From Eutreptiella sp. 'Long Island Sound 2002' (lineage: Eukaryota > Euglenozoa > Euglenophyceae > Eutreptiales > Eutreptiaceae), in assembly GCA_964036045.1 (NCBI GenBank), contig OZ038390.1:41734525-41798524 (forward strand): DNA of 64,000 nucleotides, in the 5' to 3' direction. Position numbers and translations under genes: made by a program. Shown piece by piece: positions 1 to 64,000 of this stretch. The first letter of the stretch is position 1, and the number at the start of each line of letters is the position of its first letter. The notes under the pieces are model-generated. The model searched no databases. It saw only the letters and a list, made by a program, of their open reading frames with translations, and had not been told where the DNA came from.

Positions 1-3000
1 AGATTGTGACGCCCGAACAACTTGAACGCAATCGTGGCTGTGACAAAAGAGACGTGAATTTCTGGAACAGTCTGTGAATGCAGGATTGGCCTGTGGCCCA
101 CAAACGGCACTGCTTCTCGCCAAGTGCACCTCTCTGGAATGACCAGAAGCACTTATCTTTGTACCATTCCAGTGCAGAACAGAAGAAGCGCATCATCTCC
201 CCCCTCTCGGCCGAAAACTCACCGAGGAAGGCATCAGTGTTTGGTGATGCGAGTAGCTACAGTCACGCGCGCAGATCCCCGTGCTCGGAAAGAAACTGCG
301 TTGTCGTGTGTATCAATGTCTTCTTGTTGGCGTGTCCTCTTAGGACGATTCTGCTGGGGGCTGCTGGTCTGGAATTTCACAGAGGAAATCGCTTCAAAAG
401 GCGCAGGCAGTGCAGGTACCGCTTGCGCCGTGCATCAGCAAGCACTCAGCAAGCAGCGACACCTGAGGCTGAATGTGCAGCGCCTCTGGTGGCTCCAAAG
501 GAAATTGGTTTGAAAATACCGTGTGTCTTCTTTCTTTTTCCAGAAGGGACAACCCACGCTTCAGGTGGCAGAACTGCGATTAACCGACGACAGTTTGGCG
601 GTCCACCGACGCAGGTTGGCCGCGATTGTTGAGGACCTAGTGCTCCATTGAGGGGCATGCGCACTGGAGTTTGGCCTTTCTTTTCTTTCATTGAGGCCAG
701 CCCCTGCCTGAAGTGGCCTGTATGCGTGCACTATTGGTTTGATTCTGGGCTAAGAGAGGGCCGGGAGATGCAGCCAATGCTACCGTGTGTGCGAATGTGC
801 TAAAGGCGCTAAAACCGATGTGCTCCCAAGGCCCGGTCTGCAGAGTGGTCCTTTCGGACGTCACACACTGAGGGGAATCAAACAGACACCGGAGGCGACT
901 CATCGAACCGCCATCAGCGGAATATCAAAAGCCGGGAACACCAAAAGTCGGCTTCCAACCGGGGGGGGGGGGGTGACAAGAAAGCACAGGCGACTGACGA
1001 CTGGCGAAACCTCTGCTCTGCTCTTTTCCCTTTCACATCGCCGCGCCGGACCGTTGCAACCGTAGGCCACGAGCCGCCGGCAGCATCGCTGAGCATCGTC
1101 GCTTGGCTGGTGACTGTCGCCCTCGGCGACTAGAGAGGGGTGCCATGGAGGTCAAGAAATGAGGAGGTCAATGGAACGCATGGAGGAGGCTCTTCGGGGT
1201 GGCGATGGGTCGGCCTGGGGTGACCATCCATCACACTAACACTTCATTGGCGCCAAAGCCACAAACCGAAAACCTTGCGTGTCCTAGTTCATGTCACGTG
1301 CTGCTTCGTTGAAAATGAAACTGTTCTGAAATGCGGTCCTGATGTCTGACGTCCGTGGGCCGTCACTGCGGAAAGAGTGCTGTGGTTGGTGACTCTCTGG
1401 TGCATTCTGCACTGCGGAGGACAGGCCGCCAGCGGTGACACAAGGCTGCCCTTAATGCCTAAACAATTTTTTTTTGCGGACTCCGGCACGCCTGGCACGA
1501 GTGTGCTGGTCAAGCGGCGTCGGCCAACCGTCCAGCGCCCTCAGTTGACGCCAACCGCCGTCGATTAAAGCAAGAGGCCGCCGTCACACAGGTCATACAG
1601 GTCGATTGTAGCAGAACTGAAGCGGATGGGGTGACGGTGTTCCAGCAAACAATGTCCATTTCAGGTGACCGATGGGTAGTGCAGACACAGGGGCGTCGAA
1701 GTGCACGGTGTGGCAAATGAAGGCGCCTACGCGAACACGCCATATGGCAGACGAAGGACAACAGCTGATGACACGGCTCGAGTGCCTCGGCCACAGTCGG
1801 CAGTGATGTAACTCGGCTATGGACCACGAGCACTGTGCACAGCGCCATGAAAAAGCTCTGCAGAAGGTGTAAGCCGACGAGCCTTGCGCGACCGCAGACA
1901 GCCCTTTCTTTTTCTTTTTTTTTTTTTTGGCAAAATCATTCAGCCCATGAGTGGGACCCACGTCCGTTTCCGTTGGTCCGTTTGCTCACGCCTGCGTCAC
2001 GCTGTCAGGGGGCAGTGCCACTGATGAACGTGCAGTGGGGCCAGCAGAAGAGTATCCTCTGGAAGGTTCCGCAGGACACCACCCCGCCGACCGCGCACGC
2101 TACGCTGCTTACCATTGGGCCTCTAAGGCGGCTCTATTGACGTCTCGGTCCAAAGGGCTGGTACACGGTCAGGTAACAGAGGCACTTGGCACTGCGGAGG
2201 CGCAGGTCAGACCTTGGACATGAAATCAAGCAGTTGCACCTCCGGTACAAATTCAGGTTTTCATTGCGCAGGGTGCCACCAGCGTCCGGCCACCCGCCCC
2301 CTTGAGCAACGACGAACCAGGTTAAAGAAAACAATGGTCAGACAGCGATCAGACGGGCAAAGCCGGGCGCACATACCACCCCCACCGGCACGCAACAGCC
2401 ATCGCCGCAGCCGCCCCTTCCGTACTGGGGACATGCCCGCACAGATTCGGCTGCTTTCATTTCGGCACGATTGCCCTCCCGCTGGGTGACCAGCGAAGGG
2501 CAGCATAGGGGCATAGTGCATGACAGAAACCTCGTTGCGCGACGCCTTGTTCACACGAAACAGGTGTGCCACGGCCTCAGCGACGGCGACAATATCAGCA
2601 GAAGAAACTCGTGCGGGCATGGCCCACCCCCTCTTTCACAGTACTTGGAGGAGCTTGCTCCGAGGGGGACCACTGGCACCGACCTTCGGGGGTTAATGAT
2701 GTTTAGCTTGGGTCGCTGTAGTCTCTCGTTTTAGCACAAGTGTTCTTGTGGAACCATGAGCTAATGCAAGGCAGAAGATTCCAGATGAGGACTGTGAGCT
2801 GGGCACTGTCGCACCAGAATTGATTGTTCACTGCTACACCAATGGAGGACGCAAGATAAGGGCATGTGGGAGAGGGCACGACCGTGCTGCTCCTGAGCAC
2901 AAAAGGCTGGTGCCGTATCTCACATTGTTGACCATAAAACACGCAGGGAACAAAAAAAATTGACGGCCAGACGGGTTCACTTCGACAAGGCCGTGCTCAT

Positions 3001-4900
3001 GCAAAGACGGGGGGCAATGCTGTGCACTCGTCCATCCTGGCTCAGAGACTGGGCGGACGTCCGATGGAAGAAGCGGGACTGTCCACATACGGGACTTCGG
3101 GGGCCCAGGCCAGGCCAACATGGCTTTGCACGCAACGGCGGCGCGCCCGTGCAGCGTTCTCCATGCACAACATGAGGGTCTCTTCCAATTGGTCCGTCCC
3201 ATATGCGACCGGAATGGTAGCCACGCCCTGCAGCAGAGGAGCAGGGTCCAACCGAACCCAATCCGGCGGGCCCACTACGCACCCACCACCAGCGCTGGGC
3301 TGCAGGGTGTGAACGAGGACTGCAGAGCGTTAGGGTTGTGGAGGGAGGACTGCAGATGGATGAGGGTTGTGAGGGGGGCTCTGGCGCCAATGGGTTGGAA
3401 TGGAGGGGAAATTGAGGTGGTAAGTAGGTTGTGCAGGTCTCTCTTTTCAACAAAGGTCTTCCGGGTGGAAATCGTTGTGGAAGGCCTTGTTGGCATGCTG
3501 CCTTGGCATGTTAACCGTCCGCAGGCGGTGGCTTGCCTGCAGGCATTTCCATGAGCGACAAGATTTTGCTTTTAAGTAAAAGAAATTCGAGACACTCGAT
3601 TTGGCGCCTACCAGCTGGCGCTTGATGGTTGGCCTCTGTATTCCCTTTTCCACAATCCTCCGGGCATGCCAGCTGCGTGGTAACTGCACAGTGCGCGGAT
3701 ACAGTGTGTGTAGTGGGCATACGGTGAGTGAATTGTAGTCACACAGTGCAGTGCCAAAACGTGCCCAGATGCAGAACATTGTCCCCGCAGAACGTGACGC
3801 TGAAGTGGCCCTGGAACCATTGAGGCAGCCACCATGCACCCCATCGTGCGTCCACTTTCTGCCACACGCCTGCACTATGTGCCCACAGCCACAAACGCTG
3901 ACGGTGACAATGGGACTTGCCGATGACTTTATACTTTACGGTTTTGGGAAAAATGGCATGCGAAGTCTGTCGGTGCCGGTACCAGAGTGAGCGCCAAGGG
4001 TGCACTTAGGCTGGATACATAAGCAGCGGTACAAGATACGTCTTGTACCATCGCCTCCCCAATTCCTAGTGTGTCCGTAATCCATGTACCTCTGTGAAAC
4101 GGCATTGTAATTGCACCAGACCAGGTGTGATATCGCCTTTATAACAACCCCACCACCACCTGCCGCCATAAGGAAAACACAAAAGGTGCCAAGCGAGCGG
4201 CTTGGCGGACCTCCAACAAACACGGCGTGCTGTCAACGGCCCGATCACTACCAATACTTGGTCGTGCACATTGGGGGAAAGACTCCGTTTAGACCGGCCA
4301 AAATGCACAGCTCCCCTTTGCTCTCAGACCCACTGCCAGCAACTGCTTGAAACAAATCTGGCCGAGAAAACCTTTTTGTTGGGTTTTGTCACGATATTTT
4401 GGGCTCCAGAACCCCAGGCCTTTTGGACTGAGACCCGCAGCAGTGTGCTGGAAAAATGGTGCTTGAAAGCACCGTGCAGACGTTTGCCCTTAAATGAGGG
4501 AACAGAAGCTTTGTGGAGGGTTGCAGAGGGTTGCGTCACCAGTTGTAGGGCTGTTTAGAGGTGGCTGTAGGAAGGTGAAAGGTCACCCCGGGATTGTGGG
4601 GGCTGTTGGAGGTTTGGAAGCTTGTGGAGGGTCGTGCATTTTGGGTGGATGTGGATGGGTGTGAGCGGCTGTGCGTAGGTGTGAACAGGAGCTTCATGCA
4701 AGAACCCCTGCACACGGGTCGAAGGGTGATCGAGGATTGCATGAGAGTGTAGAGTGTGATTGAGGATAATGAGGCAATGGGCGTGGGTTGGGGCGCATTC
4801 ATGCCCCTTGCTTTGCTGCCCACCAGCCCTCCCTTGGGTAGGGTGGTTGAGCTCACCCCGTGGCACTTGTTTTGTTGAGAAACGCCGGGGGGTGCCTGAT
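1..4900. other. no gene recognised
   Basis: Many short ORFs lie on both strands, but none gave a recognisable domain or a chain of phase-compatible exons. There is a G run near 961-972 and a T run near 1914-1928. The missing 3' exons of the bestrophin-like minus-strand gene should lie somewhere below 5230, but I could not identify them. Confidence 0.5.
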
Positions 4901-4921
4901 GAACAGGTGGTACCAACCAGC

Positions 4922-5131
4922 GGTGGTGCTGAGTTTTTAGAGGCACCCAAGGCGCGGAAGAAATTTTTCAGTCTAAACTAATTGGCGCCGAAGGCGCCAG
5001 AGAAAATGCTTGATTGGCCAAAGGCCCGGAAGAAAATTTGGCCCAACCTTTAAAAATGGGGGGGGGGGGTACAGGGTGGGTGGGTGGGTGGTGTGCGACC
5101 CCCCCACCCCCCAGTGGTGCCGAGTTGTTAG
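4922..5131. repeat. G/C-tract repeat with GGCGCC palindrome, copy 1
   Basis: An A/T-rich core carries the palindrome GGCGCCGAAGGCGCC (4984-4998) flanked by AGAAAAT-type segments. It is followed by a G run, a GGGTGGGTGGGTGG block and a C run, then GCCGAGTTGTTAG. The same order of modules recurs at 6230-6500. It lies just downstream of the last recognised bestrophin-like exon. The GGGT block could form a G-quadruplex (inference). Confidence 0.7.
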
Positions 5132-5229
5132 GAAGCCCTGCCCTGAAACCCACATCGATATCTCCAGCCATCCAAGCAAATGGCCACAGAAACCAAACAA
5201 CACGGCACACATGGCAGGACGAGACATAC

Positions 5230-8200
5230 CCTTGGGTCCAAAGGATTCAGCAGACATGCACAAAGCTCCAATAATGCCTGTAAGAGCATGAAAAACATTG
5301 GTTACCATGTGTATCCAACGGCCGCCCTCTCAACCTTCCCGCACCTGCAGAGACTTCAGCCTGGGTGCTGCTGACGGAGATATGCAGTGAGCTCGGGGTG
5401 TCTGGCGGACAGACTGACAACCCGAGCCCGTGCACTTTGCAAACCCAGTTAATCGTGCTTTTGACGTGTGATTCACCGGGAGTACACTGCAATACCCGAT
5501 GCACAGGTCCTAAGAGCAGAAGCCATCACAACTCTCCAAACGGCCACCCCCAACGCCCAACTGCGAAATGGATATTTGGAGGAAAACGATTTGTTTTGTG
5601 CCTCAGGGATCGGTGTAGACGCCTCTGAAGCTTTCTCGAACGCACATGGCCTTCACAACTTTCTACTCCAACCATCAAACCTGCACTGCCCCCTCTGAAT
5701 GGTGGACCCAGTGGAAAAGACATGAGTCGATCAATCTCATCCACCGCCCCCCCACGCTTATACAAGCAGCCACTCTACACATCGGTAATTTCAGAGCGAG
5801 AGAGAAGATTGTTTAAGGTTGGGCAAATTGGAGGCACCAGAGGATTGCGCGGGGCTATGGTTGTGGGGGATGCACCCGGTTGCAGGGCAAAGGATAGAGG
5901 ATTGGGTTGTAGAAATGGATTGCTTGGGTTTATTAAAGATTAGAAATGGACCAGGATGTGTAGGGGTTGTAGAGGCTGAACACTACACAATGGGGCTTGG
6001 ACAGTACCTGAAGAACGAGCGTGATCGTCGCAAAGTATAGGGCTTCGATAAAACACGCAAAATAAGCATTGTTTTGCTTGCTTGCTGCAATGAACAAACC
6101 TGGAGACATGCAAAGACAAAGGCCGAACCAGTTAGCAGACTGACCAAAATGCTGCAGGAAAACACCTACCCCCACTCCATCACCACCCCAGGGGGCACTG
6201 GTGAGGTGTTGAACGGGAAGGGCAGAGTTTTGCTTAGGGGGGGGGGGGGCTGGGTCCAAGGGGGGTGGGTGGGTGGGGCTGTGGGGGGGACCCCCCCCCC
6301 CTCAGGAGACCCTGAGTTGTTAGAGGCGCCGAAGAAAATTTTTGGCCTAAACTGACTTGCGCCGAAGGCGCCAGAGAAAATTTTTGATTGGCTGAAGACC
6401 TGGAGAAAAATTTGCCCAATCACTTCAGGGGGGGGGGTCCGAGGGGGGGTGGGTGGGTGGTGTCAGACCCCCCCCCCCCAGGAGATGCTGAGTTGTTAAG
6501 CAAAACACTAGGGAAGGGGAGGATGAGGGGGAAATTAGTGGGGTTGAGGGTTGTGTGTCAGGCGGAGAGCGGGAAGGGGTGGCGGCTAAGGCGGGCAGGA
6601 GGGCGACTTTCCGGCAATATCGACCGACGTTCACGTTAAAAAGGCACAATACAGTATCCTCCAACACCGTGAACCTACTACTCATGCACAGAGCTTAATT
6701 CACCCGATCAGACGTTGCAATTGCTGCTAGCGTTGAGGGTGTAGCTTTGGAGGGCTCGAAATGCCCCGCTCGTCAGAAGCACCCTGGAAACCATCAAACG
6801 CACAGGGGCTGGACGGAACCTGCCACAACACTCAGGACGAAGTTGTTGAGCATGACAATAAAAGAGAGCAAATGGACGTATCCGAAAGGCATCTGAGTAA
6901 AAAGCTGCCGCTCCGATTGCCCCAATGAACGCCGCAACCTGCAGTCCAAAACACGTGTCAAGCACGAGGCCCGACTGGACCAAACACCAGCACCACAAAA
7001 GGAGAGATAGTCCATTCCACCCAAAATCACCCGAGACTTGAGGCACGCTTATCCCCGTGTGCAGCCAAATGCTCTGAGAATGTCGTGGTTTTCATTGTGG
7101 CTGCAAAGCCTCGGAATTCTCATGCCCTCAAATTTGAGAGCTGGGTGTGAAGAAACTTGCTCTCCGAACGGGGAGAGGGGGGGTTTGGCACAAGGCCTCG
7201 GCATTAGGTTGTTTGCCTTTGGCGGTGCCTGTTGGCCTCTCGCCACTGCTCATTCTGACCCTTTGTGGGAGAGGGGGGGGGTCAGGCCCATTTTCTAAGC
7301 CCCCGGCTGTGGTATGCAGAAGTACTGTGCCGCGTGCCCTGCCGAGCCATATGTGGGAGCAGAAACAGCAAGATCCAAATGCAATCATTAGTGACAATGT
7401 CATAGATATCTTTCAAGAAAAGAAAAACAATGGTCACTCAGAATGACCTCGGCTCCTGTCCCAGGACCTTTGCCTAGCCAGCGACAGAGGGGTTGTGGAG
7501 CGCGGGGGGCGGCCTACTGGGTTCCACACATATATGGGTGTTTTTGCAGGGGGGGCGGGGTCTAATTCGTCCACGAAACGGGTTTTCAACTTTTTGGATG
7601 AATTTCTCCAAATTTTTATCACCTAAAGGGCCGGCGTGTGTGTGTGTGTGTGTGTGTGTCCCTTTTTAAAATCTCCAAGAAAAAGGCCATTCGGAGAGGC
7701 ATGGGCCATGGGCGGTCACGAGGCCATATTTTTGACTACTAGAGGCGAACTTTTGAACTCTTCAACGTGCATAGGGTGGGTCTGAAACCTTGCCACCACT
7801 ATCCCTCCAACATCTTGTCAGTTGGAGGTCAAGGTGGATTTGGTTCATTCGATGTCTAGAAACCATTTGCAAAATGGCTCGCCGCAGCTCAGCGGGTTGG
7901 CTAATTTGACTGATAACCACCCCGGACACCCCCGTGCAGCCTCATGTGGGCTAGCAGCACCAGGCTACAAGGGGGTGTCCGAGGTGGTTATTGGTCAAGA
8001 TGGGCAACATATCCTTGAGTGCGATGACCCCGATAATACAGCAGACAACACAAGAACTTTGGCCTTGTGCTGAAAGGTACAATGGCATCAGATATGTGGG
8101 TGCAGACTGACACTCTGGAACCAAGTGCCATGTTCCAGTGGACATGGAGAATGAAGAGACTCGACCTACACCTCAGTCCCCTCGTGTGCTCACCTTCCGA

Positions 8201-10681
8201 TCGTGCCCCAGACTTGGCAGCAAATGACAAACCTCTCACAAGCATTGAGCAGGGTGATTGACCAGCCGCAGGTCGTCGGTGCCATTCCGGGAGGGAGTGT
8301 GGCGAGCTTCTGCTCTATATGGCCGAGAAAGCCCTGCAACCATGCAGCCACAACAGAGGGCTGTCCACGTGCATTCCGAAGGTCCGCCATCTCCTCAAAA
8401 TCCAGGAGGCGCTCTTCACCCTCAGCAGTGCGCATCTTTCCGTCCCACCTAAATGTGGTTTGGCGGGAGCGATCAAAGAATGCAGCAAAGCAAGCACAAA
8501 CTTCAGCAGAGTGGGGATGAAAGATGGAAACTGGGATGCATGACGAAGATGCAGTTGTTGATGCAGATGAAACCGCAGATGTGAAGGTGGAGACTGGAGG
8601 CTGCTGAACGCAGATGGGGAAAGAAATGCTGATGCGGATGCTGATCGTCTTAGGTCAGCATCGGTCAGAATTGTAAGCTGAATCGGTCGCTGAACATGGC
8701 AAGAGAAGAGTGCAGTGCCAGCAGTTACTGCTACCCCCCCTCCCCCCTACAAATAACACGCAGTCAAAATAAGAACACGCATGCATGTTCTTATTAATTA
8801 GTCCAAAATAAGAACACGCAGCCGGACCCAAGGTCCTAGGGTCGCAATTCCTGCACCCACCAGCCCCTGCTGGTATGCCAGCAATTTTTAATTTTTAGTT
8901 TTATGCATGCCACAAGTCCCAAGGTCCCAATTTCTGCACCCACCAGCCCCTGCTGGCATACCAAGATTTTGGCCACGTTGGTCGATTGTGACATGTAGTC
9001 ATCACAAGGAGCGGGCTTCGCAATGTTCCTCAATGAGGCTGGGAACACTGCACAGGGGGGTCTTTCAAATAAGGACAAGCAAAAAATAAGAACACGCAAA
9101 TCAATAAAAACACGCGCATCTTCTTGTACCGGGGGGGGGGGGGGTGCACTCTCTGATTAAAAATCACTCACTTTTTCATGGTCAAGAGAACCACAACTCG
9201 CCAAAATTCACACTTTCGACTGTGGGCTTCGGTTTCAGCTCGAATTCTGGTACTTTGATTTGAAATACGCACCCACTCTCCGTTCCTACGTTGCTTCGTG
9301 CCGCTCTTGCTTTCCTCTGTTCAGGTTCTTGACTGACGGCGTCCACTAGTTTTGTCTATAGCCCCGGACTGTCGGCTGCCGCAATACTTTGCGTCCGTTC
9401 ATGGGTGTGACGACCACTCGGGACCCAACCTTTCTCTGAGGTAGATGCGCGCAAGCCCAAACGGCCACAGGCGACACGCACCTAAAAAAAGACAGACTAA
9501 GGGGGCTGTGATTCAAAAATGGTCAGAAATGGCCTGGAACAAAGGTGGTTTGGAGCATACGATGTGCCGTGCACCCCTGCATTGACCCATTTTCACTCAC
9601 GGTTGCCTTTGGTGCCATAATAGGTGGTTGCTCAGGACCCGGCAAACAGCAAGCAGGCGAAGGGAAACCGCGCTTATTTTCGGTTGAGATTCAGGCTTTC
9701 GTCGTCGGTGGCCTCACGAGGAAAAAAGAAAGAAAACACCACTCTACAGACGGGTCCGAATTACTGAATTCCAGAACTAAGTGGTTGCACGCTCCGTGCG
9801 CGCACTGTGCCTGGTTGTTCAGGTGGTGCACAGGTACAATCAATGCGCATTATGTGCCGCCACACTGGATCACAACCTCGGCATTCTTGTTCTCAATCCT
9901 TTGCATCACGTCCCCCTGGTAGGGCTTTTCTTGGGGGGAGGAATTCACAGGCCATTCGCGGGACATCTGTTCTAAAGCAGCGCGCTGTGCGCAGGCGAGC
10001 GACTGAACCGTGTTAGAATCTTGCAATCTTGTGCTGGGCAAGGACAGTCACCATTGCCGCATCTTCACTGCCTGAGGGCTGAAATCAAAGCCATTGCTGT
10101 GTGCAGTGTAAGCATCAAATAAGAAGAAATCCTGCATGCCTGGGGCCGGGGCTCATTACAACTGGTGACCGCTGCCTGGGTCAACATCCCTGGGTTCGAA
10201 TTTCGAGAGACACAGACCTGAAGAGGAGGTACGTTTCCAGCCCACTGTCTGTGGCAGCAGGGTGTAAATTCTGAGGGCGGCAACCCACGCGAAGCATGCG
10301 GATTACCAGCCGGCTGGTCAGGATACAATACCTCAGCACTCTTCTTCGGACCTGTGAAAGCAAAGATTGGTTCGTGAACTGCTTGCTCAACAAATGGAAG
10401 GGAAAAACGTCCTTGAAAAGGCAGAGCTCAAGCCCAAGGAGTTGCACCAACGCAAGCCACTCCCCCCCACGCAAACATACGTATTCGTCCTGCTCACACA
10501 CAAACGGGAACGTTGTGCCTGTGAACATGCAAATCCCCGCGAGCTCCTCCCAGACATTGCCGAGGCAATCATACACCAAGTGCCACCACCGATCGAGGCA
10601 TCTCGTGACGTAGAGACCCAGCAAAAACGCGACCAAACCATTCAAGACATTTGTAAGTCCTGTCAAGGCTGCAACATCCAC
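5230..10681 (-). CDS. bestrophin-like membrane protein, six internal exons
   Basis: Six minus-strand exons join in frame: 10681-10481, 10351-10218, 8448-8233, 6938-6820, 6099-6008 and 5277-5230. Every junction has GT and AG, and the phases match (0, 2, 2, 1, 0), giving 270 codons. Exon 1 has a hydrophobic stretch leading into TRCLDRWWHLVYD. Exon 2 has VRRRVLRYCILTSRLV. Exon 4 has QMPFGYVHLLSFIVMLNNF. Exons 5-6 run through a hydrophobic segment into ALLELCACLLNPLDPR. The RWW motif, the P-x-x-YVHLL-x-x-IV segment and the late LLEL...L.NP motif are the landmarks of bestrophin/UPF0187 chloride-channel-like proteins. The likely role is an anion channel or transporter; organelle unknown. First and last exons were not found. 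Introns reach about 1.9 kb and carry repeats. The gene model is strong for these exons, less so for function. Confidence 0.68.
6230..6500. repeat. G/C-tract repeat with GGCGCC palindrome, copy 2
   Basis: This is a second copy of the 4922-5131 module, with G/C blocks on both sides of the A/T-rich core. The core carries GCGCCGAAGGCGCC near 6359-6372. The boundary phrase GAGTTGTTA occurs at both edges of the core, near 6313 and 6490. It lies in the intron between bestrophin-like exons 6938-6820 and 6099-6008. Confidence 0.7.
7635..7659. repeat. (TG)n microsatellite
   Basis: An uninterrupted TG dinucleotide run inside a bestrophin-like intron. Confidence 0.9.
8765..9120. repeat. short dispersed direct repeats in intron
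   Basis: AATAAGAACACGCA occurs near 8768, 8808 and 9085. A segment reading TGCACCCACCAGCCCCTGCT occurs at about 8851 and again about 83 bp later. The first copy continues into a short palindrome (AAGAAC...GTTCTT). The block lies in the intron between bestrophin-like exons 10351-10218 and 8448-8233. No coding potential was seen. Confidence 0.65.
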
Positions 10682-12850
10682 CTGAAAGAAACCAAGCAGG
10701 CTAAGAATTCTACCGCGGCACAAAGGGGCTGAGCAAAGGATAGCCGACCCGATCTCACCTCAGGCAATGCACACCATTAATGTAGGAGGAAGAAAACTGT
10801 TTCCACCTTGAAGATCTAGTTGCTACGTGCGTCTGGTGTTGGGGTGGAAGATTCACGAATAGAGACATTCGGAGGCCAACTGCGCTCTCTCTCGCCCTGT
10901 TGACAATTTGCTGGATTTGCTTTGCCTGGGGGTATGGTGATCACAACGACTGGGTTTTGGCCACCTCCTGTGATGGGGGTCTTGCCCAAATGTAAATCAG
11001 GTGCGCCATGGCAAACAATCGTGAACAATTATGAAATGGGTTGGGTGCAGCGGGGGAAATTTTCAACAGCGTCCCTGAAACCCGAAACCGAAGAAAAACA
11101 CAACGAAAAAGACGGAACAATTGGTTTGAGGCGACGTGGGTGCAATCCATCCGTTCAATTGCGCTTGCGATTCTATGGCCAATCGCCCACTACGAACATC
11201 CATGTGGACACAACAATGCAAAGCAATTTGTGCCCCTCACCCCCCCAAGAAAAATTGTTGGTTGCTTGCTAGACCACGGAGCACTAGTTTGGCAGCAACA
11301 AAGAGCACTCATTGCAACACAATCCAATGCAAGACAAGTAGAAGGCCCAATAGGTCAAAACATGGAACTTGTCAATCACTGAGTAGCCGCAAAGAGACAA
11401 TGTGCTTGATAGTAGTAGTAGTAGTAATGTGCTTGACCTCAGCCCTTTTCCCAACACTGCTAAATGTATGATGTCTAACTGCCCTCCATGCCCTGCCCAT
11501 ACCGTACCCTGGGTGTGCCAAGCTTTCACTTAGTGTAGTGGCGCCTCGTCCAACAACACCGGTGCCTCACTCACCTCCAATTTTTGCCCCGCAACCGTGC
11601 GCACATTGCTGGATAGTGCCAGTTGATAGTTGGTAGGACTTCAGGGCAAGTGCTGGCACGATAGATTGTAGGACTATGGGGCAATTCGGGGACAAGACAT
11701 CCGGCCGGTGAGACCAAAGGTCACTCACCGGGGTGTTAGGACGCCTTTGATGGTGATGTCCAGCGGTGGGATCGTGTGCAAGCCTGCATCACACCAGTCC
11801 ATAGAAGTTGTGTGTTTTCCCCATTTCACTCTTCTTCATGGGGGTACTTACTTCGCACATTGCACATTGCATTGTAGGCAGGGACGGACTGCGGGTGGCG
11901 TGAGGTATGCCATTAGCCGCGAAGTGTACAAAAATTATCTCCACGGTCGCAGACGGTTTGCGCTAAATAGTAGCATCGGCAGTGGCTCGTTGGCTCATTG
12001 TTGGAGGCATGGAACCTTGGCCTTTCGTCGCTTGGCACGCTCAACACGCACATTGCCAACTCCCACTTGTTACCTTGCACTGGATCTGAGGTATAGTCAC
12101 CATCAACACTGCGCCTCTGCAACCGTTACATTCGGGTACAAAAATAGTTTTTCGGTTAAAATATAAGTGTTGTAAAAACTACTTTCATGGCAAGGAGCAC
12201 AAGAAAATACGTACGTAGAGGGGTCACAACCCATAGTACGCTCGGTGTGGAGCCCTCAACATCTCAAGCGCTTGCAACCGCCTGCGACCGCCTGCAACCG
12301 TGAGCTCCCCCCATATATTGTCGTATGGAATATTTCCACAAAGCACTGGAGCTAGGGCACGAGGTTGGGGTATGTTACTTAACACCAGGTACATGCCATA
12401 TGTCACGTATTCAATACCCAAACGGCTACCCGGCAGCGTCACGGCTGTCACAGAGGGCAGTTGCACACAGACATGTCGTTGTTTTGGTTGCGGACATACT
12501 CATGGCATCAACCTCGTTCTTCCCTTGGGGCCGGATGAGGAACATCCTCGGTGACGATCCACTCATGTGAGGACCCATCCAAAGGGAGGCCCACATCAAC
12601 TTTCCCCTACCTTGTTACACATACCACCCCTCTTCTTACTCCAATCCTACTTAAACCCTACTCCAATCCAGTTGCAAAGATGTCCCCCTCTTGATCCGGA
12701 ACTTTGGGAGGAAAGATGGGGGTAGATACCATCTAGGAAATTTGAACGCTCATGAACCCCCGGTTGTCACCGTGACTTATTTTCATGCAAGGCAAATTCC
12801 GCCAATGTCACCAATTGTGGCTGACTCAGAAAATGCACCTCTCCTTGAAA
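10682..12850. other. upstream of bestrophin-like exon; no gene recognised
   Basis: The 5' exons of the bestrophin-like gene should lie here, but no convincing exon with a matching donor was found. A short TAG trinucleotide run is at about 11410-11428. Confidence 0.4.
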
Positions 12851-13289
12851 ATAGTAAACACAACAGTGTATAACTTCCTTGCACGTCGACTGGTGCTTGG
12901 TTCCCGGGATTGTAGGACGAAGTTGGAGAGACACGCAAGATCCTCAGCCCAACACGACAACAAAACAGGGGACACAATGCCGTTGGCGTTTCTGTGCAAA
13001 GAAGGGTGCGAGTGTAGCGACAACAAGTTGGTACTGGGCAGCTCAGGGCCCCCCTGGGACCATGCAGTGTACGTTACACTCCCACTCACACTGGCTTTTG
13101 TTTGCGCCTGATTTTTGCCTACATTGTCGGACCTTCGTTCACTGCCGGCTGGGGTGAGGTCATCGCGAGCTTGATGCCCGCACGCGCAGGGCCCTGCAGA
13201 TCAAGGGAAGAGGCCTTGCGTAGTAAACTGTGTTTCCACCAGTTTATTGGGTAGCCTTTAGCGAGGAAGGTACGTGCAATGGTGCTGAT
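12851..13289 (-). repeat. left arm of 439-bp inverted repeat (PLE terminal repeat)
   Basis: The reverse complement of this segment matches 15045-15483 with no difference that I could find. It holds the last codons of the RT ORF (...FLAKGYPINWWKHSLL...) and about 270 bp of 3' untranslated sequence. Homology breaks sharply at both ends. Penelope-type elements usually carry such terminal 'pLTR' copies. Confidence 0.9.
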
Positions 13290-15044
13290 GTTATGTGCAA
13301 ACTGAGTCCCTGTTGCAGGCAGGCGGTAATGGGCTGCCTTTTTTACCAAATTGGGGACCAGTGAGCGGAGCATGCGTGGTGTATTCGGGCTGAACACATC
13401 TAGTAATTTTGCTGGGGAAGTTGGGGAGGACATGCCTGCATACCCACTGAAAACTGGTTGCTTCAATGACACACCTGGGATTCCTTCACTGATGGAGAGT
13501 GTGCATTCCAGGAAGTCAAGTGACTGCCGTGCTCCCTCTACAGTTAGTTCCATACCAGAAATTTCAGACAGGACTTGCTGGACACGTTCTATATTATATC
13601 CACTGACACTGTCCGGCGAATCAGGAATCACAAGAAAGTTATCCCGGTAGCGCAACACCGGCGGGAAGTCAGGGTGCAGTGTACGGAGTTTAGTTTCCAA
13701 GAGGAGCAGGGTGAGGCATGCCACTTGGGCCGAGCAGCTCCCGCCAATCGGTGTACCAGTCGTTTGGGCCAGCACAGAGGAAAAATGCGAGAAGCGGTCG
13801 TTGAAAGAGGTGTCCCAGGACAACAGGCACATGAGGTCATTATACGTCAGAAAATGGAAACTTGCATCCCCAGACTTACGTGCGAGCGCGTCCAGCTGTT
13901 TCACACCTGCTTTATGGATTTTAAAACCCAGGTCGTGGTGCGGTTTCGGTTTACCATCGCAAAACAGTTTCCAAAAAAATTCGACAGACTTCGGTATTTC
14001 ATGGCGCGGTATATTGGGAAACATCTCAACCAGGGCCAGCTCGGTCCAGTTTTGCTGGGGTGTCACTGGTGGGTGTGATCTAACGAAGCTAAGCAGCTGG
14101 TCCATTGCAATGATTTCGATGGACGAGGGCTGTCGGGCAGCAAATTTCCACAGGAGCGTCAGGGCCCGTCCCAGGTGCCGCAAGGTTTGACGGAACGGGT
14201 GTGTGTGGTGTTGTATCACCTCCCGTAGTTTAATTTTTGCTGTTGTGTCATGATCCAGCCATTTGTGCTTGGGGAGTAGGCGTGTGGTTGGGGCACGGAC
14301 CGAAAGTGGACGCGATTTGGGGTGCTTGAAAAAGGGCGCGGAGAACGGGACATCACTGGGTTGAACCCGGTCTGTGTGCGGTAGGGGCGGCCCAATGGCT
14401 GGCGTCTGTGTGCGTGCGCGTGAGCATGTAGGTGGTCGGGCGCGGTTGCTGCGGGTAATCCGAGCGGTCCGTGTAACGCGTGTCGACGCTGCAGGGGGAC
14501 GCGTTGAATGCCGCAGGTCACCCACGGACAGTGTGTGCGAAAACCCCAGCGTGAGCAATCTGGGCCAAGCCGCGGGAGAGGGCAGGGAGGAGCGTATGTG
14601 TTTCAACTGGCTGTCGACCTGTGTGGATATACGATTTTTCAGCCTCAAGGAGGAGGGGTATTGACGATGATGGGAGAAAGCCTTCACCTGCTCGTCTCTG
14701 GAGAGTGGGGACAGTCCAACGGATCCGGACAGGTCAGATGGTTTACCCAAAACACACAAAGACATTGAGTCAATGAGGCTCCATGCCGTGGCGATGTTAG
14801 CGTCATTGTGTGACGAAAACCGGAACAGTTCCCGATAGCGACCACCCTGAAAAAAGGTGTCATGGTGGACGTGTTTCCAGAACTCGTGACAGGCAAAGAT
14901 GGGAACCTGAACAGCCTTATCCATGGGGGAGACGACAAGAAAATCAGGCAGGAGTTTGCGTTGTTTTTCTATGTATGGCGCATACACCCGCTTGTCAGCG
15001 GTTCGAATTTTTTCCATATAATTGGACTGGCAACAAGTTTGCAA
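13119..15044 (-). CDS. Penelope-like reverse transcriptase, C-terminal part of ORF2
   Basis: An uninterrupted minus-strand frame of about 640 codons. RT landmarks in order: the N-terminal segment LLPDFLVVSPMDKAV; motif A region ELALVEMFPNIPR; motif B TGTPIGGSCSAQVA; motif C VLRYRDNFLVIP; then a thumb/C-terminal part ending GYPINWWKHSLL. PxGG-S-AQ in motif B and the MFPNIPR form of motif A fit Penelope-like RTs. Two catalytic positions look altered. The motif A aspartate, expected five residues before the F of MFPN, is alanine (codon GCC). The second aspartate of motif C is asparagine (AAC). The frame stays open about 20 codons upstream of 15044 only because it reads into the inverted arm. The N-terminal half of this protein is encoded separately at 17232-19480. 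The element is probably inactive. Confidence 0.8.
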   Translation of the reverse strand: MQTCCQSNYMEKIRTADKRVYAPYIEKQRKLLPDFLVVSPMDKAVQVPIFACHEFWKHVHHDTFFQGGRYRELFRFSSHNDANIATAWSLIDSMSLCVLGKPSDLSGSVGLSPLSRDEQVKAFSHHRQYPSSLRLKNRISTQVDSQLKHIRSSLPSPAAWPRLLTLGFSHTLSVGDLRHSTRPPAASTRVTRTARITRSNRARPPTCSRARTQTPAIGPPLPHTDRVQPSDVPFSAPFFKHPKSRPLSVRAPTTRLLPKHKWLDHDTTAKIKLREVIQHHTHPFRQTLRHLGRALTLLWKFAARQPSSIEIIAMDQLLSFVRSHPPVTPQQNWTELALVEMFPNIPRHEIPKSVEFFWKLFCDGKPKPHHDLGFKIHKAGVKQLDALARKSGDASFHFLTYNDLMCLLSWDTSFNDRFSHFSSVLAQTTGTPIGGSCSAQVACLTLLLLETKLRTLHPDFPPVLRYRDNFLVIPDSPDSVSGYNIERVQQVLSEISGMELTVEGARQSLDFLECTLSISEGIPGVSLKQPVFSGYAGMSSPTSPAKLLDVFSPNTPRMLRSLVPNLVKKAAHYRLPATGTQFAHNISTIARTFLAKGYPINWWKHSLLRKASSLDLQGPARAGIKLAMTSPQPAVNEGPTM

Positions 15045-15483
15045 ATCAGCACCATTGCACGTACCTTCCTCGCTAAAGGCTACCCAATAAACTGGTGGAA
15101 ACACAGTTTACTACGCAAGGCCTCTTCCCTTGATCTGCAGGGCCCTGCGCGTGCGGGCATCAAGCTCGCGATGACCTCACCCCAGCCGGCAGTGAACGAA
15201 GGTCCGACAATGTAGGCAAAAATCAGGCGCAAACAAAAGCCAGTGTGAGTGGGAGTGTAACGTACACTGCATGGTCCCAGGGGGGCCCTGAGCTGCCCAG
15301 TACCAACTTGTTGTCGCTACACTCGCACCCTTCTTTGCACAGAAACGCCAACGGCATTGTGTCCCCTGTTTTGTTGTCGTGTTGGGCTGAGGATCTTGCG
15401 TGTCTCTCCAACTTCGTCCTACAATCCCGGGAACCAAGCACCAGTCGACGTGCAAGGAAGTTATACACTGTTGTGTTTACTAT
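15045..15483 (+). repeat. right arm of 439-bp inverted repeat (PLE terminal repeat)
   Basis: This is the direct copy of the RT 3' end plus 3' untranslated region, directly preceding ORF1. It matches the reverse complement of 12851-13289. It would act as the 5' terminal repeat, and so the probable promoter region, of the ORF1-ORF2 unit. Confidence 0.9.
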
Positions 15484-15682
15484 CGTACTACCAAGCGTAA
15501 GAAAGACACTTGGGTTCTCTTCATCACCGCCATCGCCAGTACTTCGTCATCGCTGTCAGCATGAGTAATATGAATTCCAATTTCACCAACCTCTTCAGCC
15601 AGTGGGTCGCAGCGCAAGCTCCGGGTTCGTCTACCTCAAGCCCTGCGTCTGGTGATCGTGGTCGACCGCTGGCGTATCGACT

Positions 15683-17236
15683 ATGGCATCAAATCCTTCG
15701 TCTTTCCCGCCAGCCGCGAGTTCAGGCGGGCCCCCTGGTGCAACCGGCACCCAACTCAACCAGCTCGGCAACCAGTTTTTTCAATTCCTGCATGCCCAGC
15801 AGGCCTCCCCAGCCGACCCGAACGCGTCCACGTCACCCGCATCCGCCACAAACTCCAGCGCGTCTCCCCAGGCAAGCCCTGCCAGCTCGTATGCCGAAAT
15901 GTTCAAGGCTTTCCAACAGTGGGCGCAATCAGGCACTGGCCCAGCGAATCCTGCTGCCGCTCAGCCATACCCGTCGGCGCCGCCACCGCCCGCTCATCAT
16001 GCGGCATCGACCGTTAACTTCGCCAACCTACGGGCCGGAAGCTCAGCACTCGCTATCCAGAATCAACGGAGGGCACTCCAGAACAACGGGGCAGACCACA
16101 ACCAGGGGAAAGGAGGAAAAGGCGGCTTTCCTAACCAACCCATTTGCCCAGGCTGTGGTGGACCTCATGGATGGCAGAGCTGCCCCAATCTGGCCCAGCA
16201 TGAAGACGCGGTGTTCAGTCACATCATTGTCACGGAACAGGCAAAGTATGAACGTGATCAGAACCGGGCACGCATCAACGCAAAAATTATGGCGGCGGGG
16301 TTGGACCCCATGGCCTTCAATTTCAATCGCAGCAATAACGGCCCGGGCTACGGTGCGCCAGTTAACGTCATGGCCCAACTGTCGGGGGGGTCTACTAGCA
16401 CACCCAACTACGGAGCGGCGTTTCCTTTCCCCAATTCAGGACCGAGCCCGCCGGCGGGGACTGCATCAATGGGCCAAACGCACAGCCCCAGTCCTAACAC
16501 CGCCGAGATGTTTCAGCGATTCCAGGAGTTCATGAACCAGGCAGCGCACGACACATGTGCAGGCACTTCCCAGGGGAATGCGGCCCAGGGCCAGCCAGGC
16601 ACTGGGGATGGCAACCGTCAGCGACGACACATCAACGTGGATATTACTGAGTTTGAGGACGTGCTCGACACACCGCTGCCTCCCCGCGATAAACGGAAAC
16701 GCTGTGACCGCACTCCGGGCAATGATGACACGCGATCACCAGCCCCAAAGCGTGGGGAACCTGGCGACGACGACGACGTCCTGCGTGCCCTGTTCAGTGA
16801 TCCACCTGACGCCGCCCCTGCCGCGCAGGACACCCAGAACGAAATCGCTCAACTCCAGCGTCAAGCGGTAGAAGCTAAACGCCGGCTCGCAGAGCTACGC
16901 GGCGCGAGACCTGCTGCCCGCCCTGTAACGGAGCACATCCCGGGGATGCTAGATATCCAGGCCAGGCGGTGTCTCACACATGCCCTGCGCACCCCCAAGG
17001 AGAACGACACCGTCTTTGTGGTTTCATACTCCCCTGACGAGTCCAAATACTCCTACAAGAAGGGAGTGGTCCAGCAGGTCGACCGCGAGTTCGTCTACAT
17101 CCTCCCTGCCGACGTACCTGAGGATGCCATGGAGGACGCCGCCCCGTCCGTCCACGAACGTCACTGGCTGTTCCGTGACGAAACTAAGGCGGCTGCTGCC
17201 ATGTCAGCATTGAATGACCTCTTGCGTGTAAACTAG
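15683..17236 (+). CDS. PLE ORF1, gag-like protein with CCHC-type zinc motif
   Basis: A 517-codon frame rich in P, A, S, Q and N. It has a zinc-knuckle-like motif CPGCGGPHGWQSC (C-x2-C-x3-H-x4-C, near 16144-16182) and two related segments AEMFKAFQQW and AEMFQRFQEF. The C-terminal third holds charged sequence around RDKRKRCDR (possible nuclear signal), then a Q/A/R-rich stretch likely to form a coiled coil, then an ordered tail. Likely role: nucleic-acid-binding particle protein of the retroelement. A better start context may be the ATG at 15561 in another frame, whose peptide (NFTNLFSQWVAAQ) resembles the internal repeats. That would imply a frameshift near 15650-15683. It ends next to the ORF2 frame. 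Confidence 0.7.
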   Translation: MASNPSSFPPAASSGGPPGATGTQLNQLGNQFFQFLHAQQASPADPNASTSPASATNSSASPQASPASSYAEMFKAFQQWAQSGTGPANPAAAQPYPSAPPPPAHHAASTVNFANLRAGSSALAIQNQRRALQNNGADHNQGKGGKGGFPNQPICPGCGGPHGWQSCPNLAQHEDAVFSHIIVTEQAKYERDQNRARINAKIMAAGLDPMAFNFNRSNNGPGYGAPVNVMAQLSGGSTSTPNYGAAFPFPNSGPSPPAGTASMGQTHSPSPNTAEMFQRFQEFMNQAAHDTCAGTSQGNAAQGQPGTGDGNRQRRHINVDITEFEDVLDTPLPPRDKRKRCDRTPGNDDTRSPAPKRGEPGDDDDVLRALFSDPPDAAPAAQDTQNEIAQLQRQAVEAKRRLAELRGARPAARPVTEHIPGMLDIQARRCLTHALRTPKENDTVFVVSYSPDESKYSYKKGVVQQVDREFVYILPADVPEDAMEDAAPSVHERHWLFRDETKAAAAMSALNDLLRVN

Positions 17237-19562
17237 TTGCGATAGAGAGTGTGAATCATGGGGCAAGCTGAAACGGCTGTGTCATCAGGGGCCCCTGGAC
17301 TGCACAAGGAGACTCAACCGCGCATCCACACAAATCACGGGCCTCATTCGAGGCCTGCATGACACGTGTGAACTTCTATCTACAAAGTCCACCTCCCCAG
17401 GATGCTCTGGATTACGTAGTGCGGCAGGGAAGCTCTACCGGGTTTTCCTAAGTCTACCCTTAACTGGTCCAGCCTGCCCGTTTTGTGACCCGTCGATTTA
17501 TGTGCCGGCGCACTATGCCCGCCACCAGCTGGAAAAAATAGGTGCCTGGTACAGCGAGTCCGCCCGATTTCTACAACACTCCTCCCATGCTTCCCAAACT
17601 AATACGCCTGCCTACCACCGCAATTGCCCCTCCTCCCCAACTGAAAAATGCCACTGCTCTGGATCCCCCGCTGGGTTTCCAATCCTGTGGTCACGTGAAA
17701 TACTGTCTAGATTTAGATTGGGTGTTCTCAGCTCACCTACGCTCACTGCATGGTGGGACACCTGGGTTGCACGATTCACACATGTCTCCACATGGTGCTC
17801 CGTCACGGCCACGCACGTGTTCCGTTTTGCCGACTGGGTAATTCAGGAACTCACTACCTGGGCCAACCACCTGGATCTGGGCTCTGTCGGCCTCCTCCCC
17901 AAGGCCTGGGCCCGTACTCTCGCCCGGTCTTTCGGGGTGGCGTCCGACAACTCAGGCGTGTCACTGTTGTCCCCGTTTTTCGACAACTGGTCTTACCGTG
18001 GGTTTGATGCCCACGAAATGGCGTCCATAGTGTGCCCTGTCTTCACCAACGGGGTACACACAGTTCCGTCCAACACTCAGCGCACACGTCTCCTCTGTGA
18101 TCTTTTGCTATCAATTGATCGCACACCTCTCACTGGCCATTTACTATTTTTTCCCGCGGGCAGGAACCCTGCGGCCGAGTGGAATTCCCTTTTCCCCTAC
18201 CTCGACAGGTTCATTTTCCGGCAACTGTCCACAGGGCTGCGCGCCAAAAAATTATTTTCCAGCGATTCGGGCCTGCCATCTGGCTTATTCACACTGTGGT
18301 GGGTGGGAACCCCTGATGCTCAACTGCCTGAGGCGTCAGACACTATCCATAACTTGTGTTTCCTCGCTCACAGAAGTGGTGCGCGTGTGACCGCGCCCAC
18401 AACTATGTTTGAGCAGGCACCTGCCACCAGCCCCAGCTCTTCGTCCGTGTGGCGCGACGAAGTGAACCGGAGGAGAGACCTGCTGGCGCCCCGATGGTGC
18501 CCGAAGCGACGTGTCACTGTGTCCAGAATAAAGTGGGAGAGTGGTTTCCAGTCCTGGGACAGAATCAACGACCACCTGAAGTTTGCGCCCCAACCCCATG
18601 TGCGAAAGCTCCACGCCCTCCGACGGACACGGGCCTCCACGACCACCAAGGGCACCTGGATTTATGCGTTGTGGACGGCCGAAAATAGACATATTTACAT
18701 TGGCCAAACCGGAGGCCGCCTGAACCGTCGCTCCGTCGGGGCTCGAGGCTCCGAGCACATCAGGCTCGGGTCGGATTTTATGCGAATACAGGGCGAAAAA
18801 CTCCGTGTCCCATCAAATGTGTACAAATGGATTTCGAAGGTGGGACCCGAAAAATTCGTAGTCACACCCCTCGAGTGGGTCGCACCACACAGGGCCGACA
18901 GAGCTGAGCAGGAATGGATGACACGGTGGGGGATCTCAGCGCTATTCAACCAGGACTTACCATCCGTGGCCTCCAGAAAATGGCTGTTTTTGACGGACCG
19001 AAAAATCTGGAAGGCTGAGCTTGCTTCAGCAGGGGGCACCGTGCTCGACGTGGCGTCTGACATTTTGAAAAAAGACAGGCCACCGTCGCCCTATGATTAC
19101 TCCCCCGAGTTGCTGCTGTCCCTCCTCCCAGCGACAGCTAAACTCCTTCCTGCTGGGCAACACCGGCTCCTATACACGCGCATTGCCAGCCATTTTATGA
19201 TTTACCACAAGTCCTTCCTCCCGTACTCCATACCAGTAAAAATACCACTACTGTCCGCGCCAGAGCAGACGACCATCAAACACAGATTGCATGACGTCAT
19301 TGATCGACATGGCACATGGCCCCCATCCCTAAAGGCATACGTGAAAGCGTGCATCCGGATCATTGTATCCCGCTCCCGGTCAGTGGGTGACCTGCTGATG
19401 CACTCCAGCCTTACGCGCATGCCGACACATGTATTGTCTCACCCCGGTGAACCGTGCCCGTGCCAGCAGTGGCAGGGAACCCCAGGTGATGGTGATGGTC
19501 ATGGTGATATGATCATCATGATCATGCATAAAAAAAACGATCACACACAATGTATCGCTTGA
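17232..19562 (+). CDS. PLE ORF2 N-terminal part with GIY-YIG endonuclease
   Basis: Open from just after a TAA (17229-17231), overlapping the ORF1 stop by five bases in the +1 frame. No ATG is in frame near the start, so translation may depend on frameshifting or reinitiation. Near 17476-17525 there is a C2H2-like motif, CPFCDPSIY followed by HYARH. The GIY-YIG domain begins near 18650: WIYALW...HIYIGQTGG, then arginine-rich RLNRRS, the metal-binding glutamate in RAEQEWM (near 18905) and a late asparagine in ALFNQDL. The domain would nick target DNA for integration. Further on is CPCQQW, a CxC cluster like that between GIY-YIG and RT in permuted PLEs. From about 19480 the sequence becomes low-complexity and the RT is missing; the RT lies inverted at 13119-15044. 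Confidence 0.78.
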   Translation, partial: TSCDRECESWGKLKRLCHQGPLDCTRRLNRASTQITGLIRGLHDTCELLSTKSTSPGCSGLRSAAGKLYRVFLSLPLTGPACPFCDPSIYVPAHYARHQLEKIGAWYSESARFLQHSSHASQTNTPAYHRNCPSSPTEKCHCSGSPAGFPILWSREILSRFRLGVLSSPTLTAWWDTWVARFTHVSTWCSVTATHVFRFADWVIQELTTWANHLDLGSVGLLPKAWARTLARSFGVASDNSGVSLLSPFFDNWSYRGFDAHEMASIVCPVFTNGVHTVPSNTQRTRLLCDLLLSIDRTPLTGHLLFFPAGRNPAAEWNSLFPYLDRFIFRQLSTGLRAKKLFSSDSGLPSGLFTLWWVGTPDAQLPEASDTIHNLCFLAHRSGARVTAPTTMFEQAPATSPSSSSVWRDEVNRRRDLLAPRWCPKRRVTVSRIKWESGFQSWDRINDHLKFAPQPHVRKLHALRRTRASTTTKGTWIYALWTAENRHIYIGQTGGRLNRRSVGARGSEHIRLGSDFMRIQGEKLRVPSNVYKWISKVGPEKFVVTPLEWVAPHRADRAEQEWMTRWGISALFNQDLPSVASRKWLFLTDRKIWKAELASAGGTVLDVASDILKKDRPPSPYDYSPELLLSLLPATAKLLPAGQHRLLYTRIASHFMIYHKSFLPYSIPVKIPLLSAPEQTTIKHRLHDVIDRHGTWPPSLKAYVKACIRIIVSRSRSVGDLLMHSSLTRMPTHVLSHPGEPCPCQQWQGTPGDGDGHGDMIIMIMHKKNDHTQCIA

Positions 19563-22500
19563 TACACGAATCCTTTTCAATGCCCAAAGTTGAGCTAATG
19601 CTCCCAAGTGCACCAACAATTGGGCGTGCATAGGTGGGCAAATAGGCCGACAATGCAATGGAATCCTGAATTTTTCAAGCCTATGGTGCCCCTAGGTTAG
19701 TGCATTGCACCTTGAACTTTTCTAGGGCATGAGACATGATCCTGTGTCTATTTTCTTGCACTTCAGTGGCCAAAGCGATTTGCAAGGGTTACGCCTTGTC
19801 ACTGCTTCCCCACACCGAACTCATAGTTTTCAAATACTCTTGGGTGGGGAAGCCCACCATGCCTTAAAAAAATGGATTGTTTTTGTTTGAGAGATATCGA
19901 GAGAAATTAGATCCGGAAAGAGCGAGAAAATGCCAAACAAAGCACAGGAAGAAAACGAGAGCGAAAGAGAACAGGACACCCGGGTGGCACACCTGGGAAG
20001 AATCAAAATAGAAATCCGCACCAACGAATACGAGGCATCCTACCATTAGGAGGAATGAGAATTTGATCCAAAATCCGAGCGACCCAAAAGCAGTCATCCT
20101 GGGTGCACAAAGTAAGTAGACATGTGGCATCCTGCACATCGAGGTTCGTGGCCTCGGGCATCTCCATATCCCGAGTGGAATAGGGCACGCGTCGTACAAG
20201 CCGCGCACCCTTCACACTAATGATCTCCTCCAACCCGAACATCGTTCCACAAAGCTTACTTTCTAATGGCAAGACCATCACAACATTCTACGTTTACATG
20301 GAATTTGGAGTTCAGCGTCCTTGTTTCGGACCGGTCTTTGAAAGCGAGCGTGCCACCTACAATGCGTCACTTTGCAACATTAGCACGAGACTACCGCACG
20401 GATAAACCGTGGGTGCCTCAGTCGAAGGACATTGGGGTTGCTAAATCGTACTAATACTCCTTCTTAGCGTATTCACAACTAGGCCCACGTGCGCATGGGA
20501 CCTTCTTGCTTCACACTGTCAATGTCTTGAGGTGGGCTTAAGCATCGGCAACACATGAGCAAGCAAAATGGGATATGCATGGTCACCAATACTTTCTCCA
20601 GGGTGAGTACATGGGGTCGCAAGAACGAAACACGAGATAGACGATTCATCAACATATGCCCTCGTCTGCTCATGTCAACCCACACGCGTGTGACGTGACC
20701 ACATGCAACGCGCGACTTGACCACAAAACACTATGGTGCGCTAGTTTATTGCCTCAAACGAAAGGCCAGGCATGAAGGAAAACATGCTGGCGTGCGTGGT
20801 TTCTTAGCTTTACAAACCTTACCGTGAGAGAGAATGATCGATAAGCATCCCGCCGGAAACATCTTACTTAAGCTTTGTTGTGACAGTCGATGCACGTGAT
20901 ACATCTTTGTGATAGATAGGAATCGCGCTGTTTATTAGTTAGGCTGGGATCGTCCATTACTTCGGCCGATATCAGTCACTTTGGGCAACATCAAATCACA
21001 TTGTGAGTGGGTGGGGTAGGGAGACCTGTAAGACATCATTGCTTGGTTGGGTTGTACTCGACTTGCATCAACTACTACTTTTTCACATTCTTGCGGTTTC
21101 GCATGGCAAGAAACGTAATAGTCCATCGGGGTGGTACTCTTGATGTGGGGCGCTTCTAGTTTTTGAGTGTCATGCCTTGGTTTTTTAGCGTGATTGGTGA
21201 TCGGTGAGAAAGGTGAAACGCTTGGGTGTAAGTCAATGTGGGAGACATTCATGACCCTGGGTGCAAAAGGAAGCAAAAGAAGCGCCACAAACTTAACTCT
21301 CGTTCGAAGCACAACGCAATGTTTTTTTTTGAGGAGAAGTAATCCCGCTTTAACGAAACGCAGCTTGGGGAAAAGTAGGCTACGTTGCTCGTCGGTGTGC
21401 TCCATCCGCCGGCTCCCCCCCACCGGGAGAGAGAGAGAGAGGTGATGATGAACGTTTGGAGAACGTTACGTTGCCAAAAAAAAAACTGAAAGTGCGTGTT
21501 GTGTGCCCATGCAGGGGGGTCCAATCATGGGAAAATGGTGTTACACCCCATCCCCGTCCCTCGATGTCCGCGGGCTGACGATTGCATTTAACAAGTGTCT
21601 GACCCCCGCTACTGGGGAGAAATCAATGGCTCCAATGGCTCCAATAAGTGCGCCCCCTTAATGCACCCCCTAAAAGGCTACTGGTGGGGCACGGGTCAAA
21701 AAAGATGCCCGGCGCGCGCCTAGCGCGCTAACGTTCCCCCATTGGGATAGAATTCGCAATGCAAAACACTTGTCAGAGTTCAACCATTGCCAGTACAACT
21801 ATGAGCATGTGGCGTGTCCGTTGATGTCTGCTATCGCACACAACACACGACAACTGACGAAGGCACAAAGCAAAATAGTGTTTTCAAACGGCCATGACCT
21901 AAAGATCCGCAGTGTAGGTGAGCAAACCTGTCCTTGCGTGGCAGAGTTCAATTTGCCTAGCAATCCTACGCTTAAGAACAGGCTTTGGTTTCTATTGTCT
22001 TGCCATCATTTTGCACCCTGGAGCTTACCCATGTCACGGCACGTGCCGCGGCACACTTTCCGATGGCCCCCTCCCCCCCCCCCCTCCGTGTCATGGTGGC
22101 ACGGCCGGCACAGGTGACACAAGTGCCAATCACCCTCACACGACACAACACAGCGGCGGCCCCGTGTGACATGACACACCCTATGTGGTGGCACCGTGGC
22201 ACGGCACGGCCCGAGCCCCCCCCCCCCTCCCCCCCCCTCGCCGTGGCTGGGTAAGCTCCCCTACTAACATCGCCAAATTACGCCATGTATGTGCACACAA
22301 CATAAGCATATCAAACATATCTAGCGCCAAGTGCACCAGTAGGCAATCAATGGGGTGGGGTATGCAACACACAATTATTCGCTGCTATCACTGGCATACA
22401 TCTCCATATCTCTGCGGAAGAACCAGTTCTGCGCCTGCACTGTGCCCAGGTGCAGGACGCCATCTTGCCACATCTCAAGGGGGGGGGGGCTGCAGTGGGT

Positions 22501-24740
22501 ACAATGGGTTTCAATTCACTACCATAAAAGAGCACATGCATGTATGCACGATGTAAGCGGCTTTGTGTGGTGTGTGTTAGCCTCACGAGCGATTGATACA
22601 CGGCTAGTCATGTCCGCTCAACCAGAGTTTGGAGCCTACTATTTGATAAGGTGAAATCCACTCGTGCACCTTGGAGTCCCCCCCCCCCCCGACTGTAGAC
22701 CGAGGTCTTGTAATTTTTTGACACGCGCCCGAGGGCGTGGGTTTTATAAAGTGGCCTTTTTGAAAGTGGGACCTATATTTTTTTTACCCAAAGCTCAATG
22801 TGACATGTTTTCTTAATCTCCTAAGAATGCTGGTTTTTGTGAGGCAACTTTTTTCATTTTCCATTTTTCAACTATAATTTTTTTTGATCACCCCACGATG
22901 CAAACAATCACATAATGAGTCAAAAGAGGGTTATGGTGAAGATGATGATTCTTGGGAGCCCCTTGAACCTTTGTCAAGATTCAACTCACAGTTCGCTAAA
23001 CCGAACCATTGGTCTTGGGTTGCAGCACTCTTAATGTGGTGTCTCTTGATATTTGTTTCCCCTTCGTGTTTACAACACCCCCACGGTAGCATGTAGTAGC
23101 ACCGGGCGTCTGAGAATGGCAGGCCCCGAAGCCATTGTGCACCCGTAGGCCCTCGACAACCTGCGGACCACCTCCATCCTCATCCGCCTAGCCTTGCGCG
23201 TGCGTGTGCGTGTTTGGTGCCCATTTGACAAATTGTGTGACACGCATACATCAATCAAAGTATCCAATGGCTTTTTTTGGTCCTTTTAGGGCTTGGGTTG
23301 AGGTTGATGTCACTTGTCCTTCATTTGCTTGTACGCCGCAAAGTTTCCTTGGTGGGTCTTGTAAAGTGTACTTGTTGAAAGTGGGTTTTATAATTTTTTT
23401 CCCGGGAATGGCCCCCAAATTGGGATGGGTCTAGAAAGTGCCACTTGTTGGTGGAACTACAATCGGAGTGTGGGAGGGTAGAAATGAAAGCAGATCAAAA
23501 GGCGAGGGCAAGACGCTAACACGAAAGACTAAAGACTAAAGATGAAAACAGTACACAAGATGCTAACACCATTTCCCCTCCGGTTGTTTTGCGTGGCCTC
23601 ACTTCCGTTTCTCTCGGCGGTAGGCATGTTTGAACACTGTCCCAATAAAGTTGGGAGGCGTTAAGATGAAAAATTGTTTCCTGAAACGTCAACAAAAGTG
23701 GGAGCCGCGCGAAGGGTCAATCGAGTCACTTAGCACCATTGAAGTCCATGCTTCTGTTGTTGCCTTGTGCCTCTCCTTTTCTCTTAACCGTGCAAGGTCG
23801 GGTTCCTGAATCGGACGGGGGCTTTTTGCCATAAGCTCGTGGGGATCACAATGTCTCTCAGTGGTATACTCCTCAGCTTCTCCTCAGTAGCTTGTCCTCG
23901 AAGTCCCCCGACAGAGGACAGGGGACGGAGGGAAGGCGATGGCAGGCGTCGCACGGAGCGCCATTGACTGCGCCCTCATCACTGGCTGCCGTGCCCAGAC
24001 CGCGCCGCACACTCCAGTCGGCGGTCCCCACAGGGCTCTCAGAGCCTGCACCCACACCACTCGCGAGTAGTGAGCCGCTGCACCCGTCGACGATGCCCCA
24101 CAGGCCTCGTGGATGGCACGGCACTAAGCATTGGTGAATAGAATAGTGAGGTGCCTCAGCCTTCCCTGCACTGGCACTGACAGGACCCATTTGCGGCAAC
24201 GGTTAGGACGGCTAGGGTAACCTACAATCCAACATGCATTGGGTTCTCAGCATTAATGCCATTATATTATAATTTACCTTACACAGCAAAACCTATCTGC
24301 ACTAGAAATCAGGATTCTGGATGGCGCAAAGAAAGGAGGGAGTTGATCGTCTTTCAACCTAATTCGATGCATTCAAATTCTAGTTGGGTTGCATCTGAAT
24401 TTCGCCCTGCCCCAGTGGTCCCCACCGGCAGGGCCCGGCAAAAATGAATTCTGAGCCTGATTTCGAATTTGACACTGACTTTCACAGCAAATTTCACAAA
24501 CGGAGCACGGATCCGTCGAATGAACACAACGACAGACGCATCAGAGAAGTCCTCCGTTGGAACTCCCCCGATTTGCACTTTGCTGTGTTTGTTGTTTACA
24601 CCCAGTGCCTTGTGTGTTGGGCTGGATCTGAAGGAATCGATCTTTACTTTACGAGAGCTTGTGATGCATGAGTTGTACGCTTTTCGGTCCCGTGCATAGG
24701 CATGTTCTAAGTTTGTTCTCAAAAAAATTGGACACGCAAC
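19563..24740. other. intergenic; no gene recognised
   Basis: Only short ORFs without recognisable domains. Runs of C or G occur at about 22075, 22209-22240, 22471 and 22678. A (GA)n stretch is at about 21427-21441, and A/T-rich DNA lies around 22700-22880. The promoter of the MKT1 gene is presumably in the last few hundred bases; no clear element was seen. Confidence 0.5.
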
Positions 24741-27700
24741 ATGGCGCTCAACTCGACTGGCACTTTTTTCAATAAACTCGTCCGCCGAAACGACCTCGCG
24801 GAACTGAAAGGAACTCGGTTGGCCATCGATGCCAATCACTGGGTCGAAAATCTGGAGTTCGTGGAGCCGTATCATGTGGCTATGGGGGGCATACCGTTGA
24901 GTCTGAATACGGCTGTCGACGCAGAGCTGGAGAAGCTGGCCAGATATGACATTCGGCCCTTGTTCGTGTTCGATGGTATCAAACTGCCGCCTGCACCCCC
25001 CATGAACGCAGACAGTAAACCGCTGAACTCCGGTGTGCAAACTCTGGGCGTTAACCAGTACCGTCGGAGAGAAGAGGCCTGGAGACTATATCAAAAGAAT
25101 GACTATGCCTCCGCCAAAAAAGAATTCAGGGAAGCTGGAACCGCAGTGCCTAGTTCCGACTTCATTGAGGCAGTCATTAAGTACTTCCGCCAGCGAAACG
25201 TCGAATTTTTCCGGGCACCATATTTGTCCTGGGCGCAGTGCGCATGGTTTTGCGGGCAAAAGGACCGTGTGGCGTCGGCCGTGTGGGGCAGCGAAGAAAT
25301 TCTTCTGTTCATCGGTTTAGTGCAATTTGACAAACTGATCCTGAGGCTGGACTTCGACAAAGGTTAGTGCTTTGCCGTTTATGTGGAATTTCGTTTCATA
25401 GTCCTGGTGATTGGCATACTGCGTTGCTTCTCTGACCACAGGAATCTACGAATGGGTTTCTCTTCAAGAAATCTGTGAACACCTGGGCAGCAACAGCGGG
25501 GCGGTGCCTGTGCCCATCAGTGTTTCCCAGTTTATTGACTGCTGCATCTTGGTTGGGTTCCGTGGAGGTTGGCACGAAGGAAACCAATACCAAAGTGAAG
25601 AGAGCGGTGCTGCCCCTCCTTCCGCCGTGCAATTCCCTTGTAGTTCAGTTTTTTTGTAGCTTTGCCGCTTCCGCAGTAAACCAAGAATACGCACCAGGAA
25701 CAGCCTCTGACAGGGGACATTCCAAAGGTCTCAGCTCGTGGGTTCACGGTGCACGCGGAGCCCACGCGAGCAGTGCACTGACCGCTCAATCTCGAAAAAA
25801 TAATCACCCTTTTTCTTCTTCTTCAATATTTAGAGATGGACGGATTGCGTGATGGTATTGGCAGCAGCATCCAAGGCCTGCCACACGACAACAGTGCTAT
25901 GGCTTTTGCCCAATGCTTCAAGGACATCACGGTGGTTGCGAGAGATTTGATCCAGTTCCGTTCGGGCCCCTCGTTGCTGGAATACAAAGTGCGCACATTC
26001 GCTTTGAACACCATGTATCTTGACCAGGTGAGCCAAAAATGACCATGCTTGCTGCGAGCGATGATTTGTATGATAGCATCCATCGGCTTTTTCGTGAAAT
26101 CACCGGTTCGGTCATCACATTGCCTCTGCAGGTGCTGGAGCAGTTTTTGCGCGTGAAAAATCTCGTGCTGCACCATATCATCTTGAACATGGAGTGCGTG
26201 GCGATTCCGATCAGCATGCATAACAACACGCACCCTGAGAAGGACCGCAATTATTACAACAATTCTATGATGACCATGCCCCAGCGCAATGTGATCAACA
26301 ATATCGTCCCAAACAATCTTCACACGATTATTGGCCCCCGCCTGCCGAATTTGGTGTGCGTGTAATCTCGCCGGGCAACGTGTTGCATGGTGTGCTGGTA
26401 TCCTTTTTTTGGTGACACATTCCCGGCCACACGTCTTTTCCACAGGTCTACTTTTTCTTCTCGATTGGGCTCGTTTCCCCGCAAGTGATCCACAATGTTG
26501 TGCGCAACACAATGATGGATTACCTTCCGACCATTGATTCCTACGAATACAGGTGTATTTGTGTGGTGGATGTGCATCCGACCGTCGTGCATGGAAAATG
26601 ATGCGTGCATACACGGGCAGAGTGTGTTTGCCACAGATTTAGTTGAGACAGTCAACAGCCGACATTGTCAGGCTCGGCCCCCCAAATGGCACCCCACGCA
26701 AGTTTATTTTGAGACCAGGGTACCACTGGCAATCCCCAGTTCCTGCCACTTGCTCGCTCTGGCTTGTTCAGGGATCTGTTGCAGAAGATTGTGCCGTTGC
26801 GCACGCAGATCGCATACTTGTTGATCAACTGTATGATGCGGAAAGATGAAGTGTATTGGAAGGTGGTCCCGCATGGAGGCCGACGTCCGGTGATGAGCTA
26901 CATCCAGTGGCACACCGAGAAGGTTTGCGTCGAGTCACGCAGGGCATGTTGGGGAGGACTGCTGTTGAGGGTTTAAATGGTCGGTCAGCAATAGCATTAC
27001 GGTAAGCCGGGGGGCAACCCCCATGCATAAAAAAAATAGCATTACGGTATTGCGGGATTGCCATCCCCTGGCTTTTCACTCAGTTGGCCAGCGTCAGTGA
27101 CGAACTGTTCTTTGCTTTTGCGTGTGATTTTACAATGCCAAGTTTGTAGATTGTGATAATCGCAACTGTTGGGTCGTCAATCGAGCATTCTAGTTGGGGC
27201 AGGTGACAGTTGCAGCATTAGAAATTGCCCTGTGCCACTCATCTTTGATTCCTCCATCCCTCTCGTGCAGACGATTGCCCTGCACACTCCACCCGAGCTG
27301 TTGCTGGATGATTGGGATGTCACTTGGAAGCGGGACTTTGCAGAACAGCTCCCGAAGGAGGGCAACAACGTGATCATGAATTTCTGCACCGTGTTGCCAT
27401 TTGCGAAGTGCGCCTTGAAGGTGTGGTGCGTGTTTGCAGCTCAGGTCATGCGGCTTCAGTTGCGGCGGAGCCGGAATTGCATATCCCCGTTACCAATTTT
27501 TGTAGCACCCTTTGCGCCTGTGATCTCTGTTTCTTTTCAGGCGAGTGTTGGCCAGCAGCACCATGTTTACGGCCCACCAAAAGTGTACAACCAGTTTGAG
27601 GAAGTGGTGTGCGTGATTTTGCTCAAGAGCCTGGATTTGCTCGGCTATTTCACGCATCCTCCGCAGCAGAAGCCTCTGGGTACCGATGAGAGCGGTACCA

Positions 27701-28701
27701 GTCTGTTCGCAGAGGCCCTGTCGGATGTGCATTGGCGCTACGCCGAGCAGGGGGTGCTGTTTATCGAGCTCATCCGCACAGGAGCTTTGAACTGCCAGGC
27801 TTTCAAGCCACCATATTCCAACCCGAGGTATTGACCTGACCAAGTGTAGCTCAAGGGTTAGTGAGGGCTATTGCCCGTGGTCGGGCGTTGAGGGTTGGTG
27901 CGGTTTCTCAGAGTTGCTCAGGTCGGTGAGGGTTGTGATGACGCAGTAGCATGCCTCCACTGGAGCCTCAGCCACGTAACAGCATTGTTTGGACACTTTT
28001 CGTGGATGGGTATTCCTGGCCTTATTCCAATGCCCTCTCCTATGTTACACAGTGACAACGTCGTCACCATCACGCTGATGACGGATCCCAATGTCTTGCT
28101 GATTAGTCGTGTCTTGTCCATTGTGCCGATGAATCTGAAGTCTGAGGATTGGGGCAGCAACATCGTGGTTCGAGACCTGTGCGCATTCCATGTGCTTTTC
28201 AAGTCGTTGTACAAGACCCTCCGAAACCTCTGTGAGATCATCATGATGATCATGTTTATGGATAACCGTGTGAAGGCGACATCTATCAATATGGACAGGT
28301 GCAGATCCTGTGAAGCCTCGTTGGTCATATGATGTCTTCCTCTTGGCAAACACCCCACCCACCCTGCGCAACCATCAAGACCATCGCGCAATACCCGTTG
28401 GTTGCCGCCCTCTGATAAAGGACGATCAAAGTGTTGTTTGGAAGAGGCAACATATATTCCCTCCCTCTGTGAAGTGGTGGGCAGCATTGATTGATTTTGC
28501 AGTATGCTTGTTTTTTCATGGCACCAGTGGCTGTCTTCCATCTACTCCTTCTGCTGTTGGCGCCTTTATAGTGCATGCTGTTATCTCTCAGTGCTACACT
28601 GTTCACGGAGTTGGCGAATCGTCTGCCTTTCAATGACAATATCAACACCGCCATGGGAATTGTTGTCTACTACTTGTTGTTGCGGCAGCATAATGCGCAA
28701 G
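24741..28701 (+). CDS. MKT1: MKT1-like post-transcriptional regulator, exons 1-10
   Basis: Ten exons: 24741-25362, 25442-25567, 25834-26027, 26132-26353, 26446-26552, 26772-26922, 27271-27420, 27541-27827, 28053-28298 and 28592-28701. All introns are GT-AG and phases agree throughout. With the last exon at 35468-35706 the CDS is 2454 nt, 817 residues (yeast Mkt1 is about 830). The N-terminus is an XPG/PIN-like fold: GTRLAIDANHW (Asp30), RPLFVFDGI (Asp78), VWGSEEILLF and SQFIDCCILVGF. The middle has NNLHTIIGPRLPN-LVYFFFSIGLVSPQ and DSYEYR, typical of the Mkt1 family. The C-terminal part has VLLISRVLSIVP and NRLPFND...MGIVV. In yeast Mkt1 works with Pbp1 in mRNA-level regulation; that role is inferred here from family. 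Start: ATG 24741, first in the frame. Unspliced read-through of the last donor would stop at 28799. Confidence 0.88.
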
Positions 28702-29227
28702 GTAATTTCCCCTCAGTCCATCTTTGGATCTGCGTGGCCTTTTTCCAAGACGTGCAACAGCTTCTTCCCGGGGACATGCGCCAGACGGATTTCATGTGAA
28801 GAGTCTGGTAGCGGAGCAACCGTGCGGACCCCCTCTCCCTCCTGACATTAGGCACCTCAAAACGAGTCGTCTGAGGTCCTCGGACACCATCGACACTAGG
28901 CATAACTCCGAGCAAAGGCGGGCCCCTGAGAATTGCCCCGTTCCGGCTTTTTTCTAAGGAAGCATGAACCAACCACGTTAGCGCAGGGTTACACGTTCCG
29001 GATTTTGGGGACAGAAAAGGGATTGCTTTTCTTGAAAACTGGGTGTGCCCCTCAACATCCTCCCAATGACCCAGGCACACTGGCAAATGATTTCGTGCCA
29101 CAAGCAGCAACGGCTTTCCCATCAAGGGCGGTTTTTTAAGGCCATGTTTTCTTGTGAAATCACCTTGAAGAGAGGTTGTTAGATCAAGCGCAGTATTTGG
29201 TTGACGACCGCATTTCCGACCGCCTCC
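28702..29227. other. 5' part of last MKT1 intron
   Basis: Begins with the donor GTAATT after the exon ending ...GCGCAAG. If the intron is retained, the frame continues 32 codons to TGA at 28797-28799. No other feature was recognised up to the target-site copy at 29228. Confidence 0.7.
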
Positions 29228-29235
29228 AACCGCTG
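29228..29235. repeat. putative 8-bp target-site duplication, left copy
   Basis: AACCGCTG directly abuts the left end of the KDZ-like transposon. The same octamer abuts the right end at 35397-35404. Confidence 0.65.
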
Positions 29236-29238
29236 TAT

Positions 29239-29262
29239 GCACGAAGTCGCCCCCCCCTACCT
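29239..29262 (+). repeat. left terminal inverted repeat of KDZ-like element
   Basis: GCACGAAGTCG, eight C, TACCT. Perfect complement of 35365-35388. Confidence 0.85.
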
Positions 29263-29520
29263 CCCCCCCCTACCTACCCCCCCCCCCCTACCTACCCCCC
29301 CCCTACTTCCCCCCCCTACCTCCCCCCCCCTACCTTCCCCCCCCCTACCTCCCCCCGCGTACCTCTTCCCCTCCCTACCTCCCCCCCCCACCTCGTCTCC
29401 CCCCCCCCCTACCTCCCTCCCCCTACGTTGCTACTCCTACCTCCCCCCCCCCCCCCCCCACCACCAACCCCCCATCCCCCCCGCCCTTCCCGAGCAACCC
29501 CCGCCCCCCACCCCACCCGG
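29249..29520. repeat. C-tract repeat (CCCCCCCTACCT-like)n
   Basis: Tandem, irregular runs of 5-10 C separated by TACCT or TACTT, then a long C run near 29443-29459. It is the subterminal region of the transposon's left end. The right end has a shorter version (35306-35365). Such tracts can form i-motif or G-quadruplex structures (inference). Confidence 0.85.
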
Positions 29521-29534
29521 ACCCTTGCGTTGGT

Positions 29535-30490
29535 AGACCGCCTTTTGGCTGCACAGCCTTGTGTGTGCACCGCCTTGCCTGTGGCCCCTTAAATAACAAG
29601 ACTCCTGCGGTGGCCACAGACCGCCTTTTGTGTGTTCCGCCTTGTGTGTGCACCGCCTTGTGTGTGCACCGCCTTGCCTGTGGCCCCTTAAATAACAAGA
29701 CTCCTGCGGTGGCCACAGACCGCCTTTTGTGTGTTCCGCCTTGTGTGTGCACCGCCTTGCCTGTGGCCCCTTAAGTAACAAGACTCCTGCGGTGGCCACA
29801 GACCGCCTTTTGTGTGTTCCGCCTTGTGTGTGCACCGCCTTGCCTGTGGCCCCTTAAATAACAAGACTCCTGCGGTGGCCACAGGCCGCCTTTTGTGTGT
29901 TCCGCCTTGTGTGTGCACCGCCTTGCCTGTGGCCCCTTAAATAACATGACTCCTGCGGTGGCCACAGACCGCCTTTTGTGTTTACCGCGTTGTGTGTGCA
30001 CCGCCTTGTGTGTGCACCGCCTTGCCTGTGGCCCCTTAAGTAACAAGACTCCTGCGGTGGCCACAGACCGCCTTTTGTGTGTTCCGCCTTGTGTGTGCAC
30101 CGCCTTGCCTGTGGCCCCTTAAATAACAAGACTCCTGCGGTGGCCACAGACCGCCTTTTGTGTGTTCCGCCTTGTGTGTGCACCGCCTTGCCTGTGGCCC
30201 CTCAACTAACATGACTCCTGCGGTGGCCACAAACCGCCTTTTGTGTGTTCCGCCTTGTGTGTGCACCGCCTTGTGTGTGCACCGCCTTGCCTGTGGCCCG
30301 TTAAATAACAAGACTCCTGCGGTGGCCACAGACCGCCTTTTGTGTGTTCCGCCTTGTGTGTGCACCGCCTTGCCTGTGGCCCCTTAAATAACAAGACTCC
30401 TGCGGTGGCCACAGACCGCCTTTTGTGTGTTCCGCCTTGTGTTCGCCCCGCCTTCTGTGCGTACCGCCTTGCCTGTGGCCCTTCAAAGAA
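29535..30490. repeat. 83-bp minisatellite inside transposon
   Basis: About 11 tandem copies of an 83-bp unit that includes GCCTGTGGCCCCTTAAATAA, CAAGACTCCTGCGGTGGCC and ACAGACCGCCTTTTGTGTGT. Some units carry an extra 16-bp block (CCGCCTTGTGTGTGCA) giving 99 bp. Copies differ by only a few substitutions, so the array is young or homogenised. Because 83 is not a multiple of three, reading frames through it rotate; the ORFs it generates are not taken as genes. Confidence 0.9.
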
Positions 30491-30973
30491 CTTCACTCCT
30501 ACGCACCACCTAACCGTTCTTTGCTACGGCTCCCTTCTCGCCCAAACACCTCCACCCCATCTGCAAAGAGGAGACCAATGCAAGCACAACAGCCACGAAA
30601 TCAAAACACGAACTGCGACCCATGGTGAGTGATTGCTACCACTCGAGTCCGATGTGTTGCTGCACCGTATGCAGCGCCAAAGTCAACACGTGACTATGAA
30701 CAGAAGAACGAGTATGGACGCAGGGTGCCAAGCATGGCGGCACACCAAAGAATGCAGAAGACAAGCGACAAGCCACCGCAGTAGGAACACAATACCACGG
30801 CATAGCGGCCCACGCAAAAGGTGCCATATATGATGGACTCAAACAACGGAGGACACAGGTGAAAACTTAAATACAGTGTGTAACCAATGGGCACCATGTG
30901 CCAATGGCACCATGGGAGCGATGAATGCAAGTAGACGGTGATGTAGACAGCACGTACTTACACCGCTCACCGA

Positions 30974-33900
30974 CTACTCCGGAACACCAACCTTCGGCTG
31001 CTGCTTCTCCACGGTCTTGTTCGGCAGCAAGAAACTTTTTGGCGGCACCAGCTGCACGCGCTTATTCCGGTCGACTTGCTCCACACCATACTGCTGCATA
31101 ATGGGGGTTGGGCCACGCACAGGCAACAACACGATCCACAGCGAAGGCAGCGGTGCCATGGGGGACTTCTTCGTCAGCAGCAGCAACAACCCCTCATACT
31201 GAAAGCGCAGCAGCACGGCCTTACCTGTTGCAAGGACAAACGGACGAAAGTAAAGAAGAGATGTATTGCGACCAACAAAAGGCCCGTTCGCAACGCATGT
31301 GTAGTTGTACACACCCACTGTACTTGGGCACTTCACTTGCCCCTTGCCGAAGATGCCCTTCATCACCGGGCGGACCGCGATGGGTTCGTTGCCACGCAAG
31401 CGCAACAAGAAGAAGGTCACAATTTTGTCGTAGTTCGCCACAGACAAACCGGAGGGTGGCTCCCGCAACTTTTGGAAGTCCTGCGCCTCTTTGTCCGCAT
31501 CCCACTCCTTGAAACCCCCAACTTCAATACTAAGGGTCCTCAGCTGATTCCTGACGCCCTCCGACATTACCACTTCATGGTGCCTCAACTTGTCGGGGAC
31601 TAGAAAGACGAAACATACCCATGTGACGAAAGAAAACGTGATATGCGTAAAGTGTCAGCGAACCTACGGAGCAGGAACACGACGAAGCAGGAACCTTCGC
31701 TATCCTTCTTCTCTGCCACGGCCTTAGGGGCACGGCCCGGAGGAAGGGGTGCAGGAGCTGCTGCCTCATCTGGCATCGCGTCATCACCGTGCAATTCACC
31801 TTCGTCAACAGTGGCCTCTTTTTCCGCGGCTGGATCACCTACAATGATAAGAGTAACATGATGGCAACATGGAACGGAGAAGTGCTTCCAAGGCGTTAGG
31901 TTACCGCCACACACCTGCAGCACCAACAGGAGCACCACAGGAAGACGTAGATTCGGCAGTGGATGGGGACAAAGGATCGTCCTTCCCCTTCAAATTGGTG
32001 GCAAACAGCTGCTTCGCGATACCGTCCATGTCGGGCTGATCAAGGGCCACTCGCTTTAGGGCCGGTGAGGATGTTGCTGACGCTGGACTTGGGGGCTGCG
32101 CGCGCTTGGACCCAATGCGCCGCGAGACGGAGCCCATGGCCACGTAACCAGACGAACCCGATGCCGTTGACGTAACCGGGCGTGCCAAGTGTGCGACGGG
32201 GTTGTTAGCCGGGAGCGTGTTGGGGGAAGGCGACGCATACGTCATTGCCCGATGCAAGGCCGCCGATTGCCGCAGAAGGAAGTTCGACAAGCTAACGGCA
32301 ACTGTCGGCTCAACGATCAAAATAATCCAAGTAAGGGGATCCTCCAGCTGCTCCTCACGTGCCATAGTTGGTGCAGAAGGCTTCAAGATGCCAGCCGGGT
32401 CGCCCCCTGCCCCCAGGTAGCGATTGTGGGCCTCACAAACGTTCCAAAGCAGGAAGAAGAACCGGACATCATTCATGGTAGGTGCAATGTACTTGAAGCG
32501 CGACAACCATACGAAGAGCTGCTCGCACGCCTCACTGTTGACGCCTTCCAAGGCAGGGATGTCGTCTGCATTGTACTTCGTACACTTGTGGTTCACCTCG
32601 TGGAACCTATGAGCAACAGAAGCAGAAGCTTCATCCATGCATTGCATGTATCCTTGTTATGGCAAGGTATGAGGATTGCAAGTATACCTGTCCACAAACC
32701 AAGTCACGTCCTCCAAAGTCGAAAGCTTGTGCTTGCGAACGGATTGGTCGCAGTGACAACCGTTGTCATACCCAGCGTAATGAATGACGACACCATCCTC
32801 CCGCAGAGTGTGGACATAGTTGAGGACATCGTGCGTAGACTCTGGCTGTATCAATTCCGACAACTCAATAATGCAGTTGCAAGGCCGAGCAGTTGCTAGC
32901 AGACCCGACGTCTTGCCCGGGTGCACAACGAAGGTCTTCGTGCAACCCTCGTCGCTCACTGTGCTTGTAGTCTTGGGCTTGGTCGGCTGTTGTTGTTGCT
33001 TGGCCCGCGTACGGAGGGCAATCACCTCATCTTCTTCATCATCGCTCTCATCCAAAAGTTTGGGAACGACCGGTTGATCCACAGGTTTATGCTCACGGCA
33101 GTAGGCAGAACCAGTAGTCTTGTCAGGCCATTGGGAGCATTGCAAAGGGATGTTCAAGCCTGTTGTTGGATGTAGTCCCCGCTCACCACGTTGATGTTGA
33201 CACACACGGCGGCAAACCTTCTCGTGCCCGTCCAGAATCACCACCTCCTCAAACCTCTGGAGAGCTGCAGTAAGGTATGCCACTTTGTCGTCCCCAGCCT
33301 TCTTGAAACTCATGTGCCTCACATGCTGGGGCCCCGCTGTTGTGCACCTACACATGACGCAAACAAGAGATGGTAGTTGTCCACTCACCAAACCGAAGGG
33401 TAACACCACTGTAGTAAACACACACCTATGGTGCCGCGAAGGCATTCCATTGTTACGGATGCGGGTGTTCAACATCTCAAAGAGTGAGTCATCCCGGAGA
33501 TCCGTATCGGGCATGACGTCCTGCACCATCTGCTCTCGGTGATAGCGCATGGCCCAACGCAAGAACAAACCCTTCTTCAAAATCTTTGGTGGTATCCCCA
33601 ACACAAGACCTTGTGTGTGGAAGCTAGCATGTTGCAGCGTCAACCTCACTTCCGTGTCATCGATGTCGCGCTTGCGCAAGACGGACCTAAATATTGCACA
33701 GATGTTGTGCACTGTAGGCACACATCTTGGAAATGGACGCAAAAACGGACGTTGCACACACCTATTCGTGACCATCATGTATGGCCGTTCCTCGGTGAGT
33801 CGATAGGATTTACCACCAACGGTGAAACCATCGTAGGTATAGTGTATGTCGCACGAAGTACAGGTGCCCTTCACAAGTTGAATATCCTTCGGCCTCCCCT

Positions 33901-34288
33901 AAGGAAGAACGGGAACGCAATATGGTACTTACAACATTGGCAGAGCGGATTACATCGTACGCGGAATGAGCACCTCAGCATTCCCCAATACTTCCAGAGT
34001 GGTAACATGGGCTGCTTCCAGATTCCCACCGCACGCGTGGCAGGCATCACAGAACGGCAACAAATACATCGGCGGCTGGTATGTCAACTCCAAAATGCCA
34101 CATTGACGCTAGCGATTGAGGGCGCGGAACACATGCATCGAAGTTGCCTTGATTCCCACGGTCTGCAAGTCTACCAACAGTGCGTTGATGGGCCTTGTGG
34201 GCCAAGGATGCGACCAGAATTGCCTATAGTGCTCTGCATAGCGAGCAACATATGTTGCAACCACGTCCTCGACTGAATCGTAATTCAT
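30974..34288 (-). CDS. KDZ-type transposase with cysteine cluster, multi-exon
   Basis: Minus-strand exons that join well: about 33909-33762, 33686-33426, 33347-32688, 32606-31915, 31838-31668 and 31599-30974. Most introns are 70-90 nt, run from GT to AG, and most exon ends read AG|GTRT. Two 5' exons (within 34288-33980, first ATG 34288) are less certain. N-terminal part: PFCDACHACGG and GTCTSCDIHYTYDG, a CxC-type cluster. Catalytic core: first Asp in EEVVILDGHEKVCRRVC; zinc-like QCSQWPDKTTGSAYCREHK; second Asp in HYAGYDNGCHC; histidine/cysteine segment EVNHKCTKY; Glu in LEGVNSEACEQLFVWLSRF. This order (DG.xK...C, YDxGCH, H.KC, xNSE..EQ) is that of KDZ and HMGXB3-related proteins. The long tail beyond the core (EKKDSEGSC onwards) was not recognised. 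It would cut and join its own terminal repeats. No disruption was seen in the core exons. Confidence 0.75.
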
Positions 34289-34537
34289 GGTGATGCACAA
34301 TATCCTGTAGAATGGGTGATGGAAAAGCCGTGGTCACAAATGCACAGGCTACATGATGCCCTTGCCTTGTAACTTGCACTTGTAACCCTGTAAACCAGTC
34401 TCACTTGTAACCCCGCGGAAAACGCGGAAAATCGCGACGCAACAGACGCAACAATCAGAATTGGCCCACTTGTGGGCAAGGTGGCTACGTCGCCCCTGCC
34501 TACGCCTACGCCTATGAGAAAGGAAAGGAAGAAAGAA

Positions 34538-34650
34538 AGCCCCTGAATGCCTCCTTCTCGAGCCGGGGAAAAGCTCGAGGCAGGGATCTTCAAGCCCCTG
34601 ATTGCCTCCTCCTCGAGCCGGGGTATGAAAGCTCGAGGCAGGGATCTTCA
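34538..34650. repeat. tandem pair of 55/58-bp hairpin units
   Basis: Two adjacent units begin AGCCCCTGA and end GCAGGGATCTTCA. Each contains an inverted repeat, GCCTCC..CTCGAG against CTCGAGGC, around a GCCGGGG loop. Confidence 0.85.
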
Positions 34651-34689
34651 AGTGCCGGTCTCGGCGAATGGGCTACATCTCACCATGAT

Positions 34690-34965
34690 GGTTGGGGCCC
34701 AAAAGAGGGCGGAAATGCTACGTCACCCCTGCATTCTCGGGGGTCCCCAACAAAGGGAACAAAATCAGAAGTCAAAACCTACGCCGGGGGTCACCCTGAT
34801 GCACCACGCAACAAAGCGTGGATTCAAATATTGTCCCGGTTTCCTCAATAGCACCGGACGGTTGGGGCCCAAAAGAGGGCGGAAATGCTACATCACCCCT
34901 GCATTCTCGGGGGTCCCCAACAGAGGGAACAAAATCAGAAGTCAAAACCTACGCCGGGGGTCACC
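34690..34965 (+). repeat. 106-bp direct repeat pair
   Basis: 34690-34795 and 34860-34965 differ at two positions by eye (G/A and A/G). Each starts GGTTGGGGCCCAAAAGAGGG and ends CGCCGGGGGTCACC. They are separated by 64 bp and lie in the transposon's right subterminal region, upstream of the transposase gene. Confidence 0.9.
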
Positions 34966-35305
34966 ATGACGCCCCTAGGGGCCCCTAGTATACCAAAGTA
35001 TGGGTCTCTAGTACGGCCAGACGCCCAAATAGCCACCGCTATAGAGCGGGGAGGCAGAATCAGAAGTGGCCCACTTGTGGGCAAGGATGGGGCAAGGTGG
35101 TATAACCCCTGCCGCCTGGGGGATCCCCACCGCCTCAGAGCGGGGGGCAGAATCAGAAAAGAGCCCACAAGTGGGCAAGGTGGCTACATAACCCCATTGG
35201 GCGCCTTCGGCGCCCGTTGGCTCCTTGGGCCCATACCTTTGACAACTAACTGTCGGCCGGAGGCCCTGGGGGGGGGGGGTAGTTGGCGTCCTAGGACCCG
35301 CGGAG

Positions 35306-35388
35306 TCGCCCCCCCCTACCTTCCCCCCCCTACCTTCCCCCCCTACCCCCCCCCCCTACCTCCAAGGTAGGGGGGGGCGACTTCGTGC
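35306..35388. repeat. fold-back at transposon right end
   Basis: An internal copy of the terminal motif (GAGTCG, eight C, TACC, from about 35306) faces the terminal one (GGTA, eight G, CGAC, 35366-35381) across about 45 bp of further C tracts. The right end can fold on itself as well as pair with the left end. Confidence 0.75.
35365..35388 (-). repeat. right terminal inverted repeat of KDZ-like element
   Basis: AGGTA, eight G, CGACTTCGTGC. Perfect complement of 29239-29262. Confidence 0.85.
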
Positions 35389-35396
35389 GATATATG

Positions 35397-35404
35397 AACC
35401 GCTG
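35397..35404. repeat. putative 8-bp target-site duplication, right copy
   Basis: AACCGCTG, identical to 29228-29235, directly after the right end CGATATATG. Confidence 0.65.
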
Positions 35405-35467
35405 CCGGCTGCCACATGTAATTGATGTGCTGTCCTCCTGACCTCCTGATCTCATCTGCACTTGCAG

Positions 35468-35706
35468 GCAACACACCCCAAGAACGCTGGCAGACCTTGC
35501 AAATGGAAAAGATATTCCCTTGCTGCAAGGATATCCGCGGAGATTTGTCCCGTGCCTACGGCTTCTGGCATGAGTCCATCCGCGTTGTGGCTAAATTAGA
35601 GAAGGGGTCGGCCATTGCAGGCCCATTGTACCAGCAGTTTGTGGAAGCTGATCGCCTCCTCTGCAACACCATGGCTGCTTTCAGCATCCCCCCATATCCG
35701 CGGTAA
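35468..35706 (+). CDS. MKT1: MKT1-like protein, terminal exon 11
   Basis: Acceptor CACTTGCAG ends at 35467. The single G left over at 28701 plus GC here restores a glycine codon and an open frame of 78 codons to TAA (35704-35706). The peptide has MEKIFPCCKDIRGDLSRA, YGFWHESIRVVAKLEKGS and LYQQFVEADRLL. This matches the helical end of Mkt1 proteins as I recall it (FP...D...DL..A..FW....V..L...G.I....F..AD..L). It is separated from exon 10 by a 6,766-nt intron holding the KDZ-like transposon. Without this exon the protein would end 47 residues short, with an unrelated 32-residue tail. Family placement is from memory of the motif pattern; the splice phase match is seen directly. Confidence 0.8.
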
Positions 35707-38700
35707 TCGGCAACCCAATGGTATGAGGCTGGTTTGGGGCTTTTTTTGTGTTTGCTGCTGCCTTGTTGAGGGACACGCACGTGACGGCGCCAAAACCCTC
35801 AAGGGGCAGGGGGCACCTCTGCTGCGCCACATTGGTGTAGAAAACCAGCATTAGCCCCGGATGCTTCAATGCATGTCCGGGCCAGCAAGTGGGGACGCAG
35901 CTGGAGGGCGAAATGACCGTGCACTGGCTTCCGAATGGGGTTGATCCAGTCCCACATGCACCGTGAACACATTGCATGGAGCATCCAGTGGCTACAATAC
36001 CACTCGTAATTGCACATCATACTGCAGCTGCTGTACGCGGCTGCTCAACAAACTGTACAGGGGAAGTGGCGGTGTTCGGTGTTCAACCAAGATGAGAGGC
36101 AGCTGTTTGCCACTGCATTGCTTTTTTGACTGCCCATGAGCTTTGAAATTTGGCACATTTGCCAATCTGCATTCAACAATTCTGCTCTCACGCCTCGCCT
36201 CTTGTCCCTCATTTGTCATTGGTCAATACATTCTCATTCAGTCCTGTGCTGCTCCATATCTGCCCGCGCAAATAAGCGGCTGACTCAGGCAGGTTTCCTA
36301 TGTTTTGCTACGTTTTCAACCGCCTGGAGAAACATTGCAGCAAGTAACACCCAAAAGCAAATGTTGAGTGTGGTCAGCTGTTGGTGCTTCAACTGAAGTT
36401 CTCCGGATTGCTGTCTCTTGGCTGTATCCAATTTGCCATATGATGTAAGAAAGCGTTTGTAGCACACGACTCAGGACCATATATTCTGACAAGGGCTCCT
36501 TTGGGCACACCCACAGACGGAGCATGATGTATCGAATTTTCGATGGCTTTAGGTGCCGCACCATCTTGGGATACGATTGCTTCCAGCAACCTTTTCTATT
36601 GTTTGCCGCATTTCATGTCAGGTAGCGGCTGGTGTTGTACAATTCAGTGGTGCTGGGGTCCCAAGACAGGTCGAATAGTTTTGTGCCCGTTGGTGCAGTA
36701 AATATTCGGGTCCAGGCATCAATGCAAGTGGTCGGGGTGTGTCGGTTTATTGCAATATCACAGGTGCACAGCTTTATCCCTTGTTCACTACAGTTTTAGC
36801 GTGGGAGTGGTATTGGTGGGAATGATTGTGTGGGCATTTGCGACATTCGTATTTCAATGGTGTGAAGCAAGTTATTGCCGCGCTTGCAGACGGGCTAACA
36901 GCAGTCACCATGCATTCATAGATTTTGTGTGCTGCTGTGGCCGGATTTTTGTGGCGAGTCCCATCAGAATTGCACTATTTCTCAATCTATCAGCTGCCCG
37001 TCTGCGCCAGTCTGAGATAGCCCTGGTCCTTTCTAGCGAAGGTCTTTTCAGTCTTTTCACTGGTTGTTGGACGGTGCATGGCACTCATGGAGCAGGCAAG
37101 TTTCTGCATGCATGCTGTGCCAAGGGCATGGCCTTTGCAAGTGTACACGGTGAAAGAACAAGACCCATGTCCCATACTGTTCTGGCAGGTATGAAATGTT
37201 TAAATGTGGACCGAATCTCTAGTGCCCGCTTGTGCCGTCAGAAGTTTGGCCTGTTGGTTTAACCGTACCACGCAGCAATTCCCTCATTTCTGCATTTTCT
37301 TTCTTTTTTTTTTTTACGACATGAAGACTCCATGTTGACACCATTCCCATGTTGGAAGATCATGCATCATTCATGTTGAGGTGTATCGCCCTTCTGACCA
37401 GCTTGGTGGATCCAAACAATTGGAGTGGGGAAGACGCGTCTGACCCGCCGCGGGGGCCCCCTATTCCTTGCGTCGCTTGGTAAGCAAGCAGGCGGAGGGT
37501 CTTGTTCATTGTCAGCCTCGATGGCCTCGGTTACAGTGGGTTGAGGGGACTGAAAAATCTTTTTCATTCTTGATCATGAGCAGCAAAAGGACAAAAAAGG
37601 AAAGGTGATGTGATCTGATTCGATCCAGTCTTGGTACAGTTCTCATGGAACTCCCTCAGCATACCAACATTCGCACCTCGTTCTATCTTCGTCACGCCCC
37701 CCCTCCCCCCCGGGCCCCCGCTTGTGGATGTTTGCGTCCAGGACAGGATCCTGATATGAAACATGAGATCCTGACACATGACGCACACCCTGAGAACGTC
37801 TAAAGTGCTGTTTGCACTAGAGATTCTCTAAATACTTGATCATTGCAAGATAGCCTTCTAAGGTGGTTGCGCTCACTGCGGTGTCTTTTCGGCTGAAGGC
37901 TGTGGTTGAACAAAAAGCGGGGGCTCCCTCGGAACACTGTTGATCCCTCATTGAGCGCTGCAAGATTTGGAAGGGTTCGCATGTGCCTGTGTCATTTTTA
38001 TCGTTTCTGTGAAGCACAGCTCTCTAAGATCCAAAATGTATGACAAGTAAAATGCAGACCTTTCTTGTGGTCCTTTGCGGCATGTCTGTAACGCACTGTC
38101 ATGTGTTGTATTTTTTATGCAAGGGTATGCAAACAAAGCTGTTTTGGGTGAGAGTCTTGCAGTGGGAGAGTTGTCGCTCTAGTTTCACCGCTTGTTGCTC
38201 ATTGGCTGTGCTGCAAGCGCGCGTGGATGAGTGAAATGCGACGTTTCATACGTCGAGTATCATTTTCCAACAGAATTTGATTGGTTGGTTATGGCCGATG
38301 CACCCCCCCCCCCCCCGGTTTTCATGTATTCTGAACTGCGGTGCACGCTCGTAGGTATGGGAAGTAGGTTGCAGAGGCACGTCAGATTTCCGCCAGGGAG
38401 ATTCTTGCCCTGTTGGTATGGGAGTGGATTATGGGGTCATGCACTGCATTACAGAGTCGGCCATGCGTCGGAATAGGCAATGGTGCATTACTGTTTCAAG
38501 CCTGAAGAAAATTGATGCGTTTTCACAAACTCTCTCAAACCCCCCTCCTCCTTTTCTACTCCCAGCTGCGAGCTCAATGCAAGTGCCCAAACTAACAACG
38601 CAATGCAGATCTCTAACAAGCACACACAACGTGACCTTATATCAGCAGGGAAGTTCTCAAGACGAGGCGAGCCCCGCGGCTGCCTTGTGGGCTCAGCTGG

Positions 38701-39559
38701 GTGGCCTTCGACACTGGTTAACCCTGTCCATTTCACAGCTCCATTGATTGACCCATAAGTATTTCCCTCCTAGACATGGGTTCCCTTTCACGCACCGTGT
38801 GGCGACGGGAGGGGGCCAGGAAGGAGATGGGAGAAGTCTGATATGACGCCCCCACTCTGACCTGTCCCTCCTGACGCAAGAGCGTGCATTCAAAGGCTCG
38901 TGCCTCCTCGATATGGTGACCCCTCCCCCCTTCCTCCAGACGCACAAACAGATCGACACTTGAGTTGCAGCAGCTGGTGGATAATTGCGTGACGTGATTT
39001 GTTTTGTGTCTGTGGTTGCACACAAACATCATTCAGCACAGCTGCTCGCCTCACACCTGGTCACGGAACAGCACATCACAGACAGAATTGGTTTTCGGCT
39101 GACAGCCCACAATTCTGTGCACCTCGTACATGTAATTGACTCTACCGCTCAATACATCACGCCACCGACACTGAGGTTTTCCCCATCCCACCCTTTTGCA
39201 CCACCCGTTTCGTTGCTGGTTTGTGCTTTTAGACATCAGTCTCCTGAGCTCCTGGAGGGTGGTTTTCATCAGTTTTGTTTGAAGGTTTGCGTCTATTTGA
39301 GGTCTGAGCCACTGGCGTCTCGATATTGTGTTTTGATAGGTTTCGGGTTCCATTTATCCTTTCCCTCCCATTTTGCATTACCTCTGTCCCCTTCTTGCAT
39401 CTTTTTTCCAAAAATGGGCTACTGATTGATTGGGGGGGATCGTTGACAACCAACCAAGTTTCAGCCTTTGAATCGGAGAAATTGAGAACCTTCTCTTTTT
39501 TGGTCAGTGGCGTGGTGGAGGGTGTGTAGTGTGCAATGGATTGTTTTCCGTGATTCCCC

Positions 39560-40003
39560 AGACACTGGGGGATGGGGGACATGTATGGATCCATGAAATT
39601 GAATTTTGCTGAAAGCGAGGATATATCCCTTGTTGCCCATCTTCTCAGCAACATGCTCTCACCAGCGAAGCCAGTTGCCTGAGCTCTTGCGGGGCAGTGG
39701 AATGAGGTCTGTGCAGTTGTACATCTTGTGCAAGCCTTTCCATGAGGGGAGCAGCTGGTGCTTTTCTGTTTGTGTGTACATTTTTAGTAGATAAGTAGCC
39801 ACGGTAAGATTTCCACAGCCTGAACTGTCCAGTGCTCGGGGATAACAGTGACCCATCCGGCAGCTTTCTGAGCTGAATTCAGTCGCCATGATAGGTGTCC
39901 AGGTCGTACTGGAATGGTTTGCAGTGCTGCTGGTTAGCTTTTTTTGGGCAGTGTTCCACTGAACATCAGTTTCAGCAGCAGGGCATCCAGGCCAGATGCT
40001 CAC
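39560..40003 (-). pseudogene. unassigned coding-like fragment with in-frame stop
   Basis: The minus strand reads a coherent-looking peptide with LTVATYLLKMY, LLPSWKGLHKMYNC and NWLRW. A TGA at 39659-39661 follows, and the same frame continues EHVAEKMGNKGY and FSKIQFHGSIHV. The composition looks protein-like, and the continuation past a single stop suggests a decayed gene or an unrecognised intron. I do not recognise the family. Confidence 0.25.
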
Positions 40004-40288
40004 GCCAACCTCTCTTAATCAATGTAGCCATTTTCCAGGAGATCCACAGTTTGTAAAGACCTGTTTTGTATCTATTGAAGTTGATGGGAGTATGGTTGCT
40101 GGACCAAAGGATTCAACACTGTTGCTGCTGACAGCTCGCGACAAGGTCACCATGGCATTGTTACTTTGGCACACAGCAGACCATGTACATAACCAGTGCA
40201 ATGGATAGTCGAGGTTAACGGAGGAATTTGGGAGATAAGAGGTAAATTGAAAAAGAGAGCTGAGCCCACTGCAAGTGATTAGGATCTT

Positions 40289-40292
<4 letters not shown>

Positions 40293-40362
<70 letters not shown>
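40293..40362. repeat. (TC)n(TG)n compound microsatellite
   Basis: A TC run followed directly by a TG run, about 70 bp in total. Confidence 0.9.
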
Positions 40363-40919
40363 TGGGTGCACGGGGGCATGCATACTCCGTATCTGTGCAT
40401 CCAGTTGCTCCCCAAATGACAGTTGATGATCTCAAGGACCTGGAGAATTGATCATGTTTGAAGGATGGGGTCTGGAGGGTACATGACTGATCATGCATTG
40501 TCACGACCATAGAAAGGGGGATGGAGATGCTCAGCACACGGTGCAAACTGGGGGTGCTGTTGATGAACTACAGCAAGCGGTTGCCCGTCAGAAGGCCGCG
40601 TGAGTGTGTACGATAGTCATACCACATATCAAAAAATGGCACCAGAAAGGCAGAGAATTGCCATGGATGCGAAATATGGACAACTGGATAATTTCCAGAT
40701 TACTAAATATTATGCGAGGAGTGGGTGGACACAATGGATAGAGAGTGGCAGACTTTGCTGAAGGCCACACTGCACCACAGGCGCATGTGAGTCAAGAATG
40801 AGGTACAGCATTGTGTGACAAGCCAGATAGCGGCCCCAAAGTGGGCAGTGGCTCTGATTTGGGAAGTGGTCGGAGACATAGAACTAGCATGATTGAGCAG
40901 CTCACTGAACTCCCACGCT

Positions 40920-43612
40920 TTATGGTACCCTGCGGTCAGTTGGCCCCCATGTCTTATGGTACTGTCAATGTTTGCTCTGTGGTGCCGTGTGGGAGGGGAC
41001 CAAGTGACCACAGGATACCATAAGACATGGGGACCAACTGACCACAGGGTACCATAGGGCCAAGTGACCACAGGGTACCATAATGCCTGGGGACCAACTG
41101 ACCGCAGGGTACCATAATGCCTGGGGACAAACTGACCGCAGGGTACCATAATGCCTGGGGACGAACTGACCACAGGGTACCATAATGCCTGGGGACGAAC
41201 TGACCACAGGGTACCATAAGACATGGGGACCAACTGATCACAGGGTACCATAATGCCTGGGGACGAACTGACCACAGGGTACCATAATGCCTGGGGACGA
41301 ACTGACCGCAGGGTACCATAATGCCTGGGGACGAACTGACCACAGGGTACCATAATGCCTGGGGACGAACTGACCACAGGGTACCATAATGCCTGGGGAC
41401 GAACTGACCACAGGGTACCATAATGCCTGGGGACGAACTGACCACAGGGTACCATAATGCCTGGGGACGAACCGATCGCAGGGTACCATAATGCCTGGGG
41501 ACGAACTGACCGCAGGGTACCATAATGCCTGGGGACGAACTGACCACAGGGTACCATAATGCCTGGGGACGAACTGACCACAGGATACCATAAGACATGG
41601 GGACCAACTGACCACAGGGTACCATAATGCCTGGGGACGAACTGACCACAGGGTACCATAATGCCTGGGGACGAACTGACCACAGGGTACCATAATGCCT
41701 GGGGACGAACTGACCGCAGGGTACCATAATGCCTGGGGACGAACTGACCGCAGGGTACCATAATGCCTGGGGACGAACCGATCGCAGGGTACCATAATGC
41801 CTGGGGACCAACTGACCGCAGGGTACCATAATGCCTGGGGATGAACCGATCGCAGGGTACCATAATGCCTGGGGACCAATTGACCGCAGGGTACCATAAT
41901 GCCTGGGGACGAACTGAACACTGGGTACCATAATGCCTGGGGACGAACTGACCACAGGGTACCATAATGCCTGGGGACGAACTGACCACAGGGTACCATA
42001 ATGCCTGGGGACGAACCGATCGCAGGGTACCATAATGCCTGGGGATGAACCGATCGCAGGGTACCATAATGCCTGGGGACCAACTGACCGCAGGGTACCA
42101 TAATGCCTGGGGACGAACTGACCACAGGGTAACATAATGCCTGGGGACGAACTGACCACAGGATACCATAAGACATGCGGACCAACTGACCACAGGGTAC
42201 CATAAGACATGGGGACCAACTGACCACAGGGTACCATAATGCCTGGGGACGAACTGACCACAGGGTACCATAATGCCTGGGGACGAACTGACCACAGGGT
42301 ACCATAATGCCTGGGGACGAACTGACCGCAGGGTACCATAATGCCTGGGGACGAACCGATCGCAGGGTACCATAATGCCTGGGGATGAACCGATCGCAGG
42401 GTACCATAATGCCTGGGGACCAACTGACCGCAGGGTACCATAATGCCTGGGGACGAACTGACCGCAGGGTACCAGAAGGCCTGGGGACGAACTGACCGCA
42501 GGGTACCATAATGCCTGGGGACGAACTGACCGCAGGGTACCATAATGCCTGGGGACGAACTGACCGCAGGATACCATAATGCCTGGGGACGAACTGACCG
42601 CAGGGTACCATAATGCCTGGGGACGAATGGACCGCAGGGTACCATAATGCCTGGGGACGAACTGACCGCAGGGTACCATAATGCCTGGGGACGAACTGAC
42701 CACAGGGTACCACAATGCCTGGGGACGAACTGACCACAGGATACCATAAGACATGGGGACCAACTGACCACAGGGTACCACAGGGCCAAGTAACCGCAGG
42801 GTACCATGATGCCTGGGGACAAACTGACCGCAGGGTACCATAATGCCTGGGGACAAACTGACCACAGGGTACCACAATGCCTGGGGACGAACTGACCACA
42901 GGATACCACAAGACATGGGGACCAACTGACCACAGGGTACCATAATGCCTGGGGACGAACTGACCGCAGGGTACCATAATGCCTGGGGACCAACTGACCG
43001 CAGGGTACCATAATGCCTGGGGACAAACCGATCGCAGGGTACCATAATGCCTGGGGACGAAACGATCGCAGGGTACCATAATGCCTGGGGACCAACTGAC
43101 CGCAGGGTACCATAATGCCTGGGGACGAACCGATCGCAGGGTACCAGAATGCCTCGGGACCAACTGACCGCAGGGTACCAGAAGGCCTGGGGACCAACTG
43201 ACCGCAGGGTACCATAATGCCTGGGGACGAACCGATCGCAGGGTACCATAATGCCTGGGGACGAACTGACCGCAGGATACCATAATGCCTGGGGACGAAC
43301 TGACCACAGGGTACCATAATGCCTGGGGACGAACTGACCACAGGGTACCATAATGCCTGGGGACGAACTGACCGCAGGGTACCAGAAGGCCTGGGGACGA
43401 ACTGACCACAGGATACCATAATGCCTGGGGACGAACTGACCACAGGATACCATAAGACATGGGGACCAACTGACCACAGGTCACTATAGGCCAAGTAACC
43501 GCAGGGTACCATAATGCCTGGGGACAAACTCACCACAGGGTACCATAAGACATGGGGACGAACTGACCACAGGATACCATAATGCCTGGGGGTGAACTGA
43601 CCACAGGGTGCA
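40920..43612. repeat. 34-bp minisatellite, open in all three minus frames
   Basis: About 75-80 units of 34 bp (ACCATAATGCCTGGGGACGA followed by ACTGACCACAGGGT), each with a GGTACC site. Variants include AAGACATGGGGACC units, GATCGCAGGG units and a few shortened units with GGGCCAAGTGACC. The leftmost unit (40920-40962) is inverted relative to the rest. The unit length is 1 modulo 3, so each minus frame passes through the same 34-residue cycle (VPCGQFVPRHYGTLRSV...), and all three frames stay open for 750-920 codons. No start context or flanking domain argues that it is translated. I take it as a satellite whose unit happens to lack minus-strand stops. Confidence 0.9.
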
Positions 43613-43629
43613 CAGGTGCGCAGAATAGG

Positions 43630-44129
43630 CATGAGTTTTCATAAATGATGCCACTAGAGTGCATAGGCAAGTGGTAGATCAAGCCTACAACAAACAGTGA
43701 TCAAGCCTGCAATAAAAGGAAGATATCCCATCAAGCACCAACAACAGCAGTATGCTGCAGCACCAAATTCTGGAAGCTGTTGGTACGGGTATTGAAGCAT
43801 GCCGCTGTGGCCTGAATTTTTCACACGGTTAACCATTTTTCTTGACACGTTATTTAACTCGTGGACCCTTTGTTGCATAGGCATGACAGAGCTGGATGGT
43901 GGCTGAGTTGCGGAGGGGAGTGCCATGCACGCAGTGTGAAGTTTTGGATGTTGGCAAATACGCGAGCCCTAGTTTCGGCCCGTTTTCACAAGTTTTTGGT
44001 TCCGTACCAGGGTATTTTTCAGCTTCTTCAGCATTTAGGATGTGGCATATTTGAATTGTGAACTCTTTTTGCCCATTTTCAAACACTTGCACCTCCCTAC
44101 CTGGGCAGTTTTTCTGTCAATTTGTTCAA
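43630..44129. other. no gene recognised
   Basis: Flank of the minisatellite; short ORFs only. Confidence 0.4.
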
Positions 44130-44476
44130 TGAGTGCCATGGACGGGCATGAAATGCAACCACATTTTGACTCCCATCAGCCTCACGCCCCAGCAGAGAAG
44201 AGGATTGCTAAACAAGCCAGAGAAACTCAGCAGCTACGCGAGCAGCCGGCCAGGGCATCAGCCAAGGAAGGTCCGACGCTCCCTCCCTCGTCCGTGCCGG
44301 AGTTGAAAAAGGCCCTCGAACGACCCCAGCTGCAGTGGATGAGACTTATAGTGTCTAACTTGAAAGCCAATGTCAGGCTGAGGGCTGGAGAAGTCCGCGA
44401 AGTCCCGCGGCGACCGGAGTTCAAGGGTACTGTTGTATTTTACAAGGCTGAGTGGCTTGTTCATAACGGCAATTGA
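44130..44476 (+). CDS. unassigned small ORF, possible exon
   Basis: From ATG 44130 (MSAMDGHEMQPHF) a 115-codon frame runs to TGA at 44474-44476. It is charged and Q/A/E-rich in its first half (EKRIAKQARETQQLREQPAR, likely helical). A more ordered end reads QWMRLIVSNLKANVRLRAG and FKGTVVFYKAEWLVHNG. I do not recognise it. The composition looks coding, and it may be an exon of a gene continuing into 44667-45197 on the same strand. Confidence 0.35.
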
Positions 44477-44666
44477 TTACCAAGTTTGAAAGCAGTTTCG
44501 TTGTTCTCCTGTGCTGTCTCGCCGTGCTACTGGACAGGTGACAGGTATTCTTGAAAGAGTATCTTAGCCTTTGCGTGTGCAGTATGCACGCAGTGCAAGA
44601 ATTTGGCCAAGGTATTTGACTCCAATTTGAAAGGTCTTTGGTTCAATTTGGAGAAACATCAAGTTT

Positions 44667-45197
44667 TTGCCTTTTAGCTCTTCTCTGCGATTCCAACGAT
44701 TTTTTTTTTTGGGTGGCTTTGTTCCATGTCAACTTCTGAGGCTACTCCCACAGGGGTTTCACCAGTCACAAGAATCTACAAGGAACAAGGAGACGACCAC
44801 GAGTACCGCTGATGGTTTACAGTGGGCCATTGGGGAAGGTACTGGGGACCACATTAGCCTGAATGACAGCCAAGGTGAGTCCCAAGCTGGGAAAGTAAAT
44901 GGCAATCTTTGTGCCCTTTGCTTATCTACACAAGGGACCATGTTGAAGGACTTTGTCCCGGCGAAAAATGTGAAGCAACCAGACGGTTCATATGCACGGA
45001 AATGTGGTGCACATGCCCGGAAAGCTGCTGTTTCCAAAGTTGTACCACCCGAGGTAGCAGAAGATCACCTCAACAACCGCCCACTATCATTGTCAATGTT
45101 TCTGCCCCACAACCTGAACCTACAGCAGCAATTGTATTTAGACAGCCAAAGTCATGAAGTTTTGAAACTTTCGCTTAGATTTGAAATGTTACTGTAG
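44667..45197 (+). CDS. unassigned ORF with Cys/His cluster, possible exon
   Basis: A 176-codon open frame, probably real only in its second half. That part has NLCALCLSTQGTMLKDFVP followed by a segment ending RKCGAHARKAA, spacing C-x2-C-x25-C-x2-H, which could bind zinc. The first part includes a phenylalanine run from a T tract and is doubtful. The first in-frame start lies in a weak context, so it may be an internal exon. Family unknown. Confidence 0.3.
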   Translation: MPFSSSLRFQRFFFLGGFVPCQLLRLLPQGFHQSQESTRNKETTTSTADGLQWAIGEGTGDHISLNDSQGESQAGKVNGNLCALCLSTQGTMLKDFVPAKNVKQPDGSYARKCGAHARKAAVSKVVPPEVAEDHLNNRPLSLSMFLPHNLNLQQQLYLDSQSHEVLKLSLRFEMLL

Positions 45198-45299
45198 CGA
45201 TGTGGCGTCTACGGAAATTGGCAGTGCGCGCGGGCCGGAATCAGAAAGATGTCCTTGATTAGTGCCCTAGATATTTTGATGAAATCCTGCAGGTTTTGA

Positions 45300-46189
45300 A
45301 GTTGAAAATCCAAACCAAAGCAGCAAGTAGAGCAAGAACAGGATGTGGATCGAATCAATGAATAGTTTTGAAATCCAATGTAACACAGAAGGGCTGCAGA
45401 TAGACAAAGCAGGTATAAATACAAAGATTCAATCACAAAAGAATAAAACAAAAGATTTTTATATGAAAACTGGCATGACTCTTGCCTCCCAATTAGCCTC
45501 AAGCACTTCATGTGCACTCTTTTGGATGAAATGGAGTTGGTTAGGAATATGGGGCAAAGGAGTTAGGCGAGACACAGATTATGACTTGGCCAAGCAATTG
45601 AATTCAGAAACAGTTAAAAAGTAGAACCACAATAAGTGGTAGAAACAATTGAGTATAGGGTTCTTGGGGTGGGAGACCACTAGGCTTAACCTCCAAGGCC
45701 TAAGGCATGAAATGCCTATTTTATTTCGGTATATCCTCCATGAAGGAAGATACCTCCGCTCAGTTGAGTGGTAGGGGTGAACTTCATGGGGGGCTAGGGT
45801 TATAACCCTAGTTACTTTGAGAAAGTGTACTTAGAGCTTCAAAAGAGGGATAAAAATACTTAAGTAAGTCTTAGCATCAATAAAAGGGTTTTAAGGGGGG
45901 CTTGGCCTGGATCAAGCCCTCCAAGAAAGACATGGCAGTGACTTTTTCTTACTCCCCCCTAGAGTACTAGTTGATCAAGCTAGTAGGACCAAGGAAAAAG
46001 GCTCAAATATTCCCAAAATTACCTCAGAAAATGCATTAAACCTACCAGAAACACTCTCATCAGTTCATAGAAGCCTATCACACTGTAGGTACCCTTGAAA
46101 AACAGTGTAATGTACCGTGAATGATGTCCCTTAGATGGGGCATTCCTCAAAAGTCGCCGGCGTGCGACGAAAACTTTTGGTAAAAAGTT
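45300..46189. other. A/T-rich segment, possible interspersed repeat
   Basis: Shares a 20-bp string (ACTTTTTCTTACTCCCCCCT, 45950-45970) and weaker phrases (GAAGGGCTGCAG; AGCAAGTAGA.CAAGA-like) with 55164-55945, in the same orientation. This suggests two diverged copies of one repeat family. Confidence 0.4.
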
Positions 46190-46262
46190 TGGGGGTAGTG
46201 GGGTTTGAACCTAGGACTCCCTCCTTAGAGCACATATGCTTGCCCACCAGGCCACACTCGAA
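46190..46262 (-). repeat. degenerate tRNA-like segment (possible SINE head)
   Basis: The minus strand has a box-A-like TGGCCTGGTGGGCAAGC and a box-B-like GGTTCAAACCC about 30 bp apart. The T arm and acceptor stem do not pair properly, so it is not a working tRNA. A tRNA-derived SINE or a tRNA pseudogene is more likely. Confidence 0.4.
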
Positions 46263-46279
46263 CGCTCCTATGCGGACGG

Positions 46280-48140
46280 CCATCGCTGCATAAACAGCAA
46301 TTCAGTAAATGTCCTGACCAAGGGCCAGGGCGGAGCAATACTCCCAATGGAGGACACATATCTCCAGGAGCTGAAAAAAATAGAAAATGAAACCAACAGG
46401 GAGTGAATCCTGTGGTTTAGCGAAAGGTGTAGCGATTTAAAAAGTCAAATCGCTAAAAATTGACAAAACAAGGCGAGAAATCGTCATTTTTACACTAAAA
46501 CTTAAAGTCGTAGACAAGCGCAAAGAAGCGGACTTCAGAAAAAGGGTTGCGCAAGCGTAAACCGCTCTAGAAAAAGAAGGTATGAGTCGTAGTTTTTAAA
46601 GTTCTAAGGTAAATTTTTGCATAGTGGCATCAAAAATTTTAAAACTTTAGGGAAAAGTATCGAAAATGAACCCACACCACAGAGCAGGTGGACAACCCAC
46701 CTCTCAAGTATGCCAGTGTCATTTCACACGCATGCATTGCGTTAATGTTGGTTGCTTCGTGAAAATGTTAGGGTTGTCACCGCTGTGTTCGTTGGGGGTT
46801 AGGGCGCTCATCTCCTTGATCTGCACAGGTCAAAACGGGAAATGAAAGGTATGCGATGCGAATGGAGCGCGCAGCGCGCATGCAGGGTTAGAATATGCAC
46901 TGTGCTCGCGATGCATGTGCCTAATTTAGGCATTCACACGCTGTGTCGCTTTCCTTGTGCCCCAATTCACCCTTGTTCACCTCCCCCCCCATGGGGGGCT
47001 TTTAATTGGGGGGCCGGGGAATGGGGCCCCGTCCCCTTCTAAAAGCAGTCCTTATGCCATTATATACGACTCGCGCGCTGAAACGAAACATCCCTCAAAA
47101 GTGTACGATGCAGCCCCTCTAAATGACCGCCTCGGGGAGCTGATTCGCGCAGTCATATTTGTTTTGATCAATTATGGGTGTTTTGCAAAGCTAGGACCTT
47201 TACAGGGTTTCAACTTCTTTAGCAGCATCCACAAATTCCATATAAGCTAGGGATGCGATTTAAAGGTGTTCTAGCAAAGTTGTGGTGCCGAACAACACTC
47301 TATATAAGCCACAGGCCCCAAATTTCAAGAAATCCATTTGCCATATGATTTATTTACTGTGCACGCGTGCATTTCGCAGTCGCCGGCATTTGCAATCTTT
47401 CATTTTGACTGTCCAAAGTGAAATCGGGCTACAGAGCACGAAATTTTGATCTAAGACGAGATGTATAAATGATTCCAAAAGCTAGGTTTTCCTGTACACT
47501 AAAAAGGCGCCGTCATTTTGTTTTAGCACCGCTTTTCGATTGGACGGTTTTCAGCGCATGCATTTCTAAGCTCAAAAATGAAAAAGGTACCCCCCAATTG
47601 ACCAAAATTGCCCTTTACTTTCGTCAAAATCCGATACAATAGGCCCGAGTTATGAATATGTCAATTTTATGCTATTTGCACCCTGTGTCGCTAATCTTGC
47701 CAAATGCACACACCCTGTCGTTGCGCTGCTAGCTTAAACACAAGGCAAAGGAGTGTTTTTGCCTTTGTTTGTCACCGCCCGGCTCCATTTCGGACATAGA
47801 AAGGTGACTGGAAAATGGCTAAAAGCGTAATAAGGCGTTTCTTTTGATGGTGCCTAGCACCAGCAAAGGAAAAGCCGCACCAAGCACGAAAGACGAAGGA
47901 TTCATTTAATCCTACTTTTCCACAGTCTCCACAACATATCATGTATCATTGCTTCATTGAAATTTCTCCAACATGGTCATCGTTCTTTGTTATGAATACC
48001 TGATCATGCACGTGCATATTGTGCAATCTGACTTCCACGTGTGACACATACCCTTCAAAGGCGATCGCAGCCCGCACACTGCCCTTCGCCATCTCGTGGA
48101 GCCCCCTCCGCTTGTTCTCTCTTCACAGGTAAGAAAAGAA
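46280..48140. other. no gene recognised
   Basis: A/T-rich, no long ORF, and no domain recognised. G and C runs lie near 46983-47030. Confidence 0.5.
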
Positions 48141-48145
48141 AGTGC

Positions 48146-49437
48146 TTGCTCGTGTTCGTGTTGCCGTAGCGCTAAAATAGGGTTGCTTAAAACGCTTAGG
48201 CTTGTTTTGCGCTGTGCAGTGCGCCACTCTCTCTCCTCTTTCTGCAGGAAACAAGACAAGGAAAGCATGCATGACACACAGTGCATTAATTGCTTAGGGT
48301 GGTTTATAGTTCGCTGTAGGTTTGTTTAAGCGCGTCGGGTTGTTTTGCGCTCTTGTTTTCCTCGGCATTCACATGATGCGTGGTGTGTAAGGTAGGTAAG
48401 CCCAGGAGGAGCTCACCTCCTGGTTGAGTCACGCTGTCGTTGGTTCTGATGGGTTGAATTAGGACAAAGAATGAGCAATTGGAAAACCAGTGCATACCGG
48501 TGCATGCATATGACGCATTAAAGGGTAGGCCACGCGAAATGCGCACAGTACAACTCTTGTTTAGGCTACCCAGGGACTCCACCCCACATTCTATAACAGA
48601 ACGGGTGGAGTTCCTTAACGTTGCTTGCTTGCACTTGGGTTTGAGGACAGTGTATTATAGGGCTACCTGAGAAGCGTATAATACGTGGACGTAGTCTGGT
48701 TCCTCAGCCGCAAACGGAGGCCATCTGCCTTTGCTTTACAAATGGGAAGGTAAGAGAGATTGGTGCAGTCTCTTTGAGCACCGCTAAAATATGCTGCAGA
48801 GTTCACACAAAGATAACTACATTTTAGCCAGGAGTGGCGAGTGCAGTCCGACTTCACCGCCATCGACGCTATGCACGCACGCTGCGCACTCCTTCCCTCC
48901 AAGCCCTGATAGGGAAACGCGTAGTGGCGTCCTTGTTAGGCCACAATCACTTAGTAGCGCTGTGTTCTCTTGCTTTCTCACAGGAGGGTCAGTAGGACCC
49001 GTGACATCTTTGACAGCAACTCCAAGTAGCGTGTGTAGGTGTTAGGGTCAGCAAGCCTGGCAGGAGTTGAGTGCAAGTGATGAGTGCTCACCCTGCCTTC
49101 GAAGGCCGGTGCTGGCGTTAGTGAGTGTAGTGTAGTGGAGTCTCCTGTACCGCGTGCTTTTCCACATGGGCAGGGGAGTGCGTTAGCTTTTGGCCTTTAG
49201 CACAAACGGGCGTTTTGTATGCCCTTAGCACACTTGGCCACCCCTCCCCTCTAGTAGGTAGGGCTTTTGCCGTCTTCCCCCAATGATAGGCGCCAGCACA
49301 GAGACTGGGCGCCATAGGAGTGGTAACAGTACCTGATTAAGACCTTCGGTCCGACGTCAGCGAAGCCCGGTCTCCGGGAGCCACGCCTAGGAGAGAAGTG
49401 AGACACACACAGACATACGTAGCACACTTAGGGGTAT
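48146..49437. repeat. R1, ~1.25-kb structured repeat (LTR-like)
   Basis: Homologous, in the same orientation, to R2 at 56827-58052. Strongest from GTAAGGTAGGTAAGCCCAGG (about 48389) to GCACACTTAGGGGTA (end). Several hairpins are kept in both copies: CCAGG.GG/CC.CCTGG, GTATTATA/TATAATAC (48652-48659 with 48677-48684) and GGCGCC...GGCGCC near 49289. R2 directly adjoins the stop codon of the minus-strand integrase ORF, which suggests that R is the LTR of that element. R1 would then be a solo LTR, or the end of another copy. Confidence 0.7.
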
Positions 49438-50027
49438 GGTAAACCCTGTAAGGAAGGGTAGAACCCCAAGTTAGATGGACCCATTGAGGCTGTTTCTTTT
49501 TGAGAACATGCCTATTTATATGAGCGTTCAGTTATTAAGTTGAACACTGGTAGTGAATTTCCTACTTTAATCCAAATCCAGATCCAGATCCCAGAATGTA
49601 CAGCATGATGCTGCTAATCCAAGATTGTCTTGCATGAACAGTGAAGATGAACAATAAATCAGAAGAATGATTGAAGATGATGGCGACAGGCACATTCTCA
49701 GAGGTCTAATTGTTCATAATCAGATCATGATGCAGAAATGACATGATGGGTCATGATGGGGCACATGAATGGCTCCATGATGGCCAGTCCTACTGAGTGG
49801 GCAGTTCAAGAGATAAAGGTCAGAACTAAACTTTGGTGATAGTAAAAGGCCCAGAAACCACAGAAACATATCTTTTTCATGTATTTTATGCTCTAAAGAC
49901 TTGTGCATATTTTTGGGTCATTTGTGTAGCCTTTTATGCCATGGACCTACAATCAGTGGTGGACTTTCATCAGCAAGTTTGATCCTGAATTTTTGCTTTG
50001 TGCTAGGGTTTAAGGCAAAAATCTTTC

Positions 50028-50039
50028 TGGTAGCAGAGG
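50028..50039 (+). promoter_or_regulatory. possible primer-binding site
   Basis: TGGTAGCAGAGG resembles the TGGTATCAGAGC primer-binding site complementary to initiator tRNA-Met in many LTR retroelements. It lies 409 bp upstream of the gag start. If real, the gag element's 5' LTR ends at about 50027, not at the edge of R1 (49437). Confidence 0.4.
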
Positions 50040-50447
50040 CCGGAGTTGTAGCGACTCCAGGACCCTGCCTGGCGGATTTTTGAAAATTGAAAAATCTGAG
50101 ATTTTAATCATCTCAATCATCATCACATGTCATCAACCCCAGGCTAGCCCTCTAGTTCTACAACCCAGCTGTTTGACATCGCCCCACCCAAAAGTTCAAA
50201 GGCAAAAAGCCCGGAAGATAAGACACTCAGAAGGGTACGTGTGTGTTCAGGGATAAGGTTAAAAGGGAGCGCCGAGCGAGAGAGAGTCAGGGCACTGAAG
50301 GCAAGGGATGCAAGGTTAAGAGAGTCAGAGAAGTCAAGATCCAGGGAGTCAGAGAGGTCAACATCGCACGGCGCTAACACTCTAACAAAAACAAAGCGTG
50401 TATAAACTCCCTCGCAATCTTCTGGGTGCGCGCACGAAGACACTCAT

Positions 50448-51539
50448 GTGCATCGAGAGAGGGTAAGGCTCGCGCCCCAAGCAGGTCCCGCGCGCGAGAC
50501 AAGGACTGCGCGCGTAACCAGGATACCATTCGAGACTGATCCTGCGCGCGAAGCAAGACCCATGCGTGAAGCAATGCAGGTGCCAGAGACTGGTTATGCG
50601 AACGAAGAGTGGACCACACGCACATGCAAGGCTGGTCCTTCGCGCGCAAGTGGACAAACACGTGAAGTTGATGCGGAGTCGAAATTGTTAGAAGATCTTG
50701 CAGAACAACTAAAAACAATGGGCAAGGACAAGGTGTTGAGAGACCTGTTGGCGCGCGACGACAAGAAGGAGAGCGACGAGTTGCACGATCTAGATGAGTA
50801 CGAACTACCACCTCGCGCTACTGGGAAAGGGCATGACCCTACGCTACACGACCTCTTTCACAAGATGGAAACACTGACACTGGAACTGAATCAGATGAAG
50901 GAAGGCAGCAAGTTGATAGACGTGGACACCACCATCACAGGCCTGTCATACCTAGGTGACAAGCGCTCGCCCTTTGTTCCACGACAAACCTATGGCAAGT
51001 CGACGCCCTTGTTCAAAAAGTCAGTACCAATCAACATGCTACACGAAGCACACCTACATGGCCTTCGAATTCTTGCGTGCTTGGTGGTGCCAACGGAGCT
51101 CAAAACTGAAGATTCTGAAGAAGAAGCACAGCGAAGGAGAGAAAGGAAGGGTGTCGCCACAGCGAAGATCGAAACACCACTGCCTGTGTTCACTGGAAGG
51201 AACATTGTCTTTTGGGCAAAGGACTTTGCGCGCTTTCTGAGACTCACAAGTCAAATCAAGGCGTCAGACATGATCAAAGCCGACCTCGTGGTGACTGGCT
51301 ACAAAACAGACTGGTTGCGCGAACTCCTAGAAGACCTGTTGTCCGAATCTAACACCTTCGTGGAGTTTCTTTCTAAGATTGAGGAGAGCTTCCCTGTGTT
51401 CGAGACTTATATGCACATTCGCCAACAACTTTTAGATCTCTCCAAGTTTAAGAAGTTCCCCAAGCTGGACGAGATCAATCAGATGGAGGCGAGCTGGTTG
51501 CAAGGCTTACGTGTGGTTACTCTGAGTACGACAAACTGA
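50448..51539 (+). CDS. gypsy-like gag, N-terminal and capsid part
   Basis: A 363-codon frame. It has an R/A/E-rich basic N-terminus, a D/E-rich stretch (RDDKKESDELHDLDEYEL) and a capsid-like helical region (TGRNIVFWAKDFARFLRL; SNTFVEFLSKIEESFPVF). It ends prematurely at 51537-51539. The +1 frame continues with SEYDKLIPLRSKIPAKTW into the next ORF, so a single-base frameshift lies near 51505. Likely role: structural gag of the LTR element. Confidence 0.65.
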   Translation: MHRERVRLAPQAGPARETRTARVTRIPFETDPAREARPMREAMQVPETGYANEEWTTRTCKAGPSRASGQTREVDAESKLLEDLAEQLKTMGKDKVLRDLLARDDKKESDELHDLDEYELPPRATGKGHDPTLHDLFHKMETLTLELNQMKEGSKLIDVDTTITGLSYLGDKRSPFVPRQTYGKSTPLFKKSVPINMLHEAHLHGLRILACLVVPTELKTEDSEEEAQRRRERKGVATAKIETPLPVFTGRNIVFWAKDFARFLRLTSQIKASDMIKADLVVTGYKTDWLRELLEDLLSESNTFVEFLSKIEESFPVFETYMHIRQQLLDLSKFKKFPKLDEINQMEASWLQGLRVVTLSTTN

Positions 51540-51544
51540 TTCCG

Positions 51545-52216
51545 TTGCGCAGCAAGATCCCAGCGAAGACATGGTCAGAATGCAAAGACACGCCAGCGCG
51601 CAAGGCCCTTACCCACAGCTACTCCGATCTACTAAGACTGCTTAAAGCCCTGTCTATGGAGCGAGAGTCTGATCAAGCCGCCGACCGCCACGCGCACCTC
51701 AACTACGCGCAGTACAACGCTGAGGCCGAACTGTTTACTGGCGAAGGCAAAGGAGAAGGCAAAGGCGGTGGCAAAGGAAAAGCAAAAGGTCGAGGACGAG
51801 GCGGCGGCAAAGGCAAAGGTGGAAGAGGCTGGCAATGGACGCAAGAACATCCTCCACCTGCTTTCAAGGTTACCATCTACTGCGAATACTGTGGAAAAAG
51901 GAACCACGCACCGTCAAATTGTTGGAAGAAGCAAAAGGATGACAAGAAACAACAAGAAGAGTGGAATGCACAACAGCAAGCACCACACCAAGGTCAACCT
52001 GTTAACCCCAAGCCGGCCGCGCAGCCATTTCCGAAGCCTGCGCCGAAGCCTGCACCTTCACTGAAGCCAGCACCGAATCCCGCTCCTGTGGCAGCACCTG
52101 AAGAGGAAGGAAGCAACAAAAAGAAGAGGGAACTGTGGTCCATGGAGAAGTACCTTCTCAAGCAATGCAAGAGGCACGGGATTCCACTCAAGACCCTTCA
52201 GGCCGCACAAAGGTAG
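51545..52216 (+). CDS. gypsy-like gag, nucleocapsid part with zinc knuckle
   Basis: Continuation of gag in another frame. It has a G/K-rich repetitive stretch (GEGKGEGKGGGKGKAKGRGR), then the CCHC zinc knuckle CEYCGKRNHAPSNC (C-x2-C-x4-H-x4-C, near 51880-51921), then a P/A/K-rich tail with PKPAP repeats. RNA-binding nucleocapsid of the element. The frame was probably joined to the preceding ORF originally. Confidence 0.75.
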   Translation: MRSKIPAKTWSECKDTPARKALTHSYSDLLRLLKALSMERESDQAADRHAHLNYAQYNAEAELFTGEGKGEGKGGGKGKAKGRGRGGGKGKGGRGWQWTQEHPPPAFKVTIYCEYCGKRNHAPSNCWKKQKDDKKQQEEWNAQQQAPHQGQPVNPKPAAQPFPKPAPKPAPSLKPAPNPAPVAAPEEEGSNKKKRELWSMEKYLLKQCKRHGIPLKTLQAAQR

Positions 52217-52261
52217 AGGGGTGGGACCTCAAGAAAGAGGCTCTACGCCTGCCTGGTCTCA

Positions 52262-53134
52262 ATGGGGGAGCAAAAGTATCATGGGTTACTCGACACGGGC
52301 GCCAGTAATAGCTTAGTGGCGGAGCGACTGGTGGAGCAAGGCAAGACGCAAATGGGTGAAATTTTCGGAGTCAAGGTTGGCAACGGAGCTGTACAGCTGA
52401 CAAGTGGAGAGACAGATGGAGTTGTTCACGTGGGAGAAGAGGACATCCCTTTCTCTTGCGCCACCTTCGACACCGACACATTTGACGTGATCCTGGGAAA
52501 CGACTTCTTTGAAGCCAACCCGCACATCAAGTACCTCTCCCTGCAAGCGCCCCACCATTTACTGGTTCAGAGACATGGGCAACTCGTGGAAGTCCCACTG
52601 AACGAGGACACCACACCAAAACCCTCCGTGCAGGTCATCCAAGGTCTGTTGCTCAATTTAGGCGCAGACATGAAGCTGGAAGGTATGGTGGCCCTCCACG
52701 CGCAGCTCGCTCGTACTGAGAACTACAAGCTTTCGACAGAGATGAAGAGACAAGGGTTTGCGGACTTATCTTTGGAAGGAGATCCGACGGGTTCAGACTT
52801 CATTGAGCTGTTCGCTTCGAAGCAGAACGCGGACTCACAATTTCACTGCAACCGCAAGGACAACTCCGCCTTTTGGTACCATTGGGGGTGGCTACAAAAG
52901 TGGAAGCAGTTGTACGCAAATCCCAGGTTCTCCCAACTCTTAAGAGTTCTGGTCAAGGTGGCGACTGACCGAGCGCGCTTACTTGTAGTAGTACCAGAAG
53001 GGAAGAAACGGGAAAGTAAAGGAGCGAAGTGGAAAGAACTCCTCGAAAGACTGACTATCTCGAAGACCATCCTACTCGACCTGCGGATGTACAGCCAAGA
53101 TGGGAGTGAAGAAATTTTACCGAAACCTTCCTAG
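52262..53134 (+). CDS. retroviral-type aspartic protease region of pol
   Basis: Near the start is YHGLLDTGASNSLVAERLV with the DTGA active-site signature. FDVILGNDFFEANP follows, matching the second conserved loop (ILGxDF) of retropepsins. It would cleave the gag-pol polyprotein. The frame ends at 53132-53134. Downstream pol continues in another frame from about 53180, suggesting an indel between them. Confidence 0.78.
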   Translation: MGEQKYHGLLDTGASNSLVAERLVEQGKTQMGEIFGVKVGNGAVQLTSGETDGVVHVGEEDIPFSCATFDTDTFDVILGNDFFEANPHIKYLSLQAPHHLLVQRHGQLVEVPLNEDTTPKPSVQVIQGLLLNLGADMKLEGMVALHAQLARTENYKLSTEMKRQGFADLSLEGDPTGSDFIELFASKQNADSQFHCNRKDNSAFWYHWGWLQKWKQLYANPRFSQLLRVLVKVATDRARLLVVVPEGKKRESKGAKWKELLERLTISKTILLDLRMYSQDGSEEILPKPS

Positions 53135-53179
53135 CGAACATGTCTCTATCTACTGGACGGGGATACCAAACCCGTACCG

Positions 53180-55234
53180 ATGGAAGAACTCGACCAGGAG
53201 GAGGTACAGTGGGTCACAAGGCAGAACCGGGGTCGAGGAAAAGCAAAGATGCTCTCCAAATTCCCTGATCACCGTGAGGTCAAATGGGAGGAACGAGAAC
53301 CTGTCGTCAACGCTCCGACGCTGGACGTGGCAACTGATAGCGAAGGAGAAGAGGAGACCTGTGCAGCAAACACAGGAGACAACGCCAGGAATCCAAGTGT
53401 GTCGACGATTCCGATTCACAACTCCGAAGGGTACAAATCAGTGAAATGGGACGATTTGGTGGATGCACTACTACTCGAAACTGAACCTGACATACCTCCG
53501 CAACGAGGACAACTCGATGACCAAGCCAAGTGCTCACTCGCCTTTGCAAGCATGGTGGCCGGCAAGACGACCCACTCCGAGAAGAAGGATCCTCAGTGGG
53601 CGAAGCCCAGCAAGGACAGTTGGCCCAAACGGGAGCACGAGAAGGAGGATATCAAACAACTTCTCTTTCATCACGTAGAACATCTACAAGAAAACCAGAA
53701 GAGAGAGCAATGGCGAGAAAAGCAACTGAAGCTGAAGATCAAATGGGGTACGAATGTCTATATCCCTGAAAACGACGATGATCCGTCAGCCTGTACCTGC
53801 GAGTATCAAGGACCGTGGGAGATGTCCCACGTGTGTCACTGCCACCAAGCGAGTACTCTAACTCTGCGAGAAGTGCGTGAACTACTGCAGGAATACGTCG
53901 ATCAGAGCGCGAAAGAACATACTCACTGCTGCAACGAGTGTCACGGAAATCTCGACCTCTGTCAATTTCACCAAGTGGATCCTGACGAGATCAAAGAAGT
54001 ACTTACACTCAAGCAGGAGTGTGGGCAAAGCAATCTGGCGGCTTCTGAGGATTTTAAAAACAACATCCAAGAACACGATCCCTGAGTCGCTGAAGTCCTC
54101 GCAAGGTACGAAGAAGCCTTCGGACCTTTACCACCTCCCGGGTCCAGCAAGAAACTGGTCAGAATGGACTTAGAGTTGAAGCCCGAGTACCAGGACCAGC
54201 GGATCACTTCGGGAGGTTACCCCTGCTCTAAGGAGGACCAGGACGAGATCATGAGGCAAGTCGTAGAGCTGGAGGAAGCGGGGATGTGCGAATCCTACAA
54301 GAACACGGAAATCCCTGAGCACTGCTCGCCGTGTTTCTTGGTGGCCAAGCCTGGATCGACAGCGAAAAGGCTGGTTGTCGACTATCGCAAGCTGAACAAA
54401 ATGATCAAACTGCACGCCGGCAGTCTCCCTGTGATGGAAAACACCAATGAAAATGCCGCGTTGTGCAAGTTCAAGTCCAAGATGGACAAAAGATCAGGGC
54501 TTTGGCAAGTCGACTTGACGGAGCGTGCCAAGGACCTGATGGCGTTTCGGACACCAAACAGAAGGGCGTTCCGATGGCTGGTCATGCCCTTTGGTATCGC
54601 CAACGCCCCCGCGCTGTTCCAGGAGTTGATGAACCAGGTGCTCACCATCCTCAAGCAGCGACCCGCAGTCCACGCGTTGCCCGAACGAGGAGCGGTTGCC
54701 GGAGCTCACATCGACGACGTGCTGCTAGGCACGAACTCGATCGAGGACCACCTGCTGTTGCTGTCGGACTTTTTCGACGTGTGTGTGGAGCAGAATCTCC
54801 GTATCAAATTGGAGAAATGCGAATTCCTCAAAACTGAGCTGGAGTACCTTGGATTCCCAGTGGGAGACGGTCACTGGGGACCGTGTGAGGACAAACCAAA
54901 GCCACTGATGGATTTTACAATCGATGGAGTGAAAGGGAAAGCCGAAGGAGTCAAGAAGATAAGGCGATTTATCAGAGGTTGCAACCTCTACAGGCGCCAC
55001 GTGAGGAATTTCACTGAGTCCTCGGGTATACTGACTGACCTCATCAAAGACAACACCCCATGGAAATGGACAGACGAGGAGAAAAACAAGTTGGAGGAAC
55101 TGAAGGAGAAAATCTGCAAAGCAATAACTCTGGGAGTGCCGCGAGAAAGTTTTATACTGATTTCAACACTGTGTGTTTGTTGTGCCTCTCCTGCTGCTTG
55201 CTGCTGGTGTAGGGTTCCTGCTGCTTGTTTTTGA
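53180..55234 (+). pseudogene. gypsy-like pol linker and reverse transcriptase, with in-frame stop
   Basis: One frame broken only by TGA at 54083-54085; after it the same frame reads VAEVLARYEEAFGPLPPPG and goes on into RT. The linker has Cys/His clusters (CHCHQAS, THCCNECHGN). RT landmarks: KRLVVDYRKLNKMI; motif A KMDKRSGLWQVDLTE; RWLVMPFGIANAPALFQELM; motif C AHIDDVLLGTNS; LEKCEFLKTELEYLGF; and the connection segment up to KAITLGVPRES at about 55160. Catalytic aspartates are present. After 55163 the sequence is unrelated to RNase H. It is a chromovirus-type Ty3/gypsy RT by resemblance. Confidence 0.8.
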
Positions 55235-56826
55235 TGAGGAAAATGTTTTATTGTTGAAATACAACCAATCCAGGATACCCCAAGCCAGAGATAAGCAAGT
55301 AGAAGAAGATCAGGATCAAAGCATGAAGGGCTGCAGTCACAAAGAGTTAGATAAAGACAACTATCAACAATAGACCACAGCAATTAGCATACATTGCAAC
55401 TCAGGATGAAATATTTTACATGTTTGAGAAAAACTGATTGGAAAACTGCCCCAAGGGCTCACTCTCATCCACAGTGCCATCTTGAGATGTGCACTCTTTG
55501 TTTTTGGGTCCCATAGGTGCTGAGGTGGCATGGCTTGTGGCGTTGAGGTCACTGCCATGTCACATGGGATATTCCTACTTAGCTAGGCTGACTGGGTATT
55601 GAACCCAGGACATCTCAAAAAGAGGTGCCCCAGCCCCCTAGGGTGCATACCACTAGGACAGCTAAGAATTCATGAGAAAACATAGATAAATTCATAGGCT
55701 CAGCCCTCAGTATATCAGTGCCTCAGCAACCCAGGACAAGATGTTTTAGTGCCTATAGCTTGGGGATAAAGGGGTCCACACCACATCCTGATTTAGTGTT
55801 TGGTTCCACAGGTCAAAATGTGTTATCACCCATTTTGGTTGGGCCAATACTAAGATGAAAATGCATGAGTGCTTAGAGCACCTCTTGTACAACTAAAGTA
55901 TACCCTATAGCATTGGAAAAGCACTTTTTCTTACTCCCCCCTTGTGCTGTGCCGGCCACCACTGTCGCATTTTCAGGAAAAAGGGATTTTTTCTTGGCCT
56001 TTCCTTGGTTTCCACATCTACTTCAAAATACCTATAGCTTCCCTAACACTGGAAAAGAGCGCTTTACCATGGCCAGCGACTCTTGCTGCATTGTTGATGA
56101 CAATCTCCAACCGAAAGCTCAGCGCTCTTGCGCTGCCGGGGTTCCTGTGGCTTGGTGAGGTTAGAGTAGAGCATGCCCAGACCGTATGCATGTGCATCCC
56201 TCCCTCCAAGCTGCAGCGTGACACAACCCAACGCCAGACTCTCATAGGACGCTCGACCCAAGTCTCAAGGAACCTGATTGAGACACCTGTCCTGGTACTG
56301 GGGCGAGGGTGCGCTGTTTTAATTAGAATTGCCCCCTGGAGGGGTCTTGATTCTGGTTCAGTTTCCTGCTGCTGATTTTCGGCCACAACAACGGCCTACT
56401 CAACGAGGCTTTGCGAGGAGGTCTGTACAACAGAGGAATGGGAGGATGAGAGACGAATCCACGCAAATGCGAAGCGATAACACCTAAATCCGTCAAATGA
56501 CGGCCTAGAATTTTTCTGAAGGCACACACCTGGACAGAATCCAATTGTGCATCAGATGCACATTTTTATACAATTTGTAGTCAGAAAAAGGCGGCGCGCA
56601 GGAGCGGCTCCTAGCGAAGCGCCGGAAAATAAAGAAACAATGAGATTATAAACGTATGTTACGCAGAATGACGAAAATGACGAAACACGCATAAATGCAC
56701 TAACATAAGGATTCCACCCACATTGGCAGAAAGAATTCAAGATTCAAGATTTCAAAAATCAACAGAAGGACTTCAATGAATCAGGTATAAACCACAGGTG
56801 TCCTCGTCTCGTATGCGGCATGCACA
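55164..56826. other. non-coding insert between RT break and R2
   Basis: Nothing resembling RNase H. The first 780 bp share a 20-mer (near 55921) and weaker phrases with 45300-45970, so they may be an interspersed repeat inserted into pol. A tRNA-like segment is at 55588-55668. ORFs in 55913-56386 are unrecognised. Confidence 0.45.
55588..55668 (-). repeat. tRNA-like segment (pseudo-tRNA or SINE head)
   Basis: The minus strand shows CCTAGTGGTATGCACC (box A-like) and a perfect T arm, CTGGG-TTCAATA-CCCAG. A weak anticodon arm has loop TTTTTGA (TTT anticodon, lysine-like). The acceptor stem keeps only about four pairs, and about 14 extra bases follow the D arm. Not a functional tRNA as read. Confidence 0.45.
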
Positions 56827-58052
56827 TTGCTCGTCTCGTGTCTCCGTGAACGTGCCTTGTAGCAGCGCTAACAAACGATAGAGGGATAGATTAGAAAGAT
56901 TGCAGATGATTAGAGGTAAGTCCAGGGTGATTAGACATACACACATATGCATAGCGTCGTTTCTCGCTTGTGTCTCGTTTCTCCTTCACCTTGCTTCACT
57001 CTCCAGCGGTGAGTAAGGTAGGTAAGCCCAGGTGGGGCCACCCCCTGGTGGAGTTCGTGATTGTGGACAAGATTAGGAAGAAAAACAGAGGTTGACGGTA
57101 AACCCGTGCATGCTCGTGCATTCACACACGCATTAAAGGGTAGGCTCCGCGAAATGCGCACGGTAAACCTTGTTTAGGTTACCCAGGGGCTTCACCCCAC
57201 GTTCTATAAGAGAACGGCTGGAGTTCCTTAAGCTTGCTTGCTTGATAGGGGCGTTTGTGGACAGCGTATTATAGGGCCATCTGAGAAGCGTATAATACGT
57301 GGAGATGGTCTTGGTTCCTCCGCTGCAAACGCTCCTTCATCCGCCTTTGCTCTTCAGGTGGGAAGGTCAGGGTGAACTGGTGCAGTCCCTTGAGCCGTGC
57401 TAAAATATACGGCGCTGATCACACAAACAACAAGCTACGACTCAGCCAGGAGTGGCAAGCGTAGCCCGACATGTTCAACATTCACGCTGTGCACGCAACA
57501 AGAGCACCCCTTCCCTCCAAGCCCTAGCAGGGAAACGCGTTGTGGCGTCCCTGTTAGGCCACAGAAGCTTAGTAGCTCTGTGTTTTCTTGCACTCTCACA
57601 GGTGAGCCGCTAGGGCTCTTGTCTTCATCCTCAACGCCACCCAGTAGAGCGTGCGTGTAGGAGTGGTAGTCCTGAGTGGGGGCTTGAGCCAGTTGCAAAA
57701 GTGCTCGCCAACCAGGATGGTGCCACTGTAGGTAGGGTGTGTAGAGTAGTGGTGTCTCCTCTCCCGCGTGCTTTTCCACATGGGCAGGGGAGTGCGTTAG
57801 CTTTTGGCCTCTAGCAAAAATGGGCGTTTTGTATGCCCTTAGCACACTTGGCCATCCCTCTCCTCTAGTAGGTAGGGCTTTTGCCGTCTTCCCCCATGGA
57901 TAGGCGCCAGCACAGAAATTGGGCGCCATAGGAGTGGTACCAGTAACTGACTGGGATCTTCGGTCGGACATCAGCGAAGCCCGTTGATTCGGGAGCCACG
58001 CCGGCGAGAGAAGTGAGACACACACAGACATACGTAGCACACTTAGGGGTAA
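56827..58052. repeat. R2, ~1.25-kb structured repeat (LTR-like)
   Basis: Same orientation as R1. The right edge (CACTTAGGGGTA, 58041-58052) lies 3 bp from the integrase stop codon, so read on the minus strand it occupies the place of a 3' LTR. A conserved hairpin pairs 57265-57273 (CGTATTATA) with 57291-57299 (TATAATACG); R1 has the same stem with one fewer pair. Confidence 0.72.
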
Positions 58053-58055
58053 GGT

Positions 58056-60227
58056 TCAGTCCCTAGCTTTAGTCTTGGACGCAAGCGTCTCAGCGAGCCT
58101 CAGCAACTCACCAAGGTTGTTCTGGGACAAGTAGTCAACCAGAACTGAGTTTAGGCGTCCCTCAGGTAGAACAAACACAGACAAGGGCTCCCAGGTGGCC
58201 TCTTCCACTCCAAACCCTTCCCAGAGGGTGAGGAAACGCCAACCCTGGCGATAGCGGTGGCGTAGGACAGACTTCACCAGGTAGAAGCCCTCCTTAGCCA
58301 TCTCCTCGGCGTTCATGTCGGGGAGTTCCCCTTCAACTTCCATAGGGCTGGCAGCCCCTTGTAGGTCTAGGGCGGCGATTTCCTCGTCGTTAAGCTCCCA
58401 CTCCTCCCCACAGAGGTCTTCAGGATCATAGTAGCGCTTCAGGTGTCGAGCAGCGCACACCAGGGTCCCCCCTAGACGGGGAGAACACCGCATGGTTATA
58501 CGGTGTCCATCTACGGATAGAATCTTGTAGGGCACAAAGTATGGGTCGTCGCTGGTAGAGTGTGGCCAGGCGGGTAGTCGGCTGTGGTGCACCAGCACCC
58601 AGTCCCTCTCTTGGTAGGTGGCCGGTACTCGGTGCCTGTTCTTCTTGTTCCACTGACGCTCCCTCACTCTCTGGAGCATAGCCTTGGCCTTGTCCACCTT
58701 CGCTTGTTGCTCTTTGACCCACTCACCCACGGAAGAATGGGTGTCCTCTGGATATGGGGCTTGTAGGAACCACGCCGGGCGCCCTAGGAATAGCTCGTGG
58801 GGCGAGTAGCCAGTAGCCGAACTCTCTTGGGAGTTCATCATCAAGGATATGACGGGGAGTAGTCTCACCCAGTCTCTGGTGCGTTCAGTTTTGCACCGTA
58901 TCCTTACATTCTCCTTGAGGACACGAATCTGTCGCTCACATAGGAAGTTGCTCGTGTGCGAGTAGGGGATCCCCGTAGACACCTGGACATTGAGTGATCT
59001 CAGGACCCTCTTGTACCAGCCGGTATCTGAGCGCACTCGTACATCCCCATCCGAGTTGATCTCCTTGGGCGCCCCATAGACACAAAACCACTCCTCCAGG
59101 AGTATCTTGATAGTCTCCTCCCCGCTAATGTGCTTGGTACATGGGAACATCCTGGTAAACCTGGTCAACCCACAGGTTACCACGAGGGCGAAGTTATAGC
59201 CCCCGAACTTCGGCATCTCCGTGTAGTCCACGTATAGAACACTGTTAGCACAGTGAGGGATGGGCAGGGCCGAGTAGAGACCCCTGTCCCTGATATCCCC
59301 TGGTTTGCAGGACCTACACGGGCACTTGTCCACGATGGGCTGGAGGGTTTTCCGCAGTTGGTCGTCAGTCCACGTAGTGTGGAACCACTGCTTGAATAGC
59401 CTCAGGGTACGGTCAGCACCCACATGACCGCTGGACTCATGGGTCCACTTCAGCAGCGCTGGGGCTCTGTCACTGGGTACCACGATGCGGTTCTCGTGCC
59501 AGAGGTAGCTCTTGTCCCTCTTCCACTGATCTTGGTTGACCAGGAGGGGTTCAAGGCGTTTCTCCAGGCGCTTGTAGATATCCCCCAACTCCTTCAGGTA
59601 CTCCGATTGTTGGAGTCCATCCAGGGGGCGTATCATAGTCATGTTGAGGTCCAAGTGGACGTCCATACGGCTGAACGCCTCCTTAGCCAGCGCTTCAGAC
59701 CGGGCACCAATCAGGGCGTGAAAGTTGTTGCGGCTGATGTAGTCTGCACACTCGTTCTTCACTCCCTGGATATGGTGTACCGTCAGCCGTAGTTGGCTGA
59801 GGTAGGTCCACCAGCGCCGTAGCTTGGCCTTCTCAGGTGGGGGACCCTTCTGCAAAGTGCGGACCGGCTCTTGCTCGCACAGCCAGACCACAGGGTTACT
59901 CCCCAACAGTCGTGCCTGAGAGGATAGCACCAGCATACCCGCGAGCAATTCCTGCTCATAGGTCGAGTAGTTCCCCCTGGCCTGGTTCTGTTTCCAGTTC
60001 GAGTGGCCCAGGGGTACTAGGACCCACTTGTGGTCAGGGTAGCTGTGCTTGAGGGTTCGGTCTCGGTTGAGACCTTCAGTCCCCCATTGGGAAATAGCCG
60101 AGTCGAACTTCTCCTTCTCTAGTGCTTGCCATTGGAACAACGTTCCACCACCGCCCACATTGCTGGCGTCGGTCACCACGAAAATGAAGCGGTACCCAGA
60201 ACCCCATGGCCAGGTTACGGCATACAA
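58056..60227 (-). CDS. RNase H-integrase-chromodomain polyprotein fragment
   Basis: 723 codons without interruption. RNase H: FIFVVTDASNVGGGGT, then STYEQELLAGMLVL. Integrase zinc domain: THESSGHVGADRTL...DKCPCRSC (H-x4-H, C-x2-C). Catalytic triad: Asp in LYVDYTEMP, Asp in EINSDGDVRV, Glu in SNFLCERQIRVLKENV (35-37 residues after the second Asp). Then RPAWFL and DWVLVHHSRLP (GPY/F-like region). The C-terminus is a chromodomain, FYLVKSVLRHRYRQG followed by GVEEATWEPLSVF. Chromodomains direct integration to particular chromatin in chromoviruses. The first methionine is close to the truncation point; the natural protein would start far upstream in RT. The stop codon lies 3 bp from R2. Confidence 0.85.
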   Translation of the reverse strand: MYAVTWPWGSGYRFIFVVTDASNVGGGGTLFQWQALEKEKFDSAISQWGTEGLNRDRTLKHSYPDHKWVLVPLGHSNWKQNQARGNYSTYEQELLAGMLVLSSQARLLGSNPVVWLCEQEPVRTLQKGPPPEKAKLRRWWTYLSQLRLTVHHIQGVKNECADYISRNNFHALIGARSEALAKEAFSRMDVHLDLNMTMIRPLDGLQQSEYLKELGDIYKRLEKRLEPLLVNQDQWKRDKSYLWHENRIVVPSDRAPALLKWTHESSGHVGADRTLRLFKQWFHTTWTDDQLRKTLQPIVDKCPCRSCKPGDIRDRGLYSALPIPHCANSVLYVDYTEMPKFGGYNFALVVTCGLTRFTRMFPCTKHISGEETIKILLEEWFCVYGAPKEINSDGDVRVRSDTGWYKRVLRSLNVQVSTGIPYSHTSNFLCERQIRVLKENVRIRCKTERTRDWVRLLPVISLMMNSQESSATGYSPHELFLGRPAWFLQAPYPEDTHSSVGEWVKEQQAKVDKAKAMLQRVRERQWNKKNRHRVPATYQERDWVLVHHSRLPAWPHSTSDDPYFVPYKILSVDGHRITMRCSPRLGGTLVCAARHLKRYYDPEDLCGEEWELNDEEIAALDLQGAASPMEVEGELPDMNAEEMAKEGFYLVKSVLRHRYRQGWRFLTLWEGFGVEEATWEPLSVFVLPEGRLNSVLVDYLSQNNLGELLRLAETLASKTKARD

Positions 60228-60246
60228 CCGGTCTCCGGTCCACTAA

Positions 60247-63048
60247 CCCCATGCACGGCGGGTTCCGTGCCGTGAAGCCCCGCATCGGCAACCGATGCAC
60301 CGCCAGCGGAGATTTGTATATCAGAATGTCAGGAATCAACAGGGTTTTATTCTCATATTGTTTCCGTCAATTTTTACGCTTCCGTTCTGATACTCACTGT
60401 TTTGACTGCTGGCGGTTGGTTCGCGACTTTACCGTAACCGCCAGTTTAACTGTTTATAATGGAAATTTTAACGCTATCCGCGACGAAGGCTCCAAAGTCG
60501 CCAGGAACTGCATGGATGCTTCCGCAATTTTCATAATTAATACTCGCAACCTTAATCCGAATTTTTCAGGATGTCGAAATCGGATTTTCGACTTCGACAT
60601 CCCCGCACTTGATTTGACCTCTTTCGAGTGGACCTACGTGCTTCCGTATGCACGAATCAACTTCCCTTTTATCCTGCCCTCCATTCGTCTTAAAGATATG
60701 GGCAAAACAAAGTTGATTCGTGAGGCCACTTGTGAAGGTCATATCTCGTGCCGCTTGCGAGTATTGACGATAAGGAAACGTGGGATGTATTCACAATACT
60801 CCCGACGTAATTTAGGAAGCATTATATGCCATGCGTTTCTACACATGCGCGCTAGTGTAATAGATCATGGTCAAGAGGGTAGAGTTTGCGTTATAACTCT
60901 ATGGCCATGATGTTGCGTGCGTTAAGATAACTTTCGAGTGTAGCGCGCAAGTGTTGGTGTTGCATAGGAACTCTCCTTGAGTTCCTATGAGCGATTGACA
61001 CAAAGATATGCCCTTGGAGGGGCACGACATATCGTGGTGGGAGCTACATTTTTGGGCAATATGTGGTATGTGCCATGTGTTGTGTTGTGTGCCCATTTGG
61101 CGGGTCCATTATTCCAAGCCAAGCCCGCCAATGGACCTCATATTGTGCAAGCCCCTTCTCCGTACTCCCTACGGTCAATTGCAAGCCTAACCTTCGTGAA
61201 GGGAAGCTTGTGTGGTGATCCCGAAGCGATGCGTTGGGAGCAAGGTGTGTATTTTACATTTTTCCATATTTTCATGTGCCCACTTGGGAAGCAGCGCTCG
61301 TAACCTTTCAAGGCGCCCCAAGTGGAGCACATATGTGGGATCGAAGGTCATTGGTGTCAAGTCATTGTGTTTAGAAGGATTAGTTGATTGCACGATCCGA
61401 GCCAAAGATATTATAATATAATTGTGCACCTTTCAATGCACTTTTGTATGTCTTTGTGCCAATTTTGCCATTTTTGGCTCGTCATGATGTCAAGTGGCGA
61501 CCGTGTATCTCAACGTTGCGCTCAATTGACATCATGACCCAAGTATGTTATGAGGGTACATACTTCGGTAGCCAACATATCTTGGACCCGGCGAATAACT
61601 CCTCTTAGGCTTGGCATACCGTGGCCGCCATGTTGGCGATTTGGGACTATCCCAAATCATGGGCTCACTTGGCGACCCTGCCATTCCCAATACCGGAGGA
61701 GTTGGGCGACGCCCCAAAGATATGTTGGACATATATGACTTGATACCAATCCTATGGCACACTCCGGTCCGAGTCGGGCATGTGCCTCATTTGCCCTAAC
61801 CATGAGTGTGCGCAATTTTGGCCATTTTGAGCATTTTTCCACTTTTGCTGCCCGCCGTGCACTATGTTCTAACCCTCGTGCACGCCGGACGCATGGACCA
61901 ATGGACCATATATGACATGGGCGTTATGGGTAATGGTCCCCATGGTCCACACACCACGTGGGCGAAGCGGAGCTGCCTTCGTTAAGGCGCTAGGCCAAAT
62001 TAAGTATGGGCAATTTTGCCATTTTTGCATTTGTGGACCCAATTGGGATCGTCACCACGCCAAGTAGCATGGAGATCTTTGGGAGCCAAGGGCATGGGAG
62101 TCTCCGTTGGAATCCCGGTGGATCGTGTATGGAATGCCGGATCCGATCTCCAAGCCGGCGTGGAGATATACTATTGGGAGCACACTGAATTTTGGCTCAT
62201 TTCAAGCAGCCAAAATGACCCAATTTTGGGACCCCAATTTCCCCCTTCCGTGTGGTCAATTGGCGGCCCCATTTCTCTAAGCCCATAGGGAGCCTGGACC
62301 TAAATTCAAGTTGTACACTCAGATATAAGTCCTAGGTCCTGCCTCCTACCCTGTGAGCCATTGGCCTTACCTTGGTCGAGCGAGCCACGCGTGGGAATGA
62401 CGCCAATTTTGGTGATTTTGGCATCATGACCCCACTTGACTCATCCGTGTTGCCCTGATGCCGGGACCTCAGAGGGAACCAGGTTGGGTGAGGGCTCCAG
62501 GGAGTTCGTACTCGAAGGGCACAGGGTCAGTTGCCTCGTCCCTACCTCTGGCGGGTCCGGACGAGAGGTCAATTTTGGGAATTTTTGAGTTAGTTTCAGT
62601 TTGGGCTGAAACAGCCCATTTTCAGCTACCAACTCCTAGGTGATAATGGCGGGGCCATATCTCTGGCTCAGAGAGGAGTTGGGACCTGCCGTTAAGGGAG
62701 CATAGGGAGCCACTGTCGGTTGGCCTTGGAGCCCCTTGGTTCCCAGGAACTCGCCTGTGGCTGGGCGGGACACCTCTCCCATTGGCAGGGTTTCAGGGTC
62801 CGGACTGAGCAGGGCATGGGTTGTGTTTGAGCCCCCGCCCCCATCAGCCACTGAGAGGGTCGGACCTGGGATTGGGATATGAGTCGGGACTGAGTGTCTA
62901 TTGTCCCTTGATGCCCTTACCCCAGTCCAGTCTTAACCCCATGTGTACATATCCTGATGTGTTGCTGTACATACTTTCGTTCCCTCTTTGCAGAGTGGCA
63001 AGGATTCTGAAACGCTTTGTCACATGACACAGGCGTATTGATGCCCTT
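60247..63048. other. no gene recognised
   Basis: A 234-codon plus frame at 60206-60910 lacks any recognisable domain. From 61.0 to 62.6 kb a diverged phrase of the type CAATTTTGCCATTTTTG recurs (about 61459, 61811, 62011, 62401 and 62569), suggesting an old repeated sequence with a period of several hundred bases. Confidence 0.45.
60569..60602. repeat. 10-bp-stem inverted repeat
   Basis: GGATGTCGAA (60569-60578) and TTCGACATCC (60593-60602) form a perfect stem around a 14-nt loop. Confidence 0.8.
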
Positions 63049-63194
63049 GTGAGCGTAGTGCCTTGCCTGCCTGCTCACCTGTGCGTGTCACCGCAGCGTC
63101 CCGTGGCCGGCCCCCCACGGGAACGCGTCAAAAGCGTTTCACCGCCGCGGGGTTACCCAACCCTCGCGTGCCACTCGGGGCCACCAACCCCGAG

Positions 63195-63285
63195 CAGCGC
63201 GTCGCAGCAGCGCGGCGCAGCTCGTAGCTCGCAGCGCAGCGCAGCGTCTCGCGGCGCAGCGCAGCAGCTCGCAGCGCCACTCAGC
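63195..63285. repeat. GCAGC/GCGCA short tandem repeat
   Basis: Irregular tandem GCAGCGCAGC and GCAGCTC units in GC-rich DNA upstream of the terminal ORF. Confidence 0.75.
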
Positions 63286-63581
63286 GACAGCGCCGAGTTC
63301 GTCAAGGAGCCCGCAGCGCCGTCAAGAGCACCGCCCTGACCGCGCAGCAGCCGTGAAAGAGGTGCACAGACCAGGACTCCTGCATCAGCCCCATCGGCCG
63401 ACCCGGAGTTCCACCGGCCGACCAGCAAGGCCGCGTCAACCACCTCCACAACCACCGGCTGACCAGCACCAGCCGCACTTCCAATCCAGTGCTGCAGCAC
63501 CCTCCCCAACAACCACAACCAGTTCGTTGAGGTGAACGAGTGCACATCAAGGACTTCAAGACCATCTACGCCCCCGCTGCC

Positions 63582-64000
63582 ATGGTGAATTGGCAGGAAG
63601 CGGGCAGGACGTGGCCGCGGCCCCACCCCCATGCAGCACGCCTGCTGCGTGGGTTGGTTTGGGACCAGCATTACCGCCACAGCAACCCCCAGTGCGAAGG
63701 GGGCATGCCCAGGAGCTTCGAGCTCCGCACGGACATCGCCCCCGACCGCCTGCAGGCCGTGGAGGACTGGCTGCGGGCGGAGGGGTACGAGTACCGCCAC
63801 CAGCAGAGGCGCTGGAGGGCGTGGACCCGGCCGGACAGGCCCGGCGAAGGGCTGCGCCCCGACGGGATCGAGGAGGACGAGGACCCCAACGCCTACCCGT
63901 CGGGCGCCTCGATCAACGTCTCCCTGTGGGACGTGATCGAGAAGAAGTTCCCGGAACCGGGAAGCGAGCGCAGGCTGCAGGGCAGCAGCAGCGCGTCTCC
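63582..64000 (+). CDS. unassigned protein, 5' part; runs off the window
   Basis: From ATG 63582 (context GCCATGG) the frame is open to the window end, 139 complete codons. It is open from 63531, so an upstream exon or start is possible. Most third codon positions are G or C, as expected for a real gene in GC-rich DNA. The peptide begins MVNWQEAGRTWPRP. It includes LVWDQHYRHSNPQCEGG, RLQAVEDWLRAEGYEYRHQQ and ASINVSLWDVIEKKFPEPG. It is rich in W, R, D and E with helical character. I do not recognise the family. Opposing minus frames in the same stretch look like shadows. Confidence 0.55.
   Translation, partial: MVNWQEAGRTWPRPHPHAARLLRGLVWDQHYRHSNPQCEGGMPRSFELRTDIAPDRLQAVEDWLRAEGYEYRHQQRRWRAWTRPDRPGEGLRPDGIEEDEDPNAYPSGASINVSLWDVIEKKFPEPGSERRLQGSSSAS

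Follow-up and report, generated by a model that had tools for sequence, protein, structure and literature searches.

Antisense insertion of a multi-copy DNA transposon, most likely a KDZ element, in the final predicted MKT1 intron

According to the parts of PMC12730594 that deal with these families, two Kyakuja families of Laccaria bicolor have 7-bp target-site duplications and CA..TG ends without inverted repeats, Zisupton carries inverted repeats and 8-bp duplications, and a Dileera family of Puccinia graminis also makes 8-bp duplications. KDZ elements are known in algae as well, namely in Ectocarpus and Chlamydomonas, and the giant Ectocarpus transposons often have a transposase gene for which breakage is predicted, a finding taken by the authors as a sign of mobilisation in trans (PMC12477816, PMC8226300, in the sections on these elements). 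Our limited literature search for a KDZ transposase in Euglena or 'alga' returned no paper, a result that applies to that search and implies no wider absence. The present analysis concerns a window of 64,000 nucleotides, positions 41734525-41798524 of its contig, which was compared with the whole 2.28-Gb assembly. We consider it probable that the segment 29235-35396 of this window is a multi-copy DNA transposon, most likely a KDZ-group member whose transposase has a CxC5-type N-terminus, inserted in antisense orientation into the final predicted MKT1 intron. A stop at codon 60 interrupts its transposase model, and splicing of the intron is predicted to take the insert with it, which would leave MKT1 functional.

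The ends of the inserted DNA transposon, 6,162 bp long, were fixed by comparison with other copies of the family (Table 1). The range 28702-35467, taken for the element in the initial annotation, turned out to be the intron that contains it. The other structural signs described there are present: a 24-bp perfect inverted repeat is found at both ends, and the octamer AACCGCTG flanks them at 29228-29235 and 35397-35404, outside the repeat. Since AACCGCTG is not rare in the window (4 copies on both strands vs 2.4 expected by chance), its weight comes only from its place beside the ends. The family ends run 8 bases past the 24-bp repeat, with GATAGTAT at one end and CATATATC at the other. The right end of the window copy is of the full CATATATC type and the left end retains GTAT only, being 4 of the 8 bases short (5 if the duplication is 8 bp long). 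Because of these 4 missing bases, the octamer stands at unequal distances from the repeat, namely 3 and 8 bases. The sequence fits a 7-bp duplication, AACCGCT, after which the element begins with its terminal G; alternatively, the window copy may have an 8-bp duplication and have lost 5 bases. The idea that the C-rich ends form a separate fold-back element was rejected, since the same ends are found in full-length and short copies. Rfam searches of the window and four of the loci gave no useful match.

Table 1. Coordinates of the transposon copy, its predicted gene and the predicted MKT1 exons in the window
Feature	Position	Strand	Remark
Transposon copy	29235..35396	-	Strand of the transposase gene; ends by comparison with other copies
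Left target-site duplication AACCGCT	29228..29234	.	8 bp if the following G is included; 7-bp rule from other insertions
Right target-site duplication AACCGCT	35397..35403	.	
Left terminal bases GTAT	29235..29238	+	Family here has GATAGTAT; 4 bases missing
Terminal inverted repeat (24 bp, perfect), left arm	29239..29262	+	
Right arm of the 24-bp terminal inverted repeat	35365..35388	-	
Right terminal bases GATATATG	35389..35396	-	Same as CATATATC of the family when read inward
C-run array, 14-bp unit CCCCCCCCTACCTC	29250..29451	+	
Minisatellite, 83-bp unit, ~10 units	29535..30454	+	
Transposase exon 1 (predicted)	33954..34288	-	In-frame stop at codon 60 (34111-34109)
Transposase exon 2 (predicted)	33762..33893	-	
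Transposase exon 3 (predicted)	33426..33686	-	
Transposase exon 4 (predicted)	32688..33347	-	Catalytic piece begins
Transposase exon 5 (predicted)	31915..32606	-	Remainder of the catalytic piece
Transposase exon 6 (predicted)	31668..31838	-	
Transposase exon 7 (predicted)	31315..31599	-	
Transposase exon 8 (predicted)	30974..31224	-	Closes at the stop codon
Open frame with XPG_N match, likely MKT1 start	24711..25364	+	Exon ends not set
MKT1 exon (predicted)	27541..27827	+	MKT1_C begins
MKT1 exon (predicted)	28053..28298	+	
MKT1 exon (predicted)	28592..28701	+	Before the transposon-bearing intron
Last MKT1 intron (predicted), 6,766 bp	28702..35467	+	
Last MKT1 exon (predicted)	35468..35706	+	With stop codon

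Other copies with the same termini, which the initial annotation had proposed to look for, are indeed present: across the 2.28 Gb, the 16-base end piece GCACGAAGTCGCCCCC has 543 forward and 564 reverse exact matches, 1,107 together, vs 1 + 0 for the same piece read backwards. Among the 100 matches listed, 33 pairs of neighbouring ends lie at most 25 kb apart, of which 31 point towards each other, 2 are oriented alike and none point outward. The spans of the inward-facing pairs extend from 94 to 20,762 bp, with 20/31 at 0.5-1.5 kb and two at 6.4-6.5 kb. The end types recorded in the loci inspected are GATAGTAT (26, of which 24 with the first G), CATATATC (30) and others (9). Two loci hold full-length sisters of the window copy, L031 with 6,469 bp between the repeat ends and a 7-bp duplication AATGTGC, and L032 with 6,369 bp. 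Their genes are identical to that of the window at 3,283/3,315 and 3,288/3,315 positions, respectively (99%). Collectively, these data show that the element belongs to a real, recent multi-copy transposon family.

Inspection of 55 loci revealed transposase matches at E <= 1e-3 only in L001, L006, L009, L031, L032 and L052, the best match in the remaining loci having E=6.1; since many of these loci are single ends or short copies, the tally is no estimate of gene number. In L052 the transposase is matched piecewise over residues 1-906 of the first model, the match being interrupted close to residue 800. The search for divergent transposases inside the variant ends of L004, L014, L015 and L017 (L051, L053-L055) gave best matches at E > 1 only. 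The 8.6-kb locus L033 contains an inserted LINE-like reverse-transcriptase element, as judged by eye from its ORFs. Short copies were counted without L018 (527 bp, degenerate) and without L035, a duplicate of L034; the 18 retained measure 597-1,467 bp between the repeat ends and have C-runs at their ends. A 20-base word from the 83-bp unit, counted with up to 3 substitutions and with flanks included, matches 2-11 times in each short copy (18/18) and 9-10 times in the window copy, L031 and L032.

Target-site duplications were assessed in 25 other insertions, from which L035 was dropped as the L034 insertion in an inverted duplicate, leaving 24. When the register is set by the 8 extra bases, an exact duplication of 7 bp is found in 12/24 insertions and one of 8 bp in 3/24, the former being four times as common, and 9/24, including the full-length L032, have no exact duplication in register. 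Altogether, 15/24 insertions fit a KDZ-type length of 7 or 8 bp, and pairing the left flank of one insertion with the right flank of another gave 0/552 matches at either length. A fixed duplication length of 8 bp was thus rejected. The 8-bp rule given in the initial annotation for KDZ/Zisupton is correct for Zisupton and a Dileera family, for which this length is in print, but not for the two Kyakuja families with 7 bp (PMC12730594, in the parts on these families), nor for the family studied here, where 7 bp is most frequent.

The minus-strand transposase expected between the ends corresponds to a predicted gene of 8 exons, running from 34288 to 30974 and comprising 928 codons. Its exon borders are predictions, and the 60-base gap after exon 1 has a weak acceptor. 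The L031 model is open over all 928 codons and that of L032 has a stop at codon 653. Over ~648 synonymous and ~2,136 non-synonymous sites, the synonymous and non-synonymous differences number 11 and 20 between the window copy and L031, 3 and 22 between the window copy and L032, and 10 and 20 between L031 and L032. Judging from these few changes, the copies look to be decaying rather than strongly constrained since their split.

On the plus strand, the four predicted exons surrounding the insert join in one frame to the stop codon and match MKT1_C with E=6.4e-41 (model positions 3-238 of 240), which agrees with the proposal that the MKT1 exons join in phase across the insert. Together with the minus-strand transposase model, these exons support the initial placement of a DNA transposon antisense in the last MKT1 intron. 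Further upstream, the 24711-25364 frame matches XPG_N (E=1.9e-8), which we take to be as expected for the start of MKT1; three other frames between it and position 27828 had no domain match at E <= 0.01. Comparison of MKT1 with the PDB by phmmer gave no useful match. Once the insert and one duplication copy are subtracted, the last intron measures 597 bp, and the two preceding modelled introns 225 and 293 bp.

The assignment of the transposase to the KDZ group, made in the initial annotation from motifs and proposed there for a check of the translated exons against KDZ and CxC models, is supported at the level of remote homology only, all scores being below the Pfam cut-offs. The first joined window model (906 residues) has one Pfam match, KDZ (PF18758), at E=0.0047, and the joined catalytic piece matches the same family with E=0.00088 and 19.5 bits in the window and with E=0.0011 and 19.2 bits in L032 (cut-off 26.6). 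In the uninterrupted L031, the catalytic piece has no KDZ match and the full 928-residue protein has no match at E <= 1. On the other hand, the N-terminal 240 residues of L031 match CxC5 (PF18718), described by Pfam as KDZ-transposase-associated, with E=0.058 and 14 bits (cut-off 26.9), over positions 3-106 of the 117 of the model. Two different KDZ-related matches of this kind within one protein family are better evidence together than either alone, each remaining below its cut-off. In KDZ proteins a CxC-type cluster is expected N-terminal of the KDZ catalytic domain, and the two matches stand in this order. Six single unspliced window frames gave no KDZ match in Pfam, two of them yielding other weak matches (Folate_carrier, E=0.3, and DUF7662, E=0.12). 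The KDZ model found nothing in the whole genome at E <= 0.001, a result of little weight since 14 controls were also silent. No relative of the transposase was detected in the protein collection, either for the whole protein (E <= 0.001) or for residues 425-530 (E <= 10), in the PDB (phmmer, E <= 10) or, using peptide patterns, in viral contigs. A single-sequence structure model of the catalytic piece was unusable, with a mean pLDDT of 37. The putative catalytic D, D and E residues were recognised by eye from their motifs.

Such sub-threshold scores, and the failure of one of the three copies to match KDZ, could also mean that the KDZ likeness arose by chance and that the element belongs to some other cut-and-paste superfamily making duplications of 7-8 bp, for instance hAT; hAT elements usually have 8-bp duplications and some fungal hAT families 7 bp (PMC12730594, in the part on these duplications). 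We find this quite unlikely, since at E values up to 10 neither the joined model nor any of its pieces matched a Pfam family other than KDZ and CxC5, and these in the order expected for KDZ proteins. No hAT transposase domain was reported at this threshold, though the HMMER filters drop most weak matches, and the reversed N-terminus and reversed catalytic piece had no match either (E <= 10).

A 66-base GT..AG interval in the transposase gene could remove the codon-60 stop with the frame kept, or the stop could be a sequencing error, and in both cases the copy would be intact and autonomous. This is highly improbable: L031 and L032 have an open sense codon at this place and lack the putative acceptor AG, and the interval reads as coding. 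A 9-exon model with a 66-base first intron was rejected on the same grounds, both sisters being open through the interval. The element can therefore be called complete, as it had been initially, with regard to its nearly complete ends but not to its stopped transposase model. For MKT1, a 6.2-kb insert that contains C-runs and a minisatellite might prevent proper removal of the intron and leave a pseudogene or a shortened protein; indeed, splicing is predicted from sequence, and the gene upstream of 27541 is only partly modelled. We nevertheless regard a broken MKT1 as unlikely, given that the GT and AG borders and the frame are kept, that 533 bases separate the insert from the donor and 64 bases from the acceptor, and that the last exon is open to the stop and matches the end of MKT1_C by itself (E=1.1e-7). 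MKT1 thus likely still works, the whole insert presumably being removed with the last intron.

A plausible mechanism would be that a DDE transposase of the family binds the terminal repeats, perhaps along with the neighbouring C-run and 83-bp arrays, which the short copies retain. It would then excise the element and insert it elsewhere through nicks staggered by 7, sometimes 8, bases. The window copy would have lost the ability to encode the enzyme, yet enzyme supplied by intact sisters could still mobilise it in trans. Short copies have no room for the gene and would necessarily have been mobilised in this way. MKT1, in turn, would tolerate the insert because the entire element would leave passively with the intron.

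These results describe, in one genome, a well-delimited KDZ-like family with known ends and target-site duplication, one uninterrupted copy and numerous short derivatives, whose recent mobility follows from the ~99% identity of the sister genes. This combination of defined ends, duplication, uninterrupted copy and derivatives opens the KDZ transposition reaction to direct experiment. An insertion in an MKT1 intron is by itself unsurprising, since intronic transposons are common; it offers a chance to study, in a natural setting, how a gene copes with an antisense transposon of 6 kb in an intron. We also put forward, as a tentative and rather doubtful proposal, that the family is a separate KDZ lineage joining a Kyakuja 7-bp duplication to Zisupton-like inverted repeats, whose G-quadruplex-prone C-run arrays and 83-bp minisatellite extend the ends, serve the transposase as docking sites and account for how the short derivatives arose, and that the conserved RNA regulator gene MKT1 operates by removing such an element through splicing.

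Ac is a hAT element. The family differs from Ac/Ds in its transposase group and in the subterminal part that is kept, here the C-run array and the 83-bp minisatellite, but resembles it in that a few long copies carry the enzyme gene and the short copies retain the ends together with part of the subterminal repeats (PMC3260210, in the part describing these copies). It probably shares with the algal KDZ elements of Ectocarpus and Chlamydomonas its group and, with the giant Ectocarpus transposons, transposase genes predicted to be broken; these giant elements are generally >10 kb in the sections cited above, whereas the present family measures ~6.2-6.5 kb and has many derivatives of 0.5-1.5 kb. 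The likeness to Kyakuja, compared by description only, lies in the 7-bp duplication and in one end that starts with CA. Instead of the CA..TG ends without inverted repeats described for two Kyakuja families, however, the family has a 24-bp inverted repeat and ends GATAG and CATAT. With Zisupton it has inverted repeats in common and, with both Zisupton and Dileera as described, an 8-bp duplication in 3/24 insertions, but 7 bp dominates (12/24), contrary to the 8 bp of Zisupton. Since Kyakuja, Zisupton and Dileera each mismatch at some point, we file the family as KDZ-like without a subgroup. The family is new and the kind of element is known, and it is set apart from Kyakuja, Zisupton and Dileera by the descriptions given of them in the source cited.

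The right end of the window copy of the KDZ-like transposon (35364-35385) recurs inversely 41 bases further inward (35301-35322). Since these two stretches are 95% complementary, the right end could, judging from its sequence, form a hairpin.

Several other features were observed in the window. LTR retrotransposon-type pieces lie at 50406-55234 on the plus strand and, downstream, on the minus strand, where the RNase H and integrase are oriented oppositely to the protease and reverse transcriptase. The tandem repeat comprises about 78 units of 34 bp, and long open frames are maintained along the minus strand of the array. Among the three long open frames that gave no Pfam match, the minus-strand one (13119-15107) looks, by eye, like a reverse transcriptase, and the second plus-strand one (17232-19562) like a GIY-YIG endonuclease.

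Other features of the window
Feature	Position	Strand	Remark
Long open frame	13119-15107	-	no Pfam match at E <= 0.01
Long open frame	15656-17236	+	no Pfam match at E <= 0.01
Long open frame	17232-19562	+	no Pfam match at E <= 0.01
34-bp tandem repeat	40995-43609		
Gag-type aspartyl protease	52217-53134	+	E=6.6e-7
Reverse transcriptase	54086-55234	+	E=7e-28
RNase H, integrase, weak chromodomain	58056-60242	-	

Elsewhere in the genome, the 8.6-kb family copy at locus L033 harbours a LINE-like element (2029-6900 in locus numbering), whose endonuclease, reverse transcriptase and RNase H were recognised by eye; the 7-bp duplication of the host transposon, GTGGGGT, is still intact. Two further family loci, L034 and L035, are apparently one insertion met twice, about 26 kb apart and in opposite orientation. 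Since their flanks, read by eye, also match, the host region itself has probably been duplicated and inverted.
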